Source: a virus. From it: DNA of 64,000 nt. This document shows, one piece after another, positions 1 through 64,000 of the stretch. Below the pieces are notes generated by a model. It saw nothing but the letters and a program-made list of their open reading frames with translations. It was not told the origin of the DNA and searched no databases. The DNA lies in IMG/VR virus record IMGVR_UViG_3300032087_006376, positions 1-64,000 of that record; one strand, 5' to 3'. The position numbers and the translations under genes are program-made. Within the stretch, counting starts at the first letter, position 1. Each line of letters starts with the position of its first letter.

Positions 1-2
1 CA

Positions 3-2639
3 GTAGAAGATGATTTAAGTGATAGCTTAATGTCAGTTAATGATGCTGCTGGTCTACCAGTGTTAGAAGTATTTGCTGATAGTTCAGTATGCGCTGGTAG
101 ATATAGTTGTAGTGACTTTTATATTGCTAGTGGTGGTAATATTGGTTTTGGTACATCAGCTCCTACTTTTGCTGCCGTAAGTGGTAATACTGCTAAAGGT
201 TTAGAAATTGCTAATATTGGTAATGACACACAAGCTAGCTTGCGTTTAAGAGGCCACAACAATACCGGTACACCTGGTGTGGCTACTTACACAGAGCTTA
301 AACATGCTGGGGGTAATCTAGCCTTCCATATAGATCATAACGGTACAAATGTTATTACTATAGATTCAAACTGTAATGTTGCTATAGGTACAACATCTGC
401 AGGTTCCTGCAAGTTGTTAGTAGTTGGAGATATTAAAGCATGTGATGGTTGGCTCCGTACTACTGGACAACGAGGCTGGTATAGTGATACATACTTTGGT
501 GGTATCTATCAGACAGATGTCGATTACATGAGGTTCTATAATAGTAAGAGCCTTAATATGTGTAATGCTAATATTCATTATATTAATGAAACGCACTTTT
601 ATCAGGGAGCCCGTTTTTGTGGTACAAGTGTTAGTGGTATAGCTCTATGTGGTTCTGGTACAGCATATCTAGAAATGAAACCAGCCGGGGTAACAAACGG
701 TCACTTTTACGCTGAAAATAATGGTAACATTGGTATACTTGATGCTGGAGGATCTTGGGCAATCAAACATAGAAATGATAGTGATACTCTATTCTATGAT
801 ACAGGTGGTACTCAAAGAGCTTGTATAGGTCAAACTCAATCTTCTTTCAATACTAGTTTATTAATATCATCTGATTGGTTCTCAGGAACCGAACCAGAGC
901 AGCTTACAATTCAAGGTTCTTACCCTTCATTAGCTCTTAGAAATACTTTATGTTCTGGTAGTACATTTTTATTACACTCAGAAAGTACAGGTCATTTAAA
1001 TTTTTACTCTACAGTTGCTGGTTGTGGTGTGAGTAGTGATAACTGGACAAAGCGAGCATGTATTACAACCGCTGGCTATGTTTGGTCTCAAAATGGTTAT
1101 TACGCTAATGGTAGTGGACTTATAAGACAAGTCACAGGTTCCTATGGATCTATAGAAGTTGATGGAGGTGGTACTAATGGCTGGGAAGGTTTTAGTATTG
1201 GTGGTCGAGCAGTGTTCATGCATAATAACGGTACATCTACTGGTATATATAATGACGTTGATAATGAATGGTTATTTTGTGCCTCTCACAATGGAACAGC
1301 TGCTCTATATCACAATGGAACAGGAAGAATTTACACCACAGGATCTGGCGCATGTATAAATCAAGGAACTAGTAGCCCTGGCTTGCAAATTACAGGTAGT
1401 GGATCTGAAAAAATTAACATGTCAGGCGCAACTGATCCTTACATTAGATTTGAGGAAGGTACAACTGATAAAGCTTATATACAGTGGAATGGAACCCAAG
1501 GAGTATTTAAAATATGGAACCAAGAAGATAATAGAGGTATTGTAATCAATACAGATCTATGTTTTTATAATGGTAATGGTTGTTGTACTGTATATCACAC
1601 TGGTAACTCAACAATACCTACTAACAATAATCAGTTAACTAATGGCGCTGGCTACACAACTTGTACAGGTACAACTACTCCTAGTAATACTCAAACATTT
1701 ACAAATAAAAGTGGTAATATTAGTCAATGGACAAACGATTCTGGTTACACAACCTGTATAGGAGACATTACAGGTGTTACTGCTGGTACAGGTTTAACCG
1801 GTGGTGGTACATCTGGTGGTGTCACTTTATCGTTACCTTGTTGTATAACAGCAGGTACGTATGGTAGTACATCTAATGGTACAAAAATTGATAATATAAC
1901 TGTTGATGCTCAGGGAAGAGTTACTTCTATTACTACAGGCGCTACAGGATCGACATCATGTACAGGAGATATTACAGCTGTCACAGCCGGTACATGTATG
2001 ACAGGAGGCGGAACTTCAGGATCGGTAACAATATCGCATGCTGATACATCTTCACAGTCTAGTTGTAGTCCGGGTAATCCTAATAGATGTTTCATGAAGA
2101 GTGTGTGCGTTGATGGTTATGGTCACGTAACACAAATGACTCAAGATTATATTGGATTCTTTGCGTATTTGAATAGACTTTATACTGACTTTGGGTCTAG
2201 TACTCAATTGTATGTTACTATTGGTGCCGGAACAGGCATTAGTGTTTCTACTCCTAACTCCGGTCAGATAACAATAACTAACTCTTGTCTTTCTGATTAT
2301 AGAATGAAGACATGCGTTGAATCATATGTTGATGCATATGATATAGTTAAAGGAGTTGAAGCTTATAAGTATGTTCTTATAGATGATGAAGAGCAAAAAG
2401 AAGAGACTGGTCTAATTGCTCATGAACTACAAGAGGTTTTACCTAATGCTGTTATAGGAGAAAAGGATGCAGTTGATAAGAAAGGCGATCCTGTTTACCA
2501 GGAGGTAGTATATTCAGGCTTAGTACCTACTTTGTGGTCAGCTTTAAGAAAATCTATAGAGAAGATAGAACAATTAGAAGAAACAAATAATACATTAATA
2601 GATAGAATAACTAAACTAGAACAAGCAATAGGAATATAA
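3..2639 (+). CDS. Tail fibre with C-terminal S74 intramolecular chaperone (5' partial)
   Basis: The frame is open from base 3 with no stop, so the true start lies upstream of the window; the first internal ATG is at base 30. Residue numbers here count from that ATG (869 aa). The body is Gly/Ser/Thr/Asn-rich with fibre-type repeats such as GDITGVTAGTGLTGGG. The last 115 residues are a peptidase S74 (intramolecular chaperone auto-processing) domain: it opens with SDYRMK, giving the family's Ser-Lys dyad as S755 and K760 with cleavage expected just before S755, and ends in a coiled coil (KSIEKIEQLEETNNTLIDRI). By family knowledge the domain trimerises the fibre and is cut off. Odd point: 28 cysteines, which is unusual for a fibre. 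Receptor specificity cannot be read from sequence. Confidence 0.9.
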   Translation, partial: VEDDLSDSLMSVNDAAGLPVLEVFADSSVCAGRYSCSDFYIASGGNIGFGTSAPTFAAVSGNTAKGLEIANIGNDTQASLRLRGHNNTGTPGVATYTELKHAGGNLAFHIDHNGTNVITIDSNCNVAIGTTSAGSCKLLVVGDIKACDGWLRTTGQRGWYSDTYFGGIYQTDVDYMRFYNSKSLNMCNANIHYINETHFYQGARFCGTSVSGIALCGSGTAYLEMKPAGVTNGHFYAENNGNIGILDAGGSWAIKHRNDSDTLFYDTGGTQRACIGQTQSSFNTSLLISSDWFSGTEPEQLTIQGSYPSLALRNTLCSGSTFLLHSESTGHLNFYSTVAGCGVSSDNWTKRACITTAGYVWSQNGYYANGSGLIRQVTGSYGSIEVDGGGTNGWEGFSIGGRAVFMHNNGTSTGIYNDVDNEWLFCASHNGTAALYHNGTGRIYTTGSGACINQGTSSPGLQITGSGSEKINMSGATDPYIRFEEGTTDKAYIQWNGTQGVFKIWNQEDNRGIVINTDLCFYNGNGCCTVYHTGNSTIPTNNNQLTNGAGYTTCTGTTTPSNTQTFTNKSGNISQWTNDSGYTTCIGDITGVTAGTGLTGGGTSGGVTLSLPCCITAGTYGSTSNGTKIDNITVDAQGRVTSITTGATGSTSCTGDITAVTAGTCMTGGGTSGSVTISHADTSSQSSCSPGNPNRCFMKSVCVDGYGHVTQMTQDYIGFFAYLNRLYTDFGSSTQLYVTIGAGTGISVSTPNSGQITITNSCLSDYRMKTCVESYVDAYDIVKGVEAYKYVLIDDEEQKEETGLIAHELQEVLPNAVIGEKDAVDKKGDPVYQEVVYSGLVPTLWSALRKSIEKIEQLEETNNTLIDRITKLEQAIGI
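1761..2021 (+). repeat. Imperfect internal repeat in tail fibre gene
   Basis: A 19-residue unit, GDITGVTAGTGLTGGGTSG, encoded at 1761-1817 recurs as GDITAVTAGTCMTGGGTSG at 1965-2021. The DNA copies have diverged mainly at third positions, so this is an old protein-level repeat of the fibre shaft and not a recent duplication. Confidence 0.75.
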
Positions 2640-2640
2640 T

Positions 2641-3585
2641 ATGGCACAAGTATACGGAAATCCAAAATTAGGTTTATTTGACGGTGGTGGTTTCAGAGAT
2701 GGAACTCGAGGAGAGTTTACTTTGGGTACATATAATGAAGAAGGTCTAAGCTTTCAGAAAGCCCACCGCAAAGGTAGTATTAGAATGACTGGTGGTAATG
2801 GTAGTGGTTATATTACTGCTAGTTATATACCCATCGATACTAGCAAAACTTATCAGTTATTGTGTTACGCTAAAACTAGAGCTGTCGGTACAAGCGGTAA
2901 TACAGCCGGTGGCCATATAGGCTTTGCTTGTTATGATAAAAATAAATCATTTATTGATTTGAGAAATTGTGGGGATACAGGTAATACAACTCTCAGTAGA
3001 GCAGCCTCACCTGGAGACTCTGTTATCTATTTTACTGGTAGTAGCGGCTGGTATACAGGGTCTGATGTAACTAATAATAGAGCATATTTTAGACAGATAT
3101 TATTCTTTCCATCTACTCATCCTGATTATGGCACAGCTCACCAATACACTAGATTCAACAATAGATCCTATTATCGTATGGAACAAACTGCTCAAGGAGA
3201 TTGGGCAGTATATCTAGAATCAAATACTAGTAGTCAGACTAATACATACACCGCTGCAACGTTACCGGATTATGGTTATAGCTTACCTGCGGGTACTCCA
3301 GTTAGTAGAGGCGTAGCAGGAGGTACTTATAACTATGCATTAGGAGCGCCTAACTATCCTTTGAATGTATGGACTAGATATGCTACAGCTCCGTTCACAG
3401 GAGAAAATAAAAATAGCGGTACACCTTTCAGATATGCTACTAAGTTTATAAGATTCTTATGTTTAAGAAATTATAACAGAAGAACTGAATCTGTACAAGA
3501 CCATGAGTGGTCTTTAGCTAATATATTATTTACAGAGTGTCACGGTGGTAGAGATTATAGAGATATTTTTCCAACAACAGGTTAA
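2641..3585 (+). CDS. Putative tail/receptor-binding virion protein
   Basis: 314 aa, starting 1 bp after the fibre stop. No signal peptide or membrane segment. It is rich in aromatic residues, Gly, Thr and Asn, with segments such as TYQLLCYAKTR and YITASYIPIDTSKTY that read like a beta-sandwich (carbohydrate-binding-module-like) fold. Its position between an S74 fibre and two LamG lectins suggests a distal tail or adhesin component. I do not recognise a named family; the structural role is inferred from context and composition. Confidence 0.6.
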   Translation: MAQVYGNPKLGLFDGGGFRDGTRGEFTLGTYNEEGLSFQKAHRKGSIRMTGGNGSGYITASYIPIDTSKTYQLLCYAKTRAVGTSGNTAGGHIGFACYDKNKSFIDLRNCGDTGNTTLSRAASPGDSVIYFTGSSGWYTGSDVTNNRAYFRQILFFPSTHPDYGTAHQYTRFNNRSYYRMEQTAQGDWAVYLESNTSSQTNTYTAATLPDYGYSLPAGTPVSRGVAGGTYNYALGAPNYPLNVWTRYATAPFTGENKNSGTPFRYATKFIRFLCLRNYNRRTESVQDHEWSLANILFTECHGGRDYRDIFPTTG

Positions 3586-3587
3586 TT

Positions 3588-3701
3588 ATGCCAGAAAAGA
3601 TAAACGAATTTGACGAAGAAATAGACGGTGTCATGCATCATGTAGAAGAGTATGATGATGGAGAGTTATTAATTGCACCTATAAACAACGAAGATGATTA
3701 A
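3588..3701 (+). CDS. Small acidic protein, 37 aa
   Basis: An ATG two bases after the previous stop opens a 37-codon frame (MPEKINEFDEEIDG...) ending in NNEDD. It is strongly acidic. The stop overlaps the start of the next gene by 8 bp, the same translational-coupling style used by neighbouring genes, which supports it being real. No family recognised. Confidence 0.55.
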   Translation: MPEKINEFDEEIDGVMHHVEEYDDGELLIAPINNEDD

Positions 3702-4932
3702 AGGAGGACCAAGAGTAGTTACAGATGGGTTAGTATTATGTCTTGATGCACATGATGCTAAGTCGTATGCTGGAGAACCTGTTACAAATTTGTATGGAGA
3801 CATGTCTACTTCTTCCAGTCTCAGAGGAAATAGAACGGAATATAATACAGGAGGAACTTGGCCATCAGATATGCCAATGTGTCCAGAGCCTGTAGGTAGA
3901 GTTTATAAACATACAAGCGGTGCATTAACATCTTCTTGGTCTGGTAATTCTTACGGTTATATGCATAAAGATATATCTACTACATCTGGTTTGATGTACA
4001 CTTTAACTTGTTGGGTTTATCTTAGTCCAGATTGTGATATAGATTACATGTTTGCGAGCATAGAAGGAGCTACTAGTAACTACGGTGCATGGACTGGATA
4101 TCCCAATGGTTATGATTTTACCAAAAAGGGTACATGGCAATTATTGTCAAGACATGCAACAGCTGATACTAGTGTAAGATTTCTTATTTATCCGGGTCAT
4201 ACAGGAGTTACGGATGGGTCTTTTTCTGGTTTTTTTGCTTGGGGTGGGATGCAGGTAGTGCAAGCGGAACATGTAACTCCATTTGTTTTATCTTCTCGTT
4301 CAGCTACTAACGGTTGGGTAGATAGATCAGGTAATAGTAATCACGGTACATTAGTCAATATGGCAGGAACTGGAACATCTCACTATAGAGACGGTCAAGT
4401 GATAATGCCTGTTGCTAATAGTTATTTTGATTTTGATGGGACTAACGATTGTATTACTTTACCTAACGATATAGGTTACACTGATGCTGTTAGTGTTTTT
4501 GCTTGGTTTAAAAGAGACACGAATACAGGTGTTTTGGGTGGATATCATATTATATGTGCAACTACTCCTTTAGAATTGTCAGTTAATCAGGGTGGAAATT
4601 ATTTAAGAAATGGGATTGAGGTTAATGGTACAAGATACGTATCAAATGACGGTAGTGCAATAGGAACAGGAACTTGGCATTACGTTGGGTTTACTTGGTC
4701 TACTTCTGATTACACCAAAAGATCCTACGTTGACGGGGTTCAAGTAGGCACTCAGTCAACAGGTAGCACTGGCACTTCAAGTTACAGCTTTTCAGGTAGA
4801 AGCTTAGGTTCATGGAACGGTGGTACTTACGCATTAAATGGTAAAATAGCATTATATCAAGTTTACAATAAAGCGTTGACGCAAGCAGAAGTATTAAGTA
4901 ATTATAACGCAACAAAAGAAAGATTTAGTTAA
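3694..4932 (+). CDS. Virion lectin with C-terminal LamG/concanavalin-like domain
   Basis: 412 aa. It opens with GPRVVTDGLVLCLDAHD, a lead-in common in phage LamG adhesins. Residues ~45-200 look like one beta-sandwich domain; ~215-405 are a laminin-G-like/ConA-like domain (VDRSGNSNHGTLVN, then YFDFDGTNDCITLP, then VSVFAWFKRD, and a terminal YNKALTQAEVLSNYNATK helix typical of LamG_3). The stop overlaps the next ATG (TAATG). Role inferred: glycan-binding tail adhesin. Specificity unknown. Confidence 0.75.
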   Translation: MIKGGPRVVTDGLVLCLDAHDAKSYAGEPVTNLYGDMSTSSSLRGNRTEYNTGGTWPSDMPMCPEPVGRVYKHTSGALTSSWSGNSYGYMHKDISTTSGLMYTLTCWVYLSPDCDIDYMFASIEGATSNYGAWTGYPNGYDFTKKGTWQLLSRHATADTSVRFLIYPGHTGVTDGSFSGFFAWGGMQVVQAEHVTPFVLSSRSATNGWVDRSGNSNHGTLVNMAGTGTSHYRDGQVIMPVANSYFDFDGTNDCITLPNDIGYTDAVSVFAWFKRDTNTGVLGGYHIICATTPLELSVNQGGNYLRNGIEVNGTRYVSNDGSAIGTGTWHYVGFTWSTSDYTKRSYVDGVQVGTQSTGSTGTSSYSFSGRSLGSWNGGTYALNGKIALYQVYNKALTQAEVLSNYNATKERFS

Positions 4933-5654
4933 TGGCATATCATAATAATCCAAGAATAGTCACTGATGGTTTAGTGTTGTGTTTAGATGCTAATGCTAAA
5001 GCATCTTACCCCGGCACTGGAACTACATGGTATGATTTGTGCCATAATTACGACTTCACTTTAAGTAATGCAAATTTATATACTCAAGCATCAAATGGAG
5101 CTTACTATATGAATTTTGAAGGTGGTATTGCAAAATATTTACCCGGTGGAACGTTAACTAACGTACCAAATTATGCTAATGCTACAATATGTATTTGGTC
5201 TACTGTAAAAGCAGATGACGGAAATTGGAAAACTTTAGTTAGAGGCGCTAGTGGAGATCATCAAGTTATAGTTAGTTATGCTAATGGTATAGATTTAGGT
5301 ATGTACGATAATGGTGGAGGTCAATTTATTGATTCTGGCTTCAATATGAATACAATGTCTAACCATACGACACAGTTTCATTTTATGGCTTGGAAGCTAA
5401 GTACTTCTTCTCCTTACTATCAATTTTATTATGATGACAATACATCTAGCGCTTCAGGTACAATAACAAATGCCAACGCGACGTTTAATAATGGTTTTGC
5501 TAGTGTAGGAGCTTATCATAATGCCAGCTCAAGTACTACAGTCTTCAGTCAAGAATGGGGTAAAATAGGCTCTTTTGCCTATTATAATAGGCATTTAAGC
5601 TCTAGTGAGTTATTACAAAATTACAACGCCCATAAAACTAGATATGGATTATAA
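4932..5654 (+). CDS. Virion lectin, single LamG-like domain
   Basis: 240 aa and a shorter relative of the gene just upstream: it shares the N-terminal PRIVTDGLVLCLDAN lead and the C-terminal LNYNAHK-type ending (SSSELLQNYNAHKTRYG). In most LamG relatives the segment after WYDL is SGNGNNGTL; here it is WYDLCHNYDFTL. Tandem placement and matching ends suggest duplication followed by loss of the first domain. Probably another tail adhesin subunit. Confidence 0.72.
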   Translation: MAYHNNPRIVTDGLVLCLDANAKASYPGTGTTWYDLCHNYDFTLSNANLYTQASNGAYYMNFEGGIAKYLPGGTLTNVPNYANATICIWSTVKADDGNWKTLVRGASGDHQVIVSYANGIDLGMYDNGGGQFIDSGFNMNTMSNHTTQFHFMAWKLSTSSPYYQFYYDDNTSSASGTITNANATFNNGFASVGAYHNASSSTTVFSQEWGKIGSFAYYNRHLSSSELLQNYNAHKTRYGL

Positions 5655-5656
5655 TT

Positions 5657-6013
5657 ATGTACGAATATAAATGTGAACTAATAAAAGTAGTAGATGGCGA
5701 CACTATTGATGTTTTAATAGATGTTGGTTTTTCTACTTTTAGAAAAGAAAGGGTTCGTTTATATGGTATTAATACTCCAGAATGCAGAACAAGAGATTTA
5801 AAAGAGAAAGAAAAAGGGTTGGCGGCGAAAGCTAGATTAAAAGAAATACTAAAAGAATTTGGTAAAAAATTTATTATAAAAACAGAAATTGATAAAAAAG
5901 GTAAATTTGGTCGTATATTAGGTCAGATATTTGATTTAGAAATGCAAAGTTGCGCGAATGATATGTTAGTTATGGAAGGTCATGCTGTTGAATATTTTGG
6001 TGGGAAGCGTTAA
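5657..6013 (+). CDS. Thermonuclease-like (SNase) nuclease
   Basis: 118 aa staphylococcal-nuclease fold. Visible active-site equivalents of the S. aureus enzyme: VDGDT (D15), R34 and E42 in VRLYGINTPE, and R86 in GRILG; T40 matches the calcium-site Thr. No signal peptide, so cytoplasmic or virion-borne, unlike the secreted enzymes. It sits immediately after virion genes with a 2-bp gap. Possible roles are host DNA breakdown or delivery with the particle; the sequence does not decide between them. Confidence 0.85.
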   Translation: MYEYKCELIKVVDGDTIDVLIDVGFSTFRKERVRLYGINTPECRTRDLKEKEKGLAAKARLKEILKEFGKKFIIKTEIDKKGKFGRILGQIFDLEMQSCANDMLVMEGHAVEYFGGKR

Positions 6014-6019
6014 TTAAAA

Positions 6020-6034
6020 GTGTAATATATATAA
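6020..6034 (+). promoter_or_regulatory. Late-type promoter motif GTGTAATATATATAA
   Basis: GTGTAATATATATAA abuts the ATG at 6035. It belongs to the recurrent AGTGTAA-class motif seen before at least ten other starts in this window. Confidence 0.55.
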
Positions 6035-7126
6035 ATGGCTACCAGAGCTAACAGAATAATATATGCTAGTACTGATGTTTTGATTTCAGACAGCCCAGCT
6101 GCGCAAGCGCATACAGATACATATTCTCTTAAACGAATAGACAGAGTACAGCAGTCTTCTATTACTATTTCTAATAACATAGCAAACAAAAAACATATAG
6201 GTTATGATGATTTCCTTTATAACACAAACTATATGCCTCCTACAGTCACTTGTGACATTACTTATATAAGTCAAAATAACTCAAATGAATTAGTTTTAGG
6301 TTTAAATGCTAGTGGTGTTGGGATTTATAGTGGTTTAAATGTCACCGGAACTGATAAAAATTTATTTTTCTTATTTGATACTGGAACTGCAGTAAGAGAT
6401 ATAACAGGTTTATCAAGTTTTAATGGGGTTCAGGTTTTAGCTTTAGGAAATGCTTATATAACAAATTACTCTTGTTCTGCGGCTGTGGGAGCTTTACCTT
6501 CTGCGAGTGTTTCTTTTGCGGGTTCAAATGTGATATTTCAAGATTATAATGGATCAAACATAATTCCATCTTTAGAAAGCGGGAATATAACAAATTACAC
6601 ATACACATTAGCAAGTGATAATTTTAGAAAAGAAAATTACATAACTAATTTTGCTAATGAAGAAAATTTTATTAGGCCGGGAGATATAACATTAGAGTTA
6701 GAAGATTCTACAGAAAGAAATGGTGGAGTCAGATTTGTTTCTTCTGGAAAGATACAAAACTATCAAATAAACATACCTTTTCAAAGAAGAGATTTAGTAG
6801 GCTTTGGGAGTGATTATCCTTTTGAGCGACAGTTAATGTATCCATCTGTTGGAGAATTATCGATGAATGTTATATTTGATGGATTTAATACAGGCAATCA
6901 AACTGGAGTTATTTTTCAAAATCAAGATTATAATTTTAAAATAAAATTAAGAGATTGCGATGATTACACAACAGATAAACTTACTTACTCTATAACAGGA
7001 GCTAAGTTAGTGTCTCAACAAATGGCTACACAAATAGGTGAAAGTTTTGTTTTTCAGGGAGCTTTCGCTTTTCCTATAACAGAGTCTGGTAATTTTGCAA
7101 TAGATGGAACTTGTAGGTTCTCTTAA
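6035..7126 (+). CDS. Putative virion structural protein (tail-tube-like)
   Basis: 363 aa, beta-rich, no signal or membrane segment. Segments such as ALGNAYITNYSCSAAVGALPSASVSF and later NITNYTYTLAS suggest two related beta modules, a pattern seen in phage tail-tube or tail-completion proteins, but I cannot assign a family with confidence. It has its own late-type promoter motif directly at the start codon, consistent with a late virion gene. It faces a convergent gene on the - strand with a 4-bp overlap at the 3' ends. Confidence 0.5.
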   Translation: MATRANRIIYASTDVLISDSPAAQAHTDTYSLKRIDRVQQSSITISNNIANKKHIGYDDFLYNTNYMPPTVTCDITYISQNNSNELVLGLNASGVGIYSGLNVTGTDKNLFFLFDTGTAVRDITGLSSFNGVQVLALGNAYITNYSCSAAVGALPSASVSFAGSNVIFQDYNGSNIIPSLESGNITNYTYTLASDNFRKENYITNFANEENFIRPGDITLELEDSTERNGGVRFVSSGKIQNYQINIPFQRRDLVGFGSDYPFERQLMYPSVGELSMNVIFDGFNTGNQTGVIFQNQDYNFKIKLRDCDDYTTDKLTYSITGAKLVSQQMATQIGESFVFQGAFAFPITESGNFAIDGTCRFS

Positions 7127-7512
7127 AATTCTATTGTGGCGTTTTTTGTTTCAATTTTTTTAGGTCGATCTTTTAAATGTTTTTTACCAGTTTTCTTCTC
7201 ATAGTTATCAAAATGTTTACGCTTGATCGGATCTTCACCGCCGTGCAAAGCGGCTCTTTTTTCTGACAGCTCAGAAGAGTAATCTAACATATCTCCATAA
7301 GACCCTTTCATGCTTCCAGTTTTATGTATGAAAGAGTTTTTGTCAAACGGATCTACAACTTTAGAGTTACCTATATTAACTTGAGGCAGATCGTAAATTC
7401 GTTCCCAGAAATCTTCTTTACCATTTTCGCCTTTGTAAGGTTTATAGTCTTTCATGGGCATTTCAACTTCTTTTATCTCATTAGTTTTGGTATTTCTAAA
7501 ACTGTAAATCAT
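7123..7512 (-). CDS. Conserved phage protein, unknown function (129 aa)
   Basis: Begins MIYSFRNTKTNEIKEVEMPM and ends KIETKNATIEF. The layout (short beta start, middle with SKVVDPFDKNSFIH, charged tail) resembles small phage proteins annotated as FmdB-like but lacks zinc-ribbon cysteines. I choose the ATG at 7512 rather than the upstream GTG at 7527, because the GTG lies inside the promoter-like string AGTGTATAATAAATAT. Function unknown. Confidence 0.6.
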   Translation of the reverse strand: MIYSFRNTKTNEIKEVEMPMKDYKPYKGENGKEDFWERIYDLPQVNIGNSKVVDPFDKNSFIHKTGSMKGSYGDMLDYSSELSEKRAALHGGEDPIKRKHFDNYEKKTGKKHLKDRPKKIETKNATIEF

Positions 7513-7528
7513 ATATTTATTATACACT
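7513..7528 (-). promoter_or_regulatory. Late-type promoter motif on - strand
   Basis: Read on the - strand, AGTGTATAATAAATAT directly precedes the ATG at 7512. Same class as the + strand motifs, and one of two convincing - strand copies. Confidence 0.5.
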
Positions 7529-7533
7529 TACTA

Positions 7534-7566
7534 TAAAAAAATTAAAGCGCAGGTTGCCCTGCGCTT
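7534..7566 (-). terminator. Intrinsic terminator after the small heat-shock gene
   Basis: On the - strand an 8-bp GC-rich stem AAGCGCAG / CTGCGCTT with loop GGCAAC is followed by TAATTTTTTT. It closes the - strand operon that runs from ~10255 down to 7588. Confidence 0.85.
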
Positions 7567-7587
7567 CAACTTACAATTTAACTGACA

Positions 7588-7974
7588 TCAAGTTATTTCA
7601 ATTAACTTTTGCTGTTCTTGCTTTTTGGGGATATTTACTGTGAGCATCCCGTTTAGCATCTTGGCTTTAGTATTATTGAAATCGTATTCTTCTTCACTGT
7701 AGTAATGTGAATATTCATCTAAGTCAATATTAAAAGTGTCTTTATTTTTTACTTTAATATTTAATGAATTGTTTTTGCAGAAAACTTTCACATCCTCCTT
7801 AGCTTTGCCGGGAAGTTCAAAGTTGAAAACGATTTCCTTATCTGAAGGTTCGTACGTATATCTGATTGTCTTATGATTGTACCACATAGTTACATTCTTT
7901 ATAGCAGATGACGTGCCAAGTTTTTCCGTGGTTTTTGGTATTAAAAACACTTTTTTAGAGTCGTTTTGTCTCAT
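7588..7974 (-). CDS. hsp20: Small heat-shock protein (Hsp20/alpha-crystallin)
   Basis: 128 aa. The alpha-crystallin core spans about residues 40-120: IVFNFELPGKAKEDVKVFCKNN at the start and the hallmark turn MLNGMLTVNIPKK near the C terminus (the A-x-x-x-n-G-v-L-x-v-x-x-P signature), followed by a short tail with LIEIT, which fits the C-terminal I-x-I/V motif. ATP-independent holdase by family knowledge. Hsp20 genes are also known from marine T4-like phages. The start overlaps the end of the glycosyltransferase gene by 4 bp. Confidence 0.88.
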   Translation of the reverse strand: MRQNDSKKVFLIPKTTEKLGTSSAIKNVTMWYNHKTIRYTYEPSDKEIVFNFELPGKAKEDVKVFCKNNSLNIKVKNKDTFNIDLDEYSHYYSEEEYDFNNTKAKMLNGMLTVNIPKKQEQQKLIEIT

Positions 7975-9056
7975 GATGCGTTAATTGTGTCACATATAGT
8001 CTCAAGAGTTTTTGCGTAAGTGAAATCTGTTTTGAGTTTTTTGCCTTCTGTGTTTTCTTTTTTAGCATATTCGACGCTTTTAAGAATTGCGGATTCCATT
8101 TCTTCATCTGTGATGTCAAAAAATTCACCTTGATTGAAATTAGATTCCGGCTTGAAAAATACTCCATCGTGACAAGATTTAAGGCTGGATGGTTCTACCA
8201 ATATGCTGTTCTCTTTATTGGCCCATTCTTTATGAGCTGTAGCGTTCATTACAACACTCCATTTACCTAAAGCTGTAGCATTGAAAGATGGAAGATTCCA
8301 ACCTTCTCCGCCACTTAAGCCTCCAAGATCAATATCTATACTATTTAAAAACTCATTGACCTCTGAATTTGTTTGCATATAAGGAACAAAGTTGATATTA
8401 TTATAATGTTTACCTTCAGTGATCTTTAGAATTTCTGTTTGTAAAGAGCTAGCTTCTATAAAAGGGTTTGTTATTGCGCAACTGAGTTGATATTTAGAAT
8501 CATTTCCGAAAATTTTCAACCAAGTTTTAATTATTCTTGCTGTATTTTTTCGTTTTTCGAATTTACCCATTAATCCAAAATGAATTTTATCAGGTAAGTA
8601 TTGTTTATTTGTTTCTGAGAAATCTTCATCGAAGCCAAGCGGAACAAAATGCACATTTTCAATGCCGTTAAGCTCGAAAATGTCTTTAGTGTAGTTAGAT
8701 GTAACAAAAATATTATCTTGAAGTTTTAAAAGATTTGTTTCTATTTCTGTTAATTTAGAAACTTCATGAAAAGTAAGAAGAGATTGATTTTTAGTTAGTC
8801 TTTTTTCGCTTCCGAAAATATGCCATAATTTCAAGGTTGGAAGATCTTTATTTATAGTGTGATATCTTTTTTGTGTACAATCGTTTAAGAAAGATATGAA
8901 TCCTTGACTGCTTTTATCAAAAGCTTCTATTTGAACTTTATCTCCTATTGGAAAAAAAGTTAATTCATGGTTTTTTTTATAAATTTCTTTAAGAAGATTA
9001 ACTGAAACATTTCCAAAAGATAAAGAATTGATAGGGGCATTAAGTAATAGTTTCAT
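7971..9056 (-). CDS. GT4-like glycosyltransferase (GT-B fold)
   Basis: 361 aa. Features of retaining GT-B enzymes: LTFHEVSKLT and FVTSNYTKDIFELNGIENV in the N-terminal half, VPLGFDEDF, KIHFGLMGKFEKRKN at the start of the second Rossmann domain, and GGEGWNLPSFNATALGKWSVV, which occupies the E-x7-E donor-site region. It transfers sugars onto a glycan by family; donor and acceptor are unknown. It lies on the - strand, away from the main + strand glycan cluster, between the sigma factor and hsp20. Confidence 0.78.
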   Translation of the reverse strand: MKLLLNAPINSLSFGNVSVNLLKEIYKKNHELTFFPIGDKVQIEAFDKSSQGFISFLNDCTQKRYHTINKDLPTLKLWHIFGSEKRLTKNQSLLTFHEVSKLTEIETNLLKLQDNIFVTSNYTKDIFELNGIENVHFVPLGFDEDFSETNKQYLPDKIHFGLMGKFEKRKNTARIIKTWLKIFGNDSKYQLSCAITNPFIEASSLQTEILKITEGKHYNNINFVPYMQTNSEVNEFLNSIDIDLGGLSGGEGWNLPSFNATALGKWSVVMNATAHKEWANKENSILVEPSSLKSCHDGVFFKPESNFNQGEFFDITDEEMESAILKSVEYAKKENTEGKKLKTDFTYAKTLETICDTINAS

Positions 9057-9642
9057 ATTTTTGTTTTATTGTTTTTGATATTTTATTTAAAGCTGAATTA
9101 TGTATATTTATGCAGCCTTGTATGCTTAAATTCATTTGTTGGCTAACTTTTCTCCACGGAGTAAGTTTCCTATTTCCTTTATATCTAAGCTTAAAAATTT
9201 TTTTAATTCTTTTGTCTTTTTCTTTTTCTATTTCTTCGCTGAAAGAGCTTAGTATTTCTTCTTCTCTTTTTGTGGGCGATTCTATGAAAACTATTTTTTC
9301 TTTTTCGCTATTAAAAGTGCTATCTTCTATTTCTATGAATTTATTGTTTTTTTTATTTTTATTAGAAGCGTTTAAACATTTCCATTTAGCTTCATTGCCT
9401 AGGAATGTTGAAAACTTAGCGCCTTTTTCTTCGTTGTATTTTAATGCGGAATTGTAAATTGTTAAATCTTTATCATTTATGATGTCTTGCTTTAAAGCGT
9501 TGCCGTAAGTGTTACGCATATAAGAGTTAACAATGTCTAAATATATTCCAGAATGTCTGGAGATAAGCTCTTCTAAGCTGTTTTCTGTTTCAATATTGTT
9601 TTTAATATTATTTATTAATTCTATATCACTTAAATTCTCCAT
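9040..9642 (-). CDS. Phage RNA polymerase sigma factor (late, gp55-like)
   Basis: 200 aa from the ATG at 9642 (a farther in-frame ATG at 9678 would add 12 residues and overlap the kinase gene more). An SD-like GGATGG precedes the chosen start. The region-2 signature is clear around residues 69-92: YNEEKGAKFSTFLGNEAKWK, matching the sigma70-family 2.2-2.4 helix. The C-terminal LTPWRKVSQQMNLSIQG reads like a helix-turn-helix (region 4). Size and organisation resemble T4 gp55, the late sigma. It is the obvious candidate to read the AGTGTAA-type motifs. Assignment to gp55 specifically is inference. Confidence 0.75.
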   Translation of the reverse strand: MENLSDIELINNIKNNIETENSLEELISRHSGIYLDIVNSYMRNTYGNALKQDIINDKDLTIYNSALKYNEEKGAKFSTFLGNEAKWKCLNASNKNKKNNKFIEIEDSTFNSEKEKIVFIESPTKREEEILSSFSEEIEKEKDKRIKKIFKLRYKGNRKLTPWRKVSQQMNLSIQGCINIHNSALNKISKTIKQKYETIT

Positions 9643-10255
9643 ATAGTGACCATCCGTTTTCTTTGAACAGCTTGGCAATATGGTTGTGGCAAGTTTGCTT
9701 TTCGTCGTTGAAATCTTTCCATTTTATCTTAAAATCGGCCATGTTTTTAACTATTGGGTCATTAGCTTTTTCTTCGAAATTAGCTGGTTTGTTGTTTATT
9801 CTATGAATGTGAATAACGTACCCGCCCATTTTTTTGATCCATTTAGCTTCATTTTCATACCTGACATCAGGTATCAGAACTATTATCTTATTTTCTACGG
9901 AATTTTCTATTCTTTTGGAAACTTTTTTTATCCAGAAATCTTTGTCTATTTTATTTCTGCAAACATCAGTTGCATACGAAACTAACAACGGTCTTATTAT
10001 TTCTTTTTCTTTTTTATTTTCAGTAAAAGAAGATATATTTAAATTTTCTTTAGTGAAGTTGTCAAGATCTTTTTTCACGGCAGACGCAAAAGACACAGTA
10101 GACACGGGATATTGGTGTTTTTTTAGTTTTAGAGATAAGTATTTAGCGAAAGTGTCTTTACCACACCTAGCTAGACCAGATATTCCGAAAATTAAAGGTA
10201 TCTCTTTGTAAACTATTTTGGTTCTTCTTTGTGTTTTTAAAATATGAGTAATCAT
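9626..10255 (-). CDS. Deoxynucleoside monophosphate kinase
   Basis: 209 aa P-loop kinase related to T4 gp1. Walker A is GLARCGKDT (residues 27-35), the adenylate-kinase-like lid region follows, and PDVRYENEAKWIKKMGG is the conserved T4-type dNMP-kinase motif. Phosphorylates dNMPs to dNDPs for phage DNA synthesis. The 3' end overlaps the sigma factor start by 17 bp. The start has a good Shine-Dalgarno (AGGAAACC) just downstream of a 7-bp hairpin. Confidence 0.85.
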   Translation of the reverse strand: MITHILKTQRRTKIVYKEIPLIFGISGLARCGKDTFAKYLSLKLKKHQYPVSTVSFASAVKKDLDNFTKENLNISSFTENKKEKEIIRPLLVSYATDVCRNKIDKDFWIKKVSKRIENSVENKIIVLIPDVRYENEAKWIKKMGGYVIHIHRINNKPANFEEKANDPIVKNMADFKIKWKDFNDEKQTCHNHIAKLFKENGWSLYGEFK

Positions 10256-10267
10256 AGGTTTCCTAAG

Positions 10268-10288
10268 ACCTTAAGTATATGTTAAGGT
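10268..10288 (-). promoter_or_regulatory. Hairpin in the leader of the dNMP kinase operon
   Basis: Perfect 7-bp inverted repeat ACCTTAA / TTAAGGT with a 7-nt loop lies directly upstream of the ribosome-binding site of the gene starting at 10255 on the - strand. No U-run follows, so it is not a terminator. A role in translation or mRNA stability is inference. Confidence 0.45.
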
Positions 10289-10300
10289 TTACCTGTGGCA

Positions 10301-10329
10301 TTTTTAAGGTTGCTTATGTAATCTGTCAA
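10301..10329 (-). promoter_or_regulatory. Candidate sigma70-like promoter for the - strand operon
   Basis: On the - strand TTGACA (10329-10324), a 17-bp spacer, then TAAAAA (10306-10301). The -35 is perfect and the -10 is 4/6. It would drive kinase, sigma factor, glycosyltransferase and hsp20. Confidence 0.4.
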
Positions 10330-10344
10330 AGTATCTTAAAGTAA

Positions 10345-10373
10345 TTAATATCTTCGTTGCACTCAGATATTAA
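10345..10373 (-). other. 9-bp hairpin at the 3' end of the 10370-10675 gene
   Basis: TTAATATCT / AGATATTAA, 9 perfect base pairs around an 11-nt loop, overlapping the stop codon. No T-tract follows on the - strand, so it is more likely an mRNA 3'-end or processing structure than a terminator. Confidence 0.4.
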
Positions 10374-10675
10374 GTGCCTTTTTTGCCTGTGTCAAGCAAA
10401 AAATCACTTATGTTTGACATTTCTTTAGCAAGAGAAAAAAGACCTATATCTCCAAGCACCTCTGAAAAAGAGAAAACTTCGCAGCTATCAGTGTTTTCTT
10501 TGATTTTAGTGACAACCACAGCCATCGAAACATTAGTTTCATTTCCATGTTTCTTTAGTATTTTTTTGACACCTATCGACGCTGCTTCATTTATGTTTTC
10601 TGCTAATACCACAGTTTCATGGTTCGCCAAACCTACTAAATAAAAAAAATCTTGACTTTCTATGTCTCTAAACAT
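10370..10675 (-). CDS. Conserved phage protein, unknown function (101 aa)
   Basis: Starts MFRDIESQDFFYLVGLAN. Predicted alternating beta/alpha with a central KKILKKHGNETNVSMAVVV segment and a C-terminal FSFSEVLGDIGLFSLAKEM helix. No cysteine motif, signal or membrane span. First gene of the - strand block; its start faces the + strand glycan cluster, with 21 bp between the two start codons. Confidence 0.6.
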   Translation of the reverse strand: MFRDIESQDFFYLVGLANHETVVLAENINEAASIGVKKILKKHGNETNVSMAVVVTKIKENTDSCEVFSFSEVLGDIGLFSLAKEMSNISDFLLDTGKKGT

Positions 10676-10696
10676 AAAATATATTTAACAGTTTTT

Positions 10697-11566
10697 ATGT
10701 ATTGTGTCAATAAAAAAATATTATGGCTTGCAGATAATGAGTTAGAAAATGCTCCGGGCGGTGCTCAAAGAAGCGATAAAATCCTAATAGACAAAGGCAA
10801 GCTTTTAGGTTTGAATATTTTAAAACTTAATTGGCAAACCTTAAAAGATCCTAAAAGAATTTTTGATTTCGATGTTGTAATATCTTCAAATTTAGCAAGG
10901 ATAAATCATTTTTATCCCGGTACCGTAGACGAATTAAGTGTCCACCCATTTCATGTCAGGTTGGAGCACGACGCTAACGGCTATTTATCACAAGAACAAA
11001 TGATCAAGTTATTTGATAACTGCAAGAAAACATTTTTTCTTTCTGATTATCATCTTAAATTTTTCAAAGAAACTTTTGGGGATATTTTCAAAAATACAGA
11101 AATAGTAGCAGACCCCATAGATATTTCTAAGTTTTATAACTACAACAATGATAGAGAAGATAAAATACTATATTCTGGATATATGCACAAAGGCAAAGGA
11201 TCTGATTTATTTTTTGAGTACGTTTTGCAAAATCCAGATAAAGAGTTTGTAGTTTCTGGATGGTCCTCTGATCGCATATATATGATATTATGCAAGAATA
11301 TTCCAAACATAGAATTTTTAGGGCAAGTAGAATACGAAGACATGCCAAAAATCTACAATAAATATAATACAATGTTTTATAATCCTTTAGTTAAAGAACC
11401 ATTTTGTAGATCTGTCGCTGAAGCTGTTCTTTGCGGCACGAAAATACTCGGAAACGAACAATCTCACAAACAGATAGGATGTCTTAGCGAAATTGCTAAA
11501 TTTGGAATGGAAGAATTTAAAAGACAGTGTAATGAAGCACCATCAATCTTCTGGAGTAAAATATGA
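10697..11566 (+). CDS. GT4-like glycosyltransferase
   Basis: 289 aa from the ATG at 10697; an upstream in-frame start at 10652 would lie inside the divergent gene and is unlikely. GGAQRSDKIL occupies the N-terminal GT4 donor-loop position (G-G-A/x-x-R), KILYSGYMHKGKGSDLF marks the second Rossmann domain, and KEPFCRSVAEAVLCGTKIL is the E-x7-E donor region. First gene of the 11.7-kb + strand glycan cluster; its stop overlaps the next ATG. Sugar specificity unknown. Confidence 0.75.
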   Translation: MYCVNKKILWLADNELENAPGGAQRSDKILIDKGKLLGLNILKLNWQTLKDPKRIFDFDVVISSNLARINHFYPGTVDELSVHPFHVRLEHDANGYLSQEQMIKLFDNCKKTFFLSDYHLKFFKETFGDIFKNTEIVADPIDISKFYNYNNDREDKILYSGYMHKGKGSDLFFEYVLQNPDKEFVVSGWSSDRIYMILCKNIPNIEFLGQVEYEDMPKIYNKYNTMFYNPLVKEPFCRSVAEAVLCGTKILGNEQSHKQIGCLSEIAKFGMEEFKRQCNEAPSIFWSKI

Positions 11567-12267
11567 AAAATCCATTTGAATATTTCGATAAAATATATTG
11601 CGTCAATCTAAAAGAAAGAACTGATAGATGGAAAGAATGTTTAGATAATTTTGAAAAATTCGGCATCAAGAATTGCACTCGTTTAGATGCTGTAAAAATA
11701 AATGCGGACATTCACCCGAAAAGAAAAGGACAAATAGGCTGCTCTCTATCTTATGCTATGTGTATAAACAAAGCGATAAATGAAAATTTAAAAAATGTTC
11801 TTATTTTAGAAGATGATTTTGAGTTTGCATTACAGAAAGAAGACTTACATAAAAGAATCAACGCAACCATAAAAGAGCTACCAGATAATTGGGATTCATT
11901 ATATTTCGGTGGAACAATAGGAAATTTTTACGGAAAAGAACCTATAGAAAAATATTCACCTAATCTTTTTAAATTAAATTGCGCTCATACAACTCATTCT
12001 ATCGCATTCTCTTACCAAGGCCTTAGAAAGATAGTTAAATTATTCGACAATAATTTAGAATGGCATCAAAAATTAATAGAAAATTATGAGTGCATAGATG
12101 TGTTTTTAGCCAAAGAATTTTTACCAAATAGTAATTCTTTTATTTCTTCAGATTTATTATGCTACCAAAGAGTCAGTCAATCTGACATAGAAAATACAAC
12201 TTACGATTACTCGCACTGGATGAATCATAATTTCAACCAATACAAATCAAAAATTTTAAATGAATAA
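11563..12267 (+). CDS. GT25-family glycosyltransferase (LOS-type)
   Basis: 234 aa. DKIYCVNLKERTDRWKECL at the N terminus, then GQIGCSLSYAMCINKAI and VLILEDDFEF with the acidic EDD motif near residue 85. These are the hallmark blocks of GT25 lipooligosaccharide beta-1,4-galactosyltransferase-like enzymes. HTTHSIAFSYQGLRKI is the conserved C-terminal block. Overlaps both neighbours by a few bases, so it is translationally coupled within the cluster. Confidence 0.85.
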   Translation: MKNPFEYFDKIYCVNLKERTDRWKECLDNFEKFGIKNCTRLDAVKINADIHPKRKGQIGCSLSYAMCINKAINENLKNVLILEDDFEFALQKEDLHKRINATIKELPDNWDSLYFGGTIGNFYGKEPIEKYSPNLFKLNCAHTTHSIAFSYQGLRKIVKLFDNNLEWHQKLIENYECIDVFLAKEFLPNSNSFISSDLLCYQRVSQSDIENTTYDYSHWMNHNFNQYKSKILNE

Positions 12268-13051
12268 AAACTTTATTTCATTTAATATAATGGGAGGGTT
12301 AGGGAATATACTTTTCCCAGCTGCAGCCGCATATTCATATTCAATTGATAACAATTGCGATTTTAAAACTAATAACGGCCACTCTGGATATTTACATACA
12401 CACCCTAAACATTATCTAGATTCAATATTTAAAAATTTTGAAACACTATCTCAAATACCATCTGTTGTAGTACATGAAGAAAAGTCTTTTACTTTTAATG
12501 AAATACCAACATATGAAGGACTAAATGTTTTTTTATCTGGATACTATCAATCAGAAAAATATTTTTCAAAAAACAGAAACAAAGTAAATTCTTTAATTCT
12601 TTCTGATTCTGAGAGGTTTGAATTAGCTAATAATAAATTCAATTCTTTTTTCAACCACGAAGACATGGTTGTTTCATTGCATGTCAGGCGAGGTAGTTAT
12701 TTAAATCTGAAAGATCATCACACCAACCTAGACTTAGATTATTACGAAAAAGCTTTAAGTCTAATAAATCACACAAAAGTTTTAGTTTTTAGTGACGATA
12801 TAGAATACTGTAGAAAAAACTTTATTGACAAAAAATATTTTTTCCATTACAGTGAAGATGATTTACTGGATCTGTATTTAATGTCTTTATGCCATAATAA
12901 CATAATAGCTAATAGCACGTATAGCTGGTGGGGCGCTTGGCTAAATAAAAATAAAAACAAAAAAATAATAGCTCCCGAAAGATGGTTTGGCCCATCTAAT
13001 TCTCATTTCGACACTAAAGATTTAATCCCAGAAAGCTGGATAAAAATATGA
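12260..13051 (+). CDS. GT11-family fucosyltransferase (alpha-1,2-type)
   Basis: 263 aa. GGLGNILFPAAAAYSYS is the N-terminal GT11 motif, VVSLHVRRGSY is the HxRRGD/S-Y motif that binds GDP-fucose (near residue 139), and NSTYSWWGAWLN is the C-terminal signature. It uses a GDP-6-deoxyhexose donor, which fits gmd and the fcl-like gene downstream. It lies directly before a GT10-like gene. Confidence 0.87.
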   Translation: MNKNFISFNIMGGLGNILFPAAAAYSYSIDNNCDFKTNNGHSGYLHTHPKHYLDSIFKNFETLSQIPSVVVHEEKSFTFNEIPTYEGLNVFLSGYYQSEKYFSKNRNKVNSLILSDSERFELANNKFNSFFNHEDMVVSLHVRRGSYLNLKDHHTNLDLDYYEKALSLINHTKVLVFSDDIEYCRKNFIDKKYFFHYSEDDLLDLYLMSLCHNNIIANSTYSWWGAWLNKNKNKKIIAPERWFGPSNSHFDTKDLIPESWIKI

Positions 13052-13854
13052 AAAAAATTTTTCTTCAAGATACATGCTTTTCGCATTGCATATACAGCAA
13101 CAACCCGCTTCCCCCGATACAATTTAGCGAAGATATTGAATGGGATAGATCGAAAAATTTTACCGAAGACGATTTTGTTGTTTATACCGACAGAAACATA
13201 CCTTTTGCTAGAGACAATAAAAACAAAAATATAGCTTGGCTAATAGAGCCTGAATTTCTTCAACCAGAAATGTACAGGTATGTAAAAGAAAATTATTTTA
13301 AATTTAATAAAATATTTACTAGCGACAAGAATTTACTTTCATTAGAAAACTCCATACTTATACCCTATGGCGGATGTTGGGTCGCTAAAGAAGAACATTT
13401 AATTTATCCTAAAAATAAACTTGTTTCAATTATAGCTTCTGGAAAAAAAGAACTTCCCGGCCATAGATTAAGACATGAAATAATACATAACCTTAAAGAT
13501 TCAATTTCAGTTTTTGGAAATGGATATAATCCAATCAAAAATAAAATACAAGGACTTAAAGATTACATGTTTCATATTGTTGTGGAAAACGTTAAAAAAG
13601 ATTTTTGGTTCACAGAGAAACTTATCGATTGTTTAGTTACAGGCTGTATTCCTATTTATTACGGATGCCCATCAATTCATGAGTTTTTTAACCCAGAAGG
13701 CTTTATTACTTTCAACACCTTACATGAACTAAAATTAAACATAGATAAGTTAAACTCAAATCTATACAATTCAAAAAAAGACGCTATAGAAGAAAATTTT
13801 GCCAAAGCAAAACAATACCTGTTAGCCGAAAAATCAGTAAGCAAATATTTTTAA
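13048..13854 (+). CDS. GT10-family fucosyltransferase (alpha-1,3/4-type)
   Basis: 268 aa. The diagnostic C-terminal donor-binding block is present: HIVVENVKKDFWFTEKLIDC followed by LVTGCIPIYYG and EFFNPEGFI, corresponding to the F-x-x-x-x-E-N ... Y-x-T-E-K-l region of alpha-1,3-fucosyltransferases. The N-terminal acceptor half is divergent. With the GT11 gene it gives two GDP-sugar-dependent transferases side by side. Confidence 0.82.
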   Translation: MKKIFLQDTCFSHCIYSNNPLPPIQFSEDIEWDRSKNFTEDDFVVYTDRNIPFARDNKNKNIAWLIEPEFLQPEMYRYVKENYFKFNKIFTSDKNLLSLENSILIPYGGCWVAKEEHLIYPKNKLVSIIASGKKELPGHRLRHEIIHNLKDSISVFGNGYNPIKNKIQGLKDYMFHIVVENVKKDFWFTEKLIDCLVTGCIPIYYGCPSIHEFFNPEGFITFNTLHELKLNIDKLNSNLYNSKKDAIEENFAKAKQYLLAEKSVSKYF

Positions 13855-13855
13855 T

Positions 13856-14602
13856 ATGAAACTTTCTTACAATGATATAATCAATAAACACAAAAACAAG
13901 ATCGGACTTTGCGTTGGATTAGGCCCCAGCTTGAGACTTTATGATAAAGAAGTTGTTAATTGTGCGAAAAACAAAAATGATTATTGTTGTTTTTCTGTCA
14001 ATACTTTTCATAGAATGATTGACTTACAAGCTGACTACAGAGTTTTAGCAAACAGCGTTATTACAATTGATAGACTATATAAAGAATATAATGAAAAACC
14101 TGAAACCGCATTGTTAACAGCTGATACCGTAGATACAACCGATAAAAGACTTGTAGAAAAAATACTTAAAATAGATTATTTACAATACGATCAGAGACAC
14201 TTTAACCATAAAACTTGTCAAGAATTATACGGATGTTCTGAAAAAAGAAAATGTTGCGAACATATAGATCCAAACAGATTAACGATTCAAGAAGAATTAG
14301 CTAAGTACACAAATTCTGAATTCATATACGGAACCGGATCTACTGTTTCTCTTCATATGTTAGCTTTTTGTATTTTATCAGGCTGCAAAGAAATTTATAT
14401 ATTTGGAATTGATTTGGACTACTCAAAAGGATATTACGACGGCATAACGATTAACCACGATTCCTTTAATCCGTATTTAGAAGAAATAGTAGAAGATTTT
14501 AAAATAATTAATATGGCTGCTAAAAAAATAGGGGTGAACATTTATTCATGCACCCCAGAATCAAAAATAAACAAATACGTAGAATTTAAACCTTTTGTTT
14601 AA
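13856..14602 (+). CDS. GT42-like / DUF115-like protein, candidate sialyltransferase
   Basis: 248 aa. GLCVGLGPSLRLYDKEV near the N terminus and YGTGSTVSLHMLAFCILSGC followed by KEIYIFGIDL near residue 180 match the layout of Campylobacter CST-type sialyltransferases and of DUF115/MptE-like proteins. A Cys-rich insert (CQELYGCSEKRKCCEH, ~120-140) is unusual and could bind a metal. Placement directly before neuA and neuB supports use of CMP-sialic acid. DUF115 function other than glycosyl transfer remains possible. Confidence 0.6.
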   Translation: MKLSYNDIINKHKNKIGLCVGLGPSLRLYDKEVVNCAKNKNDYCCFSVNTFHRMIDLQADYRVLANSVITIDRLYKEYNEKPETALLTADTVDTTDKRLVEKILKIDYLQYDQRHFNHKTCQELYGCSEKRKCCEHIDPNRLTIQEELAKYTNSEFIYGTGSTVSLHMLAFCILSGCKEIYIFGIDLDYSKGYYDGITINHDSFNPYLEEIVEDFKIINMAAKKIGVNIYSCTPESKINKYVEFKPFV

Positions 14603-14603
14603 A

Positions 14604-15284
14604 ATGAAAACTATCTGTATAATACCGGCAAGAGGAGGAAGTAAAGGCATACCTAAAAAAAATATAATAGATTTTAATGGACAACCTCTAATAAGTTATT
14701 CAATTAATCAAGCGTTGGCATGTGACAGCATATCTTCAGTTTATGTTACATCTGATTGCGAAAACATTTTGGAAGTATCTCAAAATTATGGAGCAAAAAC
14801 AATACTTAGACCCCCAGAAATATCTTCAGACATCTCTTCTAGCGAAGAAGCTTTAATTCATGCAATTTTAAAAGTAAAAGAAAATTTTGACTCTGTAGTT
14901 TTTTTACAAGCTACATCTCCGATTAGAACCCCAGATGACATAGAAAAAGGTCTTAGATGTTTTCATGATAAGAAATTAGACTCTATTTTTTCTGTCTGTA
15001 AAACAGAAAATTGCTTCATTTGGCAAGAAAAACCAGAAGGCATAAAAAGCATAAATTATGACTATAAACACAGAAAAATGAGGCAGGAACTAACAAGCCA
15101 ATACACAGAAAACGGGTCAATTTATATTTTTGAGAAATCTGGATTTTTAAAAAAACAGAATAGAATCTTCGGTAAAAAAAGCTTTTTTGTTTTAGAAAAA
15201 TGGAAAGCTTTCGAAATAGACAGCTATGAAGATTTAGAAGTTTGTGAAATAATGTATAAATTAAAAATAAAGCCTCACAGCTGA
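14604..15284 (+). CDS. neuA: CMP-N-acylneuraminate cytidylyltransferase
   Basis: 226 aa from the ATG at 14604. N-terminal IIPARGGSKGIPKKNI is the nucleotidyltransferase signature (P-loop-like CTP site); VVFLQATSPIRTPDDIEKG and the C-terminal WKAFEIDSYEDLEVCE are conserved in NeuA/LegF/PseF enzymes. Activates a nonulosonic acid to its CMP form. Whether the sugar is Neu5Ac, legionaminate or pseudaminate is not resolved. Paired with neuB 130 bp downstream. Confidence 0.9.
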   Translation: MKTICIIPARGGSKGIPKKNIIDFNGQPLISYSINQALACDSISSVYVTSDCENILEVSQNYGAKTILRPPEISSDISSSEEALIHAILKVKENFDSVVFLQATSPIRTPDDIEKGLRCFHDKKLDSIFSVCKTENCFIWQEKPEGIKSINYDYKHRKMRQELTSQYTENGSIYIFEKSGFLKKQNRIFGKKSFFVLEKWKAFEIDSYEDLEVCEIMYKLKIKPHS

Positions 15285-15413
15285 GCAATCGATTTTTTGC
15301 AAATCAACTTGAAATTCAAGAAAAATAAAATACAATTATTTGTTTATTATATAGACGGCATATGTGATATAAATAAAGAATATTTATGCCATTAAAAACA
15401 GTTAAGATAATTC
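15285..15413 (+). promoter_or_regulatory. Intergenic leader of neuB with TATAAATA promoter motif
   Basis: The only sizeable gap inside the glycan cluster. It contains GTGATATAAATAAAG (15364-15378), which includes the exact T4 late octamer TATAAATA at 15368-15375, 10 bp before an ATG at 15386. That ATG opens a 20-codon frame running into neuB and is probably spurious. A near-palindrome CTTGAAATTCAAG lies at 15308-15320. This likely gives neuB and the following genes their own transcript. Confidence 0.55.
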
Positions 15414-16226
15414 ATGCATATTATAGCAGAAATCGGAATAAACCATAACGGAGATATTAATTTAGCAAAAAAATTAATAGATATTTCTTCTGTTGCAGGT
15501 TGTAAGTATGTTAAGTTTCAAAAGCGAACCCCTGAGTTATGTGTGCCAGAGGATCAAAAAAATAAAATTAGAGAGACACCTTGGGGTAAAATTTCATATA
15601 TAGAATATAAAAATAAAATTGAGTTTGGAAAAAAAGAGTATGATGAAATAGATAGTTATTGCAAAGAGAAAGGAATCAAATGGTTTGCCAGTGTGTGGGA
15701 TAAACCTTCTGCAGAATTTATTTCTAATTACACAAACATCTCTAAAATACCATCTGCTCTTATCACAAATATAGAATTATGTAAATACACAAGAAGTAAA
15801 TTTGAAACTTTTTTAGTTTCTACTGGCATGAGCACTGAGAGCCAGATAGAAAATGCTGTTAACCAAAGCAATCCTGATGTTATTTTTCACACAAACTCGA
15901 CTTATCCGTGCCCAGTAAAGGATTTAAACCTTAATTATATAAAACATTTGAAAAATAAATATCCTGATAAATCTATAGGTTACAGCGGTCATGAATACGG
16001 TCTTGTACCTACATTTGTAGCGGTGTCGCTGGGTTGTGAATGGGTAGAGCGTCATGTTACTATGGATCGAACCTTATGGGGTTCTGATCACATGTCTTCC
16101 CTCGAACCCGGTGGTTTAATTAAAATGTGTAAAGGCATAAATGATGTAGAGTTATCTCTCGGATCAAGTAAAGAGCGGATTATTACCGAAGGAGAATATA
16201 ATAAACTTAAAAGCTTAAGAGGCTAA
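15414..16226 (+). CDS. neuB: N-acylneuraminate synthase, short form without SAF domain
   Basis: 270 aa. IIAEIGINHNGDINLAKKL at the N terminus, VKFQKRTPE, TGMSTESQIENAV, HTNSTYPCPVKDLNLNYI and GYSGHEYGLVPT are the NeuB TIM-barrel blocks; VERHVTMDRTLWGSDHMSSL is the catalytic C-terminal part. Condenses PEP with an N-acyl hexosamine. It stops ~70 residues short of typical NeuB (~340-350 aa): the SAF/antifreeze-like domain is missing. That domain normally closes the active site of the partner subunit, so activity may depend on another protein. Confidence 0.9.
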   Translation: MHIIAEIGINHNGDINLAKKLIDISSVAGCKYVKFQKRTPELCVPEDQKNKIRETPWGKISYIEYKNKIEFGKKEYDEIDSYCKEKGIKWFASVWDKPSAEFISNYTNISKIPSALITNIELCKYTRSKFETFLVSTGMSTESQIENAVNQSNPDVIFHTNSTYPCPVKDLNLNYIKHLKNKYPDKSIGYSGHEYGLVPTFVAVSLGCEWVERHVTMDRTLWGSDHMSSLEPGGLIKMCKGINDVELSLGSSKERIITEGEYNKLKSLRG

Positions 16227-16227
16227 T

Positions 16228-16551
16228 ATGATTATATTTGTAGATATTGATAATACTATATTTAAAACAAATGGGTTAAACTATGAAAACAGTATGCCTA
16301 TGTTAGAAAGAATTAATATTATTAATAATCTTTATGATAGCGGTCATACTATAATTTACTGGACAGCTAGAGGGACCGAATCAGGCAAAAATTGGATTGA
16401 TATAACTAAAAAGCAATTTATTAAATTTAATGTTAAGCATCATGAATTAAGATTTGGCAAACCTGTGTACGATATGTTTATCGACGATAAAAATTTTAAT
16501 TCAGAAGATTTTTTCAATGGAAAGCATAAAGCAATTAATCCAAAAATTTAG
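16228..16551 (+). CDS. HAD-superfamily sugar phosphatase-like protein
   Basis: 107 aa minimal HAD fold. FVDIDNTI is motif I (nucleophile and acid/base Asp separated by one residue), TIIYWTARGT is motif II, and GKPVYDMFIDDKN carries the motif IV Asp pair. No cap domain, as in small capsule-associated phosphatases. Next to neuB it could remove the phosphate from a nonulosonate-9-phosphate or its precursor; this is inference from position. Confidence 0.75.
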   Translation: MIIFVDIDNTIFKTNGLNYENSMPMLERINIINNLYDSGHTIIYWTARGTESGKNWIDITKKQFIKFNVKHHELRFGKPVYDMFIDDKNFNSEDFFNGKHKAINPKI

Positions 16552-16559
16552 AAAATAAA

Positions 16560-18146
16560 ATGTATTTTAAAAAAAGACAAGTTTTAAGTTTTTACGGATC
16601 TCATGATGCTTCTGTTACTTTTATAGATAAACATCAAAAATTAAGAGTTTTAGAATATGAAAGATTTGTCAGAAAAAGATATGCTATGTATTCGAGCGAT
16701 TATGACAACTGGGAGCTCGGATCAAATGAAAACACAAGAATCGAATTTCTAAAACATGTTTGCACAAATATAAACCCAGAAGAAATTAAAATTGTTTTAT
16801 TTTTACACTTATCTGATTTGGATAAGAATCTAATAAAATCTTTTTTTCCTAACGCCGATTTTGTTTTATGTAATCATCATACAGCTCACGCAGCAAGCTC
16901 CTTTTTTACTAGTGGTTTTGAAAAAGCTTTTATTATCTCAATTGATGGAGGAGGTATAGAAAATAACCAAGTTGTTTTCACAAAAACATTCTTAGGCGAA
17001 AAAGAAACATTAAACGATCTTGATTCTTTACAAATAAACCTAGGAGGCCCTTATGGATATGTAGGTTGCCCTATTTCTGAAATAAATCCCGGCATAGATT
17101 CTAAGGAAAATTCTTTAGCATACGCTGGAAAAGTTATGGGGATTTGTGCTTATGGAAAAATTAGAGAAACATGGATTAAACCAATAGAAGATTTTTACAA
17201 ATCAAGAATGTATGATGGCTCAAACAACAAAAAGTTATCAAAAGATATAGGGTTAGATATTTATTTTAACAGCCTGAAAGGGCAAGACTCCTACGATTTA
17301 GCAGCAACATCTCAATTTGTTTTCGAAAAAATATTTTTTGATTATTTTTGGGATGAAATAGTTAAGCTAAACACAGATGTAATTCTAACCGGAGGCTGTG
17401 CTTTAAACGTGCTATTAAACCAAAAACTTGCAGAACGGTTAAAAACAATTAATAAAAAACTTTACATAAGCCCTAACCCTAACGACTCTGGATTATCCAT
17501 GGGTATGTTTTTAAATTTTCTTAAATTAAAAATATCAGAAAATTTTGTTTATGGTGGGCTTGATATATTAGACGCAAATAAGTTTGATTATTACAAGAAA
17601 CAAAGATCTCATATAAGAGCTTCTGCTGAAGAAATAGCGAAAAGTTTAAAAACTGGTAAAATAATAGGCATTATTGAAGGAAAATCAGAAATAGGACCAA
17701 GAGCTTTAGGAAATAGAAGTATTATATGTAATCCGTCAATTGAAAACATGAAAGACATACTTAATGCTAAAGTTAAATTTAGAGAATGGTACAGACCTTT
17801 TGCTCCAGTTTGCCGCGAACAAGATAAAGATATATTTTTTGAAAATTGTTTTGAATCAAAATATATGAGTTATGCACCAAAAGTTAAAGCTCCTTACAAC
17901 ACAAAATTACCAGCTATTACTCATCAAGACGGAACAGCCAGACTTCAAACCGTAACGAAAAAAGACCATGAATTATTTTATAATATTTTAACTGAAATGG
18001 AAAATATCGGTGAAACACCTATTATACTTAACACTTCATTTAACATAAAAGGGTTGCCTATATTATCTTCTTATGCAGATGCATTTTATGTAATGGACAA
18101 TACTGAGCTAGATCAAGTTTACAGTAACGGAATATTATTCACCTAA
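16560..18146 (+). CDS. NodU/CmcH-type carbamoyltransferase
   Basis: 528 aa. The N-terminal Kae1-like domain carries VLCNHHTAHAASSFF (metal-binding HHxxH near residue 105), FIISIDGGGIEN and VILTGGCALNVLLN; the C-terminal YrdC-like domain carries SEIGPRALGNRSIICNP and WYRPFAPV, the family signature. Forms carbamoyl-AMP and transfers carbamoyl to a sugar hydroxyl. Full length. Such genes recur in marine phages; here it would decorate the cluster's glycan. Confidence 0.9.
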   Translation: MYFKKRQVLSFYGSHDASVTFIDKHQKLRVLEYERFVRKRYAMYSSDYDNWELGSNENTRIEFLKHVCTNINPEEIKIVLFLHLSDLDKNLIKSFFPNADFVLCNHHTAHAASSFFTSGFEKAFIISIDGGGIENNQVVFTKTFLGEKETLNDLDSLQINLGGPYGYVGCPISEINPGIDSKENSLAYAGKVMGICAYGKIRETWIKPIEDFYKSRMYDGSNNKKLSKDIGLDIYFNSLKGQDSYDLAATSQFVFEKIFFDYFWDEIVKLNTDVILTGGCALNVLLNQKLAERLKTINKKLYISPNPNDSGLSMGMFLNFLKLKISENFVYGGLDILDANKFDYYKKQRSHIRASAEEIAKSLKTGKIIGIIEGKSEIGPRALGNRSIICNPSIENMKDILNAKVKFREWYRPFAPVCREQDKDIFFENCFESKYMSYAPKVKAPYNTKLPAITHQDGTARLQTVTKKDHELFYNILTEMENIGETPIILNTSFNIKGLPILSSYADAFYVMDNTELDQVYSNGILFT

Positions 18147-18983
18147 ATGAAAGAGAAAAAATATGTTCTTTGCGCAAGAGGATCTTTTGACGTTAACGGA
18201 GGAAAAGCCAGCTATGACCGTGGAACCCCACAAGATCAGACCGAAGCGGCAACAGAGTTGATATATAATAGATTATTTTTAATTCATTTGCTGCAAACAA
18301 AACAAATAACCAAGCAACACACAATTGTAACTCTCCCAGAAAGAAAGTTTTTATATGAAAATATTTTCGACAACGTAATAAATTATGACCCCACAATTGA
18401 TAATTATGATTACAATATTGTGGATTGCGATGTATGGAATAAAATAAAATATAAACCTTTTTATCCCCATTATGAAAGAGATAAAGAAATCATACATAAA
18501 ATAACTTATAACAAAGAAATTTTATCCGAAGATATCGGAGATTTTTTAGTTTGCGTACCCAGATTAAAAGTTTCAGACACTAGAAGAAATTTAAGTAAAG
18601 AATATTGGGCAGATTTTATTTCAAGCGCAAAAGATAAGTTCGATAAAATAATAGTTTTCGGAAAAGGTAATGAGAATTTAGATGATGGCTTGAGGGTCAA
18701 ATACGTGGACACACTTCAAGATTATTGCAGCTATATACACCACAGCAATTGCAGACATGTTGTAAGCACTATTTCTGGTCCTTGCCATTATGTCCAACAA
18801 TTTGGAAATACTAACAATAAAACTACTTTGACTATGGTTGACAATCTAGGACTAACGGATATACATGGGCATGATTGTTCTTATTTCGATCCATGCATCA
18901 ATTTCACAAAAGTAAAAATAAATTTTATTAAAAACCATCTTCCTACACCTGAAAATTTATCAACAACAATAACACAATTATGA
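18147..18983 (+). CDS. Putative GT-B glycosyltransferase-like protein
   Basis: 278 aa, abutting the carbamoyltransferase stop. N-terminal YVLCARGSFDVNGGKASYDRG and a second Rossmann-like half with FLVCVPRLKVSDTRRN, KIIVFGKGNENL and VSTISGPCHYVQQFGN. The late S-x-x-S-G-P-C-H-Y block recalls the donor region of GT9/GT23-like enzymes. No confident family; role in the glycan pathway inferred from context. Confidence 0.5.
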   Translation: MKEKKYVLCARGSFDVNGGKASYDRGTPQDQTEAATELIYNRLFLIHLLQTKQITKQHTIVTLPERKFLYENIFDNVINYDPTIDNYDYNIVDCDVWNKIKYKPFYPHYERDKEIIHKITYNKEILSEDIGDFLVCVPRLKVSDTRRNLSKEYWADFISSAKDKFDKIIVFGKGNENLDDGLRVKYVDTLQDYCSYIHHSNCRHVVSTISGPCHYVQQFGNTNNKTTLTMVDNLGLTDIHGHDCSYFDPCINFTKVKINFIKNHLPTPENLSTTITQL

Positions 18984-19327
18984 GCTCAGAAATAGATAAA
19001 TATATACAATCAAAAGTAAAAAACATTTTAAATGAAAACAAATTTCCAGATTACGATGATGTATATAGTGATACATTTTCTGAATTAATAGATAAACTCA
19101 TAGTTGTGCATATAAGGCTCTGGTACCTAGAAGATGCTATAAACATCGAAACCGATCCGATAAAAGTTACTGAATTAAAAAGAAAAGCAGATGTTACATT
19201 TAAAGAAAAAAGACCCATGCTTGTTAAGTCGTTAGATAAAATGATCTTTAACTTATGTTCAGGAAAAACTAAACCAATTATAGAAAACCCTAAAATTTAT
19301 AAAGGTTATCAAGAAAATAATGAGTGA
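18980..19327 (+). CDS. DUF4254-like helical protein
   Basis: 115 aa, all-helical. The stretch KLIVVHIRLWYLEDAIN followed by KVTELKRKADVTFKEKRP matches the N-x-x-L-W-x-x-E-D and K-R-x-I-D pattern of DUF4254 proteins, which sit in bacterial glycan clusters without known biochemistry. Overlaps both neighbours by 4-8 bp. Confidence 0.55.
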   Translation: MSSEIDKYIQSKVKNILNENKFPDYDDVYSDTFSELIDKLIVVHIRLWYLEDAINIETDPIKVTELKRKADVTFKEKRPMLVKSLDKMIFNLCSGKTKPIIENPKIYKGYQENNE

Positions 19328-20228
19328 AAAAGTTTTAATTACAGGTGGATCAGGATTAGTTGGTAGATGGTTGCAAAAAACTAGTCCAAAATATACATTC
19401 TTATCTTCAAAAGACTTTGATTTAACTTCTGAAAAGTCTGTGGTTGAAATGTATGAAAAGCATAACCCAGACACAGTTATTCATTTAGCTGCCAGAGTTG
19501 GAGGCATAGTTGATAATATACAAAATCCATGTAATTATTTTGAAGAAAACGTGTTAATGAACACACTACTTCTTAAATACGCCCGAATTAATAATGTGAA
19601 AAAATTTTTAGGCATATTAAGTACTTGCATTTATCCAGACGTAATGGATTCCTACCCGCTGAAAGAAGATTGTTTACATAAAGGTGAGCCTACAAAAACA
19701 AATTTTAGCTACGGTTACGCTAAAAGAGTTATGGCAGTACAAATTGATGCTTGCAATGAACAATACGGAACAAATTATAATTACTTAATTCCATGTAACT
19801 TATACGGAGATGGAGATAAAAATGATCCATCAAAAAGCCACTTTGTTACAGCTCTTATAACTAAAATACACGAAGCAGTAAAAAACAATGATAAAGAGAT
19901 AACATTATTTGGAGACGGATCCCCTCTTAGACAATTTCTTCACGCTGAAGATTTTGCTTTAGTCATCAATGAGATTATTAAAAAAAATATCACTTCAAGC
20001 TTTAATGTGGCAGCTGAAGAAGTTTATTCTATAAAAGAGATAGCAGAAATAGCATTAGACGCATGTGGCGCAACCCATTTGAAAGTAAATTTTGACACAA
20101 GCAAGCCTAACGGCCAATATAGAAAAGATGTCTGCATCAATAAACTTAAAAAATTTATACCTAATTTCAACCCAAAACCGCTACATCAAGGCATAAAAGA
20201 AACTTATAACAATATAAAAAATGAATAA
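19320..20228 (+). CDS. fcl: GDP-L-fucose synthase family (or GDP-L-colitose synthase)
   Basis: 302 aa extended SDR. VLITGGSGLVGRWLQ is the NADPH-binding Gly motif, HLAARVGGI and LSTCIYPD follow, and YGYAKR carries the catalytic Y-x-x-x-K. NLYGDGD and RQFLHAEDFA are typical of WcaG/Fcl. Acts as 3,5-epimerase/4-reductase on the product of gmd. Because the next gene looks like ColD, the real substrate could be the 3-deoxy intermediate, making this a ColC-type enzyme. Sequence alone does not decide. Confidence 0.85.
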   Translation: MSEKVLITGGSGLVGRWLQKTSPKYTFLSSKDFDLTSEKSVVEMYEKHNPDTVIHLAARVGGIVDNIQNPCNYFEENVLMNTLLLKYARINNVKKFLGILSTCIYPDVMDSYPLKEDCLHKGEPTKTNFSYGYAKRVMAVQIDACNEQYGTNYNYLIPCNLYGDGDKNDPSKSHFVTALITKIHEAVKNNDKEITLFGDGSPLRQFLHAEDFALVINEIIKKNITSSFNVAAEEVYSIKEIAEIALDACGATHLKVNFDTSKPNGQYRKDVCINKLKKFIPNFNPKPLHQGIKETYNNIKNE

Positions 20229-21378
20229 TTGGAAATTAAACGAAAATAATTTTACTTTTGCAGACAGGTTAAAAATATGCAGCTTTTTTCTTTCTCATAA
20301 TAATTTCTGGACTATGAGCGATAAAGTCTTGAAATTTGAAAGCCAAATGGCTAATTTCACAGATTGTAAATATTCTTTATTTGTATCTAGCGGCTCGACC
20401 GCCAACAGTATTTTAGCTTCATATTTAAAAGATGAATTTTATGAACCTAACGAAAAAAATATTGTGGTATTTCCATCCACAACTTGGATCACCTCAGTAA
20501 GCCCATTTATTAGAGAAGGTTTTGAACCTAAGTTCATAGATATTTCCTTAACTAATTATGCAATTGATTTAGATAAGTTGGAAACTTATTTAGATGATAA
20601 TCAAAAATATGTTAGATGCGTGTTTATTACAAGTTTGCTAGGATTTAACCCAGACTTCGAAAGGCTAAAATTAATAGAAGAAAAATATGAAGTTAAAATC
20701 ATGGTGGATAATTGCGAAAACACTTTTAGCCAGTACGACATGAAGAACGCTTCGAGTTATTTCACTAGCACAACAAGCACGTATTTTGGGCATCAACTTC
20801 AAAGCGTCGAAGGAGGATTTATCTTTACCAACAATAAAGAAGAAAAAGATTATTTTTCAATGTACAGAAATCATGGGTTAACCAGAAGTGTTCGCAATAT
20901 GAACGACTACTCAAACCCGAAAGTAGATCCCAAATTTGATTTTTTTCTTTTAGGCAACAATTCAAGAAACAGTAATATCAATGCATTTATAGGGTCATTA
21001 GATTTCGAAAGAATTAATAAATATAAATCAAAACGATTGAATCTTTATAATTTATTTAAATCTTCTGTAAATAGAACAAAGATTATTTTACCCGTCAAAA
21101 CAAAAAAGAGCCTTGATATTCCTTTTTGCTTACCCTTACTTTTTCACACTCCAGAAAACAAAAGAATTATTCAAAAATATTGCGATCTCAATGGAATTGA
21201 GTCTCGCCCAATCGTTTCTGGAAATTTATTAAGACAAACTTGTCTTGAAAAGTTTGATGATTATAAAAATTTTTACAACAGTGAATTCGTAAACAATAAT
21301 GGAATTTATGTTGGGCTTCACAGTCAAGTAAAAGAAAAACAAATAGAAAAATTAGCTTCAGCAATAAATAATCTATAA
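20221..21378 (+). CDS. colD: ColD-like GDP-4-keto-6-deoxymannose 3-dehydratase (PLP, His for Lys)
   Basis: 385 aa, fold type I (DegT/DnrJ/StrS) enzyme. SLFVSSGSTANSIL binds the PLP phosphate, IMVDNCENTF carries the ring-stacking Asp. Ordinary aminotransferases of this family have a Schiff-base Lys five residues before E-G-G; here STYFGHQLQSVEGG has His191 at that position. This Lys-to-His change is the hallmark of ColD and RfbH-type 3-dehydratases, which use PMP and do not form an internal aldimine. RNHGLTRSVRN and ESRPIVSGNLLRQ also match ColD. Sits between fcl and gmd, as expected for colitose synthesis. Confidence 0.82.
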   Translation: MNNWKLNENNFTFADRLKICSFFLSHNNFWTMSDKVLKFESQMANFTDCKYSLFVSSGSTANSILASYLKDEFYEPNEKNIVVFPSTTWITSVSPFIREGFEPKFIDISLTNYAIDLDKLETYLDDNQKYVRCVFITSLLGFNPDFERLKLIEEKYEVKIMVDNCENTFSQYDMKNASSYFTSTTSTYFGHQLQSVEGGFIFTNNKEEKDYFSMYRNHGLTRSVRNMNDYSNPKVDPKFDFFLLGNNSRNSNINAFIGSLDFERINKYKSKRLNLYNLFKSSVNRTKIILPVKTKKSLDIPFCLPLLFHTPENKRIIQKYCDLNGIESRPIVSGNLLRQTCLEKFDDYKNFYNSEFVNNNGIYVGLHSQVKEKQIEKLASAINNL

Positions 21379-21379
21379 C

Positions 21380-22438
21380 ATGAAAACAGTTTTAATAACA
21401 GGAGTAACAGGTCAAGATGGAGCTAACATGGCTGAGTACCTGTTAGAAAATACAGATTACAAAGTTGTTGGCATGATTAGAAGAAGTTCTAATATTAATT
21501 ATGTCAACTGCAAAAAAATTAAAGATAATAAAAGATTCACTTTTGAATACGGAGATTTATCAGATAGCCAAAGCATAAATCAATTAGTATCAAAAGTCAT
21601 GCCAGATTATTTTATAAATTTTGCTGCTAATAGTTATGTGGGGTGCAGCTGGCAAATGCCAGAGCAAATTTTCGACGTTAACACAATAGGAGTTTTGAGA
21701 TGTTTAGAGGCTATAAAAAATATAAAACCAAGCTGTAAATTTTATTCAGCTGGATCAAGCGAAGAGTGGGGCAATGTAGATTATAGCCCACAGGATTTAA
21801 AGCATCCGCTTAAACCAAGAAGCCCATACGGAGCCAGCAAAGCTTCTGCTAGGCATATTGTTAAGGTTTATAGAGAGTCTTACAATATTTTCGCTATCCA
21901 TAGTATTTTATTCAATCATGAAGGCACAAAAAGAGGTCCAGAATTTGTTACTAGAAAAATCACTAAAAATGTATCCAGAATCCACCATGCGATAAACAAT
22001 AAACAACCATTTCGACCTTTAGAGCTTGGTAATCTGGACTCAAAAAGAGACTGGAGTGATAGCGAAGATTTTGTGAAAGGCGTATGGCAAATGTTAAATC
22101 AAGAAGAGCCAAATGATTATATTTTATCTAGTGATGAAACGCACTCAATTAGAGAATTTGTAGAAAAGGCTTTTCGTGAGGCTGGAATAGAAGGCGTTTG
22201 GCACGGTAAAGGTTTATCAGAAGAGTATTGTTTACCTAATTATATCATGGAAGAACGTGAGGCAAAATCTTCTGTTCTTGTGAAGATAAATGAAAAATTT
22301 TATCGCCCAGCTGAAGTTGAGCTTCTTTTGGGCGATTCATCTCTAGCTAGAGAAAAATTGGGGTGGAAACCTGAAATTTCATTTGACAAACTGGTGTCTA
22401 AGATGGTAAAGTTTGACATAGATAATTACGAAAATTAG
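21380..22438 (+). CDS. gmd: GDP-mannose 4,6-dehydratase
   Basis: 352 aa extended SDR. VLITGVTGQDGANMAEYLL is the nucleotide-binding motif, MIRRSSNINY follows, SAGSSEEWGN provides the active-site Ser/Glu, SPYGASK carries Y-x-x-x-K, and NHEGTKRGPEFVTRKI is the Gmd-specific block. Makes GDP-4-keto-6-deoxymannose, the branch point to fucose (Fcl) or colitose (ColD/ColC). Last gene of the glycan cluster. Confidence 0.92.
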   Translation: MKTVLITGVTGQDGANMAEYLLENTDYKVVGMIRRSSNINYVNCKKIKDNKRFTFEYGDLSDSQSINQLVSKVMPDYFINFAANSYVGCSWQMPEQIFDVNTIGVLRCLEAIKNIKPSCKFYSAGSSEEWGNVDYSPQDLKHPLKPRSPYGASKASARHIVKVYRESYNIFAIHSILFNHEGTKRGPEFVTRKITKNVSRIHHAINNKQPFRPLELGNLDSKRDWSDSEDFVKGVWQMLNQEEPNDYILSSDETHSIREFVEKAFREAGIEGVWHGKGLSEEYCLPNYIMEEREAKSSVLVKINEKFYRPAEVELLLGDSSLAREKLGWKPEISFDKLVSKMVKFDIDNYEN

Positions 22439-22450
22439 TGTATAAATAGG
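22437..22450 (+). promoter_or_regulatory. Late-type promoter with exact TATAAATA
   Basis: AGTGTATAAATAGG lies 7 bp before the RNR start codon. It combines the AGTGTA lead of this phage's motif with the T4 late octamer TATAAATA. Confidence 0.65.
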
Positions 22451-22456
22451 AATACG

Positions 22457-24436
22457 ATGGCACAAAACGAAGGCATACTCTCTCAGGATTTTCTCGATAA
22501 ATACAAAAATAAACAACCAAATTGGGGCTTTAATGGTCTCGGGTATATTGTTTATAAGCGCACTTACGCTAGATTAAAAGAAGATAATACAACAGAAGAA
22601 TGGCACGAAACTGTTGCCAGATGTGTAGAAGGCGCACAAAAGCTTGGAGCTGGATACACTAAAAAAGAAGCAGAAAAAATTTATGATTATGTTTTTAATT
22701 TAAAATGTAATTTTGCCGGACGTATGCTCTGGCAGTTAGGCACCTCAACCGTTGACAGGTTCGGCGCAAATTCTCTGCTTAATTGTTGGTTTGCTAGCAT
22801 GAAAGAGCCTAAAGCGTTTTTATTTCTTTTTGAAAATTTGATGCTTGGGGGTGGAGTTGGCTACAGTATTCGCAGAGAAGATGTTCATGAGTTACCTAGA
22901 ATTAAAAAAGATGTAGAAATTGTTCATAAGCCGAAAAAAGATGCTGACTTTATTGTTCCAGACTCCAGAGAGGGTTGGGTTAAATTGCTAGAGCATGTTC
23001 TCAATGCTTTTTTTGAAACTGGTAAAAGTTTTTCTTACAGCACAATTTTAATTAGAGGTGCTGGTGAAAAAATTGAAGGTTTCGGAGGTAAGGCTAGCGG
23101 CCCAGCAATCCTTGTAGAAGGAATTGAAAAAATCTGCAAAGTATTTAAAGACAGAGAAGGTAAAAAACTTAGGTCTTTAGATGTTTTAGATATTTGTAAT
23201 ATTATTGGCAGTGTTGTTGTCGCCGGTAATGTTCGCAGATCTGCAGAAATTGCTTTAGGAGATCCTGATGATGTTCTTTATCTTCGAGCAAAGAACTGGG
23301 GTTCAGGTAACGTTCCTAATTGGAGAGCAATGAGCAACAACACTTTATACGTTGATGATTACTCTCATTTAATGGATGAATTCTGGAAAAATGGTTATGA
23401 GATAAATAAATCTACAGGTTTTGCAAATGGTGAACCATATGGATTTTTCAATTTACCATTGTCAAGAAAATATGGCCGCTTGAAAGACGGGCTAATGAAG
23501 AACGCAGAGATTTACCCTACTAGAGTTGATAATGTTGTAGGAACTAATCCTTGTGGTGAAATCAGTCTTTCTGACTATGAGTGTTGTAACCTATGTGAGC
23601 TATATTTAAATAATATAGAAAGCCAGAAAGAGTTAAACGAATGTGCTAAATTACTTTACAAAGCTCAAAAAGCTATCGCCGCTTTACCTTTCTTGCATGA
23701 TGAGACAAATGCGATTGTGCATAAAAATATGCGCCTTGGGTTAGGTGTTACAGGTATTTGTCAGTCTATGCATAAAATTGACTGGCTTGATAATTGTTAT
23801 GAAGAGTTAAGAAAGTTTGATAAGCAATGGAGCAAACAAAAAGGTTGGCCTGAAAGTATTAAGCTTACAACCGTTAAGCCTTCTGGAACTCTTAGCTTGT
23901 TAGCTGGATCTACCCCGGGTGTTCACCCCGCTTATTCTAAACATTATTTTAGAACTGTTAGAATGAGCAGCAGTGATCAGCTAGTGCAAATTTGTAGAGA
24001 CCTAGGCTACAAAACAGAATTCTTGCTAAACTTTGATGGTTCTGAAAATCGCGATACTGTTGTTGTTTATTTTCCATGCGAAACTCCAGACGGAGCAATT
24101 TTAGCTAAAGACATGGGAGTGATTAAACAACTAGAAATGGTTAAAACACTTCAAGAGAACTGGAGTGATAACGCCGTTAGCGTTACAGCTTACTATTCTC
24201 CAGAAGAATTAGATGAGTTAAAAGGTTGGCTAAAAGATAATTATAAAAATAGTATTAAGAGCGTTAGCTTCCTACTCCGACAAGAGCATGGCTTCAAACA
24301 AGCTCCTTATCAAGAAATTGATGAAAAAGAGTATGATAAAGCCAAATCTAAAGTAAAACCTCTTTCTAATATAAATATCACGGGAGATACTTTAGAGGGA
24401 ATTGAATGCGAAGGTGGAGCGTGTCCCATTAGATAA
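22457..24436 (+). CDS. nrdJ: Class II (B12-dependent) ribonucleotide reductase, monomeric
   Basis: 659 aa. NPCGEISL gives the thiyl-radical Cys366 and Glu368; C110 and C377 sit where the active-site redox pair of the L. leichmannii enzyme lies. The C-terminal ECEGGACPIR supplies the shuttle pair C651/C656. EPYGFFNLPLSRKYG and GLGVTGICQ are conserved barrel elements. Makes dNTPs in an adenosylcobalamin-dependent, oxygen-independent way, so the host must supply B12. No intein or intron interrupts it. Transcribed from its own TATAAATA motif. Confidence 0.93.
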   Translation: MAQNEGILSQDFLDKYKNKQPNWGFNGLGYIVYKRTYARLKEDNTTEEWHETVARCVEGAQKLGAGYTKKEAEKIYDYVFNLKCNFAGRMLWQLGTSTVDRFGANSLLNCWFASMKEPKAFLFLFENLMLGGGVGYSIRREDVHELPRIKKDVEIVHKPKKDADFIVPDSREGWVKLLEHVLNAFFETGKSFSYSTILIRGAGEKIEGFGGKASGPAILVEGIEKICKVFKDREGKKLRSLDVLDICNIIGSVVVAGNVRRSAEIALGDPDDVLYLRAKNWGSGNVPNWRAMSNNTLYVDDYSHLMDEFWKNGYEINKSTGFANGEPYGFFNLPLSRKYGRLKDGLMKNAEIYPTRVDNVVGTNPCGEISLSDYECCNLCELYLNNIESQKELNECAKLLYKAQKAIAALPFLHDETNAIVHKNMRLGLGVTGICQSMHKIDWLDNCYEELRKFDKQWSKQKGWPESIKLTTVKPSGTLSLLAGSTPGVHPAYSKHYFRTVRMSSSDQLVQICRDLGYKTEFLLNFDGSENRDTVVVYFPCETPDGAILAKDMGVIKQLEMVKTLQENWSDNAVSVTAYYSPEELDELKGWLKDNYKNSIKSVSFLLRQEHGFKQAPYQEIDEKEYDKAKSKVKPLSNINITGDTLEGIECEGGACPIR

Positions 24437-24460
24437 TTATATTCTAATTATCGTAAATCT

Positions 24461-24478
24461 AGTGTAAAATTTTGTGTA
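24461..24478 (+). promoter_or_regulatory. Late-type promoter motif AGTGTAAAAT
   Basis: AGTGTAAAAT at 24461-24470 with a second GTGTAA at 24474 that runs into the ATG at 24479. Same class as the other start-proximal motifs. Confidence 0.55.
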
Positions 24479-24949
24479 ATGGAATTTACTTTAGATTTTT
24501 CAAAGGCTATAGCAAAAAAAAGACAAGGACCTAAAAGTTCTGCTCAAACTCCTGCTAAGCCAGATGAACGTAAAAAAGGTTCCAGCAGAAACGAACCCGG
24601 TTCTGCTGGAACTTCTCCTGATGCGAAAGAAAAAGCCGAAAAAAACTTAAAAAAGAAAGACGAAAAAGAGTTAGTTTCTAAGGCTAAAATAACTTTTAGC
24701 GAAAAAGTAACTAACGCATTAAAACAAAAAGTCAAAGATCATAACGCTAAATACTCTAAAAAAGTTACGTTAGGTCAACTCAAAAAAGTTTACAGAAGAG
24801 GGCTTGGAGCTTTTAGCTCTTCTCATAGACCCGGAAAAAGTCGTGCTCAGTGGGCTATGGCTAGAGTAAATATGTTTTTAAAAATGCGAAGAGGCGGAAA
24901 AGTCAAAGAAGCTTACAGAAGAGCTGATCAAGATATAGCTAGAGATTAA
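24479..24949 (+). CDS. DUF5824-like phage protein
   Basis: 156 aa, strongly basic. A Lys/Pro/Ser-rich N-terminal half (~1-75) precedes a conserved C-terminal domain: VTLGQLKKVYRRGLGAF, SHRPGKSRAQWAMARVN and GGKVKEAYRRADQD, as in DUF5824 proteins of marine phages. Function unknown; it groups with head-associated genes in related phages, which agrees with the late-type motif at its start. Confidence 0.7.
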   Translation: MEFTLDFSKAIAKKRQGPKSSAQTPAKPDERKKGSSRNEPGSAGTSPDAKEKAEKNLKKKDEKELVSKAKITFSEKVTNALKQKVKDHNAKYSKKVTLGQLKKVYRRGLGAFSSSHRPGKSRAQWAMARVNMFLKMRRGGKVKEAYRRADQDIARD

Positions 24950-24950
24950 A

Positions 24951-25085
24951 ATGGAAAAAATAGAAGTAGACATGTTTTATTTTGATGATTTTACTGAAGA
25001 AGATTTTAAAGAAGCTACTTCTGATTTAAATGAATTTGGTGTAAATGATAGTGAATTCGATTTGGAATATCACGATACAGAATAA
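24951..25085 (+). CDS. Small acidic protein, 44 aa
   Basis: ATG one base after the previous stop; MEKIEVDMFYFDDFTEEDF... with about one third Asp/Glu. Fits exactly between two coding regions with 1-bp and 3-bp gaps, which supports it. No family recognised. Confidence 0.55.
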   Translation: MEKIEVDMFYFDDFTEEDFKEATSDLNEFGVNDSEFDLEYHDTE

Positions 25086-25088
25086 AAA

Positions 25089-26090
25089 ATGAATGTTTCA
25101 GTTAACTTAAGCGGCCAAATTAAGGCTGCAAAAGAAAAAAAAGTACTAAATAAACCTTTTAGAACCTCAAAAGGTCCTAAAAAGTTTTCAGTATATGTTA
25201 AAAACGATAAAGGCAATATTGTAAAAGTTAACTTTGGTGACCCAAACATGGAAATCAAGCGTGATGATCCAGCTAGAAGAAAAAGTTTTCGCGCTCGTCA
25301 TAAATGTGACACAAACCCCGGACCACGTTGGAAAGCTCGTTATTGGAGCTGCAAAATGTGGGAAAGCAAAAAATCTGTTACAGACTATACTTCTAAGGGT
25401 TTTGTTGATGAAGTTGTCCATCAGTGGGACGGTTTAACTTACTGGATTGAAGAAGATTTAATTAAATTAGTTCCTTATTTAGCTCAAGCAGAAGAGATTA
25501 CAGAAGATATAGAAGCTGATAATGACGATTTAAAAGAAGAAAGCTATTCTATGGCTTTAGGTCAATTAGCTTTTGTTTCAGATTATTCAAAAGATTTATT
25601 AGAAAGATTAAGAAAAAACCCCGCTTTAGCCGATAAACTTGAACCATGGGTTCAAAGCAAAATAACTATTATTGAAGATTATTTAGCTTCCATACATAGT
25701 TACATGGTTTACCCAAGCGATGAAAAAGGTTTTGAAGTAGAAGATGAAACTGGCTTAAAAGAAGGAATGCGCGTTATGAATGTTAACGCTGACTGCAAAC
25801 ATTACGGTAGTGAAGGTATTGTCAAGCAGATTTTAAATTTACCAGACAATATGGGCAAAATTGTCGCTTATGAAGTTATAAACGATGGCCCAACTTACAA
25901 AAAGGGTGATATTTTAAAGAAAACAATTGATCAATTACAAGCTTTAGAAGCTATTGCAAATGCACCTAGAGAAGGAATGAAAACAAGATGGAGTCTACGG
26001 TATAAAAAATCCATAGACTGTTCCGACCCAAAAGGTTTTAGCCAAAAACAATACTGTGACCGCCAAAAAAGAGGCGGAGAATATAAATAA
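25089..26090 (+). CDS. Conserved phage head-associated protein, unknown function
   Basis: 333 aa. N-terminal domain with FSVYVKNDKGNIVKVNFGD, EIKRDDPARRKSFRARHKCD and KARYWSCKMW, a block widespread in marine phages. Middle is acidic and helical (~130-215). The C-terminal end SIDCSDPKGFSQKQYCDRQK is a second recurrent phage block with two Cys. Neighbours suggest a capsid-linked role, but I cannot name a biochemical function. Confidence 0.6.
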   Translation: MNVSVNLSGQIKAAKEKKVLNKPFRTSKGPKKFSVYVKNDKGNIVKVNFGDPNMEIKRDDPARRKSFRARHKCDTNPGPRWKARYWSCKMWESKKSVTDYTSKGFVDEVVHQWDGLTYWIEEDLIKLVPYLAQAEEITEDIEADNDDLKEESYSMALGQLAFVSDYSKDLLERLRKNPALADKLEPWVQSKITIIEDYLASIHSYMVYPSDEKGFEVEDETGLKEGMRVMNVNADCKHYGSEGIVKQILNLPDNMGKIVAYEVINDGPTYKKGDILKKTIDQLQALEAIANAPREGMKTRWSLRYKKSIDCSDPKGFSQKQYCDRQKRGGEYK

Positions 26091-26094
26091 TAAA

Positions 26095-26628
26095 ATGAAA
26101 TCGAATTTTAAAGTAGACCCTAAAAATTTAGTTACAGAAGTTTCCATCTCAAATGTGATGGAAGAAGAAGAAAAAGCTATGTACACCGCATACATGAGTG
26201 AATGTATGATGGATGAAGCTATGTTTGTTGATACAGCCGGTATGTCTTCAGCAGATGCTAAATACATGTGCGGTATGTCTTATAATAAAAATAGAGCAAT
26301 GCTAATGGAAGGCGCTGGAGAACTCACCGACGAGCAAAAAGGTCTACCAAATAATTTAAAAATAGGAATTTTAAAGAGATACGAAAAAGCTGGCACATTG
26401 TCAGAAGAAGGAAAAAAACAGTTAGAAAGTTTAGCTGGAATGATGGAAATGAAAGCAGAACCCACAGCAGTATTTGTGGACGAACCTGCTCCAGATACTG
26501 GAGAAATCACTCCTAAACTTGCAGAAGAAGGATTAAAGATAGATGAAGAGCTTAAAAAGAAAAATGTAGAAGAAGCTCTAAAAAATCCGGGTTTACAAAG
26601 CCCAACTTTCACTCCCACTAATGAGTAA
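26095..26628 (+). CDS. Unknown phage protein, 177 aa
   Basis: Start taken at the ATG 26095, 4 bp after the previous stop; a longer frame reaches 26056 but overlaps the upstream gene. Met-rich helical N-terminal half (YMSECMMDEAMFVDTAGMSS), then ELTDEQKGLPNNLKIGILKRYE and an acidic, Pro-containing tail. No family recognised. Ends the transcription unit: a strong terminator follows. Confidence 0.6.
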   Translation: MKSNFKVDPKNLVTEVSISNVMEEEEKAMYTAYMSECMMDEAMFVDTAGMSSADAKYMCGMSYNKNRAMLMEGAGELTDEQKGLPNNLKIGILKRYEKAGTLSEEGKKQLESLAGMMEMKAEPTAVFVDEPAPDTGEITPKLAEEGLKIDEELKKKNVEEALKNPGLQSPTFTPTNE

Positions 26629-26633
26629 CACCT

Positions 26634-26659
26634 AAACCGCCGACATCGGCGGTTTTTTC
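26634..26659 (+). terminator. Intrinsic terminator
   Basis: AAACCGCCGA / TCGGCGGTTT inverted repeat closing on CA, followed by a run of T. Separates the RNR/head unit from the replication unit. Confidence 0.9.
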
Positions 26660-26661
26660 TT

Positions 26662-26690
26662 TTGACATTCTAGGCTTTTTAGCTTAGAAT
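26662..26690 (+). promoter_or_regulatory. Sigma70-like promoter, consensus -35 and 17-bp spacer
   Basis: TTGACA (26662-26667), exactly 17 bp, TAGAAT (26685-26690, 5/6). The ATG at 26699 follows 8 bp after the -10, so the mRNA would be leaderless or nearly so. Likely read by host RNA polymerase to start the replication operon early. Confidence 0.8.
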
Positions 26691-26698
26691 TGTTGTTG

Positions 26699-27037
26699 AT
26701 GAATAAGAAGGATCTTCTTAAGAAGCTTATTTCTGTGCCAGAGAAGCAAACTGCTTCTTTTTGGTCTAGAGAATATAAGCTGTTGAAAAAAGTTTTGGAA
26801 AAATATCCTGATATGTCATTTTGGACAAAATTTGACATAAGAGAAAAACCTCCGTCAATAAAGTGTCTCTTGAACGATAATTTCTTCAGATATGTTGATT
26901 ATCACTATAATAAGCATATACCTGAATACATAAACCCTGAAATAAAAATTGGAAATAAAGAGGGCAGAACAAGAAAAATAAAAAAGAGAATAAATACAAT
27001 AAGAAAGTTTATAGAAAACGATGAAAAAGACAAGTAA
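26699..27037 (+). CDS. Unknown phage protein, 112 aa
   Basis: Starts MNKKDLLKKLISVPEKQ. Basic, with FWSREYKLLKKVLEKYPDMSFW and a Lys/Arg-rich C-terminus (GRTRKIKKRINTIRKFIE) that could contact nucleic acid. First gene behind the near-consensus sigma70-like promoter and directly upstream of recA (17-bp overlap), so possibly an accessory recombination factor; this is positional inference only. Confidence 0.6.
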   Translation: MNKKDLLKKLISVPEKQTASFWSREYKLLKKVLEKYPDMSFWTKFDIREKPPSIKCLLNDNFFRYVDYHYNKHIPEYINPEIKIGNKEGRTRKIKKRINTIRKFIENDEKDK

Positions 27038-28217
27038 AAAGAATGATGGTAATAGCATTTTAACTTCTCAAGAACAGTTAAATAGCTTTTTGAAACAAAA
27101 CAAAGATTCACATTTTAACTTTGAGCAAACTATTAATTATAGAGTTCCAAGCGGAAGTATGACTCTTGATTATTATTTAGATGGAGGTTTGGGAACTGGG
27201 CTACATAGATTTGTAGGCATGAACGAAGGAGGCAAGACTAGCTGCGCACTTCAGTTTCTAAAAAACTTTTTAGAAGTCAAAAACGAAAACAGAAAAGGCT
27301 TTTACATTAAAGCTGAAGGTAGACTAGGGGAAGAGATCTCTGAGCGGTCAGGAGTTAAATTTGTAACGAATACTGACGAATGGGAGGAGGGAACCTGTTT
27401 TGTGTTTGAAACAAATATATATGAAACAGCTGTTGACGCTATGAGACAGCTAGTTGGCAAAAATCAAGAAAATAATAGATACTTTTTTATTATTGATTCT
27501 GTAGATGGCTTATTAAGAAAAGATGATTTAGATAAAACATTCGAAGAATCTCAAAAAGTCGCTGGCGGCGCAGTTGTCGCAGGTACATTCATGAAAAAAT
27601 GTGCAGCCGCTCTTCAAAAAAGAGGTCATATTGCAATATTTATTTCTCAAGTTAGAGATGATATTAAATTAGATCCTTATAGCAAAGCGCCAGTCAGACA
27701 AACTTCCGCCACAGGAGGCAATGCTCTTTTGCATTTTGCTAATTGGATTCTTCAGTTTGAAGCTAGAAATAAGTCTGATTTAATTCTTCAAGATGAAAAA
27801 GCTATTCCAGATGTTCAAAAAAATCCATACATAGGTCACCAAGTAAAAGTTACAGTCAAAAAATCTCCAAATGAGAGAACAAATTCTGTGATACGATATC
27901 CTATTAGATATGGCAGGAAAAACGGTACATCAAACTGGATAGAAAAAGAAATCAGTGATTTTATTCAAGGTTGGGGCATGGTGACCAAAAAAGGCGCTTG
28001 GCTATCTTTTGAAGAAGATGTTGTAGAAACTGCGAAAAAGTTTGGAGTAGATCTTTCTAGCCAAATACAAGGAGTGCCTAAGCTAGAAGCGCTTATATCA
28101 GAAAATGAAAACGTTAAAAAATTCTTTGTAGGCTACATAAAACAGAATTTGTTGTCATTTTTAAATGAAGATATAGATGGAACTACTGACGATATACGGG
28201 AAGAAGAAGAGGTATAA
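27021..28217 (+). CDS. RecA/UvsX-type recombinase
   Basis: 398 aa. RVPSGSMTLDYYLDGGLGTG leads to Walker A GMNEGGKTS (66-74); YFFIIDSVDGLL is Walker B; IAIFISQVRDD followed by TSATGGNALLHFANWILQF corresponds to L1/L2 and the ATP-cap region. Strand exchange in recombination-dependent replication and repair. The C terminus is acidic (DDIREEEEV), as in RecA proteins. The next gene overlaps by 41 bp. Confidence 0.88.
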   Translation: MKKTSKKNDGNSILTSQEQLNSFLKQNKDSHFNFEQTINYRVPSGSMTLDYYLDGGLGTGLHRFVGMNEGGKTSCALQFLKNFLEVKNENRKGFYIKAEGRLGEEISERSGVKFVTNTDEWEEGTCFVFETNIYETAVDAMRQLVGKNQENNRYFFIIDSVDGLLRKDDLDKTFEESQKVAGGAVVAGTFMKKCAAALQKRGHIAIFISQVRDDIKLDPYSKAPVRQTSATGGNALLHFANWILQFEARNKSDLILQDEKAIPDVQKNPYIGHQVKVTVKKSPNERTNSVIRYPIRYGRKNGTSNWIEKEISDFIQGWGMVTKKGAWLSFEEDVVETAKKFGVDLSSQIQGVPKLEALISENENVKKFFVGYIKQNLLSFLNEDIDGTTDDIREEEEV

Positions 28218-28584
28218 AAACCTTAGAAAATATTTAATAGACTGGGAAGCTAGTAGCAGAAGTAAATTTCAAACTACAGTAAAAAAGTTTATTAAATTAT
28301 ACTGGGATCAAGATGTAGTGTTTGAAGAGTTTCCAGTAGTAGGGTCAAGGTTGTCCTTGGATTTCTACAATGCTAATAAAAAAGTAGCTATAGAAGTCCA
28401 AGGGCAACAACATGTAAAATATGTTGAATTTTTTCATCAGAATAGATTTAAATATTTAGATCAGTTAAAAAGAGATCAAAATAAAGAAAAATTTTGTGAA
28501 ATAAATGAAATTACACTTGTGACAATTTTCCAAAAGGATATAATAGATAAGCACCTTTTTGAGTCTCAAGGTGTAATATTATAA
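28177..28584 (+). CDS. Vsr/PD-(D/E)XK-like endonuclease
   Basis: 135 aa. FEEFPVVGSRLSLDFYNANKK followed by VAIEVQGQQHVKYV gives the D...E-x-Q arrangement of Vsr- and DUF559-like nucleases: Asp in LSLDFY, Glu in IEVQGQQH. Start overlaps recA by 41 bp and no better ATG exists downstream, so a non-ATG start nearer the recA stop is possible. Between recA and dnaB, a role in recombination intermediate processing is likely but unproven. Confidence 0.7.
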   Translation: MELLTIYGKKKRYKNLRKYLIDWEASSRSKFQTTVKKFIKLYWDQDVVFEEFPVVGSRLSLDFYNANKKVAIEVQGQQHVKYVEFFHQNRFKYLDQLKRDQNKEKFCEINEITLVTIFQKDIIDKHLFESQGVIL

Positions 28585-28853
28585 TGACAATGAAAAAGGG
28601 CGTTAACTCAGAGGAATTTAAAAGTTTTAAAATACCAGAAAATTACTTTAACAAGCTTTTTGAATTCACTGGTTCACCTGATGAAACTTCTAAAGGTTTT
28701 ATAGTCGCTTATGTAAATCAAGAGGGATGCCCCTTGATTTATGCTAAAATAGCTAGCCCCATCGTGCAGATGGGCCTTATTAAAGCTTTAGAAAATTACA
28801 TTGATGATATGAATAACTCAGAAGATCCACTTGACATCGGCTCTGAAGAGTAG
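28584..28853 (+). CDS. Unknown phage protein, 89 aa
   Basis: MTMKKGVNSEEFKSFKIPEN at the start, a central KGFIVAYVNQEGCPLIYAK beta element, then a helix and acidic tail (DPLDIGSEE). Inside the replication operon, starting on the last base of the upstream stop. No family recognised. Confidence 0.6.
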   Translation: MTMKKGVNSEEFKSFKIPENYFNKLFEFTGSPDETSKGFIVAYVNQEGCPLIYAKIASPIVQMGLIKALENYIDDMNNSEDPLDIGSEE

Positions 28854-28865
28854 TACGTTGTATTT

Positions 28866-30383
28866 ATGATATACTCTTATGACCTCGAAACTCAACTTCT
28901 TGCAGGTCTAATAAAATACCCAGATAGGTATGCAGATATAGCTTCTCACATAACGGAGAAAGACTTTTGGTCGGAGTCTTCTAAAATAAATAGAACTATT
29001 TTTTCCGTACTCAAACAAGCTATTGAAAACGGAGATGAAATCGATGAAGTAGTTATAGCGCAAAGAGTTAAAGAATTTGGCATATCTTTTGACGATTCCT
29101 TAAATCCTTATGACCATATTGAATCTTTATCTTTAAGAAAAGTTTCAGCAGACTCAGTTGTAAGCATAGCTTCAGAGCTTAAAAAATATACCGTCCGAAG
29201 AGAAATAGCTCAATGCGGTGTTGATATAAGCAACAAAATGAGGGCGTTGCATAATGCCTCGTTTAATGAGATTATAGAAAAGTCTGATGAAATTTATAAC
29301 AATCAGATAAATTTATACGAGACAGGCACGGACCAACCTGAAAATATTTTCGATTCAATGGAAGAATTGATCGAAGAAAGAGGAGAAAATCCTATAGATG
29401 AGTTTGGATTTTCCGGTCCTCATCCAAAATTGCAAGATATGTACGGATCTCTCCTCAGGCCCGGTAACATCACTGTTATTGTTGCAAGGTCAGGTGTCGG
29501 TAAAACTCAGTTCTGCATAGATTTTGTAACAAAGACCTCCGAAAAATACCAAGTTCCGATTCTTCATTTTGATAATGGAGAAATGAGTAAGGAAGAACTG
29601 ATGTTTAGGCAGTGCGCATCAATGTCAGGAGTTCCTGTTTGGCTTCTTGAAAGCGGTAATTGGAGAAATAGCGGCAAAGAAATAGTCAGTAAAGTTAGAT
29701 CAGTTTGGAAAACTATAGCCAAAAAATATAAACATTTTTATTATTACAACATAGGAGGATTTAATGTGGATTCCCAAATAAGCATTTTAAAAAGATTTTA
29801 TTATGCTAAAGTCGGAAGAAACAATCCTTTAATATTTAGCTTTGATTATATAAAAACAACTAATGAAAATTCTTCCAACAAGAATGAATGGCAAGTAGTT
29901 GGAGAAATGGTTGATAAATATAAAAAATGTATTCAAAGAGATATTATGGGTGATTCAGGGCCTTGCGTATCTATGATCACTTCAGTTCAATCAAATAGAT
30001 CTGGAATCACCACAAACCGAAATGCAACAAATATTGTAGATGATGAGAGTATCGTTTCGCTTTCAGATAGAATTACTCAGTTTTCATCTCACATGTTTAT
30101 CTTGAGAAATAAAACAGCAGATGAGCTTCAATCTGAAAGAGGTTTTGGAACCCATAAACTAATAAACGTAAAAGCTAGACACCTAGGCAGAGATATAGCT
30201 GGAGCAGTAAACTTAGTTACAATGAATGATGGAACAGCTAGAAAAAATTTCGTTAATTTAGAGTGTAATAATTTCCATATAACTGAAAAGGGCGATTTAC
30301 GAGATATTGTCAATTCTCAAGATGCAAACTCAACAGTAGAAAATAGAAACAATGGAACCGAAGACATACCTGAATTGGACTGA
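28866..30383 (+). CDS. dnaB: Replicative DNA helicase, DnaB family
   Basis: 505 aa. N-terminal DnaB domain (QLLAGLIKYPDRYADI ... FWSESSKINRTIF) and RecA-like C-terminal domain: ITVIVARSGVGKTQF is Walker A, LIFSFDYIKTT Walker B, MITSVQSNRS the H3/H4 region, and GTHKLINVKARHLGRD the DNA-binding/Arg-finger region. Hexameric 5'-3' helicase by family. The 3' end overlaps primase by 32 bp, as expected for partners in one primosome. Confidence 0.9.
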   Translation: MIYSYDLETQLLAGLIKYPDRYADIASHITEKDFWSESSKINRTIFSVLKQAIENGDEIDEVVIAQRVKEFGISFDDSLNPYDHIESLSLRKVSADSVVSIASELKKYTVRREIAQCGVDISNKMRALHNASFNEIIEKSDEIYNNQINLYETGTDQPENIFDSMEELIEERGENPIDEFGFSGPHPKLQDMYGSLLRPGNITVIVARSGVGKTQFCIDFVTKTSEKYQVPILHFDNGEMSKEELMFRQCASMSGVPVWLLESGNWRNSGKEIVSKVRSVWKTIAKKYKHFYYYNIGGFNVDSQISILKRFYYAKVGRNNPLIFSFDYIKTTNENSSNKNEWQVVGEMVDKYKKCIQRDIMGDSGPCVSMITSVQSNRSGITTNRNATNIVDDESIVSLSDRITQFSSHMFILRNKTADELQSERGFGTHKLINVKARHLGRDIAGAVNLVTMNDGTARKNFVNLECNNFHITEKGDLRDIVNSQDANSTVENRNNGTEDIPELD

Positions 30384-31449
30384 AGATCAGTCTGACAAAA
30401 TAGAAGAAATACTTCTTGATTTAGGTTACGAACTTTCTGATAGAGGTAGGTATTGGCAAAGCACTGCAGCGTATAGAGATGGCGACAACAGAACAGCTTT
30501 ACAAATCTGGAAAAACACTGGTATTTGGAAAGATTTTGTCCAAGGAACTTCTTACATGCCCTTTAAAAAGCTACTAGAGCTTAGTTGTAAAGATGACAGT
30601 AAAGTAGAAAATATAATAACATCTTTAAAGTCGGATACTAATTCTTTCATACCTGTACACAAAGCGCCAAAAATGGAAACAGATCAGTTTTTTACTCACG
30701 ACGAAATAGGAGTGCTTTTGCCTCATTATGATTTTTACAATAAAAAATCCATAACAGACAAAACTCTTAAAATTTATCGTGCAGGATTTTCTATGTCCGG
30801 CAAAATGAATGGCAGGTTTGTTTTTCCCGTATATGACCCGAATGAAAAAGTCATAGGCTTAAGTGGTAGACATTTACTTTGGGACAAAAACTCTTCTATG
30901 CCTAAATGGAAACACTTAGGTCGCAAAACAAGATGGGTTTACCCATTTAATATTCCCGATTATAGCGATTTGTTTTATAAAAAAATTAATGAAACAAAAG
31001 AAGTCATACTTGTCGAAGGTATAGGTGACAGTTTAGCCCTTACAGAGCAAGGTTTTCATAATCATATGGTCATCTTTGGTTTAGACTTGAGCTCTAAACA
31101 GATATCACATCTTTTATCATTAGATTTAGAAAAAATCACTATCGCTACTAATAATGATTATGACAAAAGCAAAAACGCTGGCAGGGACGCAGCAATAAAA
31201 ATACTTGTTAAATTAATTAAGTATTTTGATCCGCAAAAAGTTCAAATAAAGTTGCCTTTGTTGAAGGATTTTGGAGAGATGCTTGAACAACAAGTTGAAA
31301 TACACAAGTGGGTTCAAAGGAAAATTAATCCACTCAAACAGGTATCTAAAATCTTAGAGAATAAAAGAAACATAAAAGATAAAAAATGTGTAAAAATATT
31401 AGAAGATTATTTAGAAAAGTTAAGTTTTGAATCAGACACTATCGGCTAG
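30352..31449 (+). CDS. TOPRIM DNA primase
   Basis: 365 aa. TOPRIM core: EVILVEGIGDSLAL (catalytic Glu) and ITIATNNDYDKSKNAGRDAA carrying the D-x-D-like acidic part. Upstream, YRAGFSMSGKMNGRFVFPVYD and VIGLSGRHLL are the DnaG-type RNA-polymerase-domain blocks. No CHC2 zinc finger Cys set is seen in the N-terminal ~130 residues. Works with the overlapping dnaB. Ends at 31449, overlapping the following nuclease gene by 23 bp. Confidence 0.85.
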   Translation: MEPKTYLNWTEDQSDKIEEILLDLGYELSDRGRYWQSTAAYRDGDNRTALQIWKNTGIWKDFVQGTSYMPFKKLLELSCKDDSKVENIITSLKSDTNSFIPVHKAPKMETDQFFTHDEIGVLLPHYDFYNKKSITDKTLKIYRAGFSMSGKMNGRFVFPVYDPNEKVIGLSGRHLLWDKNSSMPKWKHLGRKTRWVYPFNIPDYSDLFYKKINETKEVILVEGIGDSLALTEQGFHNHMVIFGLDLSSKQISHLLSLDLEKITIATNNDYDKSKNAGRDAAIKILVKLIKYFDPQKVQIKLPLLKDFGEMLEQQVEIHKWVQRKINPLKQVSKILENKRNIKDKKCVKILEDYLEKLSFESDTIG

Positions 31450-32539
31450 TAAAATCAAAACCATGACTTCCTGCTCTTGGTTGTACTGGTGTAAATATCA
31501 TCTCAAACTTCCAGATAAAACTAATGATGGAGCTTTAAAGGGCAGTATTGTGCATTTAGTTTTAGAATGCCTTGGTAAAGACAGGCATAAAAAACATTAT
31601 GATTTAATATTAAAAGAAGGAACTGTTTGTGGATCTAGTGCCGTAGAGAGGTTAATTTATAAACACGCCAAATCTTCTAATTTATTAGAAAATCCATCTA
31701 ATTTAGAAGACATATATGACATGGCTTTTAGAGGTGTAGTTTACGATTTTTTTGGCAAAAAGATAGGCAGACCCACCGAAACCATTTCAGAAAAAGAATT
31801 TGAACTAGAAATTGAAGAAGATGATGTGAGGTATAAAGTTAAAGGCTTTATTGACAGATTGTTCATGTACAAAAGCAAAGGTATAGCTTTAATTAGAGAT
31901 TTTAAAACTAATAAAAAAGTATATGAAGGAAAAGAAGTCACAGATAATTTGCAAGATTACATTTATACTCTAGCTGTAAAAAAACTTTACCCTAAATATA
32001 AAGATGTTAAAATGGAGTTCGTATTCCTTAAAGCAATGCAGAGCTCACAGTCTTCTTCAGGAAAGTGGCAGATAGTTGGTTCATCTGATTCTGTGTTAAC
32101 AATGAGATCGAAAACCGAAGATGAACTTAAAGGTTTTGAATATGAATTAACTGACTTTCAGTCTTATGCTGAAAATTTTACTCAGGAAACAGCCACCTCT
32201 AGTTTAGCTTCTGAACAAGGTATGCCAAAAGATGGAAGTTTTAGTGGTCGCCTTTTGTGCGGGTTTGCCAAAAAACCAAATGAACTTAAAAAAGATGGTT
32301 CACCAAAGTGGTATTGTTCTTATAAATTTCCATTTGATTATTACTCAGTTATTGACGAAAAAAATCAAACTAAAAGATCTTTCTTTACGGAAAAAGAAGC
32401 TATTGAATATAAACAAAAAAAAGACAAGATATTAAAACTTCAGTACACTGGATGCCCCTCATTTAACAAGCCAGCCACACCTCCTCCATTCGAATGGTCT
32501 TCCGAAATAGACGATGAATTTGACCTTGACAAATTTTGA
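31427..32539 (+). CDS. RecB/Cas4-type PD-(D/E)XK exonuclease
   Basis: 370 aa. LSASKIKTMTSCSWLYWCKY and KGSIVHLVLE (conserved His and Glu) at the N terminus; VKGFIDRLFMYKSKGIALIR then DFKTNKKVYEG give the D...E/D-x-K active site and L-Q-D-Y-I-Y the Q-x-x-x-Y motif. Extra Cys (C near 16, then LLCGF, WYCSYKF, YTGCPSF in the C-terminal third) could form an Fe-S cluster as in Cas4/AddB; this is not certain. Likely end processing for recombination. Confidence 0.8.
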   Translation: MNQTLSASKIKTMTSCSWLYWCKYHLKLPDKTNDGALKGSIVHLVLECLGKDRHKKHYDLILKEGTVCGSSAVERLIYKHAKSSNLLENPSNLEDIYDMAFRGVVYDFFGKKIGRPTETISEKEFELEIEEDDVRYKVKGFIDRLFMYKSKGIALIRDFKTNKKVYEGKEVTDNLQDYIYTLAVKKLYPKYKDVKMEFVFLKAMQSSQSSSGKWQIVGSSDSVLTMRSKTEDELKGFEYELTDFQSYAENFTQETATSSLASEQGMPKDGSFSGRLLCGFAKKPNELKKDGSPKWYCSYKFPFDYYSVIDEKNQTKRSFFTEKEAIEYKQKKDKILKLQYTGCPSFNKPATPPPFEWSSEIDDEFDLDKF

Positions 32540-32553
32540 TATTGATGTAATGT
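32526..32553 (+). promoter_or_regulatory. Weak sigma70-like promoter / GATGTAA motif before polymerase genes
   Basis: TTGACA (32526-32531), 16 bp, TAATGT (32548-32553). The -10 overlaps GATGTAATGTATTT, a relative of the late-type motif, 7 bp before the ATG at 32561. Either class is possible. Confidence 0.4.
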
Positions 32554-32560
32554 ATTTAAC

Positions 32561-33316
32561 ATGCTAGCTTTGTTTAAAAGCCATTACTCTATAGGAAAAT
32601 CAATTTTAACTCTTAATGATCCGTCTAAAGTAAAAGATGGCGGATCTGATAGTGTTTTTCAAATAGCTTTAGAAAATAATTTATCAGAGGTAATTTTGGT
32701 AGAAGATTCTTTGATAGGTTTTTCTGAAGCTTATAAAAGATGCATAGAACATAACATAAAATTAGTTTTCGGCCTTAGACTTTCTATGCGAAACTCTAAA
32801 GAAGAAGCTGATGCCGAAAGCGAACATAAAATAATCATTTTTTCAAAAAACAACCAAGGGTGCAAACTCTTAAATCTAATTTATTCTAAAGCTTTCACAG
32901 AATTTGACGGCTACTTAACTTATGAAACTCTTGAAAAGATTTGGGATGATGCTCACTTAAAATTAGCAGTTCCGTTTTACGATTCATTTTTGTACACTAA
33001 TTTGTTAAAGTATGGCACTAACTCAATACCTAACTTTAATAAAATAAAACCTACTTTTTTTATTGAGTCTAACGGTTTAGCTTTTGACTCATTACTTAAA
33101 GATGAAGTTGTAGAATACGCCACCAAAAATAATTATTCTACAGAAAAAGTAAAATCAATTTATTATAAAAATAAAAAAGACGCCGAAGCGCTAATGACTT
33201 ATAAAATAATATGCAACAGATCATTTGGTAAAGCTAGAAGCTTATCAAGACCAGAGCTTGCGCATTTTTGCAGCAATGAATTTAGCTTCGAATCATGGAA
33301 AGAACAAAATGCTTAA
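32561..33316 (+). CDS. DNA polymerase III alpha, detached PHP domain
   Basis: 251 aa. FKSHYSIGKSILTLNDP followed by VFQIALENNLSEVILVEDSL and KLVFGLRLSM copies the order of the DnaE N-terminal PHP domain (V/F-H-x-H-x-x-S, A-x-x-x-g-x-x-a-l-T-D, G-x-E/R). Several PHP metal His are replaced (SHYSIG; GLRL for GxEh), so phosphatase/exonuclease activity is doubtful. The polymerase module is a separate gene at 33938. Ends overlapping the exonuclease gene by 8 bp. Confidence 0.75.
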   Translation: MLALFKSHYSIGKSILTLNDPSKVKDGGSDSVFQIALENNLSEVILVEDSLIGFSEAYKRCIEHNIKLVFGLRLSMRNSKEEADAESEHKIIIFSKNNQGCKLLNLIYSKAFTEFDGYLTYETLEKIWDDAHLKLAVPFYDSFLYTNLLKYGTNSIPNFNKIKPTFFIESNGLAFDSLLKDEVVEYATKNNYSTEKVKSIYYKNKKDAEALMTYKIICNRSFGKARSLSRPELAHFCSNEFSFESWKEQNA

Positions 33317-33941
33317 AGACGATAAAAAACAGAAATATATATGTTTCGATTTTGAAACTTGTAATTTAAACTTGCTTAGCCCAGACAATAAACCTTGGCA
33401 ATTAAGCTATATAATCGCACAAGGGTACAAGATCGTAAAAGAAAAAGATTGCTATATAAAATGGCCTGACTTAAAACTTTCAGAAGAAGCTAGAAAAATT
33501 ACTAGATTTGATGATAAAAAATACAATAGACTAGCTCAAGACCCTAAGAAAGTTTTAGAAGAATTTGAATCTTATTTATACGACAAAGATTACATTATAG
33601 TCGGCCAAAACCTTTTAGGTTTTGATGTTTACATCCACAACATATATAGAAAACTGTTAGGATTAGATTCAGATTTTTCTTATATAAATAGAATTTACGA
33701 TACTAACTGTGTAGCTAAAGCTATTAAAAAAGGAATGAAAACTCCCAGCAGTTTAGATAAGTTTATTCAATGGCAGTATAGGCTCAACGATTTCAGAGAA
33801 AGAAACTTAAGAACCAGCATAAAAGCTCAACTTAAGCAGTATAAAATAGATTTCGATGAAAACAAATTGCATGACTCCTTGTATGATGTTCAAATGAATT
33901 TGAAAATATTTCGCAAACAATTAATACAGATAGATTTATGA
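33309..33941 (+). CDS. DnaQ-like 3'-5' proofreading exonuclease
   Basis: 210 aa from ATG 33309. DEDD fold: YICFDFETCNLNLL is Exo I (Asp-x-Glu), IIVGQNLLGFDVYIHNIY is Exo II (N-x-x-x-F-D), and LHDSLYDVQMNLKIF is Exo III (H-D...Y-D, DEDDh/y). Lies exactly between the PHP and polymerase parts of DnaE and overlaps both. Expected to proofread for the polymerase encoded next. Confidence 0.85.
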   Translation: MLKDDKKQKYICFDFETCNLNLLSPDNKPWQLSYIIAQGYKIVKEKDCYIKWPDLKLSEEARKITRFDDKKYNRLAQDPKKVLEEFESYLYDKDYIIVGQNLLGFDVYIHNIYRKLLGLDSDFSYINRIYDTNCVAKAIKKGMKTPSSLDKFIQWQYRLNDFRERNLRTSIKAQLKQYKIDFDENKLHDSLYDVQMNLKIFRKQLIQIDL

Positions 33942-36502
33942 GTTTTTTAGATGATATAAAGCAATACGATAACGCAATGATGCCCGGAGTAAGATTGCCG
34001 AGCATCAAAATAGAAAACAAGTATTACAAAAAGCTCAATCTCGATAGTAATGTCGATAATTTTAATTTTTTAAAAGCTTTATGTTATTCTAAAATCACAA
34101 CTGCACAGTTTCAATCTGAAGAATATCAAAGCCGCCTCTCAATGGAGCTTGATATTTTTAAAGAGCTTGAGTTTGTTGATTATGTTTTACTTAATTGGGA
34201 CATTCTTAATTTTTGTCACGAAAATAAAATTCCAACTGGTCCGGGTAGAGGGAGTGCCGCAGGATCATTGGTTTTATTTCTAATTGGAGTCACTAAGGTT
34301 GACCCCATTAAGTACGGATTATTTTTCGAAAGATTTGTTTCTAGATCTAGAGCTAAAAAAATCATAAAAGATGGCATTACCTATCTAGAAGGATCCCTTC
34401 TCCCTGACGTTGACAATGATATTAGTTACGACAGAAGATCTGAGGTCATCGAGTATATCGAAAAAAAGCATTACGGAAAAACCGCTAAAATTTTAACGCT
34501 TAATACTCTTTCTAGTAAATTATGCATAAAAGAATGTGGAAAAATAGTAGGCGAATATTCTGAGTCTGAAGTTAATGAAGTAAGTGACTGTATTCCGAAA
34601 ATCTTTGGAAAAGTTATGCCTCTGGTTGACTCGTACAAAGAAAATGAAAAATTTAAAGAGTGGGTTGATTTAAATAAGAAAACTTTTGCTATAGCCAGAA
34701 AAATAGAAAGCTTAAACAAAAATACTGGAGTTCATCCGTCAGGTATTGCAATTTCATATTATGACATTCAAGAAATTTGTCCTTTACAAAAAACTAGTGA
34801 GGGAGATTTTGTCACTGGATATGATATGAATTACGTATCTGAGTTGATGGTTAAATTTGATGTTTTAGGCTTAAGAACTTTAACTGTAGTAGATAGAGTC
34901 TGTAAATCTCTAGGCATTGAGATGACCTCTATTGATGTGTCTGATAAAAATATTTACAAAAACTTCAAAGACCTAAAAACTCCTCAAGGTTTGTTTCAAA
35001 TTGAAGCTGACACTAATTACAGAGTTTGCAAAAAAGTAAGACCAAGAAATCTTGAAGAACTCAGTGCCGTAGTAGCTTTAGCTAGACCCGGAGCTTTAGA
35101 TTTTACAGATGAATATGCTTTATACACAAGCAGCGGTCAATTTGGGCTAGTTCATGATTTTTTTGAAGAGGAACTTTCTTACACTGCTGGAATTCCGCTA
35201 TATCAAGAGCAATTGATGAAGATGGCTGTAAAAATTGGATTTACTTTAGATGAAGCCGAGCAGCTTAGAAGAATAGTGGGTAAGAAAAAAGTTGATCAAA
35301 TGCCAGCTTGGAAGGAGAAAATTTCTAAAAAAATCTCAGAAAATAATTTGGATCCTAAAATAGGTGAAGTTTTATGGAAAGTTGCAGAAGATTCAGCTAA
35401 TTACAGCTTTAATAAATCTCATAGTATATCTTATGCCACACTTTCTGCTTGGACGGCGTATTTAAAGTTTAATTACCCTCAAGATTTTTATTTAGCATTA
35501 TTAGAATTATCAAAATACGAACCAGATTCTCATGCCGAAATAAGCAAGATATCTCAAGAGTTAGTTCATTTTGACATGCAATTGCTTTCTCCAGATTTGT
35601 CCAAATCATCTTTAGACTTTTCAAAAGAAGGAAACAACATAAGATTCGGTTTAAACGCCATTAAAGGCGTCTCAGAGAAAAGCTTACAGGCTTTAGAGAG
35701 CTTCAGAGGCTCCAACAAAGCTAATAAGTTTGAAACGTTTCTAGCAGCAAAAGAGGCTAAAATCAATATCGGGCTTTTATCTGCTTTAATTCAAGCTGGA
35801 ACTTTAGAATCTCCCGAAAATCGTTCTAGATCTGGACTGGTTATGGAAGCGCAAGTTTTCAATATATTAACAGATAAAGAAAAAGCTTACGCTTTGAGTG
35901 TTGCGGAAAAATATAACTTTGATATTTTACAAATCGTTTTTCAAGCGGCGTTCGACCCAGATAAACCTGACGCTAAAAGAAGTGACGGTAAACCGTTCAT
36001 GACTGAAAAAAGAAAAACCACTTTCAAGAAAAAATACAATGAGTATAAAAAAATCTATTCCCAAAATAAAGGTAATGAAGATTTTGCTAATTGGTATTTT
36101 GAAAATAAACTACTTGGCTACAACCCCTCAGTTAAATTAAAATCAGTATTTAAAGAAAGCCAGAGTAACTTTACAGATTGCTTACAATTAGACTCAGTAT
36201 TTAACGGAGACTCTGTTAAAATAGTAGCCATAGTAGAAGATGTTTATAAAAGTAAATCAAGAAAATCTAATTCTACTTTTTATAAATTCCAAGTTAGCGA
36301 TGAATCAGGGCGCACGAACGCTTTGTTCATGGATAGCCCTAAAGTTAAGAGGTTAACTAACTACATAGAAAAAGGTAATAAGATTCCAGAAAAAGAAGAC
36401 ATTATAGTCTTTACAGGCAAAAAAGGAGATGATATAGTTTGGGTAGATAACATAAATATTTTAGAAAATAAAATATACATGAAGTTATCAGATGTGGAAT
36501 GA
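33938..36502 (+). CDS. dnaE: DNA polymerase III alpha, catalytic part (family C, no PHP)
   Basis: 854 aa. PTGPGRGSAAGSLV (~99-112) is the family C nucleotide motif; PDVDNDIS gives catalytic D157 and D159, and VKFDVLGLRTLT supplies D308, matching E. coli D401/D403/D555. GVHPSGIAIS, ALARPGAL, YQEQLM and SFNKSHSISYATLSAW are further blocks. The C-terminal ~170-residue region carries an OB-fold stretch (VKIVAIVEDVYKS). The N-terminal PHP is absent and encoded two genes upstream. Phage replicase. Confidence 0.92.
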   Translation: MSFLDDIKQYDNAMMPGVRLPSIKIENKYYKKLNLDSNVDNFNFLKALCYSKITTAQFQSEEYQSRLSMELDIFKELEFVDYVLLNWDILNFCHENKIPTGPGRGSAAGSLVLFLIGVTKVDPIKYGLFFERFVSRSRAKKIIKDGITYLEGSLLPDVDNDISYDRRSEVIEYIEKKHYGKTAKILTLNTLSSKLCIKECGKIVGEYSESEVNEVSDCIPKIFGKVMPLVDSYKENEKFKEWVDLNKKTFAIARKIESLNKNTGVHPSGIAISYYDIQEICPLQKTSEGDFVTGYDMNYVSELMVKFDVLGLRTLTVVDRVCKSLGIEMTSIDVSDKNIYKNFKDLKTPQGLFQIEADTNYRVCKKVRPRNLEELSAVVALARPGALDFTDEYALYTSSGQFGLVHDFFEEELSYTAGIPLYQEQLMKMAVKIGFTLDEAEQLRRIVGKKKVDQMPAWKEKISKKISENNLDPKIGEVLWKVAEDSANYSFNKSHSISYATLSAWTAYLKFNYPQDFYLALLELSKYEPDSHAEISKISQELVHFDMQLLSPDLSKSSLDFSKEGNNIRFGLNAIKGVSEKSLQALESFRGSNKANKFETFLAAKEAKINIGLLSALIQAGTLESPENRSRSGLVMEAQVFNILTDKEKAYALSVAEKYNFDILQIVFQAAFDPDKPDAKRSDGKPFMTEKRKTTFKKKYNEYKKIYSQNKGNEDFANWYFENKLLGYNPSVKLKSVFKESQSNFTDCLQLDSVFNGDSVKIVAIVEDVYKSKSRKSNSTFYKFQVSDESGRTNALFMDSPKVKRLTNYIEKGNKIPEKEDIIVFTGKKGDDIVWVDNINILENKIYMKLSDVE

Positions 36503-38916
36503 AAAATTATAATTTAACTCCTAGAGCTCAAAAATTAATTAAAGAAGCTCATAAAATAGCTACAGATCTTGAGTATTATCAATTAAATAATGTTCACTTG
36601 CTGTTAGCTTTTTTAAAAATTCCAAACAATCAAATTTTAGACGCTTTTGACCAATTCGAAGTGAGCTATGATCTCGTTGAGAAGGCTTGTCTTTTTACTT
36701 TAAATAAACCCAAGCTTAGAAATAGCCAATCAGCTTCTAGATCCAAGCTGTCTTCCATCACTAGAAAAGTTTTTTCTTCTGCTAAACAATTATCAAACAA
36801 GTATGATCATAAATATATAGGATTAGAGCATATATTTTTGTCGCTGTTTGGTGAAACAGACATCTTTTTAAGAGATGTAATAGCTAACTTGCAAATTAAT
36901 TACGACGCTATATTTGATTATGTCGAAAGAAAGCTAGAAGAAAGTGATTTATTGCCTTCTTCAATTTACGAAGAAGAAGCTGATGAAGAGCAGGATCAAA
37001 AAAAATCTCAATTTAATCCCAAGAATTATAAGTTTTTAAATGAATATGCTACTAATTTAAATTCTCAAGTCATACAAGGAAAAATAACCTCTCTCCATAT
37101 TAACAAAAGTCTAATAAAAAAGATTTCTGAAGTTCTTTGTAGAAAAAATAAAAATAACCCATTAGTTGTTGGAGAAGCTGGCGTAGGAAAAACTGCATTA
37201 GTAGAATCTTTAGCGCAAGCAATTGTAGATGGAGAATGTTCTGATTTCTTAGTAATGAAACATATTTACAATTTAGACGTTCCGATGATTATCGCCGGTT
37301 GTAAATATAGAGGAGAGTTTGAAGAAAAGATTAAAAATATTTTAAAAGAAATTGTAAACGATCCATTCATCGTGTTGTTTATTGATGAAATTCATACGAT
37401 AATCGGAGCAGGTAACCCGGAAAACGGCATGGATGTCGCAAACATTCTTAAACCTTATTTAGCTAGAGGCGAAATTAGCTGCATAGGGGCGACAACTTTC
37501 GACGAATATAAACGCACTATTGAGGGAGACCCAGCTTTATCTAGAAGGTTTCAAATGATAAAGATGGAAGAACCTACGAAAAAAGAAGTTTTTCAGTTAA
37601 TTAAAAATATTAAAAATTCTTATGAAGATTTTCATTTAATGAATTTCTCAGATGAAACAATAAAATTCACAATCGACGTAGCTGATAAATATCTAGAAGG
37701 CAGATTCCCAGATAAAGCCTTAGATATCATAGATCAAGTTGGAGCTAAAACAAAACTTAAAAATTTTACAAAAACTCCAGAAATGATTTCTATTGAAGAA
37801 AAAATAAAAGATCTTTCATCAAAGCAAGATAAGCTAGCTAAAAACACATTCCTTAAAAGAATGAATTCTTTGATAAAAAAATATCAAACTATAACTGAAA
37901 AACTTTTTAACAAATGGAAAGATTCTAGATACAGAATTAAACAGGCAGATATCTTAGAAGTTGTATCAGATAAAACTAACATTCCAATTTCAGACTTAAA
38001 AAAACAAGACTCTAAAAAAATAAAAGACCTTAGAGATTCATTGAAGACTGAAGTTTTAGGTCAAACAGATCAAATAGATCAAATATACAAATGTTTACTA
38101 AGGGCAAAAGCTGGCTTTAGGAACGATAAAAAACCAGTATCATCATTACTTTTAGCTGGTCCGACAGGTGTCGGCAAAACCATGACTGCAAAAATTATTG
38201 CCAACAGCTTATTCCCGAATAAAAACAACTTTATATTTTTAGATTTAACAGAATACACAGACCAAACAGCCGTCAATAAATTAATTGGATCTAGCCCGGG
38301 TTATATCGGCTACGGCAAAGGAGGCATACTAACTGAAAAAGTTTCTAGAAACCCATACTCTTTAATTCTTTTCGACGAAATCCAAAAAGCTCACAAAGAT
38401 GTATTATATTTACTGCTTCAAATACTTGAAGAGGGAAAGATATCAGATTCTTTAGGTAAAGAAGTTGATTTTTCCAATTCCATAGTAGTGATGACAACAA
38501 ACATAGGATCAGATATAGCTAATTCCTCTGTTATTGGTTTCAACAAAGAAAACTCTAATATATCTAACGATATCGTAAACTCTGTCAAAAAACATTTTCC
38601 AGCAGATCTATTAAACAGAATAGACGAAGTAATACCCTTTAGCCCCCTAAAAGAAGATCATATTAAGAGTATTATAATCAAGAACTTAGATAAATTTAAA
38701 ACTGAAATGAAAAACAAAAATCTTTCTTTAAATTACTCTAGTAAAATTCTTGATTATGTTTATAAAAAAATACAATTCAATAATTTTGGAGCTAGGCAAG
38801 TTTTAAAAACAGTGCAGAGAGAAATTCAAACTTTAGTTGCTGAAAAAATACTAGATAATCCAAAAACTTCTGAATTAAAAATGTGTGTCAAAAACAATAA
38901 AATATGTGTAATATAA
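36499..38916 (+). CDS. ClpA/ClpC-like AAA+ unfoldase
   Basis: 805 aa. Clp N-domain repeat region (1-145), D1 with Walker A GEAGVGKT (225-232) and Walker B FIDE (D296/E297), a short middle helical segment (~430-480), D2 with GPTGVGKT (554-561) and LFDE (D626/E627). In D2, SSVIGFNKEN places I679-G680-F681 at the position of the ClpP-docking IGL/VGF loop of ClpA/ClpC. ClpB disaggregases lack that loop, so this looks like a ClpP partner using host ClpP. No clpP gene is in the window. Confidence 0.88.
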   Translation: MKNYNLTPRAQKLIKEAHKIATDLEYYQLNNVHLLLAFLKIPNNQILDAFDQFEVSYDLVEKACLFTLNKPKLRNSQSASRSKLSSITRKVFSSAKQLSNKYDHKYIGLEHIFLSLFGETDIFLRDVIANLQINYDAIFDYVERKLEESDLLPSSIYEEEADEEQDQKKSQFNPKNYKFLNEYATNLNSQVIQGKITSLHINKSLIKKISEVLCRKNKNNPLVVGEAGVGKTALVESLAQAIVDGECSDFLVMKHIYNLDVPMIIAGCKYRGEFEEKIKNILKEIVNDPFIVLFIDEIHTIIGAGNPENGMDVANILKPYLARGEISCIGATTFDEYKRTIEGDPALSRRFQMIKMEEPTKKEVFQLIKNIKNSYEDFHLMNFSDETIKFTIDVADKYLEGRFPDKALDIIDQVGAKTKLKNFTKTPEMISIEEKIKDLSSKQDKLAKNTFLKRMNSLIKKYQTITEKLFNKWKDSRYRIKQADILEVVSDKTNIPISDLKKQDSKKIKDLRDSLKTEVLGQTDQIDQIYKCLLRAKAGFRNDKKPVSSLLLAGPTGVGKTMTAKIIANSLFPNKNNFIFLDLTEYTDQTAVNKLIGSSPGYIGYGKGGILTEKVSRNPYSLILFDEIQKAHKDVLYLLLQILEEGKISDSLGKEVDFSNSIVVMTTNIGSDIANSSVIGFNKENSNISNDIVNSVKKHFPADLLNRIDEVIPFSPLKEDHIKSIIIKNLDKFKTEMKNKNLSLNYSSKILDYVYKKIQFNNFGARQVLKTVQREIQTLVAEKILDNPKTSELKMCVKNNKICVI

Positions 38917-38917
38917 G
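38904..38917 (+). promoter_or_regulatory. Late-type promoter motif ATGTGTAATATAAG
   Basis: Overlaps the end of the unfoldase gene and ends 3 bp before the ATG at 38921, ahead of virion-type genes. Confidence 0.5.
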
Positions 38918-38920
38918 TAT

Positions 38921-39124
38921 ATGCCTTTACCTAAACCAAGGAAAAGAGAATCTCGACAAGAATTCGTCAGCAGATGTATGAGTGACGATATGATGACTAG
39001 TGAGTACAAAGAGCAAAAACAGCGTGTTGCAGTTTGTTTAACTCAGTTTCAAAATATTCAAAAATCCAAAGGTGAAGCTAGCTGGGATGATGTCCGTAAA
39101 GGAAATATATTAGGATTATTATAA
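38921..39124 (+). CDS. Small conserved phage protein, head-associated type
   Basis: 67 aa. PKPRKRESRQEFVSRCM followed by EQKQRVAVCLTQF is a recognisable block (basic Pro-rich lead, F-x-S/x-R-C-M, Q-R-x-A-V-C) found as a stand-alone protein or fused to prohead proteases and head proteins in many phages. Function unknown. Precedes a virion protein by 1 bp. Confidence 0.65.
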   Translation: MPLPKPRKRESRQEFVSRCMSDDMMTSEYKEQKQRVAVCLTQFQNIQKSKGEASWDDVRKGNILGLL

Positions 39125-39125
39125 T

Positions 39126-39965
39126 ATGCAAACCCCACCTAACATTCACGATGCATTCGCAATTTCCCCCAGTAGAACTCATACAGTTAATTTTAATTAC
39201 GTATGGGATGAAGTTAATGATTATTGGACCCCTGAAAGAACCAGCGCTATTTCAAGAGACGCAATTTTAGGAAAAGCTGACGATTTTATTCACAAATTTG
39301 GAAGTAATCCTAACGTTTCCAACTCTATCAGTAAGATTGCTCCAGAAACTGTTTGGGACGGTTCTACAGAGTATGTTTTTCCTCCTGATTCAGGAACAGG
39401 TATACAAATTAAATCTTCACAAACAAATGATAATCAAGAATTTGTTGTTCAAGGACTTGATGAAAATTTTCTAGAACAAAATTGGACAGGTAATTTAAAT
39501 GGTCAAACAGAAGTTAATATAGGTGGAACTTGGTCAAGGGTTTTTAGAGCATTTAATAACGATACTACATATATATCTGGCGATATAAATATTCATGCTA
39601 GCGGAGATGATTCAACAAGCTACGCTCAAGTTTTAGCAGGTAATGAACAAACAATGATGGCAATTTATACAGTTCCTGCTAATTTTACTGGATATTTGAC
39701 CGAATACCACATGAGCGCCAGCAACCCCGGAAGTTCTGCCTCGATAGATTATACAGTTCAAATCAAAACAAGAGAATACGGAAAAGTCTTTCGTGTCCAA
39801 GAGGTTACTTCCGTAGGCACTACTCATAATGTTAGCCAAATACTTCCTTTTCCTAACTTTTTAAGCCCTAAAACTGATATTATCATATGCGCAGTTGATT
39901 CAAACGGAGGAGGAGGCACACTTAACGCTGACTTTGATATAGCATTGGTTTCAAACGAAAACTAA
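39126..39965 (+). CDS. Putative virion structural protein
   Basis: 279 aa, beta-rich, no signal peptide. QEFVVQGLDENFLEQNWTG, TWSRVFRAFNNDTTYISGD and MAIYTVPANFTGYL form a pattern common to structural proteins of marine phages (possible decoration or tail protein). C-terminal ADFDIALVSNEN. It carries a late-type motif upstream with its small partner. Specific location in the particle unknown. Confidence 0.6.
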   Translation: MQTPPNIHDAFAISPSRTHTVNFNYVWDEVNDYWTPERTSAISRDAILGKADDFIHKFGSNPNVSNSISKIAPETVWDGSTEYVFPPDSGTGIQIKSSQTNDNQEFVVQGLDENFLEQNWTGNLNGQTEVNIGGTWSRVFRAFNNDTTYISGDINIHASGDDSTSYAQVLAGNEQTMMAIYTVPANFTGYLTEYHMSASNPGSSASIDYTVQIKTREYGKVFRVQEVTSVGTTHNVSQILPFPNFLSPKTDIIICAVDSNGGGGTLNADFDIALVSNEN

Positions 39966-39988
39966 CCGTAATCTTTAGAAAAAAATAC

Positions 39989-40016
39989 TTGAAATTTTAT
40001 TTTATTGATTCATAAT
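39989..40016 (+). promoter_or_regulatory. Sigma70-like promoter of the tubulin operon
   Basis: TTGAAA (39989-39994), 16-bp spacer, CATAAT (40011-40016, 5/6). The start site would fall at about 40023, inside the hairpin that follows. Confidence 0.6.
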
Positions 40017-40017
40017 A

Positions 40018-40041
40018 GTTATATTACTTAATTAATATAAC
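40018..40041 (+). promoter_or_regulatory. 9-bp palindromic hairpin ahead of the tubulin operon
   Basis: GTTATATTA / TAATATAAC, perfect 9-bp stem, 6-nt loop CTTAAT. Ends 3 bp before the ATG of the 34-aa ORF and overlaps the expected transcription start. It could be an operator for a dimeric repressor or an RNA hairpin controlling translation. Confidence 0.6.
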
Positions 40042-40044
40042 GAC

Positions 40045-40149
40045 ATGTCACAAGAAGAAAATACAGATACAGTGGGATCTCTCAAGATTCGTGTTGCAAA
40101 TATGCTCCTTAATACCGTTGCTCTCAGCGAGAGTTTAAATTTAATATAA
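40045..40149 (+). CDS. 34-aa peptide upstream of phage tubulin
   Basis: MSQEENTDTVGSLKIRVANM then LLNTVALSESLNLI: an acidic N-terminus and an amphipathic/hydrophobic helix. Ends 3 bp before the tubulin start, so the two are very likely co-translated. By analogy with small regulators next to other phage and plasmid tubulins it could bind the tubulin, but it also could be a leader peptide. No family recognised. Confidence 0.6.
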   Translation: MSQEENTDTVGSLKIRVANMLLNTVALSESLNLI

Positions 40150-40152
40150 ATT

Positions 40153-41310
40153 ATGAGTGATTTTAATCCAATCTATGATGTCGGTGCAGATAATGAGCCT
40201 GATGCAGGTAACAATGACACTTTTGACTTTGCAATGCCTGACATTCCAGAGCCAACTCAAGAAGAAAAAGTCGAACTAAAAGATAAAGATGCAGTAGGTT
40301 TTAAGTTTGGCTTTATTGGCGCTGGCCAAGGCGGGGGTAAATTAGCCGAAACTTTTTCTAAAATAGGCTACGCAAGAGTTGGAGTAATTAACACAGCTGA
40401 CCAAGATCTGGCCACGTTGAATGTTAAAAACAAATTAAAATTTGGAGAACAACAAGGAGCTGGCAAAAATAGAGGTATTGCCAAGCAAGCTTTTGCTGAA
40501 AATAAAGAAGATGTTGTTGACTTCATTAAAGATTCTATCGGTACAGATATTGATAGAATTTTTGTAACAATTGGAGCTGGAGGTGGTACTGGTGCTGGCG
40601 TTTCCTCTGAGTTAGTTAAAACTGTTCATGAATATCAACAAACAGTAAAAGCTTCATCTCCATATGTAGGTTTAATTTTAGCTTTACCCAAACTATCTGA
40701 GGGCAAAAAAGTTAGCTTAAATGCTTATGAAACTTTAAAAGAAGCGTGTGACTTGGTAGATAAAAAAATAGTTTCACCTTTAATTATTTTAGACAACGAA
40801 AAAATTAATACTCTTTACCCTAAATTATCGATAAATAAGTTCTGGCAAGTAGCAAATGCCAACATTTGTTCGCTGTTTCATTTATTCAATAATATTATTA
40901 CAAAAAATAGTCAGTATAGCACTTTTGACACTAATGATTTCAGAACCGTTTTAGATTCTGGCATTATGGTTTTTGGAGCGACAAATATTAACGACACAGG
41001 TAGTGAATCCGCAATTTCTAAAGCTGTTAGAGATAACCTTAAAAGAAACGTTTTATGCGGAGAATTAGACCTATCTACAGGCGTTGTAGCGGCATCTGTT
41101 GCTATAGGTGACGAAGAAACTCTTGATAACATTCCACAGGAATATATAGATGGAGCTTTTAATCAACTAAATAGAACTTTAAAAACGAATAGCACAGTAC
41201 ATCAAGGTATTTATAAAGGAGCTAAAAAAGGCTTGTCTTTATTTACGGCAATTGGAGGCATATCTACTCCAGAAGATAAGCTGGAATCACTTCTTAAATC
41301 GTCTCAATAA
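40153..41310 (+). CDS. Phage tubulin/FtsZ-family GTPase
   Basis: 385 aa. An acidic, disordered-looking N-terminal extension (1-47) precedes the GTPase domain: FIGAGQGGGKLAE (54-66), GVINTADQDL, and the tubulin signature GAGGGTGAG (141-149). In the C-terminal activation domain FDTNDFRTVL puts D259 and D262 on the T7-loop aspartates (FtsZ NxDFAD), so a GTP-hydrolysing polymer is predicted. Phage tubulins (e.g. PhuZ) centre or move phage DNA; this one looks closer to FtsZ in its T7 loop. Actual role unknown. Confidence 0.88.
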   Translation: MSDFNPIYDVGADNEPDAGNNDTFDFAMPDIPEPTQEEKVELKDKDAVGFKFGFIGAGQGGGKLAETFSKIGYARVGVINTADQDLATLNVKNKLKFGEQQGAGKNRGIAKQAFAENKEDVVDFIKDSIGTDIDRIFVTIGAGGGTGAGVSSELVKTVHEYQQTVKASSPYVGLILALPKLSEGKKVSLNAYETLKEACDLVDKKIVSPLIILDNEKINTLYPKLSINKFWQVANANICSLFHLFNNIITKNSQYSTFDTNDFRTVLDSGIMVFGATNINDTGSESAISKAVRDNLKRNVLCGELDLSTGVVAASVAIGDEETLDNIPQEYIDGAFNQLNRTLKTNSTVHQGIYKGAKKGLSLFTAIGGISTPEDKLESLLKSSQ

Positions 41311-41325
41311 GTGTAAAACATAAAA
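41309..41325 (+). promoter_or_regulatory. Late-type promoter motif AAGTGTAAAACATAAAA
   Basis: Begins at the tubulin stop codon and abuts the ATG at 41326. Confidence 0.5.
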
Positions 41326-41547
41326 ATGAAAGATTTAATATTACCATTTTGTACTTTTAACACAGGAACGACCATTAGTTGTCCATCTAATAAAAATATT
41401 TACGTTATTGCTGCTAACGCTGGATTTACAGCTGAAAGTGAATCGTTAACGATTTCCGCTCCCATTAGTTTTTCAGTGCCTTTAAAAATAAGCACTGACA
41501 TAACAGGGGCTACAGAAAAAACGATATTTTATTACATAGCAGATTAA
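41326..41547 (+). CDS. Unknown small beta-rich protein, 73 aa
   Basis: MKDLILPFCTFNTGTTISCP... with alternating hydrophobic strands and ending FYYIAD. Possible small virion or decoration protein, judged only from composition and the late-type motif at its start. Followed by a strong terminator. Confidence 0.55.
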   Translation: MKDLILPFCTFNTGTTISCPSNKNIYVIAANAGFTAESESLTISAPISFSVPLKISTDITGATEKTIFYYIAD

Positions 41548-41551
41548 CTCA

Positions 41552-41579
41552 AAGAGCCTCAAAAGAGGCTCTTTTTTTT
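41552..41579 (+). terminator. Intrinsic terminator
   Basis: AGAGCCTC-AAAA-GAGGCTCT, 8-bp stem, followed by a run of T. Ends the tubulin unit. Confidence 0.93.
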
Positions 41580-41587
41580 GTGGAAAT

Positions 41588-41616
41588 ATTGCATTTTATT
41601 TTTATAATCATGCAAT
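41588..41616 (+). promoter_or_regulatory. TATAAT flanked by inverted repeat, operator/promoter of ssb-like gene
   Basis: ATTGCAT (41588-41594) and ATGCAAT (41610-41616) form a 7-bp inverted repeat with 15 bp between; the perfect -10 TATAAT (41603-41608) lies inside. The second arm abuts the ATG at 41617. No good -35 is visible. The layout suggests a repressor site over the promoter. Confidence 0.55.
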
Positions 41617-42198
41617 ATGAGTTTACAATTATACAAGCCAAACCCTAAAAATACTGGCTGCGCCATGAGTTTCCAAATCTCTCAAAAGCCAGATCAAGAG
41701 CCACAGTTTTTTGCTAATTGCATTTTACAACATTCGTGGAATAACCAAAACAAAACGGGATCTTTTTCCGAAAGTAGAAACGACCCCTCCAAGACTATCG
41801 CTTTAAAATTTAATGAATTTGAGTTGGGCGAAATTATTAGCAGCTTTAATAATAAAACCGCTTATTCAACCTTTCATAGCAATGAGTCTACCAAGACTCA
41901 AATCAGGCTAACTCCTTACGAAAAAACTAGAGGAAGCGGAGATTTCGCAGTTCAAGTCACAGCTTTTGGGTTCACTATCGTCAGAAATGGTTCTGATACT
42001 TTTAAAGTCCCAGTAGATCCGGGCGAAGGAGTTAGATTAGTTTCTTTTATTAATCATTATTTTAATGTTTTAGACACCTTTAGAGACCAAAAAGCTAAAG
42101 AGAATCAAAAACAATATCAATCTAATAAGCAAAAATTCACTCCTAAGAAAAAAGAAGCGCCGAAACAACCTATCGCCGCCGAAGAAGATGAATTTTAA
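41617..42198 (+). CDS. Putative single-stranded DNA-binding protein
   Basis: 193 aa. N-terminal YKPNPKNTGCAMSFQISQK, then KTIALKFNEFELGEIISSFN and RLTPYEKTRGSGDFAVQVTA resemble the small beta-sheet ssDNA-binding proteins with a PC4/Whirly-like layout found in some phages. The C-terminus is a flexible Lys/Gln-rich linker ending in EEDEF, the acidic tail typical of SSBs that recruit partner proteins. Placement by tubulin and near replication genes fits. Fold assignment needs structure comparison. Confidence 0.65.
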   Translation: MSLQLYKPNPKNTGCAMSFQISQKPDQEPQFFANCILQHSWNNQNKTGSFSESRNDPSKTIALKFNEFELGEIISSFNNKTAYSTFHSNESTKTQIRLTPYEKTRGSGDFAVQVTAFGFTIVRNGSDTFKVPVDPGEGVRLVSFINHYFNVLDTFRDQKAKENQKQYQSNKQKFTPKKKEAPKQPIAAEEDEF

Positions 42199-42285
42199 TT
42201 AATTTTGTTCTGCAAGAATATTTCAAAGGATCAATACGCTAGACGTATTTCACTCTCTCAATATTAAGCAGCGCAATTATTTTTC
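42199..42285 (+). promoter_or_regulatory. Structured RNA leader, copy A (CUAGA-loop element)
   Basis: 87 bp gap upstream of a glycosyltransferase. A long imperfect closing stem (CTGC 42210-42213 with GCAG 42268-42271; AATATT 42217-42222 with AATATT 42260-42265) encloses a 6-bp hairpin AATACG-CTAGA-CGTATT (42233-42249). The closing stem is followed by ATTATTTTTC and then ATG; there is no Shine-Dalgarno. Copy B at 59841-59945 keeps loop, tail and position and shows a compensatory G-C to A-T pair in the hairpin. Could be a riboswitch-like attenuator or a small RNA ending just before the gene. Confidence 0.65.
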
Positions 42286-44181
42286 ATGAGAAAGAAAAAA
42301 ATATTAATCCATAGTAATTTTTGCAAAATGTTTACTGGTTTTGGTAAACACAAAAAAAACCTATTAAAGTATTTATATAAAACAGGTAAATATGAGTTAA
42401 TTGAACTTAGCAACGGATCTCCTTGGAGTTCCCCTAAAGTTAAATCTACACCATGGGAATCTTATGGCTCTTTGCCAGATGATCTAGAAACTCAAAAAGA
42501 AATTGCTTCTGATGAATCAAGAAAACATGGTGCTTCTTATGGTTCAGAAATGATTGATAAAGCTATATATGAACTCAAACCTGACGTGTATTTAGGGATA
42601 GAAGATATCTGGGCTTTTAGAGGTTTTTTCGATAAGCCATGGTGGAACAAAGTTCACTGCATTATTCACACCACATTAGACAGTTTGCCAATTTTACCAG
42701 ACGCCGTAGAAGCTGCAGACAAAATCAAAAATTATTACGTTTGGGCTTCTTTTGCTGAAAAAGCTTTAAATAAGATCGGACACAACCATGTAAAAACTAT
42801 AAGAGGTAGCATTGAAACTCAAAATTTCTTTAGATTCGACAATCAAGATAGAAACAAGTTGAGAAATTTTTTCGGTACCCAAGACAATTTCATCATAGGG
42901 TTTGTGTTTAGAAATCAATTGAGAAAATCTGTTCCAAATCTTTTAGATGGATTTAAAATCTTCACACAAAATAACCCGGACGCTAAAGCCAAACTTCTAC
43001 TCCACACTCATTGGTCTGAGGGGTGGGATATTTTAAAACTTTTAAAAGAAAAGAATATAGAAAGAACTGACATTTTAACAACATATTTTTGCTCCAGCTG
43101 CAATAGGTATGATATTAAATCATTTGAAGGCCAAAAAATTAAATGTAAATTTTGCCATCAAAATAATTCAAGCGAAACAACTAATGTGAAAAACGGAGTA
43201 GATGAAAGACAGTTGAATGAAATTTATAATTTGATGGATGTTTATTGCCATCCCTTTACTTCCGGTGGTCAAGAACTACCGATTCAAGAAGCTAAATTAA
43301 CAGAACTAGTAACTTTAGTAACTAATTATAGCTGCGGAGAAGATTGTTGTACAGATGAAAGCGGAGGCTTACCTTTGGACTGGACTGAATACAGAGAGCC
43401 CGGAACTCAATTTATAAAAGCTACCACATCCCCTATAAGTATTAGCAGCCAAATTGAAAAAGTCTACAAAATGCCCGAAGAAGAAAAACGTAGCAAAGAA
43501 AAAAAATCCAGACAATTTGTTTTAGAAAATTACAGCATAGAAAAAATAGGTAAACAATTTGAAGATTTAATAGACTCGTTTTCAGATGTAGAGTTTGATT
43601 ACAAAAAAGAACAAGAAATAAGAAATATCCATTTTGAACCAGACAATTCACTTCCAGATAAAGAATGGGTTGAGTCTTTATATGAAAATATATTAGGTAA
43701 AAGCGATCCACAAGGAACTAAACACTGGATCCACAGGTTAAAAACTGATTTATCAAGATCTAAAGTTATTGATTATTTTACTAAGGTGGCGCTAAAAGAA
43801 AAATACTTAAATGATTTTGAAGAATTTTTACAAGAAATGGAGAATACTCCAGAAGAAAAAAGAATAGCTTACATAGAACCATTAGGAAGCGAAGAAGTTA
43901 TCATAGCAACTTCAGTGATTTCTTCAATAAAAAAACTTTACCCTGAACATTCTATTTATTTTTTCACCAAAACAGAAAACATGGGGCTGGTTGACGCTCA
44001 TCCAGACATTAAAAGAACTTTAAATTACATACCCAAAATAAACGACCCGTTATTCTTGGAGGGTAAAGGCGACAAAAAAGGGTGTTTCGATGTAGTGTAT
44101 GCTCCTCATTTGTCAATTAAAAATAATTATACCAGAAATAACAAAGATAAACTAGATTATACAACTTATGAATCTGAGTGA
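42286..44181 (+). CDS. Multidomain glycosyltransferase: GT4-like + DUF4214 + GT9-like start
   Basis: 631 aa. Residues ~1-430: GT-B enzyme (FCKMFTGFGKHKKNLLKYL, FVFRNQLRKSVPNLLDGF, PFTSGGQELPIQEAKLTELV) with an inserted Cys4 zinc ribbon CSSC...CKFC (~265-290). Residues ~460-515: DUF4214 (WVESLYENILGKSDPQGTKH). Residues ~525-631: the start of a GT9-like Rossmann fold (EEVIIATSVISSIKKLYPEH). The GT9-like part seems to continue in the next gene (14-bp overlap), so the two may be a split or fused heptosyltransferase-type enzyme. Preceded by RNA element A. Confidence 0.75.
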   Translation: MRKKKILIHSNFCKMFTGFGKHKKNLLKYLYKTGKYELIELSNGSPWSSPKVKSTPWESYGSLPDDLETQKEIASDESRKHGASYGSEMIDKAIYELKPDVYLGIEDIWAFRGFFDKPWWNKVHCIIHTTLDSLPILPDAVEAADKIKNYYVWASFAEKALNKIGHNHVKTIRGSIETQNFFRFDNQDRNKLRNFFGTQDNFIIGFVFRNQLRKSVPNLLDGFKIFTQNNPDAKAKLLLHTHWSEGWDILKLLKEKNIERTDILTTYFCSSCNRYDIKSFEGQKIKCKFCHQNNSSETTNVKNGVDERQLNEIYNLMDVYCHPFTSGGQELPIQEAKLTELVTLVTNYSCGEDCCTDESGGLPLDWTEYREPGTQFIKATTSPISISSQIEKVYKMPEEEKRSKEKKSRQFVLENYSIEKIGKQFEDLIDSFSDVEFDYKKEQEIRNIHFEPDNSLPDKEWVESLYENILGKSDPQGTKHWIHRLKTDLSRSKVIDYFTKVALKEKYLNDFEEFLQEMENTPEEKRIAYIEPLGSEEVIIATSVISSIKKLYPEHSIYFFTKTENMGLVDAHPDIKRTLNYIPKINDPLFLEGKGDKKGCFDVVYAPHLSIKNNYTRNNKDKLDYTTYESE

Positions 44182-45364
44182 AAAAATAGCTTTAGATTGC
44201 GGCGTTAAATTAAACAAACCTTTCGTAGATAAATTTTTCTATCCTGTTATTGATGAAAAATATATAGTGATTGATTCTCGAAGCACTTTTAAAGAAGGTG
44301 TGTATGACTATTACAAAGATGTCGTACAGCTAGTAGAACCTTATTTAAGTGAGAACAACATAGAAATATATCAATTTGCAGACGACTCTTCTATTAGAAT
44401 AAAGTCTAAAAAATGCTTTATTAAAATCAATAAAAAACAAGAAAACTACATCATAGATAAATCACAGTTAGTTGTATCTAATGAAAACTACACTTTGTAC
44501 ACAGCTTCGGCTCTAAACAAAAAATCAATTGGTCTTTATTCTGTATTCAACCCAAGCAGCAGAGCTCCTATTTGGAATAAAAACAATCAAGTAGTTTTAG
44601 AGTCTGATAGATTTGGCAACAAACCATCTTATAATACTTTATCAGAAAATCCTAAAGCTGTTAATCTAATTGATCCATATGAAGTAGCTAAAAATATTTT
44701 AGATAGCTTGAAAATTAAAAATGATTTAGATAAATATGATTTAGTTTTTCTAGGCAGAGATTATAACCAAAAAATCGTTGAAATAATTCCAGATTTTATG
44801 TCTGATGAAAATTTTCTAAAAAATCAGTCTATAAATTTAAGATTGGATTATGTAGATGATTTGGACGCTAAAGTTTTACTTTACTGGTTAAAAAACAGAA
44901 AAGTAAATATAATAACTAACAAAGATTTAAATATCGATCTACTGAAATCTTATAGAGAAAATATTGTGGCTGTCACGGCAATGGCCTCAGATAACATCAC
45001 AACTAATTTTATTAAACTTTGTAAATCTGTAGGAGTGAAAATAAATCTTTATTGCGACGACAAAGAAAAGTTTAAAGAATATAAATTTAAATTTCTAGAC
45101 TGGGAAGTTGAACAAGATTTTTCAGACGAAGAAATAATTCCTACTTTAGAAAAATTTTCAGAATCCTCAAAATACCATAGCTCTAAAATTATTTTATCTA
45201 AAGGCAAAAGATATACATGTAAAGCTGCTTTTCTGGCTGGAAAAACTCTTGACATGAACGGAAATGATGTTATATTGGATAAAGAATTCGAAAAAGAAAT
45301 TGAATTTTTCAAAATATTCAATGTAAACAATCATGCAAAAAATAAAACTTCAGTCAAGAAATGA
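44168..45364 (+). CDS. GT9-like glycosyltransferase-related protein
   Basis: 398 aa. YIVIDSRSTFKEGVYDYYKD and LVVSNENYTLYTASALNKKS followed by IGLYSVFNPSSRAPIW resemble the nucleotide-sugar half of GT9 (ADP-heptose:LPS) enzymes: Gly/Ser near the donor phosphate and a late P-x-x-x-A-P-x-W. The C-terminal third (~200-398) is a divergent alpha/beta domain. Starts within the end of the previous gene, whose C terminus looks like the missing first half. Function inferred. Confidence 0.55.
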   Translation: MNLSEKIALDCGVKLNKPFVDKFFYPVIDEKYIVIDSRSTFKEGVYDYYKDVVQLVEPYLSENNIEIYQFADDSSIRIKSKKCFIKINKKQENYIIDKSQLVVSNENYTLYTASALNKKSIGLYSVFNPSSRAPIWNKNNQVVLESDRFGNKPSYNTLSENPKAVNLIDPYEVAKNILDSLKIKNDLDKYDLVFLGRDYNQKIVEIIPDFMSDENFLKNQSINLRLDYVDDLDAKVLLYWLKNRKVNIITNKDLNIDLLKSYRENIVAVTAMASDNITTNFIKLCKSVGVKINLYCDDKEKFKEYKFKFLDWEVEQDFSDEEIIPTLEKFSESSKYHSSKIILSKGKRYTCKAAFLAGKTLDMNGNDVILDKEFEKEIEFFKIFNVNNHAKNKTSVKK

Positions 45365-46073
45365 GTTTGGTCTGCTTGAAAATGTAAACTACGAGCAGAA
45401 CGATGATGGGTCCGTCAACTGGAGAGCTATGGTAGCTCTTGAACATTTGTACCCAAATAAAGGATGGTTTCAGAAATTCAACAAGCCATTTCCTAAATCT
45501 GCTGAAGGTTTAGATGACAACCAATTACTAATTAAGCTTTCAGGAATCAAAGAGCTCGCTAAACTGAGAGGATTCACTGAAGTTAAATATGAAGTAATTA
45601 AATGTGAGCTTAACCACGTTGCTGTCAAATGCGGAATTACATGGATAGGTAATTATGAGTCAGAAGGAAAACCTGTATATTTTGAAGATATTGCTAACGC
45701 AACAGCACATAATACAAATGATTTCGCATTGAAATTTTTAGAAACTATAGCTGCAAATAGAGCTTTCGTAAGATGCGTTAGAAACTTTCTTAATGTCCAT
45801 ATTGTTGGGTGGGATGAAATTGATTCTTCCTCAAAAGATAGCTCAGAATTAATTGAAGAAATTACTGAAGCTACCTTACCTTCCGCTCAGAAAACACTTG
45901 AAAAAGCTGCAAGAAAAAAAGGGTATGATACATTTGATGAATTTAAAAGCTTCTTGAGAGATATGTGGAAATCAGAAAAATATCAAAATGAAGATGTCAA
46001 AACTTGGGGTGGTTACTTTGACATCCCCGCTTCAGACTCAAGAAAACTGATGGTACTTTTAAAGAAAAGCTAA
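45333..46073 (+). CDS. Putative recombination mediator/annealing-type protein (Rad52/Erf-like?)
   Basis: 246 aa. LSGIKELAKLRGFTEVKYEV and TNDFALKFLETIAANRAFVR resemble the beta-sheet plus E-T-x-A-x-x-R-A helix of Rad52/Erf-type annealing proteins. The C-terminal ~75 residues form a separate helical domain (KTLEKAARKKGYDTFDEFKS). No cysteine motif. An uncharacterised phage family is equally possible. In an operon with dUTPase. Confidence 0.4.
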   Translation: MQKIKLQSRNEFGLLENVNYEQNDDGSVNWRAMVALEHLYPNKGWFQKFNKPFPKSAEGLDDNQLLIKLSGIKELAKLRGFTEVKYEVIKCELNHVAVKCGITWIGNYESEGKPVYFEDIANATAHNTNDFALKFLETIAANRAFVRCVRNFLNVHIVGWDEIDSSSKDSSELIEEITEATLPSAQKTLEKAARKKGYDTFDEFKSFLRDMWKSEKYQNEDVKTWGGYFDIPASDSRKLMVLLKKS

Positions 46074-46074
46074 T

Positions 46075-46503
46075 ATGAAAATCGAGATTAAAAAACTTTC
46101 TGAAAACGCCACACTTCCTACTCAAGGCTCTGAATACGCTGCTGGTTATGATTTATACGCAGCTGAACAAGGCGTTGTTCCCTCTGAATGCAGACTTTTG
46201 ATTAAGACTAACATTTCTGTTTCTATTCCTGATGGTTATTATGGAAGAATCGCTCCTCGTTCTGGTCTCGCATATAAGAGTGGTATTGACGTGATGGCCG
46301 GTGTAATTGATGCAGATTATCGTGGAGATATTGGAGTTATTTTATATAATACAGATGTAAAAGATTTCGAATTCCAAAAAGGAGATAGAATCGCTCAGTT
46401 AATTATCGAAAAATGTCATAAGGTTGAATGGCAAGAAGTTTCTGAGCTTGAAGATTCAGTTAGGTCAGATGGAGGATTCGGATCAACAGGAGTTAGTAAA
46501 TGA
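46075..46503 (+). CDS. dut: dUTP diphosphatase (trimeric)
   Basis: 142 aa with all five dUTPase motifs: AAGYDLYAA (I), GRIAPRSGLAYKSG (II), GVIDADYRGDIGVIL (III, uracil pocket Asp/Tyr), KGDRIAQLII (IV) and a C-terminal R-x-D-G-G-F-G-S-T-G (V). Complete. Converts dUTP to dUMP, feeding ThyX encoded 1 kb downstream. Confidence 0.95.
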   Translation: MKIEIKKLSENATLPTQGSEYAAGYDLYAAEQGVVPSECRLLIKTNISVSIPDGYYGRIAPRSGLAYKSGIDVMAGVIDADYRGDIGVILYNTDVKDFEFQKGDRIAQLIIEKCHKVEWQEVSELEDSVRSDGGFGSTGVSK

Positions 46504-46763
46504 TGAAAGAACAACATCTTAGGAAAATTATCGACAAACAGTTTAAAATTGCTAAAGTTGATTTGAAGTTCGAGGATGTGTGCGAAAACAAAATACCAAA
46601 CTGGTATAAGAAATACACATGCACTGAAGAAGAAAATAAAAAGTGGGTCACTTGGATGAAGAAGTACATCAAAGATAATTTAAAAATGACTAATGATAGA
46701 GCCCACATTCAAGCTGCTTGGATCAATATGAATTATGGTCTAAAAGTTAAGAAACAGAAATGA
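46500..46763 (+). CDS. Unknown phage protein, 87 aa
   Basis: Basic, helical. WYKKYTCTEEENKKWVTWMK followed by KYIKDNLKMTNDRAHIQAAW suggests an amphipathic helical bundle. Start overlaps the dut stop (ATGA-type). No family recognised; a DNA-related role would be a guess. Confidence 0.6.
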   Translation: MMKEQHLRKIIDKQFKIAKVDLKFEDVCENKIPNWYKKYTCTEEENKKWVTWMKKYIKDNLKMTNDRAHIQAAWINMNYGLKVKKQK

Positions 46764-47095
46764 AAATATCTTCTCCTTGCACTGGTTTTTGCAAATTCGA
46801 AAATGATGTTTGCACAGTGTGTTGGAGAACAAAAGAACATCTTTTAAATTGGCCCCGATATACAGAAGAGGAAAGACTTGAAATAATGAGCGACTTACAA
46901 GCAAATAAGGCCAAATATTTTGAAGAAGTTTTGTCATTTCTTGATCAATATAAAAATGCTCGTCGTCAACTATTTGAGGAAATGTGTAATAAATTAAATG
47001 TGTCTTATGAACATAAATACGCATTTTTTAATTACTGCCTGAACGGTCACGCAATTGACGAGTGGCCAGACATTCTCAACAAATATTTAAAATGA
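46760..47095 (+). CDS. DUF1289-type Cys-rich protein
   Basis: 111 aa. SPCTGFCKFENDVCTVCWRT followed by KEHLLNWPRYTEEERLEIM is the DUF1289 signature (C-x-G-x-C...C-x-x-C-x-R-T-x-x-E-x-x-x-W-x-x-x-S/T-x-x-E-R). A C-terminal helical extension of ~65 residues is specific to this protein. Four Cys could hold Zn or an Fe-S cluster. Role unknown. Confidence 0.8.
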   Translation: MKISSPCTGFCKFENDVCTVCWRTKEHLLNWPRYTEEERLEIMSDLQANKAKYFEEVLSFLDQYKNARRQLFEEMCNKLNVSYEHKYAFFNYCLNGHAIDEWPDILNKYLK

Positions 47096-47322
47096 GCGCA
47101 GGTAAAGGAGACAAACCTCGTAATTGTTTTAGCTCTTCGTTTAAAAATAACTACGATGAAATTAACTGGGGAGAACAGCAGAATAAAAATTCAAACAGCA
47201 GTATTGAATTTAAAAAAGATAAAAACTTTAAAATTCTAGAAAATAAAACTTGCCCTCAGTGCAATAATGCAGTAAGGTTTAACTTCAAAGCTTGCGGAAG
47301 TTGCGGATATGTCTTTAGATAA
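47092..47322 (+). CDS. Zinc-ribbon protein, 76 aa
   Basis: Start taken at the ATG 47092 overlapping the previous stop; MSAGKGDKPRNCFSSSFKNN. The C-terminal CPQCNNAVRFNFKACGSCGY is a treble-clef/zinc-ribbon with two CxxC knuckles. N-terminal part basic and Ser/Asn-rich. Likely nucleic-acid or protein binding; unknown target. Confidence 0.65.
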   Translation: MSAGKGDKPRNCFSSSFKNNYDEINWGEQQNKNSNSSIEFKKDKNFKILENKTCPQCNNAVRFNFKACGSCGYVFR

Positions 47323-47518
47323 AATACTTGAAAAATATAAGAAAAAATCGGAGCAAAATTTGAATAAGTTATTAACAGAATACTGGACTTGTCAATATTG
47401 CGGTGAAGATACTTCCAAAGAACTAAAAAGTGAATTGTCTGGACCAGACCATTGGGATTGTATTTTGAACGCAATTATTGTAGATGATAAAAAAATAGAT
47501 AATGAACAACAAAGTTGA
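47309..47518 (+). CDS. Small protein with CxxC knuckle, 69 aa
   Basis: Helical N-terminus KILEKYKKKSEQNLNKLL, then YWTCQYCGEDTSKEL and a later HWDC, which together may bind one zinc (C-x-x-C ... H-x-x-C). Overlaps both neighbours by 14-17 bp. No family recognised. Confidence 0.55.
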   Translation: MSLDKILEKYKKKSEQNLNKLLTEYWTCQYCGEDTSKELKSELSGPDHWDCILNAIIVDDKKIDNEQQS

Positions 47519-48122
47519 ATTAATTGGTTACTACGGAGATGATCTTGTTCATGCTTGCTCAGCTTGGACATCAACAAGCAGGGATTTAAATGAAGATAAA
47601 ATTAAAAGAGTGGGCAAGCTCCTTGATATGCTTGCTAGCAACGGTCATCATACTCCTTTTGAAAAGTCTTCTCTTCATTTTCTTGTGGATACTGACATTG
47701 CTAGTCACATCCACTTGCTTAAGCATCGCATTGGTGTCTCTATTAATGGAGAAAGCGCAAGGTATAAAGAAATCAAGGAAGACAAATATATTATCCCCGA
47801 AGATTGGCCCACAAAGTGGCAAGAAAAATTGCGAGACTATTCAAATAAAGGAAATGAATTATATCACGAAGTCATCAAAGATCTTGAAGAATCACTTGGA
47901 AGAAAACGAGTAAAAGAGTCAGCTAGATTTTTTAAAACATACAACTCACAAATTTGTGCGGATGTTATGTTTAACTGGAGATCTTTTTATCATTTCTTAA
48001 ATTTAAGAAACAAACCTGATGCCCAGAAAGAAATTAGAGATATAGCTTTTGAAATGCTTGAGCTTGTTAAAAATATTGAAGGTAACCCTTTTGAACACAC
48101 AATAAAAGCTTTTAAACTTTAA
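47502..48122 (+). CDS. thyX: Flavin-dependent thymidylate synthase
   Basis: 206 aa. KHRIGVSINGESARYKEI is the ThyX signature (R-H-R-x7-S, here with Lys in the first position), GHHTPFEKSSLHFLV the FAD/dUMP-binding block, and NWRSFYHFLNLRNKPDAQKE the C-terminal dUMP/FAD site. FAD- and folate-dependent dTMP synthesis. Transcription ends at the terminator 30 bp downstream. Confidence 0.93.
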   Translation: MNNKVELIGYYGDDLVHACSAWTSTSRDLNEDKIKRVGKLLDMLASNGHHTPFEKSSLHFLVDTDIASHIHLLKHRIGVSINGESARYKEIKEDKYIIPEDWPTKWQEKLRDYSNKGNELYHEVIKDLEESLGRKRVKESARFFKTYNSQICADVMFNWRSFYHFLNLRNKPDAQKEIRDIAFEMLELVKNIEGNPFEHTIKAFKL

Positions 48123-48150
48123 CCCCACTCAGGTAACCCAAGCAGCATGA

Positions 48151-48187
48151 AGCCACCCTCTTTTTAAGGGGGTGGCTTTCTTTTTTG
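48151..48187 (+). terminator. Intrinsic terminator after thyX
   Basis: GCCACCC...GGGTGGC stem (with extra G) over an ~11-nt loop, followed by TTTCTTTTTT. Confidence 0.9.
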
Positions 48188-48195
48188 TGTTTATA

Positions 48196-48211
48196 AGTGT
48201 AAATAATATTG
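48196..48211 (+). promoter_or_regulatory. Late-type promoter motif of the lysis genes
   Basis: AGTGTAAATAATATTG directly before the ATG at 48212 and right after the thyX terminator, so it begins a new transcription unit (lysis plus signalling genes). Confidence 0.6.
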
Positions 48212-48643
48212 ATGGTACCTCCAGAATTAATTTCTATGGCCTTTGGAAGCCTTTCTGGCTTCATATTTAAGTTTATGGCTCAAAGAGCTAAAGAGAAAGC
48301 TGAGATGCTTAAAATGGCTCTTAAAACACAACAAGCGAATGAGGACGCTCATAACGCTGCTGTTCAACGCGTATCAGTCGATGGCGGTAAGTGGGTTAGG
48401 CGACTGATAGTCGTTTCAACTTTATTCGGGGTAATTATTGCTCCATTTTTTCTCGCATTATTAAATGAACCATTATACGTACAAATAGCAGAAACAAAAA
48501 GATCATATTTGTTTGGCTTATTTGGTGGCGGAACTGATAATTATTTTGTAAGAGTTGATGGATATTTAATGATTCCAGAGGTCAGGCAAACTTTAACGGC
48601 TATAGTAGGCTTTTATTTCGGTAGTTCAGTAGTAAAATCATGA
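48212..48643 (+). CDS. Putative holin (3-TM, GTA-holin-like)
   Basis: 143 aa from ATG 48212 (a TTG one codon earlier is less likely). Hydrophobic segments at ~5-22 (weak), ~63-85 (RLIVVSTLFGVIIAPFFLAL) and ~125-143 (TLTAIVGFYFGSSVVKS), with a charged cytoplasmic helix between the first two (AQRAKEKAEMLKMALKTQQ). The K-W-V-R-R lead into the second segment and Gly-rich third segment fit the GTA_holin_3TM family. A lipoprotein gene overlaps its stop. No endolysin gene is adjacent. Confidence 0.65.
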   Translation: MVPPELISMAFGSLSGFIFKFMAQRAKEKAEMLKMALKTQQANEDAHNAAVQRVSVDGGKWVRRLIVVSTLFGVIIAPFFLALLNEPLYVQIAETKRSYLFGLFGGGTDNYFVRVDGYLMIPEVRQTLTAIVGFYFGSSVVKS

Positions 48644-48900
48644 TCAAGTATATTTTTTTAACGTTAACGCTAATTTTTATTTGTTCTTGTTCTACAGTCA
48701 GAGGCTTTAAAAAAAATGATGAACGAGTATTAATTCCCAAAAGAGCTGAAGCTCAAAATAGGTTTATAAGATCTGCTGATGAAAAACCTAATCCAGAAAA
48801 GCAAGTCTTATCACCACAAGCATTCACAAAGTGGACTTTATTTTCTAGCGCAGGTAGTTTTATGATATTTCAATTCTTAAGGTGGAAACATATAGTATAA
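48640..48900 (+). CDS. Small lipoprotein with C-terminal hydrophobic segment, candidate u-spanin
   Basis: 86 aa. N-terminal signal YIFLTLTLIFICSCS gives a lipobox-like I-C-S-C; a Cys at 16-18 would be lipidated. Periplasmic middle is charged and Pro-rich. The C-terminal FTKWTLFSSAGSFMIFQFLR is a marginal membrane span. Lipoprotein plus C-terminal span is the layout of unimolecular spanins, and it follows a holin with a 4-bp overlap. Assignment is inference. Confidence 0.5.
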   Translation: MIKYIFLTLTLIFICSCSTVRGFKKNDERVLIPKRAEAQNRFIRSADEKPNPEKQVLSPQAFTKWTLFSSAGSFMIFQFLRWKHIV

Positions 48901-48901
48901 A

Positions 48902-50086
48902 ATGGATATATTAAGAATAACTGGAGCAAAAAGTCTTTGGCACTATTTTAAATTCACATTTTCAGCTTGTTACCGCAAACAACTGCAGGTTGAAAAAGCC
49001 AAACAACAGCAGACATTAAACGAATTAATATTAAAAGATAAACTTCTTGAAGAAACAAGTCTTATTAGTAAAGCTGATGCTAAAGGTAGAATTACTTATG
49101 CAAATGATAAGTTTTTAAAAGTTACTGGGTACACTTTAGAAGAATGTATTGGCCAAGACCACAATATTGTTAACTCAGGTCATCACCCAAAAGAAGTATG
49201 GGTAGACATGTACAAAACTGTTGTTAAAGAAAAAAAGATTTGGCATCATCCATGTGTTGTTAATAAATCTAAAGATGGCAAACTTTATTATGTTAAATCG
49301 TGGATTCAAGGTGAATTTGATTTATCAGGTAAATTAAAAGGTTTTATAAGTATTAGGCACGACATCACAAGTTTAATAAATCAACAAAAAGAAATTTCTG
49401 AAAAAAATACTTACTTAGAACATGCCGCCAAAATTCTTCGCCACGACATGCATAGCGGTATAAACACTTACATTCCAAGAGGTGTTTCTTCTTTAAAAAG
49501 AAGGTTAACTGACGAAGCTATCAAAGAGCTTAAATTAGAAGCGCCATTAAAACTAATACAAGAAGGACTAACTCACACTCAAAAAGTCTATAAAGGCGTT
49601 TATGAATTTAGTAATTTAGTTAGACAAGATAATGAACTAAACAAAGAAAAAGTAGATTTAAAGGCTATACTTTTAGATTATTTATCTAGCACGTCTTATG
49701 CTGATCAAGTTTTGATTAACGACCTACCCACAATGCCAGTGAATGAAGCTTTATTTTGTACTGCAATAGATAATTTAATTCGAAATGGCTTAAAATACAA
49801 CGATTCTGACACTAAGAAAGTAGAAATATTCTATAGTAAAAGTACTCACGATCTTTTCATAGAAGACAACGGTAGAGGTTTAACTCAGAAAGATTTAGAA
49901 TTCTTAATGAAACCTTATACCAGAAAAGCTGATCAAAAAGAATCCGGTTCTGGTTTAGGATTAAATATATGTATAGCTATCTTAGAACAACACAATTTTA
50001 AAGTTTCATGCGAAAAGCTTCCGGCACCTTATACAGGCACAAGATTTAAAATAGATCTAGGAAAAATTTCAGAATATAAAATTTAA
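48902..50086 (+). CDS. PAS-domain sensor histidine kinase
   Basis: 394 aa, no membrane span, so cytoplasmic. A PAS domain at ~45-165 (ITYANDKFLKVTGYTLEECI, then a PAC block ending GFISIRHDIT). Phosphoacceptor H181 in ILRHDMHSGIN; ATPase domain with N box DNLIRNGLKYN (N291/N295), G1 EDNGRG (D322) and G2 GSGLGLN (349-354). All catalytic residues are present. It is followed by a response regulator gene 25 bp on. PAS ligand (redox, light, small molecule) cannot be read from sequence. Histidine kinases are very rare in phages. Confidence 0.9.
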   Translation: MDILRITGAKSLWHYFKFTFSACYRKQLQVEKAKQQQTLNELILKDKLLEETSLISKADAKGRITYANDKFLKVTGYTLEECIGQDHNIVNSGHHPKEVWVDMYKTVVKEKKIWHHPCVVNKSKDGKLYYVKSWIQGEFDLSGKLKGFISIRHDITSLINQQKEISEKNTYLEHAAKILRHDMHSGINTYIPRGVSSLKRRLTDEAIKELKLEAPLKLIQEGLTHTQKVYKGVYEFSNLVRQDNELNKEKVDLKAILLDYLSSTSYADQVLINDLPTMPVNEALFCTAIDNLIRNGLKYNDSDTKKVEIFYSKSTHDLFIEDNGRGLTQKDLEFLMKPYTRKADQKESGSGLGLNICIAILEQHNFKVSCEKLPAPYTGTRFKIDLGKISEYKI

Positions 50087-50100
50087 AGTGTAATAAATAA
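50087..50100 (+). promoter_or_regulatory. Late-type promoter motif AGTGTAATAAATAA
   Basis: Lies in the 25-bp gap between kinase and response regulator genes. Followed by AAAGG as a plausible ribosome-binding site before the ATG at 50112. Confidence 0.6.
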
Positions 50101-50111
50101 AAAGGTTTAAG

Positions 50112-50543
50112 ATGATAGATTCGATTTTATTAGTAGATGACGAAAATTTATTTCATTTGGTTTTTGAAGACGCTTGCAGTCTCTTAGATATAACTTTGAA
50201 TTTAAAAGCTTTAAGTAGCGCAGATCATGCTGAAGATTATTTTGCTAATCTTGTTAAAGAAAATAAAATTAAACCGGATTGTATATTTGTTGACTTAAAC
50301 ATTATTGGGTCTAGTTTTGACGGCATAGAACTAGTAAGAAGAATTAACTTCGAACACGGGGATGGGGTCGTAATTGGCATTATATCTAGCTCTGATGACG
50401 AGCAAGAACAAGCCAAAGCCTTAAAAGCTGGTGCTCAATTCTGGATTATCAAATCAGATGAAATCGAACCTCGACTAGAAGATTTCACTAAAGATTTCGA
50501 TGGGTATAAATCGAGAACAGCTCCTTTTAAGGTTTATAAATGA
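50112..50543 (+). CDS. Stand-alone response regulator (REC only)
   Basis: 143 aa CheY-like receiver with no output domain. ILLVDDEN gives the acidic pocket D9/D10, D61 in IFVDLN is the phosphoacceptor, S92 in IISSSDD and K114 in IIKSD complete the site. Residues 67-73 (SSFDGIE) follow the usual P-x-x-D-G-x-E turn, lacking the Pro. Expected to be phosphorylated by the upstream kinase. Its output must be by protein contact; the membrane protein and cyclase downstream are natural candidates. Start overlap of next gene: 4 bp. Confidence 0.9.
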   Translation: MIDSILLVDDENLFHLVFEDACSLLDITLNLKALSSADHAEDYFANLVKENKIKPDCIFVDLNIIGSSFDGIELVRRINFEHGDGVVIGIISSSDDEQEQAKALKAGAQFWIIKSDEIEPRLEDFTKDFDGYKSRTAPFKVYK

Positions 50544-51118
50544 TACGTTTTAGTGATGACTTAAAAAAAGAATTAATACAATTAGCCGCCGAAAAAGAAA
50601 TTTTTCTGGAGGGTAATATCACTAAAATTATCGATACAGACGGTCACGCAGAGTTTCACTCCTACATTCAGTCAGCAATAAATAGAGACAGAGAAAACAG
50701 AAAAAAACGTCTCGAAATTACAAAAACCATTCAAGAGCAAAATAAAGCTCTAATGGAATGGAAATCCCACAACGAAGAATTGAATAAAGAACTTCAATTA
50801 GCTTTAGCAGAGTCTGAAAAAGCTAAACAACTTGCAGAAAATGATTTAGACGTATTGCAAAAAAAAACGCAAAACGAATTAGTTGGTTCGATTGTGAAAG
50901 TTGCACTATGGATTATATGCGGGGTTGGGACAATAACTTCAATTCTTTTCGCTCTTACTTTATTCACGGGTTTAGAAAACAAAACCGTGGAATCTTCTTG
51001 GAGCAACATGTTCAGCATTCTCTTAACTAATAGCTTCAGCATAGTTGGCACTATTATGGGCGTTAAATATGCCGGTAACAAAGGCAGCGGTAAATGTCAA
51101 TATTGCAAAAAAAATTAA
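50540..51118 (+). CDS. Coiled-coil membrane protein with two TM segments
   Basis: 192 aa. Cytosolic N-terminal part with a long coiled coil (~50-115: KTIQEQNKALMEWKSHNEEL and on), TM1 ~118-142 (VKVALWIICGVGTITSILFAL), a short loop, TM2 ~155-178 (MFSILLTNSFSIVGTIMGV), and a C-terminal CQYCKKN that could bind metal. Overlaps the response regulator by 4 bp, so made with it. A membrane-bound effector or anchor for the signalling proteins is an attractive inference. No family recognised. Confidence 0.7.
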   Translation: MIRFSDDLKKELIQLAAEKEIFLEGNITKIIDTDGHAEFHSYIQSAINRDRENRKKRLEITKTIQEQNKALMEWKSHNEELNKELQLALAESEKAKQLAENDLDVLQKKTQNELVGSIVKVALWIICGVGTITSILFALTLFTGLENKTVESSWSNMFSILLTNSFSIVGTIMGVKYAGNKGSGKCQYCKKN

Positions 51119-51144
51119 ATAAAACCGGCAAAATCGCTACCGGC

Positions 51145-51157
51145 GTGTAAAGTTAGG
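51145..51157 (+). promoter_or_regulatory. Late-type promoter motif GTGTAAAGTTAGG
   Basis: In the 40-bp gap before the cyclase gene; the ATG at 51159 follows 1 bp after. Confidence 0.45.
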
Positions 51158-51158
51158 C

Positions 51159-52760
51159 ATGGGGGAACTGCATACCATAGCCAGTAATGGTAATTTAAAT
51201 GTTATAAAGAAAGCGCTTTCTAAAGATAAAGACGCTTTTCTTGCTATTGATGAAGAAATGGGCTGGTCACCGCTTCACTACGCAGCAAATAAAAGCAAAA
51301 CTAAAATTGTAGAAGCTATTTTAGAAGCCGGAGTAGACCCAAATATTCCAAGTGTTCCTCCTCCAAAATACAAACAAAATTCTTGGAATTTAGCTATGGA
51401 GTTAGACGAAGGCAACGTCGATCCCGTTGTTTATCCTCTTGATGTTGCAGACGGACCTTCTCGAACCACTGTATTTAAAACTTTGCTGATGTATGGAGCA
51501 ACTTTTTTTGGTGATGAAATTACTTTGCATCAAGCTGTACAGTTAGATGATATGGATGAAGTTCAGGGGCTACTAGAAGATGAAAGCTTAAGGATTAACG
51601 CTAGAGATAACAGAGGCTGGATGGCAATTCATTATGCTGTAGACCTTGGAAATATGGAGATGCTTAAGGTTTTAATAGCTCATAAAGCTAATGTCAACGG
51701 CTCTACCTACGCAAAAGACGCTACAATGCATTTCAATGCTTGGGAGATAGCTAACCTTAAAAATGACGAGGTAATGCTTAAGTATTTAGAATCCAAAGGG
51801 GCTAAGCGTCACCCCGGCATACAGCAAAATCAAAGAGCTTCATTAAAAAGTCAAACTAAATTATATAACACTTCAAAATCTGACTTAAATATGTCAGCAG
51901 TTAGAGAAAAGCTCAGAGAAAGAGAAGCTTCTTTCAAAAAAGCCCCTAAAGCTCCCGAAGGGTTTCTTGGTAAACTGTTTGAAAATAAACATGATAAAGA
52001 AAAAAGATTAGCTTTAGAAGCTCTTGCTGAAAAAGAAAGATTAAAAGCGGAACAAGAAAAAAAAGAAAAACAAGAAGAACAAGAAAGAAAAAGAAAAGAA
52101 CAGCAAGTTATAAAGTGGGCCGGAGGCGTAGATCCTTTTAAATTAAAAGGTCAGTCAATAACTTATGATCAACAATGTGAGGCACACACTTATTTTATGG
52201 ATATAGTTGGCTATTCTAAAAAAAGTACAACAGAACAAAAACAAGTTTCAGACGAGTTAGTTCGCATTGTTAAAGGAACTGAAAGTTTTCAAAAAGCAGA
52301 TAAAAAAGGTAAATTAATTATTTTACCTACTGGAGACGGCATGGCTTTAGTTTTCTTTGATTCTATTCATACTGCATTTAAATGCGCTATAGATGTAGGC
52401 ATGAGGACTTACAAACACGCTCAGATAGGTTTACGTCACGGCGTTTATACTGGGCCTGTAGTACCCGTTAAAGATATCAATGATAATCCAAATGTGTCTG
52501 GTACAGGAATAAATATGGCTCAACGTTGTATGGACGCAGGAGATAATGATCATATTTTAATATCAGATCATGTTTGTCAGTATGTAAAAGAAACTTCTGT
52601 AGCGGGAATAAAATTTGAGGATTGGGGGCCGGTAGTCGTTAAGCATGGCGCTACAGTACATATGTGGACAGTGTTTGGTCCTAATTTTGGCAGACAAGAG
52701 TTTCCACACTGGAGAGGTGTTAAAAGATTAGAGTATAAAGAAGAGGAAGAAGATCAGTAA
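51159..52760 (+). CDS. Ankyrin-repeat class III nucleotidyl cyclase
   Basis: 533 aa. Ankyrin-type repeats at ~1-215 (GWSPLHYAANKSKTKIVEAI; GWMAIHYAVDLGNMEMLKVL), a linker, a Lys/Glu coiled coil (~275-316), and a class III cyclase domain (~335-510). Catalytic equivalents: metal Asp D348 (FMDIVGYSK) and D393 (PTGDGMALVF), transition-state N452 and R456 (GTGINMAQR). The purine-selecting Lys/Asp of adenylyl cyclases are L389 and N445 here, so the nucleotide is uncertain. This sub-family occurs in bacteria with the same blocks; substrate not established. Probable output of the signalling block. Confidence 0.88.
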   Translation: MGELHTIASNGNLNVIKKALSKDKDAFLAIDEEMGWSPLHYAANKSKTKIVEAILEAGVDPNIPSVPPPKYKQNSWNLAMELDEGNVDPVVYPLDVADGPSRTTVFKTLLMYGATFFGDEITLHQAVQLDDMDEVQGLLEDESLRINARDNRGWMAIHYAVDLGNMEMLKVLIAHKANVNGSTYAKDATMHFNAWEIANLKNDEVMLKYLESKGAKRHPGIQQNQRASLKSQTKLYNTSKSDLNMSAVREKLREREASFKKAPKAPEGFLGKLFENKHDKEKRLALEALAEKERLKAEQEKKEKQEEQERKRKEQQVIKWAGGVDPFKLKGQSITYDQQCEAHTYFMDIVGYSKKSTTEQKQVSDELVRIVKGTESFQKADKKGKLIILPTGDGMALVFFDSIHTAFKCAIDVGMRTYKHAQIGLRHGVYTGPVVPVKDINDNPNVSGTGINMAQRCMDAGDNDHILISDHVCQYVKETSVAGIKFEDWGPVVVKHGATVHMWTVFGPNFGRQEFPHWRGVKRLEYKEEEEDQ

Positions 52761-53653
52761 AATAAAATTAAGTGCTCATCTTCTAAAGTTTTTTCAAATT
52801 CTTTTATTTGTATTTTAATATTTACCGCACTGCAATCATTTAATCCACTATAGATATTTATATTTTCTTCATCAACGACAACGTTCATTGGAAATATAAC
52901 TTCATATTGAAAAAATAGATTATTAAAACTCCCAACTCTTCTCCATTCCCATAGTGCCGTTAACAAATCAGGATCACTATATTCTCTACTTGATTCAAAA
53001 AATGGATTTACATAATACCCTATAGGGTTATTTTCTGCATCTAACCTAAGTAAACCTATGTAATATTTCATATGAAGAAAACCAAGAACTACATTGCTAT
53101 GAAACAAGGCATATTTTTTATTATTAACGGTAAAAATATTAGTGCTTAACTTTGGTTTCCCATACTGTTTTCTCCAATATTTAAAGTTTAGTTGTTTTTC
53201 TATCACCACATTCTCTTTTTCATCTATTATTGTATATGGATCTATGTGATAAATGATTTGATTCCAGTTCACGCATTGCCAATTTTTTTCAAAATGAGAT
53301 TTTTGAGTCTGGAAATGAATTATTTTCTCAGAGGTTTTATTATACTTTTTGAATTCTATGTTTTTGATTTTAGAAAAATCACTTTTATACCTTTTGCACG
53401 ATGCAAAACTAATATTTTCACTATCGATAACCCTTGCATCTTCGCACGATATTAAATATTCATCAGACAATTTATGTTTTAGTAGAATATTTTCATTGCC
53501 ATCGATGATATCACTAATAAGAACAGAATTTTCGTATTTAAATTCTCTTCTAAAAATAATAAAATCACCCAAACAAGATGGATTGAAATAATTAAATTCG
53601 CCATCAAACGTTTTTAGAATGTCAACCTCTACATTTTTTAAGTCAAAAATCAT
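52754..53653 (-). CDS. GH130/GH43-like five-bladed beta-propeller protein
   Basis: 299 aa, cytoplasmic (no signal). Blocks typical of GH130-like propellers: YLISCEDARVIDSENISF (E-D-x-R), SHFEKNWQCVNWNQ followed by IIYHIDPYTII (E-K-N-W), and KYALFHSNVVLGFL (H-x-N). Other glycan-acting propellers share these, so the reaction (phosphorolysis, hydrolysis or transfer) is open. Convergent with the cyclase gene (7-bp overlap of 3' ends) and downstream of the outer-membrane protein gene, with a terminator between them. Confidence 0.6.
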   Translation of the reverse strand: MIFDLKNVEVDILKTFDGEFNYFNPSCLGDFIIFRREFKYENSVLISDIIDGNENILLKHKLSDEYLISCEDARVIDSENISFASCKRYKSDFSKIKNIEFKKYNKTSEKIIHFQTQKSHFEKNWQCVNWNQIIYHIDPYTIIDEKENVVIEKQLNFKYWRKQYGKPKLSTNIFTVNNKKYALFHSNVVLGFLHMKYYIGLLRLDAENNPIGYYVNPFFESSREYSDPDLLTALWEWRRVGSFNNLFFQYEVIFPMNVVVDEENINIYSGLNDCSAVNIKIQIKEFEKTLEDEHLILFY

Positions 53654-53656
53654 AAT

Positions 53657-53689
53657 ATAAAAAAACGGTCACCGTTTTACGATGACCGC
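53657..53689 (-). terminator. Intrinsic terminator after the outer-membrane protein gene
   Basis: On the - strand CGGTCATCG-TAAAA-CGGTGACCG (9-bp stem with one mismatch) followed by TTTTTTT. Confidence 0.88.
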
Positions 53690-53718
53690 TGTAAGACTTT
53701 ATTATTACTTCTTTCTAA

Positions 53719-54426
53719 TTAGAAATTCCAGCGTAATCCAGCGGTGGTAACAATGTCTCCGCCAAATTCTTCTGTAGCAAAGTTATAGTTAGCGACATCA
53801 AAGCTGTTGTCAAACCAACCGACTTGGCCAAAAAGTTCCAATTTTTCCCATAAAGTTCTGGAAACGTCAACTTTTGCATTAACTGTATCATAATCAGTTA
53901 GTTGTCCGTATTCAACAGATGGGGTAAGAGTGAAAAAACCGTCGATATCGAAAGACTTCTTCAAGCCAACAATATAACCTCTTTGCGCGAAACCTTGATC
54001 AGATACATTTAAATCATGAGTTCCGATAACGTAAGGGGTGATATACTTGTTATTTAAAGAAAGCGTAATTCTTCCTTCTGTAGAATTAGCTCCCAAGGCA
54101 ACCTGATGCTGAAACACTTGAGCATCTCCCCTTAAAGAAAAACCATCAAAAAGATCAATAGCCTTTCCAATTCCTACATTGCCATGTAATTCGCCAAGTC
54201 CTTCTCCAGCATTTAGCGTAACAGCTCCAACATAAGTGTCGATGCCGTAATACTGAGTTCCAACGTCAACTCCGACAAAGCTCTGAGATCCAGTCTTTGC
54301 CAAACCATTAACGATATAGTTAGATGTGTACCCAGCATTTACGCTTGCCTTAAGCTTAGATTCACCTTCAGCCATAATATTAGCTGAAACAACAATACTT
54401 AGTAATGATAGAATAAACTTATTCAT
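53719..54426 (-). CDS. Outer-membrane beta-barrel protein
   Basis: 235 aa. Sec signal peptide MNKFILSLLSIVVSANIMAE with cleavage after ~20. The mature part alternates polar/hydrophobic strands, many ending in aromatic residues (YTSNYIVNGL, SFVGVDVGTQYYG), and finishes GLRWNF: a terminal Phe as BamA recognition signal. The layout recalls TIGR02001-like proteins. It has its own late-type promoter motif and terminator, so it is an independent cargo ('moron'-like) gene. Could mask a receptor, exclude superinfecting phages or import something; none is shown. Confidence 0.82.
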   Translation of the reverse strand: MNKFILSLLSIVVSANIMAEGESKLKASVNAGYTSNYIVNGLAKTGSQSFVGVDVGTQYYGIDTYVGAVTLNAGEGLGELHGNVGIGKAIDLFDGFSLRGDAQVFQHQVALGANSTEGRITLSLNNKYITPYVIGTHDLNVSDQGFAQRGYIVGLKKSFDIDGFFTLTPSVEYGQLTDYDTVNAKVDVSRTLWEKLELFGQVGWFDNSFDVANYNFATEEFGGDIVTTAGLRWNF

Positions 54427-54433
54427 ATGTTCT

Positions 54434-54445
54434 GTATTTTACACT
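54434..54445 (-). promoter_or_regulatory. Late-type promoter motif on - strand
   Basis: AGTGTAAAATAC on the - strand, 7 bp before the ATG at 54426. Confidence 0.55.
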
Positions 54446-54490
54446 AAATCTAAAATGATTCAACTTTTTTCTTGCAAGCTAAGTAAAACC

Positions 54491-54507
54491 AATGTAAATT
54501 AATAAGG
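54491..54507 (+). promoter_or_regulatory. Promoter-like AATGTAAATTAATAAGG
   Basis: A weaker relative of the late-type motif; its end also supplies AAGG as a ribosome-binding site for the ATG at 54510. Confidence 0.4.
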
Positions 54508-54509
54508 AA

Positions 54510-55106
54510 ATGCATAAAAATGCAGATAAAATAACAACTTTATTATTAGACGCGGCGTTTCTCCCCCACTGTTTTATCACAGGTAAAACAGCTTTTTTGC
54601 ATCTTTTGAAGGATTCTGTGCGTTGTTTTGACGCAAAAGACAATTTAATTGATAATAATTACGAATGGTTTAAGAATGAAGGTATAAATTTCTACAAAGA
54701 TCAGCCATTTTTAAGGTCAAAAGAGAGAATTTGGTTCATCCCAACCATAGCAGTATTAAAAAAGAGAACATTCTTTAATTTAAAAATAAATAAACCCAGA
54801 ACTATCAGCTTAAAAAGATTAGCTTTATTATTTAATAATACTTGTCAGATTTGTTTCGAAAAATATGATAGAAATGAATTAACTATAGAACATATTTACC
54901 CCAAATCTAAAGGCGGAATTAGAGAAATAGACAATGTTACGTTATCATGTAAATATTGCAATCAAAAAAAGAAAGATATTTACCCGTTTATGAGCGTAAA
55001 AAACACAGAGATCAAAACAGCCCCGCTTCCGTTACCAGTCTTACCAGATAAAACAGTAAAAATCAGAAAAGAGTGGAATAAATTTTTTATATACAAAAGG
55101 CTATGA
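54510..55106 (+). CDS. HNH endonuclease
   Basis: 198 aa. CQICFEKYDRNELTIEHIYP followed by KSKGGIREIDNVTLSCKYCN is an HNH motif with two CxxC zinc knuckles (C-x-x-C ... H ... N ... C-x-x-C). The N-terminal ~100 residues may confer specificity. It is free-standing; no interrupted gene is next to it, so homing is not evident. Marine cyanobacteria and their phages carry similar HNH proteins. Confidence 0.85.
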   Translation: MHKNADKITTLLLDAAFLPHCFITGKTAFLHLLKDSVRCFDAKDNLIDNNYEWFKNEGINFYKDQPFLRSKERIWFIPTIAVLKKRTFFNLKINKPRTISLKRLALLFNNTCQICFEKYDRNELTIEHIYPKSKGGIREIDNVTLSCKYCNQKKKDIYPFMSVKNTEIKTAPLPLPVLPDKTVKIRKEWNKFFIYKRL

Positions 55107-56182
55107 ACGATACGATAATAACTATAGACGCCTTCGCAAACGGCGAGTATAAAAATTCTATGCTTAGAGACTGCATAAAGCAGTTCAAAAAATTTAATCT
55201 TCCTATATTTTTAATTTCTAACTCAGGTATAGATTCAGAAACTCAAGAGTTATTAGATTATTATTTTTTCGATAAAAACGATTTAAAATACACGATAGAC
55301 ATACCCCATCAAGAAATTTTTTGGTGGACAGAAAATAGTGATTTTATGTTCGAAAAAAAAGAACACTTCACTCAACCACATGGATTATCGGTATTAAAAA
55401 ATTTAAATACAACTGTTAGTTTTGTCAAACAACTTGGTTTTAAAAATTTTATTCATTTCGAATGGGATTTTTTTCCTTCAGATGAAATGATAGAAATACT
55501 AAAAAATAAAGTTGAGTCTACTATATCATCTAATAAAAAAGCTTTTTTTTATAAATCTGAAGAATATAGAGACGGCACTTCTGATGATTTAATGTTTTAC
55601 TTTTGGTTTTCTGAAATAGATTTTTGGGAAAAACATTTTGTCAATGTGGAGTCTGAAGAAAAACTGCTGCATTGGTTAAAAGAAAAACATGATATACCTA
55701 ATGCCACTCAAGCGGAAAAAGTTCTATACGCTTCATTCAAAAACGTTTTAGATGAATGCAAAATAACTGAGTTTAAAGAGTTTGAAGAAAATGTTAGAGA
55801 CACATATAGTCGCTCTAATATTATACAAAACGATTTAAATTTCGCCACATTATCTAAAGAGGGAGGCATAGCTTGTCTGGCTCCGGTATACAGGAGCGAT
55901 GAGTTAGACAAAAATACAATTTCTATTTTTTCTTGGAACCGTGGATTTCAAATCATAAATAACATTAAATACAAAATAAAATTCAAAGATAAAGAGATTG
56001 AAATAAATCATTCTGATGTTCCAATAAACTGTTATAAATATGATATAATAGATTTTACAGAAAATGATTTTCCCGTACAAGTTGAAATAGATGATATTTT
56101 TAAATTTTCCTACGAAAAATATTCAGATTTTGACGGCAATCTTTTATTTAAAGATGGAACTAAAAATTACCACACAAACTAA
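55103..56182 (+). CDS. Putative GT-A glycosyltransferase
   Basis: 359 aa. IITIDAFANGEYKNSMLRDC and FNLPIFLISNSGID form the N-terminal nucleotide-binding half; NFIHFEWDFFPSDEMIEIL contains an E-W-D acidic motif at the metal site. C-terminal ~100 residues look like a beta-sandwich (ISIFSWNRGFQIINNIKYKI). Overlaps the HNH gene by 4 bp. Donor unknown. Confidence 0.6.
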   Translation: MNDTIITIDAFANGEYKNSMLRDCIKQFKKFNLPIFLISNSGIDSETQELLDYYFFDKNDLKYTIDIPHQEIFWWTENSDFMFEKKEHFTQPHGLSVLKNLNTTVSFVKQLGFKNFIHFEWDFFPSDEMIEILKNKVESTISSNKKAFFYKSEEYRDGTSDDLMFYFWFSEIDFWEKHFVNVESEEKLLHWLKEKHDIPNATQAEKVLYASFKNVLDECKITEFKEFEENVRDTYSRSNIIQNDLNFATLSKEGGIACLAPVYRSDELDKNTISIFSWNRGFQIINNIKYKIKFKDKEIEINHSDVPINCYKYDIIDFTENDFPVQVEIDDIFKFSYEKYSDFDGNLLFKDGTKNYHTN

Positions 56183-56187
56183 AATTT

Positions 56188-56385
56188 ATGAACATATCCG
56201 AATTCGAAAGAACTAAACCTAGAGAAACTTATAAATCTATTACAGATTCAATTAAAAAATATAAAAAAATAATTGAGAGCAAACACCCGCCGATGGACGA
56301 TGAAGATGCCGTAGCAATTAGTTTGTGCGAAGAATTTATAGAAGATCTAGTGAAAATAAAAAACAATTTAATCGAAGGAAAATAA
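56188..56385 (+). CDS. Small helical protein, 65 aa
   Basis: MNISEFERTKPRETYKSITD followed by two charged helices ending LVKIKNNLIEGK. Start 5 bp after the previous stop; its stop shares bases with the next ATG (TAATG). No family recognised. Confidence 0.55.
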   Translation: MNISEFERTKPRETYKSITDSIKKYKKIIESKHPPMDDEDAVAISLCEEFIEDLVKIKNNLIEGK

Positions 56386-57038
56386 TGGGCCAATTAAACG
56401 CAAATACACCATACATACAATGTTATATTAGAAATAAATACATCTTTGGACCGGAAGATGAAGGTTTAACCGAAGGTTATATATTTGGCTGTAAGTCGAT
56501 GATAAATCGACCAATGCATTTTCACTTTCAATGTGAGTTCGGTGCTATTTTCTGGATGATGCCAATTTCTGCTTTTTGCGATGGAAAAGATTATGACAAA
56601 CTTTCTGATGACGAACAAACAAGGCTATCATTGCTTCAGACTTGGGATTGTCAGTCAAATAATATTGCAGTAACCACGTTTGGTTTTCTTCAAAATAAAA
56701 AAGTAGATGTATTATGCCGGGACCACAAATGGAGAAGTGGTAAATATTTATTTACCATAGATGATTACGAAGGTGATTTAAATGAATTAAATATTGGTTA
56801 TTCAAATGATCAGGACAGTAAATGTTATCATTTTCTTCAGATGGATGATGGTAATTTTATGATACCTCCAAACAATCTCCTGAGATGGCACAACCCTGAT
56901 TTTATTGTCCCCTATCCTAAAGATAACATTCCTAAAATAAAACTCTTGACAGACCAGATGAGTTCAGAGTATATTGACAGAACGTACGGCAATAAACCGT
57001 ATTTCTTTTACAACGACAATTCTGAAGAAAAAACTTGA
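56385..57038 (+). CDS. Conserved phage protein, unknown function (217 aa)
   Basis: Start set at the ATG 56385 (TAATG overlap) rather than an in-frame upstream ATG inside the preceding gene. MGQLNANTPYIQCYIRNKYI, then MHFHFQCEFGAIFWMMPISA and KVDVLCRDHKWRSGKYLFTI. Many aromatic residues and His, beta-rich, soluble. A conserved-looking phage protein with no function I can name. Confidence 0.6.
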   Translation: MGQLNANTPYIQCYIRNKYIFGPEDEGLTEGYIFGCKSMINRPMHFHFQCEFGAIFWMMPISAFCDGKDYDKLSDDEQTRLSLLQTWDCQSNNIAVTTFGFLQNKKVDVLCRDHKWRSGKYLFTIDDYEGDLNELNIGYSNDQDSKCYHFLQMDDGNFMIPPNNLLRWHNPDFIVPYPKDNIPKIKLLTDQMSSEYIDRTYGNKPYFFYNDNSEEKT

Positions 57039-57063
57039 CAAAAACATATGAGCTCATTATTGT
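57035..57063 (+). promoter_or_regulatory. Candidate sigma70-like promoter
   Basis: TTGACA (57035-57040), 17-bp spacer, TATTGT (57058-57063, 4/6). It overlaps a 24-codon frame at 57048. It would transcribe the gene at 57126, which has GGGAGA as ribosome-binding site. Confidence 0.4.
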
Positions 57064-57122
57064 GTATTGTGTTATTCATTATCGCTTCACTGTTTGTTGC
57101 GAATAAATGGGAGAACTATTAA
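57048..57122 (+). CDS. 24-aa single-span membrane micropeptide
   Basis: MSSLLCIVLFIIASLFVANK then WENY: nearly all hydrophobic with a positively charged end. Sits between two coding regions. It overlaps a possible promoter, so it may instead be chance. Confidence 0.35.
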   Translation: MSSLLCIVLFIIASLFVANKWENY

Positions 57123-57125
57123 ATT

Positions 57126-57434
57126 ATGTCTACTAATAATCAATCAGATTGGAAAGAGCGAGAAGTTGGAGCTCTTTGGAAAAAAGTTAGCAGCGGAAAC
57201 AAAGCTAATTATTGCACTGGCTACATTGTTTCTGACGAACTTGGAAGCAAAGTCAAGCAACGTGTAATTATGTTCGCTAATAAAAATAAGTCAAACGAGA
57301 AATCGCCTGATTTTATTATTTATACTTCTAATGAAGTTTCGAATGAAGCTAGCCCATCTTTTCAAAAAGATGTACCTAAATCAGCTTCTACCGAAAAGCA
57401 ACACATGGAAGAAGATAGTATTCCTTCTTTGTGA
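57126..57434 (+). CDS. DUF736-like small protein
   Basis: 102 aa. EREVGALWKKVSSGNKANYC, TGYIVSDELGSKVKQRVIMF and EKSPDFIIYTS follow the pattern of DUF736 (G-x-x-W/F ... G-x-I ... K-x-x-V-x-x-x-x-N-x-x-K ... P-D-F-x-I-Y). Acidic disordered tail. Biochemistry unknown for the family; often linked to plasmid and phage replication regions. Followed by a strong terminator. Confidence 0.6.
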   Translation: MSTNNQSDWKEREVGALWKKVSSGNKANYCTGYIVSDELGSKVKQRVIMFANKNKSNEKSPDFIIYTSNEVSNEASPSFQKDVPKSASTEKQHMEEDSIPSL

Positions 57435-57451
57435 CATTAGAAAAACCCAAG

Positions 57452-57482
57452 AAAAGCCCCTACAATACGTAGGGGCTTTTTA
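57452..57482 (+). terminator. Intrinsic terminator
   Basis: AAAAGCCCCTAC-AATAC-GTAGGGGCTTTTT: 12-bp stem, pentaloop, T-tract. The next ATG starts at the last T of the tract. Confidence 0.95.
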
Positions 57483-57934
57483 TGTTTTCCGTAGAAAATT
57501 TCAAACCAGTTAAAGACTTAAGCACTTTTGAATCGATGTATTTGAAAGCGCTTGATAAAATCAAAAAAGAATCAGAGCAAAAACGCCAACTGTTTGATTC
57601 CTACAAAAAAAGTTGTGTTTTTAACAAAAGCATTTTTATTTATAAAAAAAATAATGAAACGGTTGGGTTTTGCATGTACGAAAAAACAGAAGACGAATTT
57701 TTCTTGATTTTCGATTACGCAGAAAAAGGAGCAGGAAGAAAATGCAGAACTGAGTTAGTTAATGTGTTAAAAAAAATAACACCTGAATTTAAATTCTTTG
57801 TGAGTAAATCTAATTTTTTATCTAAAAATTCTGTGAAAAAAGTTTACAAAAAACATTTTAACAGTCTCTTTTTAAGGGAGGAAAATGATAACTCAGTCAA
57901 CGGGTATATCATTTACACTGCTATTTTTACTTGA
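57482..57934 (+). CDS. GNAT-like acetyltransferase-type protein, weakly supported
   Basis: 150 aa. FIYKKNNETVGFCMYEKTED followed by FFLIFDYAEKGAGRKCRTEL resembles the beta4 / pyrophosphate-loop portion of GNAT enzymes (here A-x-K-G-A-G-R-K-C). The start overlaps the terminator U-tract and has no ribosome-binding site, so expression depends on readthrough or on a start inside the frame (an ATG at 57536 would shorten it by 18 aa). Confidence 0.45.
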   Translation: MFSVENFKPVKDLSTFESMYLKALDKIKKESEQKRQLFDSYKKSCVFNKSIFIYKKNNETVGFCMYEKTEDEFFLIFDYAEKGAGRKCRTELVNVLKKITPEFKFFVSKSNFLSKNSVKKVYKKHFNSLFLREENDNSVNGYIIYTAIFT

Positions 57935-57966
57935 CTTAATCTGAATTAATGTTACTTTGATCGTTA

Positions 57967-58917
57967 ATGAAATTAGGATTAGTTTGTATATCAGAATTGC
58001 TGCGAGATAAATCTCCAGAGCTCAAGTTTCAAACAATGACTCGGGCTCAGTTTAACAAGAAAGACAGAGAAGAATCTATTCAAATACTTTCTGGTCGCGT
58101 AGCTCATAACCTCAGAGTTACAATAGAGACTATTAAACACTGCAAAGAAGTTGGCATTAAACACTACAGGCTTTCTTGCAAGTTATTTCCTCTGATCACA
58201 GATCCCACACTTAATTTACAGGTTGAACATTTTCCTAATTACGACGACATTCTAAATTTGTTGAGAGAAATAGGTCGAATTGCCCAGCAACTTCAAATTA
58301 GTTTGTCAATCCATCCTGATCAATTTGTTGTGCTTGGCTCTAACTCAGATGATGTTTGCGCCAAATCAATCGTAGAGTTAAATTTTCATGCATGGGTACT
58401 AGACATGTGCGGTATGCCTAGAGATTACACATGCCCAATTAATATTCATCCTAGTCTTTCTAAATTTGATTCTGTTGAAGGCTTCATGAACAAGCTCATG
58501 AATAATTTTTTCCAGTGCGATCCCGGCGTTAGAGCTAGGCTTGTATTTGAAAACGAAGATAAAGGTTTTTGGAATTGCGCCAACCTTTACGAATATTTTC
58601 ATAATTATACTAAACATACGTTTGGTTTTGCGTTTCCTTTAACTTTTGATAACCTTCATGACGAAGCTAATCCCAGCCTTGATGAAAATGGTAGTAAAAT
58701 TGATATTATTACTTGGGTTATGAAATTTTATCATACTTGGGGTGTCGAGCCAACATTTCATTGGTCAGAAGCTGCAGAGGGAACGGTTCGTAATCATGCT
58801 CGCAATCTAACTAAAGCTCCTGAAGATTTCGGTTTTGATATCACTTGGGAAGTAGAAGTCAAAGGAAAAGACAAAGGATTTCAACATTTGCTTAATAAAA
58901 GTTTGAAATTCAATTGA
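57967..58917 (+). CDS. uvsE: UV damage endonuclease (UvdE/UvsE)
   Basis: 316 aa TIM-barrel. KLGLVCISELLRD and KHYRLSCKLFPLITDP near the start, SLSIHPDQFVVLGS (metal His), INIHPSL, VFENEDKGF (metal Glu), LTFDNLHDEANP and TFHWSEAAEGT are the conserved UvdE metal-site blocks. Nicks 5' to UV photoproducts, starting excision repair. Useful to a phage of sunlit water. Confidence 0.93.
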   Translation: MKLGLVCISELLRDKSPELKFQTMTRAQFNKKDREESIQILSGRVAHNLRVTIETIKHCKEVGIKHYRLSCKLFPLITDPTLNLQVEHFPNYDDILNLLREIGRIAQQLQISLSIHPDQFVVLGSNSDDVCAKSIVELNFHAWVLDMCGMPRDYTCPINIHPSLSKFDSVEGFMNKLMNNFFQCDPGVRARLVFENEDKGFWNCANLYEYFHNYTKHTFGFAFPLTFDNLHDEANPSLDENGSKIDIITWVMKFYHTWGVEPTFHWSEAAEGTVRNHARNLTKAPEDFGFDITWEVEVKGKDKGFQHLLNKSLKFN

Positions 58918-58936
58918 TGTAATATATTATATTTAG
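58916..58936 (+). promoter_or_regulatory. Late-type promoter motif GATGTAATATATTATAT
   Basis: Starts at the uvsE stop and abuts the ATG at 58937. Confidence 0.45.
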
Positions 58937-59101
58937 ATGAAAAAATGCGAGTTAATTATAACAGACGAAGAGTTTGAAACGTTAAAGCAAATCTTTTCTT
59001 ATGAACCAGATTTTGAGCCAAGATGTAAAGAAGACAGGTTAATTGTAAACCTAATGAAAGACATCTTAGAAACATCTGAAGAATATGTTGACAAAGAATG
59101 A
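58937..59101 (+). CDS. Small acidic protein, 54 aa
   Basis: MKKCELIITDEEFETLKQIF and on; helical, acidic. Its TGA overlaps the next ATG (ATGA), a coupling seen all over this genome, and a promoter motif directly precedes it. No family recognised. Confidence 0.6.
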   Translation: MKKCELIITDEEFETLKQIFSYEPDFEPRCKEDRLIVNLMKDILETSEEYVDKE

Positions 59102-59370
59102 AAGCTTCGTTATATTTAGAAGGAACCAATAAAGGTGCAGAATTTTTTCAAGATTACGAAGGTCAAGAAATCTTGATACAAAGCATATATAAAAACATAC
59201 AAGTCAATTCTCCGCCTTTAGCTGAAATAAGAACTGCAGACGAAAAAATACATACAGTACAGCTAATAGACACAAGATTTATAGATAGTTTTATTTTTCT
59301 TCATTGCTATGTTACAGATAAAGATGGTAACGGAGGAAAAGCCTTATTAAGATTGAAACCAATTAATTAA
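59098..59370 (+). CDS. Unknown small beta-rich protein, 90 aa
   Basis: MKASLYLEGTNKGAEFFQDY... with several predicted strands (IHTVQLIDTRFIDSFIFLHC) and NGGKALLRLKPIN at the end. Soluble; no motif recognised. Confidence 0.55.
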   Translation: MKASLYLEGTNKGAEFFQDYEGQEILIQSIYKNIQVNSPPLAEIRTADEKIHTVQLIDTRFIDSFIFLHCYVTDKDGNGGKALLRLKPIN

Positions 59371-59378
59371 TTAATGAT

Positions 59379-59651
59379 ATGTCTCATTTAAACACTCAAG
59401 TGGTAAGAACTAACACATCCGCTGCATTGCTATCCGCTATCGGCAGCGCGAAACCTGAAGAAATTGACACTTTGTGGGCAATTCTTAAATACAAGGAAAT
59501 TGGCATTTACCGAAAAGTTAAGTGCATGGCCTCCGTTCTAGGACTTAGTTTTGAAAAAGTTGTAACAGAGCTTCCTAAAGATGATAGTGGCAGAATCCTT
59601 GATTATAAGACTCGCCATCTAATTCACGACACTCTTATTGAAAACTCTTAA
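59379..59651 (+). CDS. Unknown small helical protein, 90 aa
   Basis: MSHLNTQVVRTNTSAALLSA, then YKEIGIYRKVKCMASVLGLS FEKV-type helices that could form a helix-turn-helix-like unit. No confident family; DNA binding would be speculation. Confidence 0.5.
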   Translation: MSHLNTQVVRTNTSAALLSAIGSAKPEEIDTLWAILKYKEIGIYRKVKCMASVLGLSFEKVVTELPKDDSGRILDYKTRHLIHDTLIENS

Positions 59652-59652
59652 T

Positions 59653-59835
59653 ATGAACGTTAAATATATTGTAAAAGATCGCAGAGGACATTATCAGTCA
59701 GCTTACAATTTAAAGTTAGGCAAACAAAAAGCTTATGATTGGGCTGTTCAGTGCGCTAAATCTGTTAATGGAGTTGTTTATCTTGTTAATGAAGATGAAA
59801 AAACTGAAGAAGAAGTGTTTCGCGTAGCATCTTAA
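59653..59835 (+). CDS. Unknown small basic protein, 60 aa
   Basis: MNVKYIVKDRRGHYQSAYNL ... ending EEEVFRVAS. Start taken at ATG 59653 just after the previous stop; an upstream in-frame TTG is not favoured. Looks like a small alpha/beta protein. Last gene before RNA element B. Confidence 0.55.
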   Translation: MNVKYIVKDRRGHYQSAYNLKLGKQKAYDWAVQCAKSVNGVVYLVNEDEKTEEEVFRVAS

Positions 59836-59840
59836 TTTAA

Positions 59841-59945
59841 TCGCTATAGTAAAGTATAAGTAATATATAATTCACAAGGTTAATACACTAGATGTATTTC
59901 AGAACCTCATTATAGTTATTTATTTTATTATAGCGATATTTTTTT
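59841..59945 (+). promoter_or_regulatory. Structured RNA leader, copy B (CUAGA-loop element)
   Basis: A 16-bp closing stem (59841-59856 with 59921-59936, two G-U pairs), an inner TATAAT/ATTATA stem (59866-59871 with 59909-59914), AGGTT/AACCT (59877-59881 with 59903-59907) stacked on the hairpin AATACA-CTAGA-TGTATT (59882-59898), and a TCAG bulge. The closing stem is followed by TATTTTTTTC and ATG with no Shine-Dalgarno. Copy A at 42199-42285 shares AATACR-CUAGA-YGUAUU-UCA, tail and gene context; the R-Y pair covaries. Riboswitch-like attenuator or autonomous RNA. Confidence 0.75.
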
Positions 59946-59946
59946 C

Positions 59947-60648
59947 ATGAAGTTGTTTGTTCCGCTAATATGTTATAATAGGACATGTCATACAGATTAT
60001 ATGTGGTCTGTATTTCGATTCGTTCATTATTGTGCGCAACAAAAACTAGACGCTACTTTTTATCCTATTTTTTGGGATAGCTTGATAAGCAGAGCAAGAA
60101 ACGCTGCAGCAGCTGAATTTTTAAGCAGCGATGCCACGCACTTATTATTTATTGATGCAGATATTTCTTTTGATCCAGAAGATGTACTCAAACTGATTCA
60201 AAGCAATAAAGACGTTATATGCTCACCTTACCCTAAAAAATACATCAAAGATAATCCTAACGACGGGCGTCCGTTTGAGCCTGTCGATTTTGCTGTATCT
60301 GGTTCCATGAGGAAAGTCTCTGAAAAAGAATATGAGATACAGAGTGTTGCAACAGGATTTCTTTTAATAAAAAGAAACGTATTTGAAAATCTCATTGACA
60401 AGTATCCTGAAATAGAATATGTTAATGATATTGATGGATATGGTCCGGGTAAAGTAATGCATGATTTTTTCAGGGTGCATATAAATCCTAACACTAAAAT
60501 TTATGAAAGTGAAGATTGGGGTTTTTGCACTTTATGGAGAAACATGGGCGGAAAAGTCTATGCAAGAAATGATATAAGTCTGGGTCATTGGGGCTGGAAA
60601 GAATATAAAGGTAATTTTAATAATTGGATTAAAACATTAGAAAAATAA
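59947..60648 (+). CDS. GT-A glycosyltransferase-like protein
   Basis: 233 aa. VPLICYNRTCHTDYMWSVFR, ISRARNAAAAEFLSSDATHL and LFIDADISFDPEDVLKLI (D-A-D as the DxD metal motif near residue 76) match phage-common GT-A proteins; VICSPYPKKYIKDN follows and ESEDWGFCTLWRNMGGKVYA gives the late E-D/W-x-F-C block. Donor and acceptor unknown. Start codon sits directly behind RNA element B. Confidence 0.78.
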   Translation: MKLFVPLICYNRTCHTDYMWSVFRFVHYCAQQKLDATFYPIFWDSLISRARNAAAAEFLSSDATHLLFIDADISFDPEDVLKLIQSNKDVICSPYPKKYIKDNPNDGRPFEPVDFAVSGSMRKVSEKEYEIQSVATGFLLIKRNVFENLIDKYPEIEYVNDIDGYGPGKVMHDFFRVHINPNTKIYESEDWGFCTLWRNMGGKVYARNDISLGHWGWKEYKGNFNNWIKTLEK

Positions 60649-60651
60649 ATT

Positions 60652-61380
60652 ATGCCAAATTGGGTTCACGTTACAGTTAGCGCAAATAAAAAAGTTCTCG
60701 AAGATATAATCAACGAGAAAGGAGAAATTACTTTTGAGAAAGTTTCTCCTATGCCACAAGAAATGAAGAAGCGAGGTACGCATCTTCAAATTATGACTCA
60801 GGATCAAATTGATCAACAATGGAAAGAGTATGAGGAACAAAAAGCCGAAGGTAAGTTGCAACATGATTTAGGCTACCCTCATGGAGTCGGTGTAACCCAA
60901 GAAGAACACGATAAAATGATGCATAATTATGGTGTTGATAATTGGTATGATTGGTCAGTAGAATACTGGGGTTGTAAATGGGACGCTTCTTCTGATGAAA
61001 CTTGGGAAGATGCAGAACATTATGTTTCTTTTTCTACAGCTTGGAGTCACCCAGAAGCTTTCATAGAAACTTTAAGTAAAAAACATCCAGAGGAACTTAT
61101 AGAGGTGGAATGGGAAGAAGAACAGGGCTTTGGTCAAGTTTATGTTATTAAAGATGGAATGATTGAAGTCAAAGAGCAATGGGATCTTCCTGAGTGGGGC
61201 GAAGAAGAAGAGGTAGACGGGTATACGATCACAGAATGTATTGCTGACGGTGGTCGATTCGATGTTGGTGTGCCGAATTTTCATGAAGGTAAATGGTATA
61301 TTGATTGGGACGAAAGTCAAGAATACGACTCTCTTGAAGAAGCTAAAGAATATTTAGAAAGTATAGAAAACAATGGCTAA
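60652..61380 (+). CDS. Api92/YubB (DUF1281)-like ferredoxin-fold protein
   Basis: 242 aa. MPNWVHVTVSANKKVLEDII at the start and NWYDWSVEYWGCKWDASSDE followed by VSFSTAWSHPEAFIETLSKK are the N-W-y-N-W-x-x-x-x-W-G-T-K-W and F-x-T-A-W-x-P blocks of DUF1281/YubB proteins on phages and plasmids. An extra acidic C-terminal portion follows. Function of the family is not established. Confidence 0.8.
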   Translation: MPNWVHVTVSANKKVLEDIINEKGEITFEKVSPMPQEMKKRGTHLQIMTQDQIDQQWKEYEEQKAEGKLQHDLGYPHGVGVTQEEHDKMMHNYGVDNWYDWSVEYWGCKWDASSDETWEDAEHYVSFSTAWSHPEAFIETLSKKHPEELIEVEWEEEQGFGQVYVIKDGMIEVKEQWDLPEWGEEEEVDGYTITECIADGGRFDVGVPNFHEGKWYIDWDESQEYDSLEEAKEYLESIENNG

Positions 61381-61816
61381 TATATATGTAGAAAAATGGG
61401 AAGTGTGGTCAACCACAAATTGCAAATTGCTAAAATACGATACCGATAATCTTCGTAAATCGTTTCGAGAAATGGCAGATTGGGACGATGAAAAGATCAA
61501 ACAGTATTTAGAAGATAACGATGGAAACATTGAATTTAACGATGCTGACGATAAAAGTGGCGAGTGGTGGGATGTAAGCGAAGATGCTTATCTACAGATC
61601 GAAGAAAATCAATATCAATTTGATGAAGCAAGCGATGCAGGTTGTCAAGTATTTTCTAATGCTGAAGAATGGGAAAGCCGAGCATGGTGGAGAGGGGATC
61701 ATGATCTAAGATGTGAAGATCGTAGTAAAGATTATGATGAAATCATGAATCATTTTCTAACTACCATGAAAACATATGAGTTTGAAGAGTGGGTCGATGA
61801 AGATGAAGAAGAATAA
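61373..61816 (+). CDS. Very acidic Trp-rich protein, 147 aa
   Basis: MANIYVEKWEVWSTTNCKLL ... ending EEWVDEDEEE. About a quarter Asp/Glu with many Trp. Such composition is seen in DNA-mimic inhibitor proteins, but nothing specific supports that here. Overlaps the upstream DUF1281-like gene by 8 bp. Confidence 0.55.
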   Translation: MANIYVEKWEVWSTTNCKLLKYDTDNLRKSFREMADWDDEKIKQYLEDNDGNIEFNDADDKSGEWWDVSEDAYLQIEENQYQFDEASDAGCQVFSNAEEWESRAWWRGDHDLRCEDRSKDYDEIMNHFLTTMKTYEFEEWVDEDEEE

Positions 61817-61819
61817 AAC

Positions 61820-62014
61820 ATGTTAAAAAATTTATGGTTAATTTGGTGCAGAACTGTTGATCATAGAATCGGTAAGACGAACGACGACGAACCGAATATT
61901 CCAATTTTATCTTTAAAACAAGCGCAGGTCAGTTTGATTCTGCGCAGTTTTATTATTTTAGTTAATTTAATTACTTGTTTTTTTATTGTTGCCAATATAA
62001 TACATAAATGGTGA
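61820..62014 (+). CDS. Small single-span membrane protein, 64 aa
   Basis: Hydrophilic N-terminal part (VDHRIGKTNDDEPNIP), then one span LRSFIILVNLITCFFIVANI near the C terminus. No signal peptide. Unknown function. Confidence 0.6.
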   Translation: MLKNLWLIWCRTVDHRIGKTNDDEPNIPILSLKQAQVSLILRSFIILVNLITCFFIVANIIHKW

Positions 62015-62018
62015 ACTT

Positions 62019-62240
62019 ATGACTTATCAACAAGCATTATATGTAAAAAAATTATTAGAAGAAGGTTTAGCTTTAGCTCAGATCGCTGAAAAGTATTACC
62101 GTAAATATGGTATAACAGATATCTGCCAAGGCCCGGACGTATACACTTACGAAAAAGGAAAAAAGAAATATACTTTTTCTAATTTGCAAGGCAACGATAT
62201 TAAGTCTACCGCATCATTAATATTAAGAGAGAAGCTGTAA
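62019..62240 (+). CDS. Unknown small protein, 73 aa
   Basis: QALYVKKLLEEGLALAQIAE followed by KYYRKYGITD resembles a short helix-turn-helix-like N-terminus (recurrent K-x-L-x-E-G-x-x-x-x-x-I-A pattern of resolvase-type HTHs). C-terminal KKKYTFSNLQGNDIKSTASL. DNA binding possible, low certainty. Confidence 0.5.
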   Translation: MTYQQALYVKKLLEEGLALAQIAEKYYRKYGITDICQGPDVYTYEKGKKKYTFSNLQGNDIKSTASLILREKL

Positions 62241-62509
62241 TGAATATTAAAAATTTCGATGACAAAGAAGTAGAAATTATTTATACAAAAGTTCCGCCAC
62301 AATATAATGCGGAAGGTCTTTGTGATGATCCTGATAAATATAAAAGACCTCTTATTATCGTAGATCCGACATTAAAACCTCGTCGTCAATTAAATGTTCT
62401 AATAGAAGAAGTTTTTCATGCTTACTTCTTTGATTTACCGGAATGGAAAGCCCGGAAGTTTGCAGCTAATCTAGGAAAAGTTATATATAATAAATATCTG
62501 AAGAAATAA
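62240..62509 (+). CDS. Degenerate zincin-like metallopeptidase fold protein
   Basis: 89 aa. LNVLIEEVFHAYFFDLPEWK followed by ARKFAANLGKVIYNKY aligns with small phage/bacterial zincins of the form L-I-H-E-x-x-H-A ... E-x-x-V-x-x-x-A. The first zinc His is Glu here (EEVFHA), so the HExxH motif is broken and catalysis unlikely. RPLIIVDPTLKPRRQLN precedes, as in the active relatives. Confidence 0.55.
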   Translation: MNIKNFDDKEVEIIYTKVPPQYNAEGLCDDPDKYKRPLIIVDPTLKPRRQLNVLIEEVFHAYFFDLPEWKARKFAANLGKVIYNKYLKK

Positions 62510-62548
62510 ATAATTTCACATATTTATAATTGCCATGTACATTCAAGT

Positions 62549-62716
62549 ATGAAAAAATGTTTATATTGTGGAGATGAAATACACGACAATGATGATTTTG
62601 AGAAGATAGGAAGAAAGTATATTTGTGTTTTTTGCTATGAAGATGAGTATGTCTCCGAAACTTATAATCAAGAAGATTATTTAATTGATGATGATGATGA
62701 TTATTATGTTGAATAA
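62549..62716 (+). CDS. 55-aa zinc-ribbon microprotein
   Basis: MKKCLYCGDEIHDNDDFEKI, then YICVFCYEDE: two CxxC knuckles 22 residues apart, ending in an Asp-rich tail (IDDDDDYYVE). Short but with a strong zinc-ribbon pattern, so probably real. Confidence 0.65.
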   Translation: MKKCLYCGDEIHDNDDFEKIGRKYICVFCYEDEYVSETYNQEDYLIDDDDDYYVE

Positions 62717-62726
62717 AATTGATTTT

Positions 62727-62744
62727 GTGTGTAATATGTATTAG
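62727..62744 (+). promoter_or_regulatory. Late-type promoter motif of RNA element C
   Basis: GTGTGTAATATGTATTAG just upstream of a non-coding structured region. Confidence 0.5.
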
Positions 62745-62842
62745 CGCAACAACACTGGATGTTCATTTTCGCTAAGTGAAATCCAGTAAGACCCCGTAGC
62801 GCATCAAAAAATTCCAAGTGTTTTTTGAAGGGGTCTTTTTTC
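62741..62842 (+). ncRNA. Candidate structured small RNA with own promoter and terminator (element C)
   Basis: No ORF of note in 62717-62901. Hairpin 1: ACTGGAT (62754-62760) with ATCCAGT (62781-62787), extended by TTCATT/AGTGAA across a one-base bulge, loop TTCGCTA. Hairpin 2: AGACCCC (62789-62795) with GGGGTCT (62830-62836), inside it TCAAAAAA/TTTTTTGA, then a T-run: an intrinsic terminator. TAGCGCA occurs at both ends of hairpin 1 (62742 and 62797). The start AACA-CTGGA-TGTTCA resembles the CUAGA hairpin of elements A and B. Predicted ~100-nt RNA; target unknown. Confidence 0.65.
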
Positions 62843-62864
62843 TCTACTTCCGAATAAAAAAAAT

Positions 62865-62893
62865 TTGACATTCACCTTTCCCTAATTTAAATT
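62865..62893 (+). promoter_or_regulatory. Sigma70-like promoter
   Basis: TTGACA (62865-62870), 17 bp, TAAATT (62888-62893, 4/6); the ATG follows 8 bp later, the same near-leaderless layout as at 26662. Confidence 0.65.
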
Positions 62894-62901
62894 GCCAGTG
62901 T

Positions 62902-63138
62902 ATGACAGAAAAGCAGAAAAGAGGTAGAGGCAGACCTAAAGGCTCTACCAGTACCGTTGATATGACTCTTGAAGATCTACTGAAAGAGTTGGATGGCGAC
63001 ATGAAGGCTACTGTGCCTGTTGGTCGCGTTTGGCTTGCCAATCGTACTCCAGCTGGACTTAAGCCAGAGCCAAAGCCAGAGTCAGAACCAACGAAGCAAG
63101 TTGAAGCTGAACCAAAGATTGAGTTCACAATCAGCTAA
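62902..63138 (+). CDS. AT-hook-like DNA-binding protein, 78 aa
   Basis: N-terminal KQKRGRGRPKGSTST contains the AT-hook core G-R-P-K flanked by basic residues. Middle MTLEDLLKELDGDMKATVPV is helical; the C-terminal part is a Pro/Glu repeat (KPEPKPESEPTK). Suited to minor-groove binding of this A+T-rich DNA. Alone in its unit between a sigma70-like promoter and a terminator, suggesting an early, independently regulated gene. Confidence 0.7.
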   Translation: MTEKQKRGRGRPKGSTSTVDMTLEDLLKELDGDMKATVPVGRVWLANRTPAGLKPEPKPESEPTKQVEAEPKIEFTIS

Positions 63139-63144
63139 TTCAAT

Positions 63145-63173
63145 GGGGGAGAGCAATCTCCCCCACTTTTTTC
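63145..63173 (+). terminator. Intrinsic terminator
   Basis: GGGGGAGA-GCAA-TCTCCCCC, 8-bp stem with tetraloop, then ACTTTTTTC. Confidence 0.95.
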
Positions 63174-63202
63174 TTGACTTCTCATTGAATAAATATTAGA
63201 TT
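63174..63202 (+). promoter_or_regulatory. Sigma70-like promoter of the ruvB-like gene
   Basis: TTGACT (63174-63179, 5/6), 17 bp, TAGATT (63197-63202, 4/6). Followed by TAAGGA (63211-63216) as ribosome-binding site 9 bp before the ATG at 63226. Confidence 0.7.
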
Positions 63203-63225
63203 GATCATTGTAAGGAATAAATATT

Positions 63226-64000
63226 ATGCCATTTGAAAAACTAGTTGGACAAGAGCAAATCAAAAGTAAACTCAACTTCTACATTGATGTTCATAAGAAA
63301 ACAGGTGTCGTACCTTTTCTTAATTTTATTGGTGCTAGAGGTTTAGGTAAAACCGCCTACGCTAGAGAGTTCGCCAAGAATCTCAAAAATAAAAACGGGA
63401 CAGAGAAAAAATTCATCGAGATCAACAGTTCTACCATAAAGTCTGTTGCTCAATTTCTTGAGCAAGTCTTCGTGCCTCACATCCAAGATAAAGAAGTCAC
63501 AGTCCTTTTTGATGAGTGTCATGCTTTGCCTGATAGTTTGGTCTACACTCTTCTTACTGTATTGAATACAGAGAAGAGTCCCAAACGAAGTTACAGAGCT
63601 GGAGATGAGATTTATGAGTTTGATTTCAGCAAGCATCATTTCTTATTTGCTACTACTGAAAGCCATGATCTCTTCCCTCCACTTAAAGATAGGCTAACTG
63701 TAGTAGAGTTCTCTGACTATAGCACTGATGATCTGAAAGGTATTTTTAAATCATATCTCCCAGAATACACCTTCAGTGAAGATGCGTTACAAGTGATTGC
63801 AGAAACGTCAAGAGGCAATGCTAGGTCTTGTATATTAAGAGCCAAAGAAATCAAAGATTACTGTGAAGCTTATAAAATCAATCACATCAACAAAAAACAC
63901 ACTGTAAAGCTGTTTGGTATTCTTGGCATTTTGCCTCAAGGGTTAAATCGTATTGAGTGGCAGATATTAAATATTCTCAAGAAGCATGGGTCTTGCTCAC
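63226..64000 (+). CDS. RuvB-like AAA+ Holliday-junction helicase (3' partial)
   Basis: Frame open from the ATG at 63226 to the window end (258 codons). MPFEKLVGQEQIKSKLNFYI is the RuvB-type lead, FIGARGLGKTAYA Walker A, VTVLFDECHALP Walker B, HHFLFATTESHDLFPPL sensor 1 and RLTVVEFSDYS the arginine-finger neighbourhood; TSRGNARSCILRAKE is sensor 2. The C-terminal part (FGILGILPQGLNRIEWQIL) matches the RuvB winged-helix lead (lGlD-x-x-G-L). Closest to RuvB or clamp-loader-like ATPases of the same fold; branch migration role by family. Confidence 0.82.
   Translation, partial: MPFEKLVGQEQIKSKLNFYIDVHKKTGVVPFLNFIGARGLGKTAYAREFAKNLKNKNGTEKKFIEINSSTIKSVAQFLEQVFVPHIQDKEVTVLFDECHALPDSLVYTLLTVLNTEKSPKRSYRAGDEIYEFDFSKHHFLFATTESHDLFPPLKDRLTVVEFSDYSTDDLKGIFKSYLPEYTFSEDALQVIAETSRGNARSCILRAKEIKDYCEAYKINHINKKHTVKLFGILGILPQGLNRIEWQILNILKKHGSCS

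What the first reader, a model, noticed from the sequence alone, without database searches (positions are those of the whole stretch)
40018..41310. Phage tubulin/FtsZ GTPase with a co-translated 34-aa ORF and palindromic leader
The 385-aa GTPase keeps the tubulin signature GAGGGTGAG and both T7-loop aspartates (D259, D262), so polymerisation with GTP turnover is expected. It has an acidic 47-residue N-terminal extension. A 34-aa ORF ends 3 bp before it, and a perfect 9-bp palindrome overlaps the predicted start site of a sigma70-like promoter. Phage tubulins are known in jumbo phages (PhuZ) but not usually with this FtsZ-like T7 loop or in a genome with this replication set. It could position phage DNA, or poison host division.
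Basis: partly seen in the sequence, partly recalled or inferred. Interest (0 to 1): 0.85.

Follow-up and report, generated by a model that had tools for sequence, protein, structure and literature searches.

The report
TubZ-like phage tubulin with planctomycete cousins
A marine phage carries an intact filament-forming tubulin gene belonging to an apparently undescribed family shared by at least dozens of uncultured viruses and, surprisingly, by some chromosomes of planctomycete bacteria that lack the usual division tubulin FtsZ; the short ORF and palindrome beside it are local and unrelated to its function.

Summary
The 385-aa ORF at 40153-41310 is a real tubulin/FtsZ-superfamily GTPase. The GTP-binding signature and both T7-loop aspartates (D259, D262) are kept in 40/40 dereplicated viral relatives, so selection for GTP hydrolysis is strong. 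It is neither FtsZ (NCBIfam 73 bits against a cut-off of 295) nor PhuZ (remote in the tree, TM 0.52-0.57). It is TubZ-like: the AlphaFold2 model matches TubZ-Bt best (TM 0.77). It belongs to a distinct clade found in at least dozens of uncultured viruses. In 18 of 39 viral loci the gene directly follows the portal-like gene; in the window lineage it lies in the replication operon and is the most conserved of 16 shared genes. All viral members have an acidic N-terminal extension, nearly all with a PDI-like motif. No TubR or iteron centromere was found. The closest cellular relatives are chromosomal tubulins of Phycisphaerae (patchy, mostly Lys-tailed), one clade placed, marginally, inside the viral diversity. 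The 34-aa ORF is a truncated copy of a 113-aa gene from an inserted module, and the inverted repeat is unconserved; neither is a partner. Best reading: a cytomotive TubZ-type filament that positions phage genomes or capsids through an N-terminal adaptor motif (inferred). New variant of a known kind.

The parts
40153..41310 (+). TubZ-like tubulin GTPase, 385 aa
   Evidence: Pfam PF00091 7.6e-11, Tubulin_2 1.7e-9, TubZ-like_C 3.7e-4 (below cut-off); PDB RepX/TubZ 5e-17; AlphaFold2 pLDDT 85.4, pTM 0.83; TubZ-Bt TM 0.77
40153..40290 (+). acidic disordered N-terminal extension (residues 1-46)
   Evidence: net charge -10 over residues 1-56; negative in all 25 viral members tested, L043 being cut at the contig end; pLDDT below 50 over residues 1-25
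40216..40254 (+). conserved linear motif DTFDFAMPDIPEP (residues 22-34), candidate adaptor-binding peptide
   Evidence: PDI-like motif in nearly all viral members; PTLDLEQYE at the same place in Phycisphaerae members. Function inferred
40573..40599 (+). T4 GTP-binding signature GAGGGTGAG (residues 141-149)
40918..40953 (+). T7 loop STFDTNDFRTVL with catalytic-type D259 and D262
   Evidence: D259 and D262 invariant in 40/40 viral and 34/34 Phycisphaerae sequences
38921..39124 (+). 67-aa ORF; directly upstream of the tubulin in most close relatives, displaced here by an insertion
   Evidence: absent next to the tubulin in L006, L022 and L123
39126..39965 (+). 279-aa ORF (phrog_8198), inserted between the 67-aa ORF and the tubulin
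   Evidence: same module in L123
40045..40149 (+). 34-aa ORF: truncated copy of a 113-aa phage protein, part of the inserted module; not a conserved tubulin partner
   Evidence: 65% identity to L123:6876-7214; its 3' end resembles the end of the 67-aa gene of L009
40018..40041 (.). 9+9 bp inverted repeat GTTATATTA-CTTAAT-TAATATAAC
   Evidence: not conserved; 18 similar repeats in the window
28866..38916 (+). replication operon upstream: DnaB-like helicase, primase, exonuclease-like gene, PHP-like, exonuclease, DNA polymerase III alpha, ClpA-like ATPase
   Evidence: PHROGs and Pfam; the PHP-like gene named by eye
41326..41547 (+). 73-aa ORF downstream, poorly conserved (49%)
   Evidence: followed by a terminator-like hairpin at 41551-41574
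41617..42198 (+). 193-aa acidic-tailed protein, possibly an SSB (inferred by eye; no family hit)

Best explanation
The gene encodes a TubZ-type cytomotive tubulin of a large marine tailed phage. Monomers bind GTP and polymerise head to tail; the T7 loop of one subunit completes the GTPase site of the next, so filaments turn over. The disordered acidic N-terminus, with its conserved PDI-like motif, links the filament to a phage cargo, most likely the replicating genome or the portal/procapsid, and filament dynamics move or centre that cargo late in infection. Shown computationally: superfamily, TubZ-like fold, invariant GTPase residues, conserved N-terminal motif, conserved genomic association with packaging (in relatives) or replication (in this lineage). 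Inferred: polymerisation, the cargo, the adaptor role of the N-terminus, and positioning.
For: TubZ is the best fold match (TM 0.77) and best PDB sequence match. D259, D262 and most GTP-binding residues are invariant across 40 dereplicated viral proteins. The tubulin is the most conserved of 16 shared genes in the region (83.0% against 73.6% for DnaB and 70.9% for DNA polymerase III alpha), as expected for a polymer with many contacts. The portal-like gene directly precedes it, with gaps of 5 bp or less, in 18 of 39 viral loci, and that gene's model matches phage portals. All viral N-termini are acidic, nearly all with the motif. Precedent: PhuZ positions phage DNA and needs GTP hydrolysis (PMC4244570), and it centres and rotates the phage nucleus (PMC10299810).
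Against: No biochemistry or imaging exists. No TubR-like adaptor (best E 0.048) and no iterons were found near the gene. Gene placement varies between lineages, so the cargo cannot be read from synteny alone. The portal-like gene was recognised only from a low-confidence model (pLDDT 55). PhuZ itself is dispensable for phiKZ (PMC10299810), so any role may be modest.
Confidence: 0.62

Rival explanations
1. Type III partition (TubZRC-like): the filament segregates an extrachromosomal, plasmid-like phage genome during pseudolysogeny, as TubZ does for plasmids and for a clostridial prophage.
For: The nearest known proteins are plasmid TubZ/RepX; TubZ partition in a phage is known (Oliva 2012, cited in PMC7824862).
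Against: No TubR homologue in the 127.7-kb contig and no iteron array near the gene, whereas all eight plasmid TubZ loci read have a small gene directly upstream, and so does phage G. The C-terminus is short, without an evident TubZ-type tail.
Confidence: 0.18
2. Host-division interference: the protein co-assembles with or poisons host FtsZ.
For: A superfamily member expressed in a cell with FtsZ could in principle disturb it; one possible host bin encodes FtsZ.
Against: It scores 73 bits on the FtsZ model (cut-off 295), the fold is nearer TubZ than FtsZ, the catalytic site is strictly kept, and relatives occur in lineages where no FtsZ was found.
Confidence: 0.06
3. PhuZ-like spindle serving a protein-shelled phage nucleus.
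For: Tubulin plus large phage; PhuZ is the best-known phage case (PMC10299810).
Against: PhuZ is remote in the tree (stem length 5.9) and in fold (TM 0.52-0.57). No chimallin or phiKZ RNA polymerase beta match by phmmer in the 127.7-kb contig and no RNA_pol_Rpb1 domain in four contigs. The contigs may be incomplete and chimallin is hard to detect.
Confidence: 0.08

Closest known systems
TubZ / RepX (type III plasmid partition tubulin, Bacillales plasmids; also Bacillus phage G gp138)
   Same: Best fold and sequence match; GTPase core; sub-cut-off hit to the TubZ-like C-terminal domain.
   Different: Separate clade; T7 loop D-x-x-D instead of D-x-x-E; long acidic N-terminal extension and short C-terminus; no TubR gene or iteron centromere found.
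PhuZ (Chimalliviridae tubulin)
   Same: Phage-encoded tubulin with D-x-x-D T7 loop.
   Different: Very remote sequence and fold; PhuZ core motifs differ (phiKZ GGASG in place of GGGTG); no chimallin or multisubunit RNA polymerase found here.
FtsZ
   Same: Superfamily GTPase core and T7 loop.
   Different: 73.5 bits against the FtsZ cut-off of 295.2; outside the FtsZ group.
CetZ (archaeal)
   Same: CetZ2 is the next best fold after TubZ (TM 0.71).
   Different: Lower TM than TubZ; no CetZ was put in the tree.
Chromosomal tubulins of Phycisphaerae (no name found)
   Same: About 30-35% identity; shared signatures such as PLII-DN-KI, FD--D and H[RQ]GIY; next to part of the viral family in the tree.
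   Different: Eight of the eleven N-termini compared are lysine-rich (net +9 to +86) instead of acidic; often tandem copies, some with a degenerate GTP-binding motif.

Membership tests
Tubulin/FtsZ superfamily | PF00091 GTPase domain above gathering cut-off with GGGTG[ST]G-type signature | tested here: met
   43.1 bits against 33; GAGGGTGAG
Tubulin/FtsZ superfamily | Two-domain tubulin fold | tested here: met
   AlphaFold2 pLDDT 85.4; Foldseek TubZ E 3e-24
Tubulin/FtsZ superfamily | GTP-dependent polymerisation | not testable with these tools
   needs purified protein
TubZ type III partition system | Adjacent TubR DNA-binding adaptor | tested here: not met
   no TubR homologue; best E 0.048 at a distant gene
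TubZ type III partition system | Centromere iterons (tubC) near the operon | tested here: not met
   only chance-like two-copy repeats in 38900-42300
TubZ type III partition system | Falls inside the TubZ sequence clade | tested here: inconclusive
   outside the plasmid TubZ plus phage G group (91/84); viral plus Phycisphaerae grouping 83/96; long branches
PhuZ | Falls in the PhuZ clade | tested here: not met
   PhuZ group 100/100 excludes it
PhuZ | Phage-nucleus gene set (chimallin, multisubunit RNA polymerase) | tested here: inconclusive
   none found, contigs may be incomplete
FtsZ | TIGR00065 equivalog cut-off | tested here: not met
   73.5 of 295.2 bits

The most novel reading that the evidence does not exclude
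FtsZ-less Phycisphaerae took up a tubulin from this phage family and put it to cellular use: an H1-like, DNA-binding tail was added and the gene settled among housekeeping genes, giving a chromosome-segregation or division filament in planctomycetes, whose division protein is unknown. The phage members would keep the ancestral cargo-moving role, through an acidic adaptor peptide, in packaging or replication.
Probability: 0.22. Interest if true: 0.85.

Novelty: new variant of a known kind. Interest (0 to 1): 0.6.

Why it matters
Described phage tubulins are few: PhuZ of nucleus-forming phages and TubZ of partition-type phages. Here is a third group: TubZ-folded, without a partition partner detected, present in at least dozens of uncultured viruses, and often placed directly after the portal-like gene, which would make tubulin-driven cargo movement a broader phage strategy, not confined to nucleus-forming phages. 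Its chromosomal relatives lie in a planctomycete class said to divide in a fission-like manner without FtsZ (PMC6952346), so the family offers concrete candidate genes for a question those authors leave open, although the genes are patchy there.

Tried and rejected
1) 34-aa ORF as co-translated partner: rejected, a truncated 113-aa gene inside an inserted module. 2) Palindromic leader/promoter: rejected, unconserved and not special. 3) The 67-aa upstream protein as conserved partner: adjacent in most close relatives, even where other synteny is lost (L009), but absent next to the tubulin in L006, L022 and L123, with no convincing family hit. 4) TubR and centromere search: nothing. 5) 'The missing division tubulin of all Phycisphaerae': rejected as a general claim, 20/397 genomes in the class, 25/148 in the order, 15/39 in one family. 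6) First motif scan of viral contigs used the wrong gap length and found nothing; corrected. 7) Viral monophyly: only marginally rejected (AU p 0.043), so virus-to-bacterium transfer is suggested, not shown. 8) Literature (openly licensed PMC papers only): no paper describing this family was found; a BFVD entry from an uncultured phage, named FtsZ, looks like a member or near relative (27% identity).

Full report
OBSERVATION. The ORF at 40153-41310 (+, 385 aa) is real and intact. It hits Pfam Tubulin (7.6e-11, above cut-off), Tubulin_2 (1.7e-9, above cut-off) and TubZ-like_C (3.7e-4, below cut-off). The best PDB sequences are RepX/TubZ (5e-17) and archaeal and Aquifex FtsZ (8e-14). PHROGs has no convincing family (E 0.0024, unknown function). 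The signature GAGGGTGAG and the T7 loop STFDTNDFRT with D259 and D262 are as reported. The record is a 127,708-bp linear virus contig.

RELATIVES. One close contig (L002) has an identical protein; ten other close contigs carry orthologues of 74-84% identity, and L022 has 85%. A corrected motif scan found three more distant viruses, L042, L043 and L050 (35-49%). An alignment search then found 189 viral matches, of which the best 80 were kept. In cultured phages only Bacillus phage G gp138 is detectable (27% over half the length); in plasmids, TubZ proteins of Bacillales.

WHAT IT IS. A maximum-likelihood tree of 65 proteins puts the window in a viral clade of 24 (98/95). All 22 Phycisphaerae-type tubulins form one clade (99/98), with two viral proteins (L043, L050) next to it (85/97). 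Plasmid TubZ plus phage G are separate (91/84), PhuZ is very remote, FtsZ is the outgroup. Forcing all viral sequences together is marginally rejected (AU p 0.043). Long branches make the deep order unsure. The AlphaFold2 model (36-sequence alignment, pLDDT 85.4, pTM 0.83) matches TubZ-Bt best (TM 0.77), then CetZ2 and TubZ/RepX; FtsZ gives about 0.61-0.66 and viral PhuZ-type proteins 0.52-0.57. It scores 73.5 bits on the FtsZ equivalog model, whose cut-off is 295.2. So it works like TubZ, but it is not shown to be part of a TubZRC partition system: no TubR homologue and no iterons were found.

CATALYTIC SITE. In 40 dereplicated viral sequences G56, G58, Q59, G61, N80, G102, G104, K105, G144, G145, G147, E183, N215, D259 and D262 are invariant, and D259 and D262 are also invariant in 34 Phycisphaerae-type sequences.

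N-TERMINUS. Every viral member tested has an acidic extension (net -5 to -19, apart from L043, cut at the contig end), and nearly all carry a PDI-like motif just before the core. Phycisphaerae members have PTLDLEQYE-like residues at the same place, and in 8 of 11 a lysine-rich tail precedes it (net +9 to +86). The variable tail is therefore N-terminal, unlike the C-terminal tails known for TubZ and FtsZ (own knowledge for the latter).

GENOMIC SETTING. In the window the gene follows a replication operon: DnaB-like helicase, primase, exonuclease-like gene, exonuclease, DNA polymerase III alpha, ClpA-like ATPase. Across six relatives it is the most conserved of 16 shared genes (83.0%; next DnaB 73.6%, DNA polymerase III alpha 70.9%). 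In 18 of 39 dereplicated viral loci it lies 5 bp or less after (once overlapping) a gene homologous to g174 of this contig, with the large terminase just upstream where covered, and with protease-like and capsid-like genes following where covered. g174 has no sequence hit, but its low-confidence model (pLDDT 55) matches phage portals almost exclusively. The protease and major-capsid names of g175 and g177 rest on position and are inferred.

34-AA ORF AND PALINDROME. Most close relatives have a 67-aa ORF directly before the tubulin. In the window that ORF is at 38921-39124, followed by an inserted 279-aa gene. In L123 the homologous 275-aa gene is followed by a 113-aa gene whose first 34 residues align with the 34-aa ORF (65% over the tblastn segment; score 130 against at most 45 for 2000 shuffles). 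The 3' end of the 34-aa ORF resembles the 3' end of the 67-aa gene of L009, which suggests that an insertion near the end of the 67-aa gene made a short chimeric ORF. The inverted repeat lies in this inserted stretch. The window has 18 comparable repeats, more than the 0-11 in first-order Markov simulations, so inverted repeats are enriched in general (terminators would contribute) and this one is not special.

CELLULAR RELATIVES. 33 loci in bacterial genomes were found: L123 is phage-like, L149 is labelled Omnitrophota, and the rest are Planctomycetota, mostly Phycisphaerae. One lies on a single 2.96-Mb chromosome record. In a group of six loci the gene sits near GAPDH, PGK, ribulose-phosphate epimerase and accD, which argues against prophage or contamination there. 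In eight planctomycete genomes tested with PF00091 these were the only tubulin-superfamily hits; the FtsZ-strength hits were in the Omnitrophota bin and the bin holding L123. Prevalence is patchy: 20/397 in the class, 25/148 in the order, 15/39 in one family. Several genomes carry tandem copies, some with a degenerate GTP-binding motif. The literature says planctomycetes lack FtsZ and that Phycisphaerae divide in a fission-like manner by an unknown protein (PMC6952346, PMC5147048, PMC12283558). The patchiness makes a general division role unlikely; segregation or another lineage-specific role is possible.

HOST. Unknown. L123 was binned with a low-GC genome (contig GC 0.32; L123 0.34; window 0.33) that encodes FtsZ, and a secreted-type protein of the window phage (g98) has 37-42% identical relatives in genomes related to that bin. 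A C-terminal motif in one of them reminds me of Marinimicrobia-type secreted proteins; this is a lead from memory, not a test.

MECHANISM. The most likely mechanism is a GTP-driven TubZ-type filament that positions phage genomes or procapsids, with the N-terminal motif as the adaptor-binding site. Fold, catalytic conservation and synteny are shown; polymerisation, cargo and adaptor are inferred.

Noticed in passing
L124-L155 (except L149), Planctomycetota, mostly Phycisphaerae: Chromosomal TubZ-like tubulins in planctomycetes in which no FtsZ was found, many with long lysine-rich H1-like N-terminal tails (up to net +86).
   Followed up: partly
L128, L129, L145, L147, L150, L151, L153: Tandem tubulin pairs in Phycisphaerae; second copies in L129 and L145 have a degraded GTP-binding signature (GGGTG lost or GGGAG) but keep the T7 aspartates, suggesting a pseudo-GTPase partner.
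   Followed up: partly
18 viral loci such as L087, L104, L118, L120: The tubulin gene lies directly after the portal-like gene in the head/packaging cassette.
   Followed up: yes
L003 3490-7386: The DNA polymerase III alpha gene is split in two around a 315-aa ORF, possibly a homing endonuclease or intein-type insertion.
   Followed up: no
whole contig 71940-73487 (L013 7940-9487, g98): Phage-encoded secreted-type protein, 37-42% identical to proteins in genomes related to the bin that holds L123; possible host hint.
   Followed up: partly
window 51159-52760 (g61) and 48902-50086 (g58): Judged by eye: an ankyrin-repeat protein with a nucleotide-cyclase-like C-terminus, and a PAS-type sensor histidine kinase-like protein, both unusual for a phage.
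   Followed up: no
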